Part shown: positions 1-39,608 of the stretch, piece after piece
Numbering within the stretch: position 1 is the stretch's first letter
Layout of the letters: each line of letters begins with the position of its first letter
Origin: a virus
Direction: 5' to 3' (one strand)
Length of the DNA stretch: 39,608 nucleotides
Virus record (IMG/VR): IMGVR_UViG_3300047510_000284
Coordinates: 1-39,608 of that record
Notes under the pieces: generated by a model
What the model saw: only the letters and a program-made list of their open reading frames with translations
Databases searched by the model: none
Told to the model about the DNA's origin: nothing
Translations under genes and position numbers: made by a program

Positions 1-351
1 GAAGATAAGACCAGTAGGACCGCTCATTGGTTGAACGCCAGCGATGTCATAAGCGACAAGGTTAGGCATTGAACGGCGGATTAGGCTGATTAGGATAGGA
101 TCGAAACCAGCGAGACCAGCAGTGTTGCTGGATGATAGAGCTGAACCAGCAGGTGCGATAGTTGCGGAACCTAATGAGTTTACCTGTGAGGTAACTTCAT
201 GAAGCATACCGTGCTCTTCGCGGATAGCACGCTCTTGGTTTTCTAGCAGGGTAGCAACAACCTGTTTACGATATGCATCCTTGATTTCAGGAAGACCACC
301 GTGATTTAGAACAGGTGCCCACTTTTCCTGCAAAATTCTTGTGTCAGACAT
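1..351 (-). CDS. gp23: Major capsid protein, N-terminal part (T4 gp23 family), truncated by window edge
   Basis: This is the first 117 codons of the major head protein, which assembles into the prohead shell over the scaffold and is trimmed by the head protease. My translation begins MSDTRILQEKWAPVLNHGG, followed by a charged helix-rich stretch (about residues 21-50) and then LAGFDPILISLIRRSMPNLV, the characteristic gp23 segment near the maturation-cleavage region. The start is the ATG at 349-351, with a GGAG ribosome site about ten bases ahead and a late-promoter box at 388-395. It lies directly downstream of the scaffold gene 22, as in T4 and cyanophages. The remainder lies beyond base 1. 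The family call is very safe; the exact cleavage site is not visible from this fragment. Confidence 0.95.
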   Translation of the reverse strand, partial: MSDTRILQEKWAPVLNHGGLPEIKDAYRKQVVATLLENQERAIREEHGMLHEVTSQVNSLGSATIAPAGSALSSSNTAGLAGFDPILISLIRRSMPNLVAYDIAGVQPMSGPTGLIF

Positions 352-387
352 TTTGCTTTTACTCCGTTGAGTTATTGGGGTTAAAAT

Positions 388-395
388 TATTTATT
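388..395 (-). promoter_or_regulatory. T4-type late promoter for gene 23 (AATAAATA)
   Basis: The minus strand reads AATAAATA, one base off the T4 late consensus TATAAATA. It sits 37 bases ahead of the gene 23 ATG and just after the gene 22 stop. A dedicated late promoter here fits the very high demand for capsid protein. Confidence 0.7.
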
Positions 396-399
396 ATAA

Positions 400-1530
400 T
401 CAGTTGCTCCAGCGAGAAAGAGCCTGGAGGTATGCAGCCATTACTGGTGATACTTCTTCGGTTCCTTGCTCACCTGAGACTTCAGGTAGTACTTGCTCAT
501 TCACTACATGCTTAGGGAAGTAGCTGCCAATGAGAGTTGCGACTTTGTTCTTGAAGTCTTCTTCAGAAACAAACTCCACCCCTTCAGCAAGAGAAGCAAG
601 TTTTTCTCTTTGAGTATCAACAAGACCCTCGCTCATTTGAGAAAGGATAACTTGCTTTTGATAACCAGCGAGTTTATTATTAAGATCAATATTACGCTCA
701 ATCTGTTCGTTTAAGCGACCTTCCATTTCACAAAGCTCCTCAGTCATTGTTTCAACAACATCGACTTTCTCTTCTGGGAGATTGAGGTAGTTTTCTTCAA
801 AAACTTTTTTGAGACCACCCATGAACTCTTCAGCGATCTCAAGCTTGAGACCTGCATCGAGTGCAACTTGGTTCTCTTCTACCCAAGTGGTGATTGCATA
901 GTTGAGTGTTTCATCAACTTTCTCTGCTAAGGATGCAATCTCCTCTTGTAGTTTGGCGGAGAACTGCTCCTCTAGAGTTGAAGCAATAGCAGTTACTTGC
1001 TCTTCGATGCGTGTCTTAACAGCAGCTTCAAAGATTGTGGTTGCTTTTGCTTTAAACTCTTCTGAGAACTCTTCGCCTTCAGTAAGGGCAGCAACATCTT
1101 CCGCAGCGGAATAGTTGATTGCTTCCATACCAAATACTTTTGTATTGTTGGGACCATTCTCAACGCCATAACCAGATGACTTAACCGAGAAGCCCGAATC
1201 TTGGTGCTTGCCGCGTGTTTGTGCATCAGCAACTTTTTTGTTGTGCTTAGCAGCTTTTGCTCCAGGATTGTCCTCACCCTCTGGATCTTCAAAATCAGAA
1301 CCACCGTTATCTTCTTCTGATTGCCCAGGAGCAAGAGAAGTTGGTAGTTCAAATCCTGAGTCTTTGTGACCGCCGCGTGTTTGCGCGTCGCTTACTTGAC
1401 CAGTAACGGGTTGCATGTATTGACCGATACCAGATGATTGACCAGGAACAATAGCTGGGGAGAGAGCACTCGTCATTACATCTGACTCAGTTACAAGCTC
1501 CTCAAACTTTTCGTTTAAGTTATCTGACAT
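400..1530 (-). CDS. gp22: Prohead core scaffolding protein (T4 gp22 family)
   Basis: At 376 aa this is the main scaffold of the prohead core, around which gp23 assembles and which the gp21 protease later degrades. It is assigned by position (between protease 21 and capsid 23) and by composition: very acidic and Glu/Lys rich, with long predicted helices from about residue 150 to 340 (for example LEEQFSAKLQEEIASLAEKV). The N-terminal 120 residues are low-complexity and hold two copies of DAQTRGxHxDSGF (residues 48-60 and 102-114) separated by an acidic linker. The family usually has about 270 residues, so the extra length is mostly this N-terminal repeat part. The start has a GAGGAA ribosome site and a late promoter at 1573-1580. 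Confidence 0.88.
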   Translation of the reverse strand: MSDNLNEKFEELVTESDVMTSALSPAIVPGQSSGIGQYMQPVTGQVSDAQTRGGHKDSGFELPTSLAPGQSEEDNGGSDFEDPEGEDNPGAKAAKHNKKVADAQTRGKHQDSGFSVKSSGYGVENGPNNTKVFGMEAINYSAAEDVAALTEGEEFSEEFKAKATTIFEAAVKTRIEEQVTAIASTLEEQFSAKLQEEIASLAEKVDETLNYAITTWVEENQVALDAGLKLEIAEEFMGGLKKVFEENYLNLPEEKVDVVETMTEELCEMEGRLNEQIERNIDLNNKLAGYQKQVILSQMSEGLVDTQREKLASLAEGVEFVSEEDFKNKVATLIGSYFPKHVVNEQVLPEVSGEQGTEEVSPVMAAYLQALSRWSN

Positions 1531-1572
1531 TTGAGATTCCTCGTAATACTTACTATATGTTTATTCTATGAT

Positions 1573-1580
1573 TATTTATG
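1573..1580 (-). promoter_or_regulatory. T4-type late promoter for gene 22 (CATAAATA)
   Basis: The minus-strand box is CATAAATA, 43 bases ahead of the gene 22 ATG and inside the short gap after gene 21. Spacing and position match the other late boxes in the window. Confidence 0.65.
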
Positions 1581-1583
1581 ATA

Positions 1584-2228
1584 TTATAAATTTTGTAAGA
1601 AATGATTGAATGCTTTCAACGATCTCTCCTCAAGATTTTTTCTGGTAGATTCAGAAATATATCTGTGATATTTAGCAATATTAACTTCCTTAATAATGCC
1701 ATTTTCCCAAACCCACTCTTTACCTTCCATGATTCCGTTCACAAATGCGTCGGGCGCGGAAGGGTCTGCTACAATATCAGCAGCAGTTGCGAGCATGAAA
1801 TCATCACGGACATAGTTGGCACCGTTCTTCTCTTCGATAGAACCCATGCCTCTAGAAGAAACGCCAAGTTTAACTCCCGAACTTAGAAGAGATTTGGCAA
1901 TGTTTCCCATTGGTGTGTCTAGGATTTGTGCTTTTCCAATAAAGTTTGAACCCTCTGCTTTGAGAGAAACAATCTTATGAGATACGCGATCTAGATTTAC
2001 AGTAGGACCATCGGGATGACCTAGTTCACCGAGAGCACGACCAGCAGAAACATACTGTTCATTATATCTACCAACTTCACGCTCAAGAACACCGAATGGA
2101 TAAACACGACCATTTCGGTTTTTCAAATCTGCCTGAAGGAATACACCTTCGATGTATAGTAGTTTTTTTCCGTTTGCTTCTTCTTCGAGGATTTGAATAT
2201 CTTCGATTGCTTCGGTGATTAGTTTCAT
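1584..2228 (-). CDS. gp21: Prohead core protease (T4 gp21 family)
   Basis: This 214-aa serine protease cleaves the scaffold and capsid proteins during head maturation. Its fold belongs to the herpesvirus assemblin-like prohead protease group. Visible family features are the N-terminal LYIEGVFLQAD...NRNGRVYP segment (residues 24-44), the catalytic-type histidine in ELGHPDGP (His71) and the serine in LGVSSRGMG (Ser124 or Ser125). The length equals T4 gp21 (212 aa). The start overlaps the preceding small gene by four bases (ATGA), which implies translational coupling. Downstream are scaffold 22 and capsid 23, its substrates. Confidence 0.95.
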   Translation of the reverse strand: MKLITEAIEDIQILEEEANGKKLLYIEGVFLQADLKNRNGRVYPFGVLEREVGRYNEQYVSAGRALGELGHPDGPTVNLDRVSHKIVSLKAEGSNFIGKAQILDTPMGNIAKSLLSSGVKLGVSSRGMGSIEEKNGANYVRDDFMLATAADIVADPSAPDAFVNGIMEGKEWVWENGIIKEVNIAKYHRYISESTRKNLEERSLKAFNHFLQNL

Positions 2229-2425
2229 TGGTCTGTTTCCTCTGATGGTGTTTCTTCTACCTCCTCTTCAGGAGATTCTGGTTGATCGAAAAAAGAATGA
2301 GCAACAACTTGTTTGTAATCTTTCATTGCTTCTGCTGCTTTTCCATAGAGGATGTCAGCAATTTTATCGAGTGCTTGAACTCTATTACCGTCACGGACGG
2401 CGTTTACGACTTCAATAGTATCCAT
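2225..2425 (-). CDS. gp67: Small prohead core protein, gp67-like
   Basis: A 66-aa protein lies between portal gene 20 and protease gene 21, exactly where T4 encodes the small internal core proteins 67 and 68. It has a helical N-terminal half (IEVVNAVRDGNRVQALDKI) and a very acidic, Glu/Pro-rich tail (PEEEVEETPSEETD), consistent with a core component destined for proteolysis. The call rests on position and composition more than on residue identity. It starts 21 bases after a late-promoter box and overlaps gene 21 by four bases. Confidence 0.7.
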   Translation of the reverse strand: MDTIEVVNAVRDGNRVQALDKIADILYGKAAEAMKDYKQVVAHSFFDQPESPEEEVEETPSEETDQ

Positions 2426-2445
2426 TTGATTTACCTATAATAAAT

Positions 2446-2453
2446 TATTTATT
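2446..2453 (-). promoter_or_regulatory. T4-type late promoter ahead of the 67-like gene and gene 21 (AATAAATA)
   Basis: The minus-strand box is AATAAATA, 21 bases ahead of the 67-like ATG. It overlaps the last codon and stop of portal gene 20. It would drive the coupled pair 67-like and 21. Confidence 0.55.
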
Positions 2454-4065
2454 TTTCTGATGTTTTAGGTTTGGGTGCAGCTACTGGAGCAGGAGGTGGA
2501 GGAGGCAATGCCCCCACTTCCAAAGTTGCTGCATTCATTAGGTTTGTGTGGATTGGATCTGGAATCTTGCCTTCCGCAATCTCATTCTCCATTTGCTTAG
2601 TAATCTCGTCATACTCAGCATCAGTTTGCATTAATACTTGACGACGAACATGTTCAATGGAGTAATACTTTCCTAAGAAAGGATCCAAAGCAGTTGCAAC
2701 TTGTAAGCGATTGCCCATTAGTTCTGCTTGCTTAAGTTCTTCAAAATGATTATCAAACTGATAGTCATACTGAATGTGCTCTTGCATTTGCTCCCAATCT
2801 TCTGGGGCAATGATTCCTTTCAGAATAAGTTGTGTTCTTAAAGTGTCGTGGAATATAGTGCTAAATCTTTTGCGAAGTCTTCCGATCCACTTGGAAAACT
2901 TAAGTTCATCTCTTAGAATCTCAGATGAACGACCAAGTGAGAATCCTTGGTTAGCATCATCTAGACGTGATGGTGGAAGGTTAAGTGAGTTGTACAGTTT
3001 CTTTTTGAAATATTCAACATCCTTAAGTTCTCCCAGATTTTGACCACCAGGCAGAGTTGTGATTTCAGTTCCTCTGCCACCTTCACGACGAGGGAGCCAA
3101 AAGTCCTCAAGCATACTCATATGCTTTTTGTCGTCGCGGATTTCTCCAGTGGCGGCATCGTATACAAGTTTGTTGCGGTAACGTGCCATTACCTCTCTAA
3201 GGTATTGCTCTGCTTTTACCTTTGGGAGATTGCCTACGTCGATGTAGAAAATACGACGTTCTGGTGCGCGTGAAAGTCTGTAGATAACCAGCGCATCTTC
3301 AATCATGCGAAGCTGGTTGAGTGCCTTGATTGCTTTGTGTAAGAAACTCAACGTCATTTTTTTGTTGAGATCTTGAATGCCAGAAGGAACATATGTAATA
3401 GCATCAGCAGCAATCTTCATGCCATTTGCCATGGCATTACCATCGAAGTTTGCGCTTGTAATATATCCTTTTGGATTGTAAAGGAAGTACTCAATAAACT
3501 CACCGAAGTTATATTGAAGTGCTGTGCCGCGAGTCTCCTGACTCATTACTTCTTTCTGGTCTTTATTTTGAACTTTGACCTTCTTAATTTTCATCGGGTC
3601 AATATATCTCAGTTCAAGAATACCAGCTTTAGGATTGTTTAAATCGATTACTTTGTGGTAATATAGTCTACCGTCAATATACCAGTTTCTGAAAATCTCG
3701 TGTGAGCGAGAATCAAAACTCAATAAACGTTTGATGTAGTTAAACTCTTCTCTGATTTTATTTTTAATACTTTCACTAACTTGTAAGTTAGATAGTTCTA
3801 TTTGAACTGGGCTGTCATCCAAATCGGATGCGATAGTTTCATTAACGATTTCATCAATAGCAGAATCGACTTCTGGATGTAGTGCCATGTCTCTGTATCT
3901 GCGAATGAGTTCAAACTCATTGCGAGCGACACCTTCAATGTCTACATACGAACCAAAGTAACCGCCTGCTACAGCGGTTACTCCATCGTCTGCATTTGGT
4001 GGGATAGGGGATTGACCTTTTAATCCCCCCTCCTGCTTAATAGAAAATCCAAATAGTTGACTCAT
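2449..4065 (-). CDS. gp20: Portal vertex protein (T4 gp20 family)
   Basis: At 538 aa (T4 524 aa) this is the dodecameric portal through which DNA is packaged and to which the neck attaches; it also nucleates head assembly. Diagnostic stretches are FELIRRYRDMALHPEVDSAI (residues about 51-70), IVNETIAS, NWYIDGRLYYHKVID and the RLSRAPERRIFYIDVGNLPK segment, all typical of cyanophage gp20, which is widely used as a marker gene. The C-terminus ends in a Pro/Ala-rich tail (ALPPPPPAPVAAPKPK). A late-promoter box precedes it at 4090-4097. Its ribosome site is weak. Confidence 0.97.
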   Translation of the reverse strand: MSQLFGFSIKQEGGLKGQSPIPPNADDGVTAVAGGYFGSYVDIEGVARNEFELIRRYRDMALHPEVDSAIDEIVNETIASDLDDSPVQIELSNLQVSESIKNKIREEFNYIKRLLSFDSRSHEIFRNWYIDGRLYYHKVIDLNNPKAGILELRYIDPMKIKKVKVQNKDQKEVMSQETRGTALQYNFGEFIEYFLYNPKGYITSANFDGNAMANGMKIAADAITYVPSGIQDLNKKMTLSFLHKAIKALNQLRMIEDALVIYRLSRAPERRIFYIDVGNLPKVKAEQYLREVMARYRNKLVYDAATGEIRDDKKHMSMLEDFWLPRREGGRGTEITTLPGGQNLGELKDVEYFKKKLYNSLNLPPSRLDDANQGFSLGRSSEILRDELKFSKWIGRLRKRFSTIFHDTLRTQLILKGIIAPEDWEQMQEHIQYDYQFDNHFEELKQAELMGNRLQVATALDPFLGKYYSIEHVRRQVLMQTDAEYDEITKQMENEIAEGKIPDPIHTNLMNAATLEVGALPPPPPAPVAAPKPKTSEK

Positions 4066-4089
4066 TGTTAAATGGTTTCATGATACAAC

Positions 4090-4097
4090 TATTTATC
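4090..4097 (-). promoter_or_regulatory. T4-type late promoter for gene 20 (GATAAATA)
   Basis: The minus-strand box is GATAAATA, 25 bases ahead of the gene 20 ATG. It overlaps the stop codon of tail tube gene 19. Confidence 0.55.
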
Positions 4098-4686
4098 AAG
4101 CACCAGCAATGACATTTGTGTAAGGATCAGAATCTCCGCGAGTCCAGTACTGAAGTTGGAACTCAACTGTGAAATCTTCAATCTGATCATTACTATCATA
4201 TGCGAGGTCAATCTGAGAAATATTGGTTGGGAAACAACCCCATAGTTTGTATACAGTTTTAACTTCACCACCTGCACTGTTATCTCTTTCTAGTTGCTTG
4301 ACTAGCAGATCTGCTAGATAACCACCAGAAGTAGATGGAAGAACGAGGCTTGCGCTGTTCTTCTCGTGTGCGTTGATTGCTTCCATCCACTTCTCCATAG
4401 CTCCGCGAATAGCGAAGTTTCTGTCGTTGATGAAAGTTGCTGTCCATGTATCGAAAGTTCTATCACCTGCAATCTTTACTGTTCTTCCTCTGAAAGGAAC
4501 TTCAATAACGCCTAAGTTTGATGCTGGTAGAGCAGCTGCTTTACACATCAATCCACTTAGTTCGTTAGTTGCGTCTGATGCAATATTTGTATCATTTGGG
4601 AAGTTGAAATCAACTTCATATAGATTGGGTCTTACACCATTCTGTACGTTTGATAGAAAAGTGTTAATGCTACTTGTTACTGCCAT
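4096..4686 (-). CDS. gp19: Tail tube protein (T4 gp19 family)
   Basis: A 196-aa protein (T4 163 aa) that stacks as hexameric rings to form the inner tail tube under the contractile sheath. It is supported by position directly downstream of sheath gene 18 and upstream of portal 20, and by family-like segments such as NLYEVDFNFP near the start, PFRGRTVKIAGDRTFDTWT (about residues 64-82) and a C-terminal WGCFPTNISQIDLAYDS. It is preceded by GAGGTAAC as a ribosome site. No late box lies in the 35-base gap after gene 18, so it is probably co-transcribed with the sheath gene. Confidence 0.93.
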   Translation of the reverse strand: MAVTSSINTFLSNVQNGVRPNLYEVDFNFPNDTNIASDATNELSGLMCKAAALPASNLGVIEVPFRGRTVKIAGDRTFDTWTATFINDRNFAIRGAMEKWMEAINAHEKNSASLVLPSTSGGYLADLLVKQLERDNSAGGEVKTVYKLWGCFPTNISQIDLAYDSNDQIEDFTVEFQLQYWTRGDSDPYTNVIAGA

Positions 4687-4721
4687 TTTTAGTTACCTCT
4701 TTTAAAAGTTGTTATTGTTTA

Positions 4722-6353
4722 TTATCTACCGACAACTTCAGCAAATGAAACGCCAGTTCTGGTAGCAACAAAAGTTAGTGTGATGAAGTTAATCGACCTT
4801 GTTGGTTTGATGTAAATATCAGCAACAAACTCATTTCTATCAATAACATCAGGGGTATTATTGCTTTCATCGCAAACTACTAAGAAGTCAATAACTCCTC
4901 TCTTAGATTTAACTTCAGTTAGATAAGAGCTAACTGCATTTGCAAATGTTGCTCTAGTTGCTTCGTCGTTAAGTTCAAATAGAACATTCTTTGCAAGATT
5001 GCCAACTCTTCTTTCAATAGCCAAGAATAAACGACGAACATTGATGCGATCAAAAGCACTTGGGGTTGCTAGAGCAGTCTTATCTCCGAAGAGAACTACA
5101 CCTTGACCTGGGAACGATGTGATAGGATTGATTCTCTTTTGATAGAGTTTGTCTCTATCTGTCTTTCCAGGTGTATATGCTAGTTTAACAACGTTTCTTA
5201 AGTTACCTCTTTGGGTTCCAGCGGGTGAGTACCAATCTTCTAGAATCTCTGAAGTTTGTACACATAAACCTGCTACATCTCCACAGCAAGGAACATAGCG
5301 ATACACATCATTATATCTGTCGTAAATATACTTATAACCACTATCAAAAATGGTGTAAGAGTTGCTAGTTCCTAGTTGATCGAAGAAAGAAATGATTGCA
5401 TCTCTTTGATCTTGAGAAGAGGTTAATCCAACAAAGTTATTGTATGGAGAAACAAAAGCAACGCAATCTTTTCTTGAAGTTGCGATTGAGATAGCTGCCT
5501 GAGCCTTAGTTACAGTATCGTTTTGATTTCCTAAACTGCCGCCAGATATAATAAAATTGATATCGATTGATTCTGTGTCTGCAAAAACATCATAACCATC
5601 AGTGTAATCTGATACAGCAGCACCGTAATCATCTTCTCCACCACTTAATGTTTCTGTGGCAACTCCTGCAGTTAGTGTAAATGTGTCTCCAGCATATACA
5701 TATCTTGATTTATTTGCTAAAACATTAACGTAATAAATCGATGCTCCTTCTGTGTCAGTAGCACTTGTATTTGTAGACACATATTTAAATAGTTCTAGTA
5801 AGTTATTATCTGAATCTAGAACAGCGATGTGACAAGCACCGTTATCGGCATACTCAAAATCTGAAGCAAATGCTGACCATAAAACATCATTGCCTTGAGC
5901 ATCTTCGTAGATAACTGCTGTTTCGTAGTTTGCAACAGATTTTCCGATGATAGCAATCTTTAATCCATTTGCCCAGGCACCAGCAGTTTTTGCTGCAAAC
6001 AACCAGTTATATGTCGTGTATTGTGAATCGTATTGTTCTCTGGATTTAATCAATACTCCAGTGCCATCATCGGTAGCATTGATTGAATCTGTTGCTGCAA
6101 TACGAACGATTAGTAGTTGACCGCCGTAAGCTAAAAATGTAGCGGCAGTGAACCAATCTTGATAGTTATTATTGTTTGGACCACCAAACGTATCTAGAAG
6201 TTCTCTCTCTGATGCAATATTAGTAATAACACCAACTGGTCCTTTTTCAAACAATCCTACAAGTGCTGCAGTATTTGCTTGAGTATTGACAATAGTTTGT
6301 GCTGTTAGATCACGCTCTCTAAGAACAATTCCAGGTGATACTTGACCTGCCAT
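4722..6353 (-). CDS. gp18: Contractile tail sheath protein (T4 gp18 family)
   Basis: A 543-aa sheath subunit (T4 659 aa; cyanophage sheaths are usually shorter). The N-terminus MAGQVSPGIVLRERDLTAQT and the following VGLFEKGPVG...TFGGPNNNNYQDW are classic sheath motifs. The C-terminal domain shows RRLFLAIERRVGNLAKNVLF, and the end segment with VADIYIKPTRSINFITLTFV is the strand-exchange region conserved in myovirus sheaths. The middle (about residues 120-270) is a Ser/Thr/Asp-rich insertion, probably the surface-exposed domain. The start has a strong GAGGAG ribosome site and a late promoter at 6395-6402. Confidence 0.96.
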   Translation of the reverse strand: MAGQVSPGIVLRERDLTAQTIVNTQANTAALVGLFEKGPVGVITNIASERELLDTFGGPNNNNYQDWFTAATFLAYGGQLLIVRIAATDSINATDDGTGVLIKSREQYDSQYTTYNWLFAAKTAGAWANGLKIAIIGKSVANYETAVIYEDAQGNDVLWSAFASDFEYADNGACHIAVLDSDNNLLELFKYVSTNTSATDTEGASIYYVNVLANKSRYVYAGDTFTLTAGVATETLSGGEDDYGAAVSDYTDGYDVFADTESIDINFIISGGSLGNQNDTVTKAQAAISIATSRKDCVAFVSPYNNFVGLTSSQDQRDAIISFFDQLGTSNSYTIFDSGYKYIYDRYNDVYRYVPCCGDVAGLCVQTSEILEDWYSPAGTQRGNLRNVVKLAYTPGKTDRDKLYQKRINPITSFPGQGVVLFGDKTALATPSAFDRINVRRLFLAIERRVGNLAKNVLFELNDEATRATFANAVSSYLTEVKSKRGVIDFLVVCDESNNTPDVIDRNEFVADIYIKPTRSINFITLTFVATRTGVSFAEVVGR

Positions 6354-6394
6354 GTTTTTCTCCTCGTGAAAAGTAGTTCATTTTAATCTAAAAG

Positions 6395-6402
6395 TATTTA
6401 TG
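6395..6402 (-). promoter_or_regulatory. T4-type late promoter for gene 18 (CATAAATA)
   Basis: The minus-strand box is CATAAATA, 42 bases ahead of the sheath ATG, in the 100-base gap between the zinc-finger gene and gene 18. It probably drives 18 and 19 together. Confidence 0.65.
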
Positions 6403-6422
6403 AAAATGGTTATTTCAAATCC

Positions 6423-6450
6423 AAAAAATATGCATGAACAGTGCATGAAC
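6423..6450 (-). terminator. Possible weak terminator with a 9-base direct repeat
   Basis: TGCATGAAC occurs twice in direct orientation (6431-6439 and 6442-6450). On the minus strand a short ATGCA/TGCAT stem (five pairs) can form and is followed by six U residues (6423-6428). The stem is weak, so termination is only a suggestion. It lies between the terminase unit and the gene 18 late promoter, where a transcript boundary would make sense. Confidence 0.25.
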
Positions 6451-6453
6451 TAG

Positions 6454-6675
6454 TTACCAGTCAGGATATTCCCATGTATTTGGGGATTTTTTATTTGCCA
6501 TCAATCTCTTGATAGTGCAATCTTTACACTCATAAGAGTATGACGAAGGTAAATGTCTCTTTGATTTTCTTATAATATAATAGTCATCTAAAAGATCTTT
6601 GATCTCTCCACAACATCTACATGTTCTTTCTTTAAACAATAAATGTTCCAGTGAAAACTGATCTTCGATGTCCAT
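6454..6675 (-). CDS. Small zinc-finger protein, treble-clef or HNH-like, downstream of terminase
   Basis: A 73-aa protein starting at an ATG whose A is the last base of the gene 17 stop codon (TGATG overlap), so translational coupling is likely. I chose this start rather than a longer in-frame one that would overlap gene 17 by 61 bases. Two CxxC pairs (Cys19-x-x-Cys22 and Cys50-x-x-Cys53) suggest a bound zinc ion, with a basic stretch between them (IIRKSKRH). The layout resembles the N-terminal zinc module of HNH or endonuclease VII-like phage proteins, but the catalytic His/Asn part is not evident and the protein ends soon after the second pair. Function is unknown; an accessory to packaging or a nuclease remnant are both possible. 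Confidence 0.7.
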   Translation of the reverse strand: MDIEDQFSLEHLLFKERTCRCCGEIKDLLDDYYIIRKSKRHLPSSYSYECKDCTIKRLMANKKSPNTWEYPDW

Positions 6676-8339
6676 CAGTAACCCAACATATATTCTACAT
6701 CTGCAAACGGATTGCCGTATCCATCTGTATACCAAACGTTTCCGTCTTCATCAACAAATTTTTCTTCTTCGTCAATGATTCCATCTGATATAAATCCGAA
6801 AGGTGCCATATCTTGTTCAATCTGATTCTTCTGTTCTTCGTAGATACGCTTGCGAACATCGTTATCAGTCATCTCCCTGAAGTAAGGTTGAACCGCCAAC
6901 CACGAGAATAGAACTAGACACATCACAAGGTCATCGTTATATCCATCGTCAGCTTCAAACGATTGATTCTTTTGAATAAATGTAGTGAGTTCACTGATAA
7001 TCTCATAGTCTGAGATTAATAGTTTATCGTCTTCAATCAATGTCTTTAAGTTTGAGCACCCAACTTTCTTAGTCACCTTCGACATCTTCAGACCAAGTTG
7101 AGATTTGGTGCCAGAGAATCCTTGACCAACAATCTGACCAGCTCTACCACGCATGGCACACATTAGAATGTTTGGATACTCTAAATCGTAATGAAGAATA
7201 TTAGTTACCTGCTCACCGATGTCATTGACTTCTGCTAGAATATATGCTTTGTTATAGTTTTTGCCAACCTGTTCAATAATGTTGGGGAATAGGATTGGTT
7301 TGATTTCGTTGTTTCGATACTTAGCAACTATCTTCCAGGGTAGTGTGGTAATATCGAATACGACAAAAGCGGAGTAATCATTGTTGGTTCCACGGGATAC
7401 ATCGACTGTCATGATGTAGTCGTGATCTTTCTTTGCTTCCTCGTATACCTTTAATCCTTTGCTATTATCTTGTATAGGGTCTTCAAAGACCATTGAACGC
7501 AACTTAGCAGCCGAGATAAGCGTATCAACTGATCCTAGGAACTCACACTCAAACTCCTGCGTGAACTGCCTCTCGGAGGTGTTCCTGATCGTCTCTTCCT
7601 TCCACTTCTCATCTCTGCCAGGAACTGCACTCCAATGAACTTCAAGGGGCACGTAGCCGTTCCTGCCGCGCTCTGCGTCATGCCACAGCTTATAGAACAT
7701 GTTCATACCCTGTGGGGTGGAAATGATAATAACCTTTGTGGTCTTACCAGACGAGATGGTAGGATATACGGACGAGAAGAACTGTTCCGCCATGTGGTTA
7801 GGAACGAACGCAAACTCGTCAAGGAAGATGATGTTGAAAGAGTTTCCTCGCACAGCAGATGATGAGGTGGATGCTGCTATAATCTTGGAACCATTATCCA
7901 GTTCCATAGATCCTTTGTTCCATGCTACAATACCTTGCTGCATCCACTTCGGTAGATTCTCATATGCTAACTGCAAACGAGACAGAAGTTCTCTTGACGT
8001 TTCTGCTTTGTTTGCTAGAATAGCAATCTTGATGTTGTCGTTGAATACTGCGTAGTGCAACAGGTAGGAAATAACCGTTGTCGATTTTCCTGTCTGTCTT
8101 GGAAGTTTGGCAATATTAAATCTGTTATTATGAAAGTTTTCAATCAGTTTCTCTTGGAAATCATACATCTCAAAAGGAACAAGACCTTCATCAAGTGAGA
8201 TGATCTTTACATAGTTCTTTGCAAAGTAAACAGGATCATCTTTGCATTTAATAAACTCTTCGACTTGATCCTTTGTAAAACTAATAGCGGTATTAGCTTT
8301 CTTTAGATTAGGATTACCAAGATATACTGCATCACTCAT
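6675..8339 (-). CDS. gp17: Terminase large subunit, DNA packaging ATPase and nuclease (T4 gp17 family)
   Basis: A 554-aa motor (T4 610 aa) that docks on the portal, pumps DNA into the head and cuts it at headful completion. The ATPase domain carries Walker A LPRQTGKST (residues 79-87), Walker B NIIFLDEF (169-176) with catalytic Glu175, and the coupling motif ISTPQG (about 206-211). The RNase H-fold nuclease has acidic residues in TVDVSRG (Asp313), ILAEVND (Glu370) and GYNDDLVM (Asp469/Asp470), matching the T4 triad. The ATG lies inside the upstream 77-aa gene (eight-base overlap), and the stop overlaps the next gene. A sigma70-like promoter 250 bases upstream could express it before late transcription begins. 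Confidence 0.98.
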   Translation of the reverse strand: MSDAVYLGNPNLKKANTAISFTKDQVEEFIKCKDDPVYFAKNYVKIISLDEGLVPFEMYDFQEKLIENFHNNRFNIAKLPRQTGKSTTVISYLLHYAVFNDNIKIAILANKAETSRELLSRLQLAYENLPKWMQQGIVAWNKGSMELDNGSKIIAASTSSSAVRGNSFNIIFLDEFAFVPNHMAEQFFSSVYPTISSGKTTKVIIISTPQGMNMFYKLWHDAERGRNGYVPLEVHWSAVPGRDEKWKEETIRNTSERQFTQEFECEFLGSVDTLISAAKLRSMVFEDPIQDNSKGLKVYEEAKKDHDYIMTVDVSRGTNNDYSAFVVFDITTLPWKIVAKYRNNEIKPILFPNIIEQVGKNYNKAYILAEVNDIGEQVTNILHYDLEYPNILMCAMRGRAGQIVGQGFSGTKSQLGLKMSKVTKKVGCSNLKTLIEDDKLLISDYEIISELTTFIQKNQSFEADDGYNDDLVMCLVLFSWLAVQPYFREMTDNDVRKRIYEEQKNQIEQDMAPFGFISDGIIDEEEKFVDEDGNVWYTDGYGNPFADVEYMLGY

Positions 8340-8565
8340 TTGCTCTACTAATATCCTTTTCGATTTCTTGCATACTATTTAATCTCTTTTCCCACCCATC
8401 GCCTTTGGTGGTTCCTTGTGCTGGATTGATACAAGTATCATCTCCAAACTTATCACAAACTAAAGAAGCGAGTTCAGTTTCATTTCCCCTCTTATTTGTG
8501 CCAGCCCAGAAGTGTTGCCCTCCAATCCAGCAAGCCCCACATTTAGGGCAGGTTTTGGTATCCAT
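8332..8565 (-). CDS. Small zinc-ribbon-like protein upstream of terminase
   Basis: A 77-aa protein with CPKCGAC near the N-terminus (Cys6, Cys9, Cys12) and two further cysteines (Cys37, Cys45) in LVCDKFGDDTCINPAQG. This is a plausible zinc-binding ribbon followed by a conserved-looking GDGWEKRL segment and a short charged helix. I recognise the general pattern as a small conserved protein of T4-like marine phages but know no function. It is the first gene behind a strong sigma70-type promoter (8592-8619), has an AAGGTAAG ribosome site, and overlaps terminase gene 17 by eight bases, so the two are probably expressed together. Confidence 0.75.
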   Translation of the reverse strand: MDTKTCPKCGACWIGGQHFWAGTNKRGNETELASLVCDKFGDDTCINPAQGTTKGDGWEKRLNSMQEIEKDISRANE

Positions 8566-8591
8566 GTGTCTTACCTTGAGACGGTAATGTT

Positions 8592-8619
8592 ATTATATAG
8601 GATACGAAGTGTTTGTCAA
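8592..8619 (-). promoter_or_regulatory. Sigma70-type promoter for the 77-aa gene and terminase 17
   Basis: The minus strand carries TTGACA (8614-8619) and TATAAT (8592-8597) separated by 16 bases, both perfect consensus hexamers. Transcription should begin near 8585, about 20 bases ahead of the 77-aa ATG. No T4-type late box is present here, unlike most other units of the window. It implies recognition by unmodified host polymerase. Confidence 0.75.
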
Positions 8620-8640
8620 GTAACAAATGATATACTTTTG

Positions 8641-9372
8641 TCAGCAGTTCCAAGCTCTTAATGATTTAGATAGACGATCTTCTCCAGTGTTATTTTTATC
8701 TTTCTGTCTCTTACGCATTCCTTTCATTCTTGCACAGAATGACGCCCTGCGGGGATTTCCAACCTTCTTTGAAGGTGCTTTAAGGTCGCTTCCAGGATTC
8801 TCACGTTCATAGGATTTACGTCCTTTCTCGTTGAGTCCACCGTTTTTATTTTGACCTTCCTTGCGAGTCCATGCCGACTCGCCTAGAGACTTTTTTTCAG
8901 TTTCCTCATTCTTGCTGGACATATAGTTTGCAGCTGCATCCATGTAGTCTGTAGCAAGAGTCACCTTAGATTGAACCCATGCTGGGACTTGCATGGTTGG
9001 AGACTTGATAACTTCTCTAAGTCTCTTGCAATGCATCTCAAGTTGATCTAGTTGAGATAGAATCATGTTACCTTCATCATCCATCTCTTTACCCATAGCG
9101 ATAGCGATATGATTTTCGCAAATCTCTCGCATCTCCTTAACGGTTCTTTTCTTTTTGTGTTGTGCCTTTAGTTCTTTTTCCATCTTAAGTAAGTGAGTAT
9201 AGTAATCTGGGAACTCATCTAAATGCTGAAGTGCAATACCATATGCTTCCTCGTGGGTAGTCACATGCTCGCGTTCTACAGTTGAACCAACTTCTGCCTG
9301 TTTGATAATAGTTTCAACAGACACGCCATGCTTCTTAGCGATTTTTTTTTCTGTAGGAACTTTCTTTTTCAT
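8641..9372 (-). CDS. Conserved phage protein with DUF5661-like and DUF6321-like parts
   Basis: A 243-aa protein. I place the start at the ATG of 9370-9372, which overlaps the TAA of the upstream gene (TAATG) and has GGAGGGAG ahead of it; an ATG six codons earlier would leave no ribosome site. Residues about 5-70 (KKIAKKHGVSVETIIKQAEV, then HEEAYGIALQHLDEFPDYY) resemble DUF5661, a small helical domain of phages. Residues about 128-151 contain PAWVQSKVTLATDYMDAAA, a segment seen in several marine phage proteins. The C-terminal part (about 178-230, GLNEKGRKSYERENPGS and RRASFCARMKGM) is strongly basic and resembles DUF6321. DNA or RNA binding is plausible from charge, but no activity is known to me. 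The family names come from memory and were not searched. Confidence 0.75.
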   Translation of the reverse strand: MKKKVPTEKKIAKKHGVSVETIIKQAEVGSTVEREHVTTHEEAYGIALQHLDEFPDYYTHLLKMEKELKAQHKKKRTVKEMREICENHIAIAMGKEMDDEGNMILSQLDQLEMHCKRLREVIKSPTMQVPAWVQSKVTLATDYMDAAANYMSSKNEETEKKSLGESAWTRKEGQNKNGGLNEKGRKSYERENPGSDLKAPSKKVGNPRRASFCARMKGMRKRQKDKNNTGEDRLSKSLRAWNC

Positions 9373-10766
9373 TAGTAAATCTCCCTCCATTGTAGAGTAG
9401 CAGCAGCACTAGCAGTGTTATTGCCAGTAGAAACAATTGTTCGTATAGATACAATGAATATCTCTGAATCAGTTGAATCAAAATTTTGAACAATAGTATT
9501 TTTCTTTGCTGATGTAAGTTCACCAGAATTAACTGGGGATAATGAGTTTTGTGAGTTTCCTGCTACAACAATACCAGAAGCAAAGACATCTAAGTTAGCT
9601 CCAACAGCAAATGACGTGGCATTTCTACAATACTCAACACCGCTACTATCATCAACAGGAGTCCATACAAGACCACCAACATCTGTTGTTGCCAACGCAG
9701 AAACATTAGGTACTTTAATTAACTCATAATAAACATCACTAGTAGACACATACATGCTAATATTGTTTGGTCTTACTGTGATTCTATTTGGATAACCTTG
9801 GAAAGTATTTTTTAAACGGATTGCCAAAAGAGGTAATCTTGTTCCAGCAGTAGTAGATGTAGTTCTAGCAGAACCAGAGTTTGTTGACCAGTCAATACCA
9901 CTTTCAATATATCCACCTTCAGACATTACAGTGGCACAAACTTGCTTCATTGAACCACCTGATGTAGATCCAGTATTTTTAATCTCACATCTTACAGGTA
10001 GATTGGGACTTGAAATATAAACTTCGTCAAGTACGTTTGAGTGGTAATATTCGTGTGCCAAAACAATTTGTCCATTATGAACAAATCCACAACGAACCCT
10101 ACCAACTCCAAGCCACTGAAAGTCAATATAAATGAGTTGAGTTTTTGAAGTATTGATATTAAACTTGGAAGGACCAGTTCCATCACAAGGATCAATGTTC
10201 CATTCTGATTGTGGAACTCTTCTCTTGTAATCCCCTACATTCGCTTCACTAACACTACCACTAACATAAGAACGAATCACGAAGTTTAGTGTGCCATTAT
10301 CTGTGCCGTTAGAAGTAGGACCACCAACTTGCTCAAAGTAGATACCATCTCTGTCATCAAAGTATCCAGTTCTTTTAGTTACATTCTGCTGAGCGTAACC
10401 GAAAGTAATGGAACTAAAAATCAGTTGAGATTTACCTGGCTGATAATGGTGGTAAAATTTTGATTGATGAACAGCACGAGAAGCAGGGTTTGAAGATGTT
10501 GCCAATGTTCCCATTGCTTGATTTGTTGGGAACGTAATAGTGCCACCATTCTCCAACTTATCTAAGAAGTTTGGATCAACAGCATAGATGTGCTTGTAAT
10601 CACCGAGAGTAAATAAACTAGAAGTCCTCGATCTACCGAAAGCATCGGAAGCTGTAGAACCAGTACCAGCAGTAAGATTGCCGAAGTTATCGGCAAGCAT
10701 AACTACTTCAAAATTTGTTTTTTCCTGTGGTAGAAAATCTTCGTAATGCTTACTATACTGTGCCAT
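9372..10766 (-). CDS. Virion structural protein, compact paralogue of the 2193-aa protein C-terminus
   Basis: A 464-aa beta-rich protein inserted between the two terminase genes. Residues about 120-270 contain HYQPGKSQLIFSSITF, GYFDDRDGIYFEQVGG, the signature [29 protein letters not shown] and LPVRCEIKNTG. Each has a clear counterpart in the same order in the 2193-aa protein (22484-29065). The C-termini also match in pattern, both ending in a strand with W(R/S)E near the last residues. Cyanophage homologues of this signature are annotated as virion structural proteins. The ATG overlaps the stop of the 92-aa gene (TAATG), and its own stop overlaps the next start, so it belongs to a coupled chain. 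A fibre or tail decoration role is inferred. Confidence 0.8.
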   Translation of the reverse strand: MAQYSKHYEDFLPQEKTNFEVVMLADNFGNLTAGTGSTASDAFGRSRTSSLFTLGDYKHIYAVDPNFLDKLENGGTITFPTNQAMGTLATSSNPASRAVHQSKFYHHYQPGKSQLIFSSITFGYAQQNVTKRTGYFDDRDGIYFEQVGGPTSNGTDNGTLNFVIRSYVSGSVSEANVGDYKRRVPQSEWNIDPCDGTGPSKFNINTSKTQLIYIDFQWLGVGRVRCGFVHNGQIVLAHEYYHSNVLDEVYISSPNLPVRCEIKNTGSTSGGSMKQVCATVMSEGGYIESGIDWSTNSGSARTTSTTAGTRLPLLAIRLKNTFQGYPNRITVRPNNISMYVSTSDVYYELIKVPNVSALATTDVGGLVWTPVDDSSGVEYCRNATSFAVGANLDVFASGIVVAGNSQNSLSPVNSGELTSAKKNTIVQNFDSTDSEIFIVSIRTIVSTGNNTASAAATLQWREIY

Positions 10767-11044
10767 TATCCTAGGTACGCAACTTTAGTAGCTGAGACAT
10801 TATCAGTGCTGTCAACTTTAATCTTTTGAGCAGCATCTTTATTAATAATAACAGGAATGCCAACAGTTAAAGCAAAACTACCAACCACCGTAGTGCCATC
10901 TGATTCATATAGAGAAACTGTTCTGGTTGAAGCTTCTGCGGTTAAATCTGAATGTGTGTTGTAAAGATACACATCGGTTGCTTTACTAATATCACTTGGA
11001 GTTGTTGTAAGCGTTTCCGCTTCAGCAAGAATCTTAATCCTCAT
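10766..11044 (-). CDS. Small beta-rich hypothetical protein
   Basis: A 92-aa protein of unknown function between small terminase 16 and the 464-aa structural gene. Alternating hydrophobic strands (IKILAEAETLTTTPSD, ATDVYLYNTHSD, RTVSLYESDGTTVVGSF) suggest a small beta sandwich of the kind found in phage decoration or head-fibre proteins; no signal peptide or membrane segment is visible. It has a late-promoter box 21 bases ahead of its start and couples to the next gene through a TAATG overlap, so it probably belongs to the same virion set as the 464-aa protein. Confidence 0.7.
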   Translation of the reverse strand: MRIKILAEAETLTTTPSDISKATDVYLYNTHSDLTAEASTRTVSLYESDGTTVVGSFALTVGIPVIINKDAAQKIKVDSTDNVSATKVAYLG

Positions 11045-11063
11045 CTTATTTACCGTTTATTTT

Positions 11064-11471
11064 CTATTTATTCTTGGCAGCATCTTTAATCATCTTTTGA
11101 AGATCTGCCGTGGTGCCAATAAACATTGTGTTATTGACTGTGGTTGGTGTTGATTTTTTATCTTCTTTACCTAGATTTTTCATCTTGTGTTGGAGGTCGA
11201 TCAACTTATCAGTCATGTCTGAGACCTGCTTCATAGCGTTCACAGCGACCTCATACGCTCTAGGGTGCCCCGACTCCTGCGCGACCTCTAAGGCACCTTG
11301 CACCGCCTCCTGACCCTGTGATATGAGTCTATACAGCTCACCCCTGGTGTATTCATAATCCTTGTTGGCATCAACACTGACTTCACTGTTTGCTTGTGTA
11401 ATCATTTCAGTTGTTTGTTCAATCGGTGCTATATCAAAAATCTCTTCCATGTTATCTTCAAACTTGCTCAT
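11064..11471 (-). CDS. gp16: Terminase small subunit (T4 gp16 family)
   Basis: A 135-aa protein (T4 164 aa) that recognises DNA and regulates the large terminase at the start of packaging. It is supported by position directly after gene 15, by size, and by the central helical stretch LISQGQEAVQGALEVAQESG and AVNAMKQVSDMTDKLIDLQ (about residues 48-100), corresponding to the coiled-coil oligomerisation core of gp16. The N-terminus is acidic and the C-terminus lysine-rich (MIKDAAKNK). The start overlaps gene 15 by four bases. Unlike T4, where 16 and 17 overlap, about 2.7 kb separates it here from the large subunit. Confidence 0.88.
   Translation of the reverse strand: MSKFEDNMEEIFDIAPIEQTTEMITQANSEVSVDANKDYEYTRGELYRLISQGQEAVQGALEVAQESGHPRAYEVAVNAMKQVSDMTDKLIDLQHKMKNLGKEDKKSTPTTVNNTMFIGTTADLQKMIKDAAKNK
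11065..11072 (-). promoter_or_regulatory. T4-type late promoter ahead of the 92-aa and 464-aa genes (AATAAATA)
   Basis: The minus-strand box is AATAAATA, 21 bases ahead of the 92-aa ATG. It overlaps the last codons of gene 16. Confidence 0.55.
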
Positions 11472-12265
11472 AGTAGTTCAATACCTTCATTAAATCCAAA
11501 GTCATCGTCTGGCATTAATAGTTGATCATCTAAGTTATCAACAACACCATCATTATTTTTATCTTCTAGTGCTGACGCTTCCACGTCATAACGAAGAATC
11601 CTTCTATGCTCTTGGTAATCACCGAGACTTTCAAATACCGTTGCTTTTCTGATGATAGCGGCATCAGTAACTGGACCGTACATGTAAGTTTTTAATGTGA
11701 AATCTAAAGTATATGTTATACTTCTTCTTCTCATCATATCATCTTCATAGTCATCTTCATATGAAATGCCATTTAAAATAACTGGTAAATCTTTTTTCTC
11801 TTCCATTTCTGGAATCATCATAACAGTAACGTTGAATGATGGTTGAAAAAATGGTAGAATCTGCTCTAGAATCTGTAGAGCATCATCCTGAGTTTTTGAT
11901 AGAATACCTAGTTCAAAACGAAGATTATATGGAACAGGCATAAACTGAACTTTTACATTCTCTCCATCATCATTTACTTTATATTTTTGAATAGGTGAAG
12001 TTTTTCTTTGGGCGTCATATGTAATGTCAGTCATCTCAAATGAGATGCGAGGCATAGTAACGCTGACTTTTCTTTCTGTGTTTGGATCCTGTTCTAAACG
12101 AGCTAGAAACTTACTCTTAGGACCATACGCGAGAGGAACTTTTTCTTGACGTATAACTTCTCCTGTATCTGGATCACGTTTAACAATTTGAATATTATTA
12201 AAAAGTGTGCCAAATGCTTTGACGTTTTTCTTTATAATCTCGTGATAATAATACTGACCTAACAT
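11468..12265 (-). CDS. gp15: Tail sheath stabiliser and completion protein (T4 gp15 family)
   Basis: A 265-aa protein (T4 272 aa) that forms the terminator ring at the top of the contractile tail and joins it to the neck. The N-terminus MLGQYYYHEIIKKNVKAFGT followed by LFNNIQIVKRD parallels gp15, as do the central VTMPRISFEMTDITYDAQRK and the ILPFFQPSFNVTVMMIPEM segment that packs in the ring. The start ATG shares its A with the TAA stop of gene 14 (TAATG), and its own end overlaps gene 16 by four bases. These overlaps mark a tightly coupled 13-14-15-16 operon. Confidence 0.95.
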   Translation of the reverse strand: MLGQYYYHEIIKKNVKAFGTLFNNIQIVKRDPDTGEVIRQEKVPLAYGPKSKFLARLEQDPNTERKVSVTMPRISFEMTDITYDAQRKTSPIQKYKVNDDGENVKVQFMPVPYNLRFELGILSKTQDDALQILEQILPFFQPSFNVTVMMIPEMEEKKDLPVILNGISYEDDYEDDMMRRRSITYTLDFTLKTYMYGPVTDAAIIRKATVFESLGDYQEHRRILRYDVEASALEDKNNDGVVDNLDDQLLMPDDDFGFNEGIELL

Positions 12266-13164
12266 TAGAATACTCCCATATCTCCAAATTCACCAAATGG
12301 ATTTCCTTCACTAAAGTCAAGAATCTCATCGGCTTTGTCTTCGTAATATTTATTCTGTGCATTATCAAAATCATCAATCTCAAAATCAATCGTAGAGAAT
12401 GTATCTACTTCCCAAGATGCACCACTATCTACTCCTATGAGTTCTTCATTTTGTCTGAACACACCATTAACATAAGTTAAATCTAGTTTTCTAGATGGCG
12501 CATTCCATGCAGCAACTGTTGCTTTTACCATAACAGCAGTACCATCTACTATGTATGTTTGTTCAACTTCTTCGCCAATCGTGTAGTTGCCAACACCACC
12601 AGTTTTTAAATAAACTGGAAATACATAGTTTTCTTTTTTTGGATCATCTATTTCTGGGTTGCCAGTATCAAACATGTTGTCGGCATTTTCTAACAACTCA
12701 CAAGTTAGGGCAAAGATATAGTTTTTACCTAACTGATAAAAAGGAACTTCTCTTTCTACAAACTTGATTTCATAGATGTTTTTAGTCATTGGAACATACA
12801 ATAAATCACCTTCATTAGGTCTACCAGGAACACTGGTGGAACTCATTAAATCTGGTTTAAGAGACCACTTTCTTTTTGATACAGCAAATGTAACTTCATC
12901 CGAAAGTTTCAATCCAAACTTGCTCATGGCAACAGCACCAGATCCACCAAAACCTTCTACATTGATTAGCATCATTTCTATCAGATGAGCTTCTTTAAAC
13001 TCATTTAAAATAACATCATTAAGTGATCTATCAATCAACATTTCTTTTGGAACATAAAAAATATCCATACCAAACAGGTGTATTTGTTCGTCTACCAAAT
13101 CTTGTACCAGATTCTGTTCGGTATTTACACCACCGTATTGTGGAAAATATACGCTCTTAGACAT
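12265..13164 (-). CDS. gp14: Neck protein, head completion (T4 gp14 family)
   Basis: A 299-aa protein (T4 256 aa) that, with gp13, closes the head after packaging and forms the tail-attachment platform. It is supported by the order 13-14-15 and by typical segments such as SVYFPQYGGVNTEQNLVQDL near the N-terminus, IHLFGMDIFYVPKEM (about residues 29-43) and NIYEIKFVEREVPFYQLGK, which are conserved in cyanophage gp14. The C-terminus ends with ILDFSEGNPFGEFGD. It starts one base after the gene 13 stop. Sequence and context agree well. Confidence 0.95.
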   Translation of the reverse strand: MSKSVYFPQYGGVNTEQNLVQDLVDEQIHLFGMDIFYVPKEMLIDRSLNDVILNEFKEAHLIEMMLINVEGFGGSGAVAMSKFGLKLSDEVTFAVSKRKWSLKPDLMSSTSVPGRPNEGDLLYVPMTKNIYEIKFVEREVPFYQLGKNYIFALTCELLENADNMFDTGNPEIDDPKKENYVFPVYLKTGGVGNYTIGEEVEQTYIVDGTAVMVKATVAAWNAPSRKLDLTYVNGVFRQNEELIGVDSGASWEVDTFSTIDFEIDDFDNAQNKYYEDKADEILDFSEGNPFGEFGDMGVF

Positions 13165-13165
13165 A

Positions 13166-13990
13166 TTATCCTATTGCATCGAGAGGTGGAAGTTCGTAGT
13201 CGCTAATCATCTTAGATTCGATTTCATCTATTTCTCTGATAGCATCTTCAAAAATTTGACGACCGTTGATTTGAACGCCACCAGGAAGTTGAACATTGTT
13301 AAACTTGATTAGATTTTGCCCCCACTGTTTCTTGAATAGTGCAGTGACATATCTTTTCAAAAACCAATCATTCCATATCTTTGGAGAATCAGTTGGATTT
13401 AAAAGACGATGACATTCAACAATGAAATAGTTATCTTCTTGTAAAACTTTTGGATTGTAATCAATAAAAAGTTTTCCGTTTCTTTTTGTGAAACGACATT
13501 GAATAATCGCCCCACTGTTTAAAACCATGTCCAAAGTTTCAAAATATTGTTTAAACATGTAATAGTTAACTAGGTCAACATTACCCAGAGAATATCCAGA
13601 GTTCAAAGAAAACATGTCCATTAGAAAATATTGGTTTCCAAAACCAAAAAAGTCAGAACGAAGAGCTGTCATTGATAAAGAAAATACTCTCTCGATTCCA
13701 ATGATATGATCTGGAAGTTCAATATAGTTATTTCTCTCTTCCCACTCACTGCCATCTTCTGATGTGTGAATAGTATTGCCTTCTCTAAATCTTTCCAGTT
13801 CTTCTGCAGTAAACTTATGTTTTAGATAAAGTTTTTCCATGCCGTCAAAATGACGTTCATTAAAATACTGCAAAGCATCATCGATTAGATCTTCTAGTTG
13901 ATCATCATCTACGTTGATTTCTAATATAGGAGCACCAAGTTTTCTGAGGCAATACTCTTTTAACTCTTCTCTTGTGGCTGGTTTAGCCAT
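13166..13990 (-). CDS. gp13: Neck protein, head completion (T4 gp13 family)
   Basis: A 274-aa protein (T4 309 aa) that binds the portal after packaging to seal the head and receive the tail. Typical parts are LKEYCLRKLGAPILEINVDD at the N-terminus, the LEDLIDDALQYFNERHFDG helix (about residues 31-49), GIERVFSLS, and the C-terminal RYVTALFKKQWGQNLIKF. It is the first gene of the coupled 13-14-15-16 set. Its ribosome site (AGAGGT) lies in the 3-prime arm of a terminator-like hairpin at 13991-14022, with a perfect late promoter overlapping the other arm. Expression may therefore be confined to transcripts begun at that late promoter. Confidence 0.96.
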   Translation of the reverse strand: MAKPATREELKEYCLRKLGAPILEINVDDDQLEDLIDDALQYFNERHFDGMEKLYLKHKFTAEELERFREGNTIHTSEDGSEWEERNNYIELPDHIIGIERVFSLSMTALRSDFFGFGNQYFLMDMFSLNSGYSLGNVDLVNYYMFKQYFETLDMVLNSGAIIQCRFTKRNGKLFIDYNPKVLQEDNYFIVECHRLLNPTDSPKIWNDWFLKRYVTALFKKQWGQNLIKFNNVQLPGGVQINGRQIFEDAIREIDEIESKMISDYELPPLDAIG

Positions 13991-14022
13991 AAAAAAATAC
14001 CTCTAGTTTCCTAGAGGTATTT
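13991..14022 (-). terminator. Terminator hairpin that also holds the gene 13 ribosome site
   Basis: The arms at 14011-14022 and 13995-14006 pair perfectly over 12 bases with a four-base loop (14007-14010), followed on the minus strand by seven U residues ending at the gene 13 ATG. The 3-prime arm carries AGAGGT, a good Shine-Dalgarno sequence about eight bases from the ATG, so the hairpin would both end read-through transcripts from the 1771-aa gene and mask the gene 13 start. On the plus strand no U tract follows. Confidence 0.8.
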
Positions 14023-14025
14023 ATA
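14018..14025 (-). promoter_or_regulatory. Perfect T4-type late promoter for gene 13 (TATAAATA)
   Basis: The minus-strand box is a perfect TATAAATA overlapping the outer part of the terminator's 5-prime arm. With usual late-promoter spacing the transcript begins near 14012 and lacks almost all of that arm, so the hairpin cannot form and the ribosome site stays open. Confidence 0.75.
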
Positions 14026-14033
14026 AATCATGT

Positions 14034-14045
14034 TATTTATTTATC
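14034..14045 (-). promoter_or_regulatory. Two overlapping upstream late-like boxes (GATAAATA and AATAAATA)
   Basis: The minus strand reads GATAAATAAATA, which contains two overlapping late-like boxes 16-20 bases upstream of the perfect one. Transcripts from these would still contain the full hairpin. They may be weak or silent. Confidence 0.35.
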
Positions 14046-17000
14046 AACTCCAAGTACCAGCAATAATCGATGGGTTAGCTGGACCCATAGCTTGAATCTC
14101 AAAGTATGAGTTGGTGCGAGTATTTACAGTTGCGTTAGCAGTATCACTCTTGTTAAACTGAGGAGTTAATGTTCCGCCAGTTGTTGCGTTTGATACGAAG
14201 TAACCTTCAAATCTTATCGCACAATCAGTTGTGACAGTTACTGCTTGAGTAACAGCAGTTGATCCAGTTGCAGTTGTATTTTGGAAGAACAATGCAGTTG
14301 TAGAAGGTCCATTTGCTCCTATTGAGTTATATCTAAAGTTGGTTGGAGCATTTGAGAATGTAAACAGCAGGTTCCAAGTACCACTTGTGGTAGTTGATTT
14401 AGCAAAATAATAACAACCTCTAAATCTGTATAATGTATTTGCTCTTAATGGAGCGGCATCCTGAGTTGTTCCTGAGAATACGTTTCTGACTGTGTTTGTG
14501 GTTCCAGTCTGAGCGAAGTCAGCAGCAGCTCTTAAGATTTGTGGCGCGAGGATAATACCTCTTCCACCTTCAGTAGTCGCAGAAGCATAGAAAGCAATCT
14601 GGTTATATTCAAAACCACCTTGAAGTGGAAGTGTTAATAGTGCTGCTGCTGTTGGTGTGAATCTAAGAGGAGCTAATGTGGTAGTACCAGCAGGGACAAT
14701 CAAACTATTTCTTACTGTAGTCGTTCCTGTTGTAGCACCGATAGTTAAAGCAGTTGATGCGTTGCCGATATCCAACTGGGAAATGGTTGGGAATACTAAA
14801 CCAATACCAGTGGAACCACTGACATTAGTATCGATCATGATTTCTTCAGTTGCTAGAGCACCTGTTCCATCGGTAGCTGCTGGTTTCGAAGCAATATATT
14901 TTCCAGGAGCAAGTAAAAGGTTTTCACTAATATTAAATCTACCAGTAGTTGAAGAACCATCATATGATATAGTTTTATCTGTGGTTCCTTTGATAGTCAA
15001 ACCAGCACCCTGAATAGCAGAATCACCAGTGACGTTTCCACCAGCAAGAATGACGTTTACATCTTCCACGATTAGTTCAGTGGTGTTGATACTGGTTGTC
15101 GTTCCGCTAACTTGTAAACTTCCACCAATAATCATATCACCACTAACAGTACTGTTTCCATTTACTGTTAAGTTTTTATTTACGGCTTCAGAACCAACTG
15201 TAATATCTTGGTTTGAACTAATAAAGTTACTGTCAACATATGTTTTAACTGCTTTTTGCGTGGGAACGAAAGAATCGCTACTTTCAGAACCACCTAAAGT
15301 GGCATCAGCATCAAACTTGGTGACTTCAACGCCAACCTTAGTTCCATCGGCTAAAGCAAACTGTAGGTTTGATAGTCCAGTCAAGTCAAAAGCGGATGCA
15401 TCGATTGTAGATCTACCAGTTGCCTGGTCAATCTTGAAGAACTGTCCTACCTTGAAGTTACCATCTTGGTTGGTAGTTACATAATAAATTCTAGCTGGAG
15501 CGATGAAGTTGGTTTCTTTGGTTTCATCTGGTCTGATAGTAGGTTCATCTGGGAAGTTGGTTGTAGCAATACCACCAGTGCCAATCTCAAGCATGTCGTG
15601 ACCAGTTAGACGAATCTGACTGTAACGATAACGAATCTGAAGACGATTGCCACTTCCTTCCGACACAGACTTAACGGGGAAGAATGTTAAGATTGCGGTT
15701 CCAGGATTAGTTGAAGTCTTCAGATCTACTCTGAAAAACTCATTGTCGATCTTAATAAAATCATTTTCATTAATTGTTTTCGTTGCTACTCCTTCTTGGT
15801 CTGTGAATGAGAATACAGGAAGACCACCATTTCCAGTTAAAGAACTGTATGAAAGAACGTTAGAAAGATTTGTTGAGTCTTGTCTTAATGTAGTTACTGG
15901 AGTGTATTTAACTACAAATCTAACTACAGCGTTTTGTGGAAAGTTTGGTGAGTCTTGGTCGGCGTGCTCTTGGGCAATAGTTCCCTCTTGTGCTCTTACA
16001 ACAGTTACATAGCTATTAAACTGATCATCTACAACTGCTGTTGGTAGCATTAACTCATTACCTACTAGTAGATAAAGAGTTGTTGATGCAGTATTGTATG
16101 TAGCAAGAGCTGCTGTTACTCTTTCTGGATTTAAAATATTAATGTTAGTTGCTGAAGTTGAAGTTAATAACTGACCAGGATTATCAATAAGAACTTGATT
16201 ATTTGTTCCTGTCAATAAACTATACAGTGTAATATCAGTTCCACCTACATGTGTTTCAGCGGGTCTATTAACACCAGTTGGAAATGTTCCAGTTTTGGCA
16301 ATAGGAATAGTTACTACAGTATTTTCTAAACTTGCTGTTCTTGTTACGTCAAGAACTTTAAATGTAGCTGATGGACCATCACTGTAGTTTTCAATTTCTT
16401 GAATAACATAGTTAATACCATCAACACTATCAGAAAATGTTACTGCACTAGTAATCTTTGGTTTTTCTGGTAGATTAATAACAGCAAACTTAGCACCTCT
16501 TGTTGCTCTGTTTGCAGCACTTTCACTTGGAGATGTGGATGGGAACTCGCTATTTTCAATAACAGTAGATGCTTCTGGAATATTTACTGGAGGTGGATTG
16601 TTTGGATCTGATCCTGTAATCTGAGCACATCTTTGACCGTCACCGATAAATCCTGTGATTGGTTCGATAAGAACTTTAGTATAATCATTTCCAGCGAGAA
16701 CATAAAGAACTCTTGCCTTACCCAATGCAGGTCTAACAGTACCACCAGCACCTAAAGTAGCAGTAGTAGTGGATGCAAACTGCACACCAGTAATAACACC
16801 ATCTGTGCCAACAATACCAGTAACAGTAAATGTGCCATTAAAAGCACTATTGGATACACCACTGATTGTAATTTGCTTACCAACTACATAAGGATTAAAT
16901 GGTTTAGTGGCAAATGAAACAGTGGCAGTTGTTCCATTTCCTACAACACCAGTAATACTAGTATTATTTGCCGATCCTTCGTTAGAAATAATAGAACCTA

Positions 17001-19359
17001 CTTGGAAATCTCCATTAATCTTTCCAGATTGAGCAATAGTTCCTAGTACTAAGTTACCATTAACAGTCGCTGTCGCAACTGCTGTTGTGGCATCATTATA
17101 GAAGTTTAATTCTGTGCCACGAATAGTTGCTTCAAGTGGAATCTCGGTTGGGTCAAATCCTCTTGCAGAACAACCATAGTTACCCCAAGAGTTGTTTCCA
17201 CCGAGAGAGCGCATACGAGCACCACCAGAGCAAGCATAACCAATATGAGCGTAGTAAGTAAAGCAAGAAACAATTTCTGAGTTTCCATTGTCCTTACACC
17301 AAATCGCAACACCCATTTCTGGGAACTGTGTTACGTTGCCAAATAGTAAGCTTTGGTGACCAGAAGCAAAGTGAGATGGGTGATCTTTTCCTTCATTGAC
17401 AGAACCATCTACAATAGCGCCAACACCTTTAAATGAGTATGCCGCACAACTGTAAATATAAGGACTCTTAATAATATTCTGTGATACCAGGAATGGATTG
17501 ATTCTCCAGAAAACGAACCCAACCTGACATTGTGTGATATCAGCAAGTTTGTTTGTTATTTCTTCCTCGATTGTCAATCCAGTTGTATCTGGCATAACAA
17601 AACCAGCATCGGGGTCTGGGTTGTTGAATACAAGATCCTTGAGCATCACACCTTCCGAAAGGAAGAATAGAGTTGCTTTGGTGTTATTTAGATTTTCAAC
17701 AGAAATGATATTTACTTCAGGTGCTGTTCCTAAATCAGTACCGTTTAAGAAAGTATCTGTATCGATAATAGGACCACCAGCAATGGTTTCAACATAAACC
17801 ATTTTTTTGCGATTTGATTCTCCGCTGCCCACGGGGGTAGCGTCAGTATCAGCAAAGTGAAGAACTCTTGCAGTTCTGGTTGCCCCTGCTAATGTATCAA
17901 CAGTCAGTGTATCTCCTGGCTTTAATAAACATGTTGAATCAATGATTAATCTTTGAATCTTACTTAAACCTGGACCTGGCTCGATAATAGTTCCTCTACT
18001 GTCGTCACCAACAACAGAACAATATGGTGGAACCGTAATAGGACACTCTTCGTCGTATACACCAGCTTTTACATAAATCGTTGCTGGGTTCTGTTCGTCA
18101 CAACCTTCTTGTGCAGCAATCTGAGTGGCGTACTTAACTGTTCTAAAAGCTCTTCCAATAGAACCGCCATAACCATCAGAAAAATCATCAACGCCATCTA
18201 AGTTTACAAAATAAACTTTTCTGGTTTTTGCATTACCCCACCCAGGAATACCATTTTCTGTAGCATAGAGAATCTGACCAGGATCTCCTATGGGCAATCT
18301 TGCGTTGGTAGCATTCGCTCTGTAGAGAAGATCACCTTTTGTTGTGATTGTACTTTCTTCATCGCCCCTCGCAACTACAGACCAGAATCCATCTGCATCA
18401 TTGGTTCCAGGATCTCTTCCTAAGTTATTGTAAGCAATGCTTACATAAGTACTAGAAGCTAGGGTGATTACATCGTTCTTTTGATATGTTGTTTGGTCAT
18501 CCCAATCACCTTTATAAGATAAACCTTCCGAGATTAAACTCCATTTTAACGCACCATCTCCTGATTCATTTGGAGCAATCCCCGCTACACTCGTAAGCAT
18601 TTTAACGAATGTGTTTCCACCAAAACGAACTACATCCCCAGGAACGTAAATGGTTGCTGGATTATAAACACCTTTTGAATCAAAACCAATACTGATTACT
18701 TCCCAATCGGTGCTAACATAGTTGTTTGGTTGTTTGTCAGTATTAATAGTTTTTGCGGTATATGAATAACCACCAAAAAGAACGATGTCCCCAGGTTGAT
18801 ATTCCGTACTCGAATCCCAACTATCTTCAAACTTTACTGATTCTAAGTAAAGAGTAAACTTAGTAATATCAAATGCTGTCGTTGAAGTATGACCTAGATT
18901 GCATAGGTAAATATTGTTTCCATACTTAACAAGATCATTGACTTTATACCAAGTGTTTTGCTGCCAAGTTCCTTTGTTTTCTGTGCCGTTATAAAAAAGA
19001 TCCCAGTTACCAGCAAAGTTTGTTAGGTAAAAAAGATTTTGGTCGGATGGTGAAGTGTGGTTGTCTTTACAAATGTAAATATTGCCACCATAACGCACAA
19101 GATCATTTTTAGCGTAGAAAGTATTTGGTTGCCAAGAACCAGCATTTCTAATACCAGGAACATATAGTTCCCATCTTGGTGTACTTGCGTTGAGATCAAC
19201 ATCTTCCCATTGCTCTACTGAACCAGTAGAAGTGTGGTTAACCACACAAACGTAAGTATTACCTCTGAATGAGATAATATCGTCCAGAACATAGGCGCGG
19301 TTTGGTTGCCATTCGCCAGTCCAGTTGAACTTTAGTCTACCTAATCTAAATTCAGCCAT
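14044..19359 (-). CDS. Giant tail-fibre-like virion protein with carbohydrate-binding-like repeats and beta helix
   Basis: A 1771-aa protein. Residues about 13-332 hold six repeats of about 50 residues patterned W-x(6-8)-Y-x2-(G/N)D-(I/L/V)(V/I)-x2-GGNxY-x-C, for example WQPNTFYAKNDLVRYGGNIY, similar to chitinase-type (CBM5/12-like) carbohydrate-binding repeats. A linker with GDPGQILYATENGIPGW follows. About 385-800 looks like a pectate-lyase-type beta helix (ATIYVKAGVYDEECPITVPP, SVVGDDSRGTIIEPGPG). Later parts include TVNGNSTVSGDMIIGGSLQV, shared with the 540-aa protein, and a C-terminal tip domain also shared with it. Cyanophage homologues are virion structural proteins. It follows the 219-aa gene by 17 bases with an AGGAAG ribosome site and ends at a terminator. 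Receptor or glycan binding is inferred. Confidence 0.85.
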   Translation of the reverse strand: MAEFRLGRLKFNWTGEWQPNRAYVLDDIISFRGNTYVCVVNHTSTGSVEQWEDVDLNASTPRWELYVPGIRNAGSWQPNTFYAKNDLVRYGGNIYICKDNHTSPSDQNLFYLTNFAGNWDLFYNGTENKGTWQQNTWYKVNDLVKYGNNIYLCNLGHTSTTAFDITKFTLYLESVKFEDSWDSSTEYQPGDIVLFGGYSYTAKTINTDKQPNNYVSTDWEVISIGFDSKGVYNPATIYVPGDVVRFGGNTFVKMLTSVAGIAPNESGDGALKWSLISEGLSYKGDWDDQTTYQKNDVITLASSTYVSIAYNNLGRDPGTNDADGFWSVVARGDEESTITTKGDLLYRANATNARLPIGDPGQILYATENGIPGWGNAKTRKVYFVNLDGVDDFSDGYGGSIGRAFRTVKYATQIAAQEGCDEQNPATIYVKAGVYDEECPITVPPYCSVVGDDSRGTIIEPGPGLSKIQRLIIDSTCLLKPGDTLTVDTLAGATRTARVLHFADTDATPVGSGESNRKKMVYVETIAGGPIIDTDTFLNGTDLGTAPEVNIISVENLNNTKATLFFLSEGVMLKDLVFNNPDPDAGFVMPDTTGLTIEEEITNKLADITQCQVGFVFWRINPFLVSQNIIKSPYIYSCAAYSFKGVGAIVDGSVNEGKDHPSHFASGHQSLLFGNVTQFPEMGVAIWCKDNGNSEIVSCFTYYAHIGYACSGGARMRSLGGNNSWGNYGCSARGFDPTEIPLEATIRGTELNFYNDATTAVATATVNGNLVLGTIAQSGKINGDFQVGSIISNEGSANNTSITGVVGNGTTATVSFATKPFNPYVVGKQITISGVSNSAFNGTFTVTGIVGTDGVITGVQFASTTTATLGAGGTVRPALGKARVLYVLAGNDYTKVLIEPITGFIGDGQRCAQITGSDPNNPPPVNIPEASTVIENSEFPSTSPSESAANRATRGAKFAVINLPEKPKITSAVTFSDSVDGINYVIQEIENYSDGPSATFKVLDVTRTASLENTVVTIPIAKTGTFPTGVNRPAETHVGGTDITLYSLLTGTNNQVLIDNPGQLLTSTSATNINILNPERVTAALATYNTASTTLYLLVGNELMLPTAVVDDQFNSYVTVVRAQEGTIAQEHADQDSPNFPQNAVVRFVVKYTPVTTLRQDSTNLSNVLSYSSLTGNGGLPVFSFTDQEGVATKTINENDFIKIDNEFFRVDLKTSTNPGTAILTFFPVKSVSEGSGNRLQIRYRYSQIRLTGHDMLEIGTGGIATTNFPDEPTIRPDETKETNFIAPARIYYVTTNQDGNFKVGQFFKIDQATGRSTIDASAFDLTGLSNLQFALADGTKVGVEVTKFDADATLGGSESSDSFVPTQKAVKTYVDSNFISSNQDITVGSEAVNKNLTVNGNSTVSGDMIIGGSLQVSGTTTSINTTELIVEDVNVILAGGNVTGDSAIQGAGLTIKGTTDKTISYDGSSTTGRFNISENLLLAPGKYIASKPAATDGTGALATEEIMIDTNVSGSTGIGLVFPTISQLDIGNASTALTIGATTGTTTVRNSLIVPAGTTTLAPLRFTPTAAALLTLPLQGGFEYNQIAFYASATTEGGRGIILAPQILRAAADFAQTGTTNTVRNVFSGTTQDAAPLRANTLYRFRGCYYFAKSTTTSGTWNLLFTFSNAPTNFRYNSIGANGPSTTALFFQNTTATGSTAVTQAVTVTTDCAIRFEGYFVSNATTGGTLTPQFNKSDTANATVNTRTNSYFEIQAMGPANPSIIAGTWS

Positions 19360-19376
19360 TTTTATACTTCCTGAGA

Positions 19377-20036
19377 TTAACGTGGTGATTGTGAATAATC
19401 ATGGTTTCCGAACTTGGCAACCAAATAACCTTGATCATCGATATAGTAAGAGATTTTTCTCGCATCAAATCTATACTGTTGATATTTATCAGATGGGGAG
19501 TTTGAATATGTTTTTACCAACTCATCAACATATAAATGTAAATCTGATTGAGATGATTCTTCTTTTATAAAAGTGGAAGAAACAATAATCTCATCACCCA
19601 CGCCAAAATCTTCGCCACCATTAGTTACATTAATGTCACTAATAACCCCATCAGAATCTCTTGTTATAGAAACTGATAAATTTTTTCCTTTTTTATTGGA
19701 TACTAATCCATTAACTACATATGTTTCATTTGCTTCTGACGCTAACTTAGTTCCTCCTGTAATAAGTTTCAGTCTAAGAACAGGTGCTTTTGCGTCAACA
19801 TTATCTACTCCATCAAGTAAATCAGACAACTGTGTGTTTTCTTCGTTGAAAACATCAATGGTTCCTTCATCTGTGGGTCTTAGTGTATTGTAATACAACA
19901 TACCTTCAGAATCTCTTCTAAGTGCATGAAAATACCAACTAGTAGTGGTTCTTATTACACTACTAATATCTCCACTTCCACCACCGCCGCTGCTACTACC
20001 AGAACCAGATAAATCACTACTTAAATATAGTGCCAT
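19377..20036 (-). CDS. Virion structural protein, fibre-associated, unknown function
   Basis: A 219-aa protein. The N-terminus has a flexible Ser/Gly run (SSDLSGSGSSSGGGGSGD) and then a mixed alpha/beta body with GMLYYNTLRPTDEGTIDVF and a strand-rich end (YQQYRFDARKISYYIDDQGY). It lies between the 229-aa and 1771-aa fibre-like genes, with a GGAG ribosome site in the 11-base gap after its neighbour. This suggests a connector or adaptor of the same fibre complex. I recognise no characterised family. Confidence 0.7.
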   Translation of the reverse strand: MALYLSSDLSGSGSSSGGGGSGDISSVIRTTTSWYFHALRRDSEGMLYYNTLRPTDEGTIDVFNEENTQLSDLLDGVDNVDAKAPVLRLKLITGGTKLASEANETYVVNGLVSNKKGKNLSVSITRDSDGVISDINVTNGGEDFGVGDEIIVSSTFIKEESSQSDLHLYVDELVKTYSNSPSDKYQQYRFDARKISYYIDDQGYLVAKFGNHDYSQSPR

Positions 20037-20047
20037 TTATTTTTCTC

Positions 20048-20737
20048 CTATCTTGGGAATACTCTCCAATATTGACCATCCCAAACTACTCTAACAATAG
20101 CGTTAGATAAATCAAAAACATATTCATTATCTTCAATGTTTGCTAAGTTAATAAAAGAAGCAGAACTATTTGCGGGAATCAATCTTACAAAATTTATACC
20201 CCAAGTTCCTTTAGCATCAATAAACTCAATACCTTCTCCATCTTCTACCACAGGCAATCCTGTAGAAGGATCAATTGCACTAGTATCTGGTAAAGTTATT
20301 TCTATAGTATTATCTGATGTATCTACCAAATATAATCCTTGTGATTCTGCATTAAAATCAGAATCATATGGAACATATCTAGGAAGACCATTAAATGTGT
20401 CTGCCCACGTCATCCCATCGCCAGTAGCTTTCAGGATTTGTCCCTCGTTACCACCAGAACCGTTTACGATCATTGTGCCAATGGCATAAAAATCGTCTAA
20501 AGTTTTATTCTTTAGAGTATCCGTGGTATTTCTTGCTACTAAAGTATCAGTAGAGTTTGGTATGGTAATGGTTGCAGAACCAGCAGTAGCGACAAGTTGA
20601 TTGCCACTTAACTTTAACGTATTAGAATCTGCGCTATCAAATGTGAGATTTCTTAGCTTTCGGTCAATACTGATAACCTCAGTATTGATAATGGATAAAC
20701 CATTTTTAACCGAAAAATTTTTATTTTCTAGCGTCAT
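20048..20737 (-). CDS. Short tail-fibre-like virion protein
   Basis: A 229-aa protein with fibre-type elements: TDTLVARNTTDTLKNKTLDD (the TLxNKTL motif of many phage fibres, about residues 63-82) and GGNEGQILKATGDGMTWAD (about 94-112), a motif shared in form with the 1771-aa protein. The C-terminal half is a compact beta domain ending VRVVWDGQYWRVFPR, typical of small fibre tips. It is first in the 229-219-1771 unit behind a perfect late promoter. The leader contains seven consecutive G residues (20751-20757) in place of an ordinary ribosome site. Confidence 0.75.
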   Translation of the reverse strand: MTLENKNFSVKNGLSIINTEVISIDRKLRNLTFDSADSNTLKLSGNQLVATAGSATITIPNSTDTLVARNTTDTLKNKTLDDFYAIGTMIVNGSGGNEGQILKATGDGMTWADTFNGLPRYVPYDSDFNAESQGLYLVDTSDNTIEITLPDTSAIDPSTGLPVVEDGEGIEFIDAKGTWGINFVRLIPANSSASFINLANIEDNEYVFDLSNAIVRVVWDGQYWRVFPR

Positions 20738-20774
20738 GAAGGTTCACTTTCCCCCCCACATAAGGTTTCATAGA

Positions 20775-20782
20775 TATTTATA
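20775..20782 (-). promoter_or_regulatory. Perfect T4-type late promoter for the 229-219-1771 unit (TATAAATA)
   Basis: The minus-strand box is a perfect TATAAATA, 38 bases ahead of the 229-aa ATG and immediately downstream of a terminator. This defines a clean transcription-unit boundary. Confidence 0.75.
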
Positions 20783-20809
20783 AAAAAAATCCCTCCGCGA
20801 GGAGGGATT
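20782..20809 (-). terminator. Intrinsic terminator after the 540-aa gene
   Basis: A nine-pair stem (20801-20809 with 20788-20796, core GGAGGG/CCCTCC) with a four-base loop is followed on the minus strand by eight U residues (20782-20789, partly within the stem). It lies 20 bases after the 540-aa stop codon and is not followed by a U tract on the plus strand. Confidence 0.85.
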
Positions 20810-20828
20810 GAAAAATATGTGAAAAATA

Positions 20829-22451
20829 TCACGCAACAAAAGTTCCAATACTTCCAGCAGGCAATCTTCTTACAGTGTAGAAACTGCCTCTCTGCAGTGT
20901 AATACCGTTAGCAGAAGAAGTGACACGCAAGCGAATATTTCCAGCAGTAGTTGCGTTTGCTAAGAAATAAGACTTCACAACATGGTAATGGTTACCAATC
21001 GCCATTGAAGCAGATGCTGGAAGTGCTAATGAAGCTGCGTTGGAAGAACTGACATGTTGACCAACCACACCAGCGTTTTGTAAACCTTGAGAACTTAATG
21101 CAGCATATTGCCAGTTTTGTGTGCTGACTAATGTGTATGTATGTGTACCAGCAGTAGTGGTGCGAATCCAATACATGTGATATTCAATCTCATAGTATGC
21201 ACCAGCAAGGAAAGGAAAACTACTTGTTGCAGGGAATGCATCAATAATAGCAGTACCAGTAATAGCAGTATTGTTTGCTGTTACTTGATATCTATTTAAT
21301 GTCTCTACATACTTTTTGCCGTTAGCAGTATCTGCATTCGTCAAATAAAACTGTGTGCCGTCATACTCAAACGCACCCGCTGTTGCGGTTGTCAACAAAG
21401 AACCTACAGTAAACTGGATTGGAGCTTTAGATGTTGTACCTGCCAGTGGTTTTAAAGCACTATCATTGACGATAACAATATCACCTGTTCCATTACCAGA
21501 CAATCTCAAATCAACGTTAGTTTCTCCAAAAGATTGAATCAGTGGACCAGTAGTTCCAGTTGCAGCGTTGGTAATCTTAACTTCATTAACAGCATTGGCA
21601 GTTACACCAAACTCTAAAAGTTCATTGCCATTACTATCTGCAATGAATCCAGTATCAACAAATCTAGGTGCAGTTAAGGTTTTGCCAGACAGTGTTTGAG
21701 TGCCATCAATAGAAACAATATCACCTGTGTTCGTACCGCCGATTGTTTTGCCTAAAACTGCAGATGAAGAAAGAACTACAGTGCCATTGATTTCATAAGC
21801 CTTTCCATTAGCAAGATGAAAATCTTCGGTACAGTTAAATCTACTGTTAGCATGATTATATTGAATACTAATACCAGTAGTTCCTAAAGTAAAACCGCCA
21901 GTATCAACAGTAGCGGAAGTTGTCTGACCATCACCCAAAACAATCAAAGGATCATTGAATGTTACTGTAGTTGAGTCAATGGTAGTAGTAGTTCCGAGAA
22001 CTTCTAGGTTACCTTTGATTTGAACTGTACCAGTGTCATCTCCAACTGTAGCTGGATCAATAACAAGTGTTCCTGGTCCCTGAATCTGAACTCCAGTTCC
22101 GAGAACGAGGTTACTATTTACAATGCCGTTAATAGTAACAGTATCCGAAGAATCGCTTCCGAGGATAACGTTGCCATTTGCATCTAGGGTGGTGAAAGCA
22201 CCGCTGCTTCTGGTGGTAGCTCCAACAGAAGCATTATTGATTGTTCCACCATTGATGGCGGGTGAGGTGAGTGTTTTATTTGTTAGGGTTTGTGTAGCGG
22301 TTCTACCAACCATTTCCTGCCCACCAGCAGTCACGCCATCGTGTACTACGACAACCTTTTTATCAGTATCAACAGTTACCTCAGCAAGAGCACCCGTAAA
22401 GGTGCTATGCTGAGTTGTAGTCCCCCTTCTAAACTGAACTTCTTTCGTCAT
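20829..22451 (-). CDS. Tail-fibre-like protein with Mtd-type N-terminal domain
   Basis: A 540-aa protein. Residues 1-45 (VQFRRGTTTQHSTFTGALAE, VDTDKKVVVVHDGVTAGG) closely resemble the N-terminal domain of the Bordetella phage tropism determinant Mtd, a trimeric attachment fold. Next come TLTNKTLTSPAINGGT and repeats with GNLEVLGTTTTIDSTTVTFN that form fibre shafts. The C-terminal 170 residues, beginning KAPIQFTVGSLLTTATAGAF, are a tip domain shared with the 1771-aa protein. The variable C-type lectin domain of Mtd is absent. It has its own late promoter (22475-22482) and is followed by a strong terminator, so it is a monocistronic unit. A receptor-binding fibre is the likely role. Confidence 0.85.
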   Translation of the reverse strand: MTKEVQFRRGTTTQHSTFTGALAEVTVDTDKKVVVVHDGVTAGGQEMVGRTATQTLTNKTLTSPAINGGTINNASVGATTRSSGAFTTLDANGNVILGSDSSDTVTINGIVNSNLVLGTGVQIQGPGTLVIDPATVGDDTGTVQIKGNLEVLGTTTTIDSTTVTFNDPLIVLGDGQTTSATVDTGGFTLGTTGISIQYNHANSRFNCTEDFHLANGKAYEINGTVVLSSSAVLGKTIGGTNTGDIVSIDGTQTLSGKTLTAPRFVDTGFIADSNGNELLEFGVTANAVNEVKITNAATGTTGPLIQSFGETNVDLRLSGNGTGDIVIVNDSALKPLAGTTSKAPIQFTVGSLLTTATAGAFEYDGTQFYLTNADTANGKKYVETLNRYQVTANNTAITGTAIIDAFPATSSFPFLAGAYYEIEYHMYWIRTTTAGTHTYTLVSTQNWQYAALSSQGLQNAGVVGQHVSSSNAASLALPASASMAIGNHYHVVKSYFLANATTAGNIRLRVTSSANGITLQRGSFYTVRRLPAGSIGTFVA

Positions 22452-22474
22452 TTTTCTGTGTTACCTTTATTAGA

Positions 22475-22482
22475 TATTTATG
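22475..22482 (-). promoter_or_regulatory. T4-type late promoter for the 540-aa gene (CATAAATA)
   Basis: The minus-strand box is CATAAATA, 24 bases ahead of the 540-aa ATG, in the 32-base gap after the 2193-aa gene. Confidence 0.6.
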
Positions 22483-22483
22483 A

Positions 22484-25400
22484 TTATGCCTGTGATTCAG
22501 ACCAAGTGATTCTTGACGATAGGGATAGTGGTGAGTTAACCGTAATACCAGAGACGTTCAGAGGAGCAACGGCAACCGTTAGAACGTCTGGTCCGTCAGG
22601 GAATACACCATCACCGCCGAGGACTGAGTTACCTAGCGATAGTAGGTTATCAATATCTTGGTTAAACACGTTAGATAGTTTCTTACCACTTGCCTCAGTA
22701 GAACCACCAGAAGCACGGAAGGTAAACACGGTCGTACCACCAACCACAGTATCATCGTTTTGGTGTGAAATATATTGACACAATGAAGGTCTTCCTACAT
22801 TCTGCCAGTTGTATTGACTCAATGCGCCATTTAGAATGAGGCGAATCTCAATATCGTGGGTTGTGAGTGTACCAACTGTTTGTAGAGCAAGTTGCATTCG
22901 GTTGATGATATCTCTCACACCAACGTTACCAATGAGACCACTATCAACAGAAGGAGCAAGACGAACAGAAATCATCGGAATCAATGAAGGAATCGGAGTA
23001 TCCGTACCAACTGTATGCGCTAGTGCCGATGATGTAGAAGCAGCGATGAAACCAGTTGTTCCTGGTGGGTTGGTATTCTGTGCAGCTGCTGTAGCAGTGA
23101 AGAAGAAGTCAATATCAGCACTACCACCACCAGTGTTGAGAACACGGAAAATCCTTGCTTGCCCGCCAGCTAAAGCAGTTACTGCCGCAATAGCGGTTGA
23201 ACTGATTTGAGTACCGAATGAAACCGAACCAATCGCAGCGAAACCAGAAGCATCAGTTCTGAATCGGTGAATGATTCTGCTTCCATAACCAGGAACAGAT
23301 GTCAGAGTTACGTTATAACGGAAGTTGTAGCGGAAGAACTGAGCGTTGTTTCCTTGTGTTGTATTCAAGTCAATAATAGAACCAGTTGATGTTAATGAGA
23401 GCTGGAAGTTGGTTGACGTTACGTTCCTTACAAAATAATAAGAACCAGAAGTTAATCCGCCAATATTTGCACCACCACCGTTTTGGTATTGAATAATAGA
23501 ACCGTTGGAGAATAATGACGAAGCATTTGCTAAAGTGATCCTGTTGTTAACAAGGTCAACACTGGTTGTGGGGATGGTAGATGTGCTAGTTGAAGTTGTT
23601 GGGATGGATGTAGTAGAACCATCAGTGTTTACATAAGTATAGTTTCCAGCAGTACCAGTTGTAGTTGTTGAACTACCAGAGAACGATAGTAGTGATGAAG
23701 AACCAGTAAAGAGGTATGAACCATCATCGTCATACTTACCATCCATTTGAATGGTAGTACCCCAGTGTGCTAGAGAAGGAGCGAAAGCGGGAACACCAGT
23801 GTTAATAACCTCATAACGAGCTGGCATGTTACCTGAACGTAGGTACGCTTCATACTCTTTGTTGTTGTGCTTGAACTCGTGCATGTACTTAACATGACCG
23901 TTCTGATCCTTGAATCCGAAACGAATCTTACCTGCACCATACCATGAGTAGTCAATGTAGGCCATCTGAATCCTACCGATGTCTAAAAGATATCCTGTTG
24001 GACCAGTGCCATCGCAAGGATCAATGCTAAACTGATTCTGAGGAACTTTAACGTCAATAGTTTTTGTGATAATCGCACGAGTTGTTGTAACTCCCTTATA
24101 AGAAGGGGAAACATACATTGTACTGTTTGAAGCAATATTGGTAATCTTATATGATTGACCTCTGATTACAACGTAGTCACCAGGAGATAACTGCTCAAGG
24201 AAACGAGTACCTTGACCTGAAATAACTGGACTGTTTTTGGTGGCATTGATAGTACCAGCAATCTGCTGAGTGCTATTTCTTCTTACTGCATATAGAGTTG
24301 TGCCATCATACTCCCAGAACATACCATTCTGGGTGTCAAACATACCACAACGAATAGCAGAACCATTCCAGTTTCTAACTTGTAGTTTGGGGAATCCGTT
24401 TGCCGAAGTGTCAGATGGTTCTCCATCCATAACGTAAGTAAATGTGGTCAAAGAAGGAACACTCTGAACTGGGAAAGTTCCGTTGTAGTAGTTTACACCC
24501 GAGCTAACTTCTGCTTCGGCAACAGTGAATGCCTTGTTGGCAATCAGACCGTGTGGAAGAAGTGTAGTTACCGTAGCAACGCTACCACTTGCTGTGATTG
24601 ACTGAATCTCAATAGATGGGTTGAAGTTAATAGCGAACTGACATGCTAAACCTTTACCTGACTGGTAACGGAAGTATCTACGTGTCTGACGAATGATTTG
24701 TGAGTCAGCACCGTATCCAGCGTTGATTTCAACACCACCGTCAAATGGTCTGTGTAGGCTGAAGCAACCAGGACGCACATAGAGACCAGAAGGAATCAGA
24801 TATGTTAATCCAGTTAAAGTAGAAGCAGCAGCATCTGCAATCGTTAGAGATGTGTTGGACTTGATAGCAATAATCTCAGAAGCAAGTACAGAACCTGTTC
24901 CTAGATTGATGATGATAGTATCACCAACACGGAATGTTGATAGGAATGTGGTATTTGTTCCAGTAACAGTTGCCAGACCACTACTAATATCTACAGTACC
25001 AGCACCAGCAACTTCACCTACAACACTAAATGAGGTGAAGACATGTGAAGTTCCAGTACCAACACCAGTAATGTCTCTTGCTGAACCAGCAAGAGCATTC
25101 TCGTAAGTATCTGCTAACTTGAATGTATCTTTATCAAGTCTAATGATATAATAAGTATCATTATTTGTTAAGTTTCCGATGGATGTATTTCCATTATTGC
25201 TATACTCAATAGCAGTACCAGTTGCAAAACGGTGGTTGGTAATAGTAAATACATCAGTGGTTGTGTTCAACTGAGTTGTTGGATTTAAAGATCTTTGAAT
25301 CTTTGGAATCTGAGCAGAAACACCAAATGTATATTGAGTTGGTGAAACAACGTTAGATACAGTGTAAGCGCCGTCAAAAGATCCAGCAGTCTGAATATTT

Positions 25401-28400
25401 AATGATTGTGTTCCAGTACCAGTGGAAGATAAGTTGATTCTAGTTCCACCTGAAGATGCTGATAGAGTAAATCTATCTAATCCAATAACTTCCTTTACAT
25501 AATACGTTTGAAGGTCAGTTAAACCGCCGATTGTGGTATTGCCACCGTCATCATAAACAAGTTCTGTGCCAGGTACTAGACCGTGGTTTGCCTTGAAGAT
25601 AGTATCGGCAGTTGGGTTGGTAATAGTCTTAGTGAAGACATGAGCAGAACCAGTACCAAAACTTTCAAGGTCTAAACGGTTGCCAATAGAAGTTGTTTTG
25701 AGACCAAACTTAGTTGGGGAACTCAAGTCAACATAGTAACCCTTAGTTGCAGTTCCAAATGCCGAACCAGTTCCAGGGTTTGCTGTTGATGTAACTGTAA
25801 ATGATGTAGTCCCGTTAGTTGAGGCAATCGTCCAGCTTCCGTTATATGCGGATGGAGTTACACCAGAGATTACAATACCTTCACCAACTGCCCAAGTTGA
25901 AGCACTTGTGGTTACAGTAAAGTTAGATGATGTAGATGAGATCGCGCTGATGTTAATGCCAGAGAACTGAGTTAGACCTTGAATAGATGTTCCGCCACCA
26001 TTTGAATATGTGACAATATCATTGTCAACAAATCCATGTGCTGACGAGAAGTTGATGAGGTTTCTTGCTGCATATTCTGCGTATGGAACAAACGCATGAA
26101 TACCACTTGTTTGTGAGAAGCTGTGAGTATTAACGTTTTGTGCTCCAAAATCGGTCAGGTTTATTCTAACACCATTAGATGCTAGTGATAGACCATATCT
26201 GTTGGCATCATAGCGTCTTACGAAGTAATCAGTATTTGTTGTGAGACCAGGAATAGCAGTGTTTCCATTGGCATCGTATCTTACAACATCGTTATCACTG
26301 TATCCATGATTTGCGTGGAAAATAGTGGAAGCAGTTTCAAGTGAACGATAAGGAACAAGTAGGTGAATCTGACCACCAGCTGCAAATGTGTAAGCAGCAC
26401 TGAATGTAAATGCTGTACCACCTCTTGTCGTCGCAAGAGTCATTGTAGTAGCAGCTGGATAAGACCTGGAGAAATAAGTAGTTCCTAAGGTAGTATTTAC
26501 TGCAGTGATTACACCACTGGTTGTAGAAGTAGCTGCTGCACTCATTGTATATGTTCCAGCACCACCAGTACCAGTTCCGAAGGCAAGAATAAATGCTCCA
26601 TTAGGAATACCAGGACCAGAAATAGCAGAACCGATTTCTAAAGTTCCTGTGATTGCAGTTGGTGATCCACTAACTGTGATTGTAGCACTTGCGTTTGTTG
26701 TACTTACAGATCCAATAAATGTACTACTTACAGCACTATTATACCATTGAGCAGTGTTTGCTTCCGCACCTTGGAATACGTTACCAGTTGAAGATAGAAC
26801 GTTTAGTGATGGACCTCTATAGTAAACAAACTTTTGGTCAAGGTTTCCGTTAATTAAGAATCCTCTACCAGCGTTGTTGTTGTTAACATCAGTACCTTGC
26901 ATGGTAATGGTAGCACTACCAGATGCAACTGAGTTAATAACCATACCAGCAACGAGTAGGAATCCAGGTCCACTGAAACCAGATAGTGTTTGTGCAGTTG
27001 TTCCGTTTTGTACTAATGTAAGAGCAGGAGCTGCTGGTGTAGCACTAGCAACTCCAGTGGTTCTGATGGCATATGCTCTGCCAGCAACTAGACCAGTAGG
27101 TAGAGTTGTTCCTGGAAGAGGAATAACTGCGACACCAGTACCATCGGTAAATACAGAAGTACCAGAGCCAAAGTTAATAAAGTTACCAGAAATCATGTTT
27201 GGTGTTACAAGGGCAATGCCACTATTTGCTGTGCCGTGATTTGTTCCTTTACGAGAAGTTGCATTAAAAATGGTAACCCCTAAAGAATCTTGTTGATATT
27301 GCAGGTTACCAGTGATAGTGGTGGAAGCAACCGTTAGTGAAGCACTAGTTGTGTAAGTACCAATACCACCAGTACCAGTACCAAATGCAGTGATTCTTGT
27401 GCCAGCAGTTATACCAGTACCAGAAATAACGCTACCGATAGCTAAGCGACCATCTGTTACCGAAGTGATTGTTAGTGTTGTTGCATTAATACTTCCAGTT
27501 CCACTAAATGAACCAAACTCTTTTCTGAGTGAGTTGATTGCTAGAAGTGGACCTTCAGTAACATTATATGCACCAGTTGAAGTTGAGTTGATGGTCCAAT
27601 CTGCAGAAGCACCACCAGTAACAAAATATGTACTGGTTAAGTTTGCTGAATCCGCAGTATACCAGTCTGCGATAGTGCCAACAGCATCAGCAGGACCAGT
27701 AGTACCAGCAGATGATTGCTGAATGAGAGCAGGGCTTTGATCACCTCTGTAGTAAACAAATCTCTGTGAACTAGCCCATCCAGGATTATCAAAGAACTTG
27801 ATTTGATCGTTGCTATAGTTGATGCTTCTTACACCATGCGCTCTAACAATAGCAAACTGTCCACTACCTTGAGAAGTAATATCTACTTTAGTTGTTGAAC
27901 TCCAGTATCTTGTTAGATAGAAAGTATTGGCGTCAATAGTTCTGAGAACATATGCACGACCACCTGTTACACCGCCAGGCATTGTAGCACCAGACGCAGG
28001 AAAAATAACTACTGCTTGGTTATCAGAGAATCCGTGTGCAGTTAGTGTAATATTATTTGTTGTTGCATCAACAGCGTCACTAGTAAATGCTTTGGTATTT
28101 GAAACACCAGATAATCCTTGCTTATCCCAAATAGTTACATTATAAGAATCTAATGTTCCAATAGACTGTGTTCCTGTTGGGTTAACAGTTGCAGTTGTTG
28201 TCAAGGTATCAGTGATATCGACCAGAGTAGCATCAAATGAAATGTTACTGAGAGCAATGGTGTTAGTTAGATAGAATGCAGCTCCATTAACAAACCCAGA
28301 TGGATATGGAGTTTCAATCGTAATGGTTGATGGGTTTACCGCATCAGTAAAAATAGATTTATAAGGAACTTGAGAACCTTGATAAAACTGTCCAGGAGTA

Positions 28401-29065
28401 ATAGTTGTATATGAACCAAAAACAGATCCAGTAAATGTTGCTTTCTCTCTGGCAACAAATGTGAATCTATCTGTGTCTAGTACGTTTTTGATAATGTAGC
28501 TACCTTCTAGTGTAGTTACACTAAGACCACGAACGTCAAGTGGAGTACCTACAGAAAGACCATGTGAAGGAGCTGTTACGATAATCGTATCGTTATCGTT
28601 AGTTACAGCAACTTCTGTCACAACCAATGGAGTGTCGCCACTTCTACTAAAGAACGATGGAATGTTGTTTAACATTTCAATCGTTTCCCACTTGGTTGAC
28701 TGAAGACCATATTCAAAGTCCGTGTCAATCAGAGTCTGAGCTTCAGAGATTCTGAACTTTGATACAGGGTCAGTATATGCTTCGTCTGGTTCAAATGCTA
28801 CGGCATCTTCTTCGTAGAAGATCTGAAGAGTGTCATCTTCATCCATAGCAGAACAATCTTTCACCAGAGTGATTGTTGTCTCTTCTTCTACTGGATCAAA
28901 ACTAAATGTTGTTGCACCTAGGGTTGGTTCAGCAAAGTTGTAGATAATAATATTTTTACTTACATTAGTGATGAGAAGAAGTCTTCTTCTACGAATATTT
29001 CCCTCAATAGTTACTTCATTGGTTGAAGGGGAAAATGTAGATTTAAATACTAAACGTTTTGCCAT
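22484..29065 (-). CDS. Giant virion structural protein with HGL/GGLT beta repeats
   Basis: A 2193-aa protein. The N-terminal 150 residues ([60 protein letters not shown]) match a conserved cyanophage virion protein start. The middle, to about residue 1400, holds at least six repeats of about 65 residues of the form (A/T)(N/H)HG(F/L/Y)xxxDxVxYxxxGxTxIxGLTxxxxYYVxxxDxxxFxLxxxxxxxRIxLxxxGTG. It also has two copies of a SVISGTGI...FGTGTGGxGTYT unit. Residues about 1465-1765 and the C-terminus are paralogous to the 464-aa protein, including [13 protein letters not shown]. It follows the 62-aa gene by 29 bases. No late box is obvious, so it is likely co-transcribed with that gene. A long tail fibre or whisker is a reasonable inference. 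Confidence 0.85.
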
Positions 29066-29094
29066 TTTTTATATCTCTGAATATTTTTTACTGA

Positions 29095-29283
29095 TTAACC
29101 ACCTAGGGCGATTGACAGGGCAAGTGAGGTACTCTGCTTTGCTACTTCAAATCCTCCTTGAGTTACTCCATCGTGCATGATTACAGTACTTTTATCCGTA
29201 TCAAATGTGATTTCCGCTTCCGCTCCAGTAAAAGCAGCGTGCTCAGCGGTAGTTCCTCTTCTTAGTTTGACTCTAGTAGTCAT
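29095..29283 (-). CDS. Free-standing Mtd-type N-terminal domain protein
   Basis: A 62-aa protein that is almost only the Mtd-like attachment domain: VKLRRGTTAEHAAFTGAEAE, ITFDTDKSTVIMHDGVTQGG. It is nearly collinear with residues 1-45 of the 540-aa protein and then ends with a short hydrophobic tail (STSLALSIALGG). It has a perfect late promoter at 29314-29321 and sits directly ahead of the 2193-aa gene, so expression is credible. It may be a trimeric cap or adaptor that plugs a fibre into the baseplate, or the relic of a fibre whose shaft was lost or replaced. I cannot separate these from sequence alone. Confidence 0.75.
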   Translation of the reverse strand: MTTRVKLRRGTTAEHAAFTGAEAEITFDTDKSTVIMHDGVTQGGFEVAKQSTSLALSIALGG

Positions 29284-29313
29284 GGAGATACCTATCCTAG
29301 TGCTTTCTTTTCT

Positions 29314-29321
29314 TATTTATA
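29314..29321 (-). promoter_or_regulatory. Perfect T4-type late promoter for the 62-aa and 2193-aa genes (TATAAATA)
   Basis: The minus-strand box is a perfect TATAAATA, 31 bases ahead of the 62-aa ATG, in the gap after the 3006-aa gene. Confidence 0.75.
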
Positions 29322-29324
29322 AGA

Positions 29325-32300
29325 TTAGATAATGGTGACGTAACTTCTTGGTGGGCGGAAAGGATTCCATAGAATCTGAGATTCTCCACTAGTTGTAAAT
29401 AGAACAGTATCATTTTCTGGTCTTCTTCCAACAGACTCAGCAGCACCATCAAACGCGAATAGTGTGCCATCTCCAATGACAATATTTGTTCTGACAATAC
29501 CAGCAGAACCAGAGAATGTTGCAAAGATATTGCTGGTTGGAACGACTGCCGTGGATTCTGCAGCACCACTGAAACCAAATAGAGAACCAGAACCAACATA
29601 AGATTCTGTGTTTCTTTCTGTTGCTGCTCCAGAAATAGTTTCTGTGCCAGTAGCAATGTAAGTAGCACGAGTGTAACTTTCTGCACCAGTGCCAGATAGA
29701 GTTGCTGTGCCAGAAGCAACAAATACTCTTGCTCTCGCATCACCAGAATCACCAGTGATAGTAACGTAAATGGTGTTGTTGATAGCAACTGCTCTGGTGA
29801 TAGCACCACTTCCTACATTGTAAAGTGAACCAGAACCCTCGTAGGATTCTGTATTCTTCTCTGTTGCAGCACCAGTGAATGTGTAAAGAACTGTATCTTC
29901 TGGTGGGTTGACACCGAATGCCTCGGCAGCACCACTGATAGCAAATAGCGAGCCAGATGCTACATAAGATTCTGTATTGCTCTGGTCTGCAGTGCCAGTG
30001 AGGGTTGCTGTTCCAGTCGCATCGTATGTTTCGGTATTTCTCTCAACAGAGAATACATCAACAGAGATGTCACATAGACCGACATAAGATTCGGTGTTCT
30101 TCTCGGTAGCAGAACCAGAGTAAACAAATAGCTGGATATTTTCTGGTGGATTTGCTCCAGTAGATTCGGCAGCACCACTGAAGTTGGAGATAGAACCAGA
30201 ACCAGTATATGTTTTTGTCTCCGTGACAACAGAATCAATATCGATATAAATGTATCCTTCTGGATAGTAAACATTAGTTGTGCTTTCAAATCCAACACCA
30301 CTGTAAGTAAAGATCTGTGTGTTTTCTGGTGGATTTACACCAAATACTTCTGCGGCACCAGATGTTGCAAATAGAGAACCAGATGCAATATATGATCTGT
30401 ATGCTATAACAACAGCAGATCCGCCAGTAATATACTGTTCATATCCATAATATGTTTCTGTGTTTCTTTCGACAGCTGATCCACTAATAGTAAAGATTTG
30501 CGTCGTTTCATCGACTTGAGTGGTGAAGGATTCTTCTGCTGATCCGACAAATGTGTACAGTATAGTATTTTCTTCTGGGTTGATTGTTCTGCTTTCTGCG
30601 GAACCATCGTAGTTGAAGAGTTGACCAGTGCCAACGTAGGATTCTGTATTCTTCTCAATCGCAGTGCCAGTAACAAACTCTGTGCCAGTGCCAACTTCGC
30701 TGTATGTATTGAGAACAACAGAGAATCCAGTGAAGGTGAAGAGTGAGGTATCTTCTGGTGGGTTTGCACCAAATGCCTCTGCAGCACCACTGATAGCAAA
30801 TAGAGAGCCAGTTCCGTTGTAGTTTGCCCACGCAAATGCTTCGAGTCCAACACCAGAAGCAGTGAGAGTTCCTGTGCCGTTGTATGCTTCAGTGTTCTTC
30901 TCAACTGCCGTGCCGCTGAGAGTTGCAGTGCCAGTACCAAAGTGTGCTTCTGTATTTCTCTCTGTGATGAAACCAGAGAATGTAAGTTGAGCAAAGTCTT
31001 CTGGTGGTTGAGCAACGAATGCTTCAGCAGCAGAGCTAGAGAATGTGAAGAGAATCGTATTCTCTGGTGTCTGAGCGGAGAATGCTTCCGCTGCACCAGA
31101 TAGAGCAGTGATAAATCCAGTGCCAACATAGGACTCTGTATTCTTCTCTACTGCTGTGCCGCTGAGTGTCTCTGTGCCCGTACCGACATATGCCTCTGTA
31201 TTTCTTTCTGTGGCAGCACCAGAGTAAACGAATAGATGTGTATTCTCTGGTGGATTGACACCGAATGCTTCTGCAGCCCCAGATAGAGTAGAAACAGAAC
31301 CAGTACCGATGTAAACTTCGGTGTTCTTCTCCGCAGCAATACCAGAAGCAGTGGTAGTTCCAGTGCCAACATATACTTCTGTATTCTTTTCTTTTGCAGT
31401 ACCAGATAGTGTCTCTGTTCCAGTACCAACCCAAGATTCTGTGTTCTTCTCGGTTGCTGTACCAACAAAGGTGTAGAGAACAACGTCTTCTTCTGGGTTG
31501 ATTGTTCTGCTTTCTGCAGCACCATTGAATGTGAAGAGTTCGCCAGATCCAGTGAATGTCTCTGTGTTCTTCTCAATGGCAACACCAGAAGCAGTGGTAG
31601 AACCAGTACCAACATATGCTTCTGTATTTCTCTCAACATGAGATACGGAGATTGTGTATGTTCCTTGACCGTCTGTTTCAAATCTGTAGAGATAGATAAC
31701 TCTAGTTTCTGCGACACCAGAAGAGACGAAGAGGTGTGTATTTTCTGGTGGATTGACAGTGAAAGATTCTGCCGCACCAGAAACAGTGGATAAGGAACCA
31801 GATCCAACAAACGCTTCCGTATTCTTCTCTACACAGACACCGCTTGCAGTTGTGGATCCTGTGCCAACGTAGGACTCGGTGTTCTTCTCTACCGCAGCTC
31901 CAGTGTAGGTGAATAGTGTAATATCTTCTGGTGGGTTGGCACCAAATGCTTCAGCAGCACCAGAGATTGTAGAAACAACACCAGTACCGATGTAAACTTC
32001 GGTGGTATTGTAAATACCAGCACCACTTAAAGTCTCTGTGCCAGAACCAACGAATGCTTCGGTGTTCTTTTCAACTGCTGTTCCAGTAATAGATTCAGTT
32101 CCAACACCAACATAAGACTCAGTGTTCTTCTCTGTAGCAGCTCCAGTGTAAGTGAATAGTTGAGTGTTCTCTGGTGGATTAGCACCAAATGCTTCCACTG
32201 CGCCAGACAGAACAGAGAAGGTGCCAGTTCCAACGTAGGACTCGGTGTTCTTCTCTGCGCCAACACCGCTGAGTGTCTCTGTTCCTGTGCCAGCAAATGC

Positions 32301-35300
32301 TTCAGTGTTCTTCTCTGTGGAGAATACATCAATCGTAAAGATTGGATTATCACCAACATAATCTTCGGTATTTCTCTCAACCGCTGCTCCACTGAGAGTG
32401 GTTGTGCCAGATGCAGATGCTGTGTAGACTGCAATCTCTCTAGTATTGCCAACGCCAGATACAGAGAAGAGTTGAGTGTTTTCTGGGGGATTAGCGCCGA
32501 ATACTTCAGCAGATCCAGATGCGGTGAATAGGTTACCAGAACCGTTGAAGCTTTCTGTGTTTCTTTCGGTTGAGAATACATCAATAGAAGTGCTGCCAGT
32601 ACCAATGTATCTTTCTGTGTTGCTTTCAACTGCAGAACCACCGAAAGTAAACTGACCTGTCGCACCAATAATAGTTTCTTCGTAACGAATATATCCATAA
32701 TCAAATATGCCGCTAGTTGGTGGTAGAGCGACAGATCCATAATCAATGTCAATAGATGGAATCTCAGTAACAAACTCATAATCAACTTCATTAAATCCGA
32801 TAACAACATCAATATTGTAAACATAAGTTACAGACTCAGCAGCACCACTAAATCCGAATAGAGATCCAGTACCGACATAAGATTCTGTGTTTGTAACTAC
32901 AGCAGAACCAGATGTGGTTGTTGTGCCAGTTCCATTGAAGGCGTTGACTTCCTTATAAGAAGCAGCACCAGATGTGAAGAATGTAATATAATCAGTATAT
33001 GGGAAGTAACCAATGAAGAAGATTGATCCACTGATGCTAACGAGAACACCAGATCCAACGAAGGACTTGACGAGATCTTCGTCACCTTCACCTGTGAGAG
33101 TTTGAGATCCAGTACCGACCCAGGACTCAGTGTGCTTGATGTCAGAAGCAGCACCAGTGTATGTGAATAGCTGTGTATTCTCTGGTGGGTTGACTCCAAA
33201 GACTTCTGCAGCACCAGATGTTGCAAATAGAGAACCAGAAGCAATCTCTCTGGGAGTTGAGCGAACAATAGAAGTTGGAATAATCTCAATGTAGTTTCTT
33301 ACTGTAGTGCCGTTATCAATAAACTCACTGGCAATAGAAGAAATCAGACCATAATCTTCTGTGGATGTTGTAGCATCCTTAATAAGATTTCTATACTCAT
33401 TGACAACTTCGACAGTTTCAACTGTGTAATCGTAAGTTCTTCTCTCTTCAGAATCAATAAATGTGAATGCGTTACCAGAACCAACATAAGATTCGGTATT
33501 CTTTTCAGTAGATTCGACATCAATATTGATTGTTCCATTACCGATCCAGTTTGGAACGAAACGCATTGTGTGTGTAACGTCAATCTCAGTTGTTCCTGCG
33601 CCAATATAAGACTCTGTGTTCTTCTCGGTAGCAACACCTGAGTAGACAAAGAGTTGTGTGGATTCTGGTGGATTTGCACCAAATACTTCAGCAGCACCAA
33701 ATGCAGTGAATAGAGATCCAGTGCCAATCTCAGATACAGAAGTTACATCAACAGCAACACCAGTTACGGAAATATTTTGTGTATTCTCTGGTGGATTGAA
33801 TCCAGCAGACTCGATAGCAACACCAGAGAATGTAAACTGAGCAAAGTCTTCTGGTGGGTTTGCTCTGAACTTCTCTGTTGCTGTTCCGCTTGTTTGGAAT
33901 AGCTGAATATTTTCTGGTGGGTTCGCACCAAATACTTCAGCAGCACCAGATGATGTAAATAGATTACCAGATCCGATTTCAGCAACGGATACAGGTACTG
34001 TACCAGTGCCACTGATAGTGATTGTGCCATCCTTGCTGACCCAACGTGGAATCTCGCGTACCTTGCCAAAACCACTGATAGTAATAGTACCAGAAGCAGT
34101 ATATAATCCTTCTCCAAAAGATTCTGAGGCAGTTCCTCTTAGGAATAAGAAATCAAAGTCTACTGCACCATATGATTCAGTTTGTGTGAATGCTATGTCA
34201 ACAGTGCCATAATCTTCGGAAGAAGTAATGGCATCAGTAATCAATCCATAATCATCTACACTTAGTAGATTGGATTGAGATACAGTGTAGTCATACGTTC
34301 TACTTTCAATCTTATCAACAATCTCAAATAGAGTTCCAGTACCAACATAAGATTCAGTATTCCTTTCAACTGCAGATCCACTGAGAGTAAAGAGCTGAGT
34401 ATCTTCGCCACCTTGAGTAGTAAACTTCTCTACCGCAACACCAGAGAATATAAACTGTGCAAAATCTTCTGGTGGGTTCGCTCTGAACTTCTCAACTGCA
34501 TTGCCACTAGTAGCGAAGAGTTGGATATTTTCTGGTGGGTTGGCACCAGTAGATTCTGCTGCACCAGAAGCATTGAAGAGATTGCCAACACCAATATAAT
34601 CTTCGGTGTTCTTCTCAACTGCACTACCAGTAATAGATTCAGTTCCAACACCAACGTAAGATTCCGTATTCTTCTCAACAGCTGCGCCCGAGATAACAAA
34701 GATCTGAGTATTCTCTGGGGTATTTGGAGAGAATGCTTCAATCGCAGCACCACTTAGGTTGATTGAACCGAATGGTAGTACAGATTCGGTGAAGATTACT
34801 GTGCCATAATCTACTTCGCCACCAGAGAATGCACCAGCAACAGTACCATAATCAATCTCTATAAATGCGGCAGCACTGATAGAACCATAATCAACATCTA
34901 GGAACGGTACTACGTCGTTTAGATCATAGACATAGGTTCTGCTTTCATCCGAATCAATGAACTCAAATAGAGTACCTGTGCCAACATAGGATTCGGTGTG
35001 CTTCTCAACCGATGTAATATCAATATTGATAGTACCCGAACCATTCCATTTTGGATTGACCTTGACTATAGCAGCACCAGATACTTGGAATAGTTGTGTA
35101 TTCTCTGGTGGGTTTGCACCAAACGCTTCTGCAGAACCATTGGTTGTGAAAGCGAAACCAAATCCAACATATGCTGGTATGAGTTTTCTGAGTTCTGAGA
35201 ATACATCTAATGTTGCCTGACCAGTACCAACATAAGACTCAGTATTCTTCTCTACACTGCTGCCAGTATATGTAAAGGTTACTGTTTGTTCTGGTGTTTG

Positions 35301-38300
35301 AGCAACAAACTTCTCAACCGCAGTACCATTAGTATCAAATAGTTGTGTATTCTCTGGTGTCTGAGCAACAAGTTTTTCTACCGCATAACCAAATAGCTTG
35401 AGGTAATCTCTTACTACGCTACCAGCAGTCTCAAACTCAGTAGCAGCAGATGTGATTAATCCAAAGTCTTCTGTAGATCCAGCAGACTCTCTGAGATCAC
35501 CATAATCAGAGAGAACATGAATAGATGCTTGAGCAACTGTGTAAGACTCAGTGTTCTTCTCAACCTTAGTAACATCAATAGAAGTGCTACCAGTACCAAC
35601 ATAAGACTCTCTGTTCTTCTCTACAGCTGCACCAGAAATACTAAAGAGTTGAGTTGTTTCCCCACCTTGAGTGGTGAACTTGAGGTTGCTGTACGCACCA
35701 GAAAGAGTAAACTGAGCAAAGTCTTCTGGTGGATTTGCTCTGAACTTCTCTGTTGCTGTTCCGCTAATGTCATATAGCGAGAAGTCTTCGGACGGATTAG
35801 CACCAAATGCTTCAGCTGCACCAGAAGTGTTAAAGAGATTACCAATACCTACATAAGATTCTGTATTCTTCTCTACAGCAGATCCAGTGAGATTTACAGA
35901 TCCAACACCGATAATACTTACTGCGAGAGGTAGAACAACTTCGCCACTGAGGGTGATTGTACCGCCATTGTCAACAATATTCTTGCTAAACAGTTCAATA
36001 GCAAATCCAGATGTAGTCCACAATCCATAAGGGACTACTTCATTAATAAATGTGATTGAACCATAATCTTTTTCGCCACCTGTATTAGGAGCACTGACAC
36101 TACCAAGATCAATGTCGTTTGTTGGTGATTGAGTAACACTGCCGTAGTCAAACTCGGTGAATGGGATGAACGAATCAAAGCTGTAGCGGTAAGTTACAGA
36201 CTCTGCAGCACCAGAGAATGTAGAGAATGTACCAGAAGCAACATAGTCTTCAGTATTCTTCTCTATCGCTGCTCCAGTGAACTGGAATAGTTGAGTTGTC
36301 TCTCCACCTTGACTTGTGAACTTCTCTACGCCAGCACCAGAGAATGTAAAGAGCTGGGTATTTTCTGGTGTTTGTGCAATAAACTTCTCAACGGCAGCAC
36401 CGTTAATATCATAGTAATCACTAGAGAGATAGCGATAATCTACATTAGTTGCAGACTGCGTGATGAGACCATAATCTTCAGACTCTGTTACTGCCGTCAG
36501 ATCGCCGTAGGAAGCGAATAGATCTGTGACATTTCCTGCTAGTTCTGCTACATACGTCTCAGTGTTCTTCTCAACGCTCACAACGCTGATTGAGGTGCTT
36601 CCAGTACCTACATAGTCTTCGGTGTTCTTCTCCACCCCAGAACCGCTTAGAGCGAAGAGTTGCGTGGTTTCTCCAGCACCACTGGTGAACTTCAGGTTAG
36701 TATATCCATTGGAGAATACTATACTTGTTGGTGGAGATGATAATAATGATATTTCGGTTATGCCGTAGTTATCAAATCCAGTACCACTAGAAGAAGACTG
36801 AGAAATCCTAAAAATTGTTGAAGATGTTTTGGCATCATTTGGTATTACTAAAGATACACTTTTTAAGTTGTTGAATGACGCATCGTTATATGTAACAATA
36901 TTTCCAACATTTGTAAATGTATTACCATTATTAATACTATACTGAAGAACTAAACTTTCTGTGGATGTATCGGGATCTTCTCCCCCGTTATTGTCATTTC
37001 CACGAATGGCAGTGAACTGGATAGTGTTATATGATCCAACATTCAAAGGTTGTAAATCTAATCTTCTCGCACCAACTCCATCAAATTTAAAGTGACTGCC
37101 AATATTAAATCCACCGTTAGCGCCTACACCAGTACCAGAACCTGATATAGATACACCAATAAAACTATTAGTGTTTATTTTATTAGAAGAAGTCGATAAT
37201 GTAATAGAAACGATACTATTTCCAATATATCTTTCAGTATTCTTTTCTGCTGCACTACCAGTAATATCAAATAGCGAGAAGTCTTCTGGTGGGTTTGCGC
37301 CAAATACTTCGGCAGCACCAGAGGTATTGAATAGGTTACCTGTTCCTACATAATCTTCGGTATTCTTCTCAACTGCTGCACCACTGAGGTTTACAGATCC
37401 AACACCTTTGATGCTTACAGCAAGAGGTAGAACAACTTCGCCACTTAATGTAAATGGTACTGTTTCTGCTGGTGTTTGCTTGCTGAAAGATTCTAAACCT
37501 ATACCATTTGTTTCGTAGAGACCAAATGGCGTTTCTTCAGAATCATTTACGATCAGCCCGTAATCCTTTTCCCCCCCAGCATTTGGTTGAGACACAAACC
37601 CAAAATCAATATCAGGGTTTGATACTAAACCAAGAGAACCATAATCAACTATGTTGAATGGCAGTACATTTTCAAAGTCATAGCTTCTGATATGCGCCTC
37701 TGTTGAGGCGACATCCAATCGGAGCGGACCAGAAGTTCCGACTGTTGAGAATGCTTTTACAATCTCATTAGCAGACCCACCAATCTCAAATGGAGTTCCA
37801 TTACCAACCCAAGCAATAGCAACTTTAGAAATAGCAGCAGTAACTCCAGTTAACGAAGAACCGCCATAGATTGATAATAACAAAGTAGAAGCATCTGTTT
37901 TTTCTACAAACGCTACTAGAGCAGATGCTGATGAATATGTGTATCCTGGCTCCATTGCCAAGATGGTTTGACTTACATCAATACGATACCTGTCTTCTCT
38001 AACGCTTATGCCATCTTCAGCTGTTAGAGTACCGTAATCATCCGTTGAAGTCTTTGCATTAGTTATTAACCCATTATCTTCTTCAGCGAAGAGATTATCA
38101 GAAGATGATGAGTAAGAATATTTTTTAGGTTTATAGTACTTTGCAGTACCATTTACAGTAGCAAAACCAAACGCAGTATCGTTGTTTTGCTTTACTGTTA
38201 TTTCTGCATATGATTCTTGTGAAGTGGCAGATACGTTAATAGCACCAAAATCCTCAGTAGATGTCGCGGGTCTGACGTAGACAAACCCATTATCTACTGA

Positions 38301-38345
38301 GGAAAAAGGATAACTGTCGTTACTATCGTAAACGTATGACGCCAT
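29325..38345 (-). CDS. Giant 3006-aa repeat protein, probable fibre or adhesin of the virion
   Basis: The longest gene of the window and an uninterrupted frame of 9 kb. It is built of about 40 copies of a 15-residue core (A/T)VEKNTESYVGTGxxxx followed by LSGxA, alternating with over 20 copies of SGAAEAFGANPPENTQLFxxxG. Four larger modules of about 70 residues rich in DYG (near residues 220-285, 710-780, 1130-1200 and 1830-1900) punctuate the first two thirds. One non-repetitive domain (about residues 370-548) resembles a reelin-type jelly roll. The last 1000 residues are nearly all short repeats. No catalytic motif, signal peptide or membrane segment is seen. Beta-strand periodicity and neighbours suggest an elongated fibre; receptor binding is inference. 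The upstream leader has AGAGGG, a terminator, and no late box. Confidence 0.85.
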   Translation of the reverse strand: MASYVYDSNDSYPFSSVDNGFVYVRPATSTEDFGAINVSATSQESYAEITVKQNNDTAFGFATVNGTAKYYKPKKYSYSSSSDNLFAEEDNGLITNAKTSTDDYGTLTAEDGISVREDRYRIDVSQTILAMEPGYTYSSASALVAFVEKTDASTLLLSIYGGSSLTGVTAAISKVAIAWVGNGTPFEIGGSANEIVKAFSTVGTSGPLRLDVASTEAHIRSYDFENVLPFNIVDYGSLGLVSNPDIDFGFVSQPNAGGEKDYGLIVNDSEETPFGLYETNGIGLESFSKQTPAETVPFTLSGEVVLPLAVSIKGVGSVNLSGAAVEKNTEDYVGTGNLFNTSGAAEVFGANPPEDFSLFDITGSAAEKNTERYIGNSIVSITLSTSSNKINTNSFIGVSISGSGTGVGANGGFNIGSHFKFDGVGARRLDLQPLNVGSYNTIQFTAIRGNDNNGGEDPDTSTESLVLQYSINNGNTFTNVGNIVTYNDASFNNLKSVSLVIPNDAKTSSTIFRISQSSSSGTGFDNYGITEISLLSSPPTSIVFSNGYTNLKFTSGAGETTQLFALSGSGVEKNTEDYVGTGSTSISVVSVEKNTETYVAELAGNVTDLFASYGDLTAVTESEDYGLITQSATNVDYRYLSSDYYDINGAAVEKFIAQTPENTQLFTFSGAGVEKFTSQGGETTQLFQFTGAAIEKNTEDYVASGTFSTFSGAAESVTYRYSFDSFIPFTEFDYGSVTQSPTNDIDLGSVSAPNTGGEKDYGSITFINEVVPYGLWTTSGFAIELFSKNIVDNGGTITLSGEVVLPLAVSIIGVGSVNLTGSAVEKNTESYVGIGNLFNTSGAAEAFGANPSEDFSLYDISGTATEKFRANPPEDFAQFTLSGAYSNLKFTTQGGETTQLFSISGAAVEKNRESYVGTGSTSIDVTKVEKNTESYTVAQASIHVLSDYGDLRESAGSTEDFGLITSAATEFETAGSVVRDYLKLFGYAVEKLVAQTPENTQLFDTNGTAVEKFVAQTPEQTVTFTYTGSSVEKNTESYVGTGQATLDVFSELRKLIPAYVGFGFAFTTNGSAEAFGANPPENTQLFQVSGAAIVKVNPKWNGSGTINIDITSVEKHTESYVGTGTLFEFIDSDESRTYVYDLNDVVPFLDVDYGSISAAAFIEIDYGTVAGAFSGGEVDYGTVIFTESVLPFGSINLSGAAIEAFSPNTPENTQIFVISGAAVEKNTESYVGVGTESITGSAVEKNTEDYIGVGNLFNASGAAESTGANPPENIQLFATSGNAVEKFRANPPEDFAQFIFSGVAVEKFTTQGGEDTQLFTLSGSAVERNTESYVGTGTLFEIVDKIESRTYDYTVSQSNLLSVDDYGLITDAITSSEDYGTVDIAFTQTESYGAVDFDFLFLRGTASESFGEGLYTASGTITISGFGKVREIPRWVSKDGTITISGTGTVPVSVAEIGSGNLFTSSGAAEVFGANPPENIQLFQTSGTATEKFRANPPEDFAQFTFSGVAIESAGFNPPENTQNISVTGVAVDVTSVSEIGTGSLFTAFGAAEVFGANPPESTQLFVYSGVATEKNTESYIGAGTTEIDVTHTMRFVPNWIGNGTINIDVESTEKNTESYVGSGNAFTFIDSEERRTYDYTVETVEVVNEYRNLIKDATTSTEDYGLISSIASEFIDNGTTVRNYIEIIPTSIVRSTPREIASGSLFATSGAAEVFGVNPPENTQLFTYTGAASDIKHTESWVGTGSQTLTGEGDEDLVKSFVGSGVLVSISGSIFFIGYFPYTDYITFFTSGAASYKEVNAFNGTGTTTTSGSAVVTNTESYVGTGSLFGFSGAAESVTYVYNIDVVIGFNEVDYEFVTEIPSIDIDYGSVALPPTSGIFDYGYIRYEETIIGATGQFTFGGSAVESNTERYIGTGSTSIDVFSTERNTESFNGSGNLFTASGSAEVFGANPPENTQLFSVSGVGNTREIAVYTASASGTTTLSGAAVERNTEDYVGDNPIFTIDVFSTEKNTEAFAGTGTETLSGVGAEKNTESYVGTGTFSVLSGAVEAFGANPPENTQLFTYTGAATEKNTESYVGVGTESITGTAVEKNTEAFVGSGTETLSGAGIYNTTEVYIGTGVVSTISGAAEAFGANPPEDITLFTYTGAAVEKNTESYVGTGSTTASGVCVEKNTEAFVGSGSLSTVSGAAESFTVNPPENTHLFVSSGVAETRVIYLYRFETDGQGTYTISVSHVERNTEAYVGTGSTTASGVAIEKNTETFTGSGELFTFNGAAESRTINPEEDVVLYTFVGTATEKNTESWVGTGTETLSGTAKEKNTEVYVGTGTTTASGIAAEKNTEVYIGTGSVSTLSGAAEAFGVNPPENTHLFVYSGAATERNTEAYVGTGTETLSGTAVEKNTESYVGTGFITALSGAAEAFSAQTPENTILFTFSSSAAEAFVAQPPEDFAQLTFSGFITERNTEAHFGTGTATLSGTAVEKNTEAYNGTGTLTASGVGLEAFAWANYNGTGSLFAISGAAEAFGANPPEDTSLFTFTGFSVVLNTYSEVGTGTEFVTGTAIEKNTESYVGTGQLFNYDGSAESRTINPEENTILYTFVGSAEESFTTQVDETTQIFTISGSAVERNTETYYGYEQYITGGSAVVIAYRSYIASGSLFATSGAAEVFGVNPPENTQIFTYSGVGFESTTNVYYPEGYIYIDIDSVVTETKTYTGSGSISNFSGAAESTGANPPENIQLFVYSGSATEKNTESYVGLCDISVDVFSVERNTETYDATGTATLTGTADQSNTESYVASGSLFAISGAAEAFGVNPPEDTVLYTFTGAATEKNTESYEGSGSLYNVGSGAITRAVAINNTIYVTITGDSGDARARVFVASGTATLSGTGAESYTRATYIATGTETISGAATERNTESYVGSGSLFGFSGAAESTAVVPTSNIFATFSGSAGIVRTNIVIGDGTLFAFDGAAESVGRRPENDTVLFTTSGESQILWNPFRPPRSYVTII
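29550..32640 (-). repeat. Dense EKNTESYVGTG / NPPENTQLF repeat tract
   Basis: Within the C-terminal third of the 3006-aa gene the short unit recurs almost without interruption, at periods of about 60-70 bases. The protein motif is conserved while codons differ between copies, so most copies are old duplications under selection. Some neighbouring copies share longer identical DNA runs, suggesting recent exchange. Repeats of this kind also produce many spurious open frames on both strands. Confidence 0.85.
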
Positions 38346-38368
38346 GTATTACCAAGCCCTCTTTTAGT

Positions 38369-38399
38369 AAAAAAGGGGATTGCCAAGGCAGCAATCCCC
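38369..38399 (-). terminator. Intrinsic terminator after the 359-aa gene
   Basis: A nine-pair stem (38391-38399 with 38375-38383, GGGGATTGC/GCAATCCCC) with a seven-base loop is followed on the minus strand by six U residues (38369-38374). It lies 35 bases after the 359-aa stop and 23 bases ahead of the 3006-aa start. On the plus strand no U tract follows. Confidence 0.85.
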
Positions 38400-38434
38400 A
38401 AATAATATAGAAAAGTATTCTTTTCTAGGAGATA

Positions 38435-39514
38435 TCAGTCGAGGCTGATGTTGAGGGTGATCTTAATCTGGTCACCGTTGTTCTGAATCTCGTAAGGACC
38501 GTTTGTGAATCTCTCAGCGTACATGATTGCGCTGTAGAGAGTTACGTCACTGTTGCCAGTGAAAGCAGTGCCACCCGAGGTTAGAAGTGCTGGTGTAGTT
38601 GTGAACTCAGTTGTTGAGTTTACTTTGTAAACAGTATATGTGTTAGCAGCAACAGTACCGCCAGTAGTTGAAGTACCACCAGCAATATAGATTACGTCAC
38701 CAGGCTGTAGTTGGTGTGCAACATCAGTTACAACCTTACCGAATGAAAACTCAACAGTAGGATCGGTAGCGTCCTGAATGTTAGCGGTTAGGTTTGCGCT
38801 TAGGTATACTCTGTGACCGTTGTAAGGAGAATCAGTTGTAGTGGTTCTCTCAATACCGATAACCTTAGTGTTTGCTGGGATAGCAGCGTTACCACCAGCA
38901 ATCATGCCGATAGTTAGGTCATCTACACCACCGAATGAAGCACTGTTAGCAGTGGTAGGAACGGTGATGAAGTTGGTGTTGATCAGACCGATACAATCCT
39001 TAGTGCCAGCAGCACCTGCTTCACCCTTAGTGATTGTAGTGCCAGCTGAAGCAGTAGCAGCATCAAGAACACCTTGAAGTGCTAGTGGCATGTTGTTGGC
39101 GCGGGTGATGTAGTAACCATAAACGTTACCAGCAGCACCAGTGAAAGTAAAGGTTTGCTCGGGATAGGTAGCAGTTGTAGTTCCGCCTGATTGGGTGATT
39201 CCCCAACGTGAACCGTTTAGAAGAATACCATACTGCGAATCGTAATCGTAACGAGCTTCTGTGCGGTTGTTGACGCAAGTTGGGTAACCAGTCTCAATAG
39301 CTGAACCGTAACCAAAGCTGCCATCATTCTGATAAGGCTCGTAATAGGCAGACTGAGAAGGTACATCATTCTCAGCAGGAGTTGTGTCCGATGAAAATAG
39401 TTTTAAAACAAGATCTCTAGGTGCGGTATCTTCTCTATCAGCAACGTGATTGCTTTGGTTGATGAGATAACGTAGTGAGTCTAATTCACCAATATTTGGA
39501 ACTAGAAGTGCCAT
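38435..39514 (-). CDS. Conserved cyanophage-type virion structural protein
   Basis: A 359-aa protein beginning MALLVPNIGELDSLRYLINQ, with TYPEQTFTFTGAAGNVYGYY (about residues 115-135) and ending ERFTNGPYEIQNNGDQIKIT, a layout I associate with virion proteins of marine T4-like phages. The region around residue 265 (VAHQLQPGDVIYIAGG) resembles the HGL-type beta repeat of the 2193-aa protein. It has an excellent GGAGGAAA ribosome site, a perfect late promoter, and a strong terminator, so it forms a single-gene, probably abundant, late unit. The precise location in the particle is unknown to me. Confidence 0.75.
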   Translation of the reverse strand: MALLVPNIGELDSLRYLINQSNHVADREDTAPRDLVLKLFSSDTTPAENDVPSQSAYYEPYQNDGSFGYGSAIETGYPTCVNNRTEARYDYDSQYGILLNGSRWGITQSGGTTTATYPEQTFTFTGAAGNVYGYYITRANNMPLALQGVLDAATASAGTTITKGEAGAAGTKDCIGLINTNFITVPTTANSASFGGVDDLTIGMIAGGNAAIPANTKVIGIERTTTTDSPYNGHRVYLSANLTANIQDATDPTVEFSFGKVVTDVAHQLQPGDVIYIAGGTSTTGGTVAANTYTVYKVNSTTEFTTTPALLTSGGTAFTGNSDVTLYSAIMYAERFTNGPYEIQNNGDQIKITLNISLD

Positions 39515-39547
39515 TTAAATTTCCTCCAGGGATTTCTCTTTTTCTTT

Positions 39548-39555
39548 TATTTATA
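39548..39555 (-). promoter_or_regulatory. Perfect T4-type late promoter for the 359-aa gene (TATAAATA)
   Basis: The minus-strand box is a perfect TATAAATA, 34 bases ahead of the 359-aa ATG. This is the best promoter and ribosome-site combination in the window. Confidence 0.75.
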
Positions 39556-39578
39556 AGAATAGCAAAGTTGCATACATG

Positions 39579-39586
39579 TATTTATC
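39579..39586 (-). promoter_or_regulatory. Second upstream late-like box (GATAAATA)
   Basis: The minus-strand box is GATAAATA, 31 bases upstream of the perfect one. It may add to expression of the 359-aa gene. The remaining bases to 39608 show no gene. Confidence 0.35.
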
Positions 39587-39608
39587 ACAAATGAACCTTT
39601 AATGCAAC

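Follow-up and report, generated by a model that had tools for sequence, protein, structure and literature searches.

The window, the whole 39,608-nt stretch of DNA that was analysed, is a virus contig (39.6 kb) in which a very large repeat protein, P0001, is encoded among the late structural genes of a T4-like cyanophage. The P0001 frame starts with ATG and has 3006 codons and zero internal stops. An earlier, sequence-only reading of this DNA had described a single frame of about 9 kb and 3006 residues; this was correct, and we add that it lies on the minus strand. P0001 matches phrog_11522 (PHROGs v4, E = 1.6e-233, 18 stretches), a family listed in PHROGs as of unknown function. The coordinates of the features discussed below are collected in Table 1.

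The genes with family matches around P0001 all share its orientation. They comprise gp23, scaffold, protease, portal, tube, sheath, terminase and gp16-gp13, a 1771-aa tail-fibre protein with CBM5/12 modules, smaller structural genes, a 2193-aa virion protein (P0002), P0001 itself and the 359-aa protein P0004. PHROG tail-fibre and virion-structural matches flank P0001 on both sides, which agrees with the location amid fibre genes given in the sequence-only reading. A contig of 171,625 bases (L013/L030) represents the same virus and carries an identical P0001 gene. Among 12 records searched, psbA was present in this contig, in that of the relative L014 and in two more, and its presence on L013/L030 led us to take the phage as a cyanophage, a virus of marine cyanobacteria. 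Over the 20.3 kb compared, the window and L013/L030 are identical save for window positions 27224-27486 (P0002 residues 527-614), where 23 differing alignment columns (gaps counted) fall inside an 89-column stretch; the mixed substitution types there suggest module exchange. The 1771-aa tail-fibre protein (window 14044-19359) has four CBM5/12 stretches in Pfam. A 62-aa ORF at window 29095-29283 resembles the N-terminus of a 540-aa protein (window 20829-22451) with a Pfam Mtd_N domain, and by eye it appears to be a stand-alone copy of this tropism-determinant N-domain.

Table 1. Features at the P0001 locus, in window coordinates.
Feature	Coordinates	Strand	Basis
TATAAATA just past the P0001 stop, 31 nt before the next ORF	29314..29321	(-)	motif scan
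CDS of the 3006-aa repeat protein P0001, phrog_11522	29325..38345	(-)	ORF list, profile match
Last 12 residues of P0001, PFRPPRSYVTII, best conserved end of the family	29328..29363	(-)	terminus comparison
Array of 20/21-residue units, residues 326-2990, broken up by other modules	29376..37370	(-)	motif counts, matrix
3764-nt block 100% identical to L014	31492..35255	(-)	nucleotide comparison
Stretch holding 19 DYG-type motifs, residues 32-1886	32688..38252	(-)	motif scan
Reelin-subrepeat-B-like jelly-roll insert, residues 395-538	36732..37163	(-)	Pfam, PDB sequence, AF2, Foldseek
Hairpin of an intrinsic terminator in the P0004-P0001 gap, conserved and showing compensatory changes	38375..38399	(-)	locus survey
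Constant 359-aa partner P0004 (phrog_10467), proposed adaptor	38435..39514	(-)	profile match, locus survey
TATAAATA, T4-type late promoter, 34 nt before the P0004 start	39548..39555	(-)	motif scan

Most of P0001 is built from a repeat of 20 or 21 residues that occurs in two forms, EKNTExYVGTG... and ExFGANPPENTQLF.... The exact 11-mer EKNTESYVGTG has only five copies, and degenerate motifs gave 37 ([EVR][KR][NH]TE) and 39 (NTE.[YFWH]) matches for the first form and 25 for [NQ][PT]P[EV]x, 24 of which run on into the LF part. These counts bear out the roughly 40 copies of the unit and more than 20 copies of NPPENTQLF reported previously. NPPENTQLF had been taken as a separate partner motif and is instead an alternative form of one unit, in the same register: unit starts are mostly separated by multiples of 20-21 residues, with the order of the two forms varying. 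Using a matrix trained on 27 + 25 units of the two forms from P0001 itself, we found 88 units scoring at least 6 bits, compared to a mean of 0.0 in 10 shuffles. Intervals between units were 20 residues in 34 of 87 cases and 21 in 32, and these 66 spacings, together with autocorrelation peaks at lags of 20, 61, 81, 41 and 21, support the regular periodicity noted earlier. At 8 bits, 32 of the 35 proteins tested had units, 31 of them between 7 and 88 and L068 just one; the three proteins with no units at this threshold share only a reelin-like domain, described below. The DYG-type motifs and the reelin-like insert of P0001 are not covered by the unit.

The statement that the unit belongs to no named domain family was about right, with one qualification. 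DUF4075 (PF13294) passes the Pfam cut-off for the whole protein (29.4 bits; cut-off 25), although no single stretch passes alone and the best stretch spans just 22 of the 79 positions, short of a full-length domain. There were no Pfam matches in the last 450 residues of P0001, no NCBIfam match for the protein and no rows from Tandem Repeats Finder. Among the C-termini of 25 family members, Pfam reported DUF4075 in four, Ribosomal_L35Ae in two, KMPT-N (1.7e-11) in one, and Bflower_3, Peptidase_G2, Rv3651-like_C and PatG_D in single members; we judged these scattered matches to be repeat artefacts. A scan of cellular genomes with residues 2001-2300, which reaches close relatives only, gave no relative.

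The N-terminal part of P0001 has a different composition. DYG-type motifs occupy the N-terminal 63% only, with none in the last 37%. In 31 other proteins of the set, L050 and L051 have no such motif, 28 have none past 0.73 of their length, and in L068 (519 aa) the motifs reach 0.86. The single insert within this region resembles reelin subrepeat B. The insert, and only the insert, belongs to Pfam PF21471 (56.8 bits; cut-off 27), and its sequence matches PDB entry 2ddu (E = 9.6e-9). In an AlphaFold2 model of residues 1-640 (45 alignment rows) the insert formed a jelly roll with block means of 70-98, and Foldseek matched this model to reelin repeat 8 (7lyu, E = 1.7e-10), CBM35 (4e-5) and CBM6 (9.5e-5). 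Sequence and predicted fold place the insert with the jelly rolls of reelin subrepeat B and of CBM6 and CBM35, from which it differs in being a single copy within a phage repeat protein. Judged from its fold, the insert would be the best candidate for binding of surface glycans. The IRGNDNNGGEDPD loop does not vary among six sequences compared, but does so in a wider set.

The reelin-like domain is not a constant part of the family, and it also occurs elsewhere. A viral scan returned 38 loci with the domain, of which 36 were examined. It recurs in other virion proteins of cyanophages, including genes annotated as baseplate wedge in ACG-2014b and S-SCSM1 and a putative short tail fibre of S-RSM4. 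Within the P0001 family the domain is present in L014, L020 and L077-L084, and the insert is missing from most members tested; we did not find the domain in the relatives from S-CAM1, S-SSM7, S-SCSM2R and Sf-FS3 or in L016 and L019. The S-CAM3 relative has two such domains, at residues 210-355 and 1356-1490 of its open frame, and the position of the second at mid-length argues against restriction of the lectin to the N-terminus. A literature search found no report joining a reelin domain with a bacteriophage tail fiber.

In contrast to the interior of the protein, the termini are conserved, the C-terminus most of all. Mean identity was 41% for the last 12 residues, 26% for the first 12 (from 25 members with a usable start) and 7.5% for random interior 12-mers. 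The last residue was I in 28 of 29 C-termini and V in one, and 26 ended in II; the 29 are what remains of 35 proteins after removal of the three reelin-only proteins, two near-duplicates and L068, which does not end in II.

Structure prediction, which had been proposed as a check for consecutive units, succeeded for the jelly roll and failed for the shaft. For the last 450 residues AlphaFold2, run with 25 sequences, reached a mean pLDDT of 26.5, and in the model of residues 1-640 the units beside the jelly roll were mostly below 50, the jelly roll alone being folded. A PDB search with a shaft profile returned one match (E = 0.13), which we take as chance, and sequence searches of Pfam and PDB gave no known fibre fold for P0001. 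A beta fold for the shaft is plausible. That the units were poorly predicted while the jelly roll, serving as an internal control, folded suggests that they form an oligomer; this falls short of proof, because the control had a deeper alignment than the units, and low pLDDT also fits disorder or a poor alignment.

P0004, encoded immediately upstream of P0001, is a constant partner. There were 93 loci with a plus-strand match to P0001. A P0004 homologue lay upstream in 62, 14 had no upstream DNA, and the 17 without P0004 were proteins that share only the reelin-like domain, so that every one of the 62 family loci for which DNA upstream was available had P0004; eight of these loci repeat a contig, leaving 54 records by hand count, several of them from near-identical viruses. 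The gap between the two genes was below 600 nt in 53 of the 62 loci and 1.0-4.8 kb in nine. In one long-gap relative (L042, positions 4124-6727) an 867-aa ORF, which we take to be subtilase-like from its GTSAACP motif, lies with others between the two homologues. P0004 is better conserved than P0001 (52-64% identity among five phages), and searches gave no Pfam family and no convincing relative in the PDB (best E = 0.073). It was present in 17 phage records, some of them RefSeq copies of one genome: seven of S-CAM1, four of S-CAM3, two of S-SSM7, one each of S-SSM6a, S-SCSM2R and Sf-FS3, and a partial single-cell fragment. All 16 full records hold a P0001 relative. Fifteen are the unit-matching records of our phage search, in which the other 23 of 38 matched by the reelin-like domain only; the sixteenth, Sf-FS3, has a 1505-aa relative in place. 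Given that a portal search listed 381 Synechococcus-phage and 62 Cyanophage records, the restriction of P0004 to 17 indicates that the module is accessory.

The two genes are arranged as a late module: a late promoter, then P0004, a terminator hairpin and P0001. Each of the four copies of TATAAATA in the window is on the coding strand, with a start 28-38 nt further on. Their number could arise by chance (four copies were reached in 13 of 100 shuffles), whereas their placement exceeds chance, since all four lie within 60 nt of a start and only 3.5% of the window is so placed. The motif NATAAATA occurs 16 times on the coding strand and not at all on the opposite strand, and 12 of the 16 are within 60 nt of a listed start (the gp23 start is missing from the list). 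Across loci, NATAAATA was found upstream of P0004 in 36 of 37 and after P0001 in 28 of 29. It was absent from the gap between P0004 and P0001 in the window, and present there in seven of 32 loci with a gap below 600 nt and in three long-gap loci.

Of 34 loci, 31 have the hairpin after P0004 (the exceptions being L011, L035 and L050), and eight of its nine pairs show compensatory change among 24 of these sequences. On the coding strand of 26 loci (607 kb), 22 of the 24 strong terminators sit at this one spot. The first possible P0001 start codon was 15-37 nt past the hairpin in the 14 loci measured, and in S-SSM7 the annotated start of the P0001 relative lies beyond the first possible one. A terminator between the two genes suggests that the fibre would be made by read-through, and in smaller amounts than its partner; this reading is weaker for the loci with NATAAATA between both genes. 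A private P0001 promoter is possible, since sigma-70 types were scanned by consensus only. In that scan sigma-70-like sites in the region were at chance level (22, compared to 24.2 expected). The hairpin could possibly also act in mRNA processing. Rfam gave no matches in the window. Three more terminator-like hairpins were noted there: one at 20809 on the minus strand, ending just before the TATAAATA at 20775-20782; one at 14022 on the minus strand, overlapping the TATAAATA at 14018-14025 and ending just before gp13; and a fourth, weaker one at 14829, inside a gene.

Comparisons between relatives indicated how the length of the protein varies. L014 has 85.4% amino acid identity to P0001 over 2994 residues and is collinear with it through the units. 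Outside the identical 3764-nt block (Table 1), the 500-nt bins of the two genes are 64-97% identical, and so long an identity in otherwise diverged genes points to recent exchange as the probable origin, with chimeric assembly as the alternative. For eight related pairs, gaps of 15-90 residues corresponded to whole units in 13 of 22 cases (null P = 2e-4), in nine of 11 past the first 30% of the protein (P = 1e-4) and in six of six past 45% (P = 1.4e-4). All six S-CAM1 records are 6393 nt long and all three S-CAM3 records 7677 nt, so there was no sign of fast length switching, and we rejected fast copy-number switching on these grounds. The proposal that copy-number change alters fibre length is supported between related phages and found no support within the species compared: length changes by whole units, blocks are exchanged between lineages, and length is constant within species in the isolates examined.

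The closest known systems are the isolate relatives in phrog_11522, S-CAM1 gene 099 (2130 aa) and S-CAM3 gene 094 (2558 aa). They are homologous to P0001 along the protein, have the same kind of units and occupy the same slot after P0004, and the S-CAM1 relative has the same type of C-terminus; they differ in being shorter and only about 25-33% identical over the longer tblastn matches. The T4 long tail fibre (gp34-gp37) and triple beta-spiral shafts offer a precedent for how P0001 would work, as a long repetitive shaft encoded by a late structural gene among fibre genes. No match of P0001 to gp34-gp37 was found in Pfam, PHROG or NCBIfam, and a PDB sequence search with the shaft gave none to a triple beta-spiral; the shaft model was of a monomer and of very low confidence. 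Host recognition by T4-like cyanophages has been hard to assign to genes, since their fibre genes have little in common with those of T4.

Published virion proteomes cover S-SM1, S-PM2 and Syn9 (PMC3037559) and S-CREM2 (PMC10665884). The genomes of S-SM1, S-PM2 and Syn9 had no match to P0001, and our literature search found no virion proteomics of a carrier. According to PMC3909814, carbohydrate-binding and tail-fibre genes are common in metaviromic islands, which would suit a role in host recognition.

We lean towards reading P0001 as a long virion fibre or adhesin with an oligomeric shaft and a docking end, produced from a late two-gene module, and consider this joint reading somewhat likely to be right. 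A long fibre or host-surface adhesin had been suggested before; it is the best reading here, and none of the papers examined places P0001 on the virion. The C-terminal part would be a uniform shaft of 20/21-residue beta-rich repeats that probably folds only as an oligomer. The N-terminal part carries the DYG-type modules and, in the subgroup of the window, one reelin/CBM-like jelly roll. The fibre may dock or close at the end formed by its near-invariant C-terminus and the adjacent P0004, which is the better conserved protein. P0001 is probably part of the machinery with which the phage grips its host.

Other readings of the gene have to be weighed against an oligomeric fibre. It is scarcely credible that the repeat gene is inflated by assembly or decaying without function. 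The only difference between L050 and L051 is a segment of exactly 260 residues that lies between the copies of a 195-nt direct repeat, and this difference could reflect recombination or assembly collapse; in the P0001 gene the longest exact direct repeat is only 32 nt and the identical gene recurs in the longer contig L013/L030, which argue against an artefact and remove the concern that the copy number came from assembly, and frames of the family are open in cultured isolates. The array could also be a monomeric beta-solenoid, an adhesin rod resembling filamentous haemagglutinin. A 20-residue period would suit one coil, and neighbours in S-CAM1 and S-SCSM2R are annotated as 'filamentous hemagglutinin-like' or 'large exoprotein'. 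We regard this as improbable, since Pfam gave no solenoid family and no solenoid appeared in the very-low-confidence model of 450 residues from 25 sequences, while the jelly roll, with a deeper alignment, reached block means of 98.

A place on the virion other than the tail fibre is unlikely too, if less so than a solenoid. P0001 would then be a head- or sheath-borne decoration or whisker that tethers the particle loosely to cells or extracellular polysaccharide. The order of the genes by itself leaves the virion site undecided, several other virion proteins contain reelin-like domains, and next to the S-CAM1 relative, on its downstream side, is a gene with the label 'putative hoc', in which Pfam nevertheless finds an Mtd_N domain. 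Against this, the upstream neighbours match tail-fibre, tail-fibre-connector and L-shaped-fibre-assembly families, and there is a BppU_N match, below the Pfam cut-off (20.2 versus 23.1 bits).

For the long-fibre reading, a fully specified architecture would have the C-terminal 'II' anchored to P0004 as adaptor, the DYG and lectin-like modules distal at the N-terminus, a shaft of the 20/21-residue beta repeat, and an adaptor:fibre ratio set by the terminator. As a combination this is rather doubtful, and we found no description of such an architecture in the literature examined. New here are the constant partner P0004, the late promoter, the covarying terminator, the near-invariant C-terminus and the whole-unit length change between relatives. 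The two genes, as a module that combines a conserved partner with a conserved terminus and sometimes a lectin-like domain, provide concrete candidates for host recognition in S-CAM1, S-CAM3 and S-SSM7, and the terminator between partner and fibre suggests a simple way of setting their stoichiometry in the virion.
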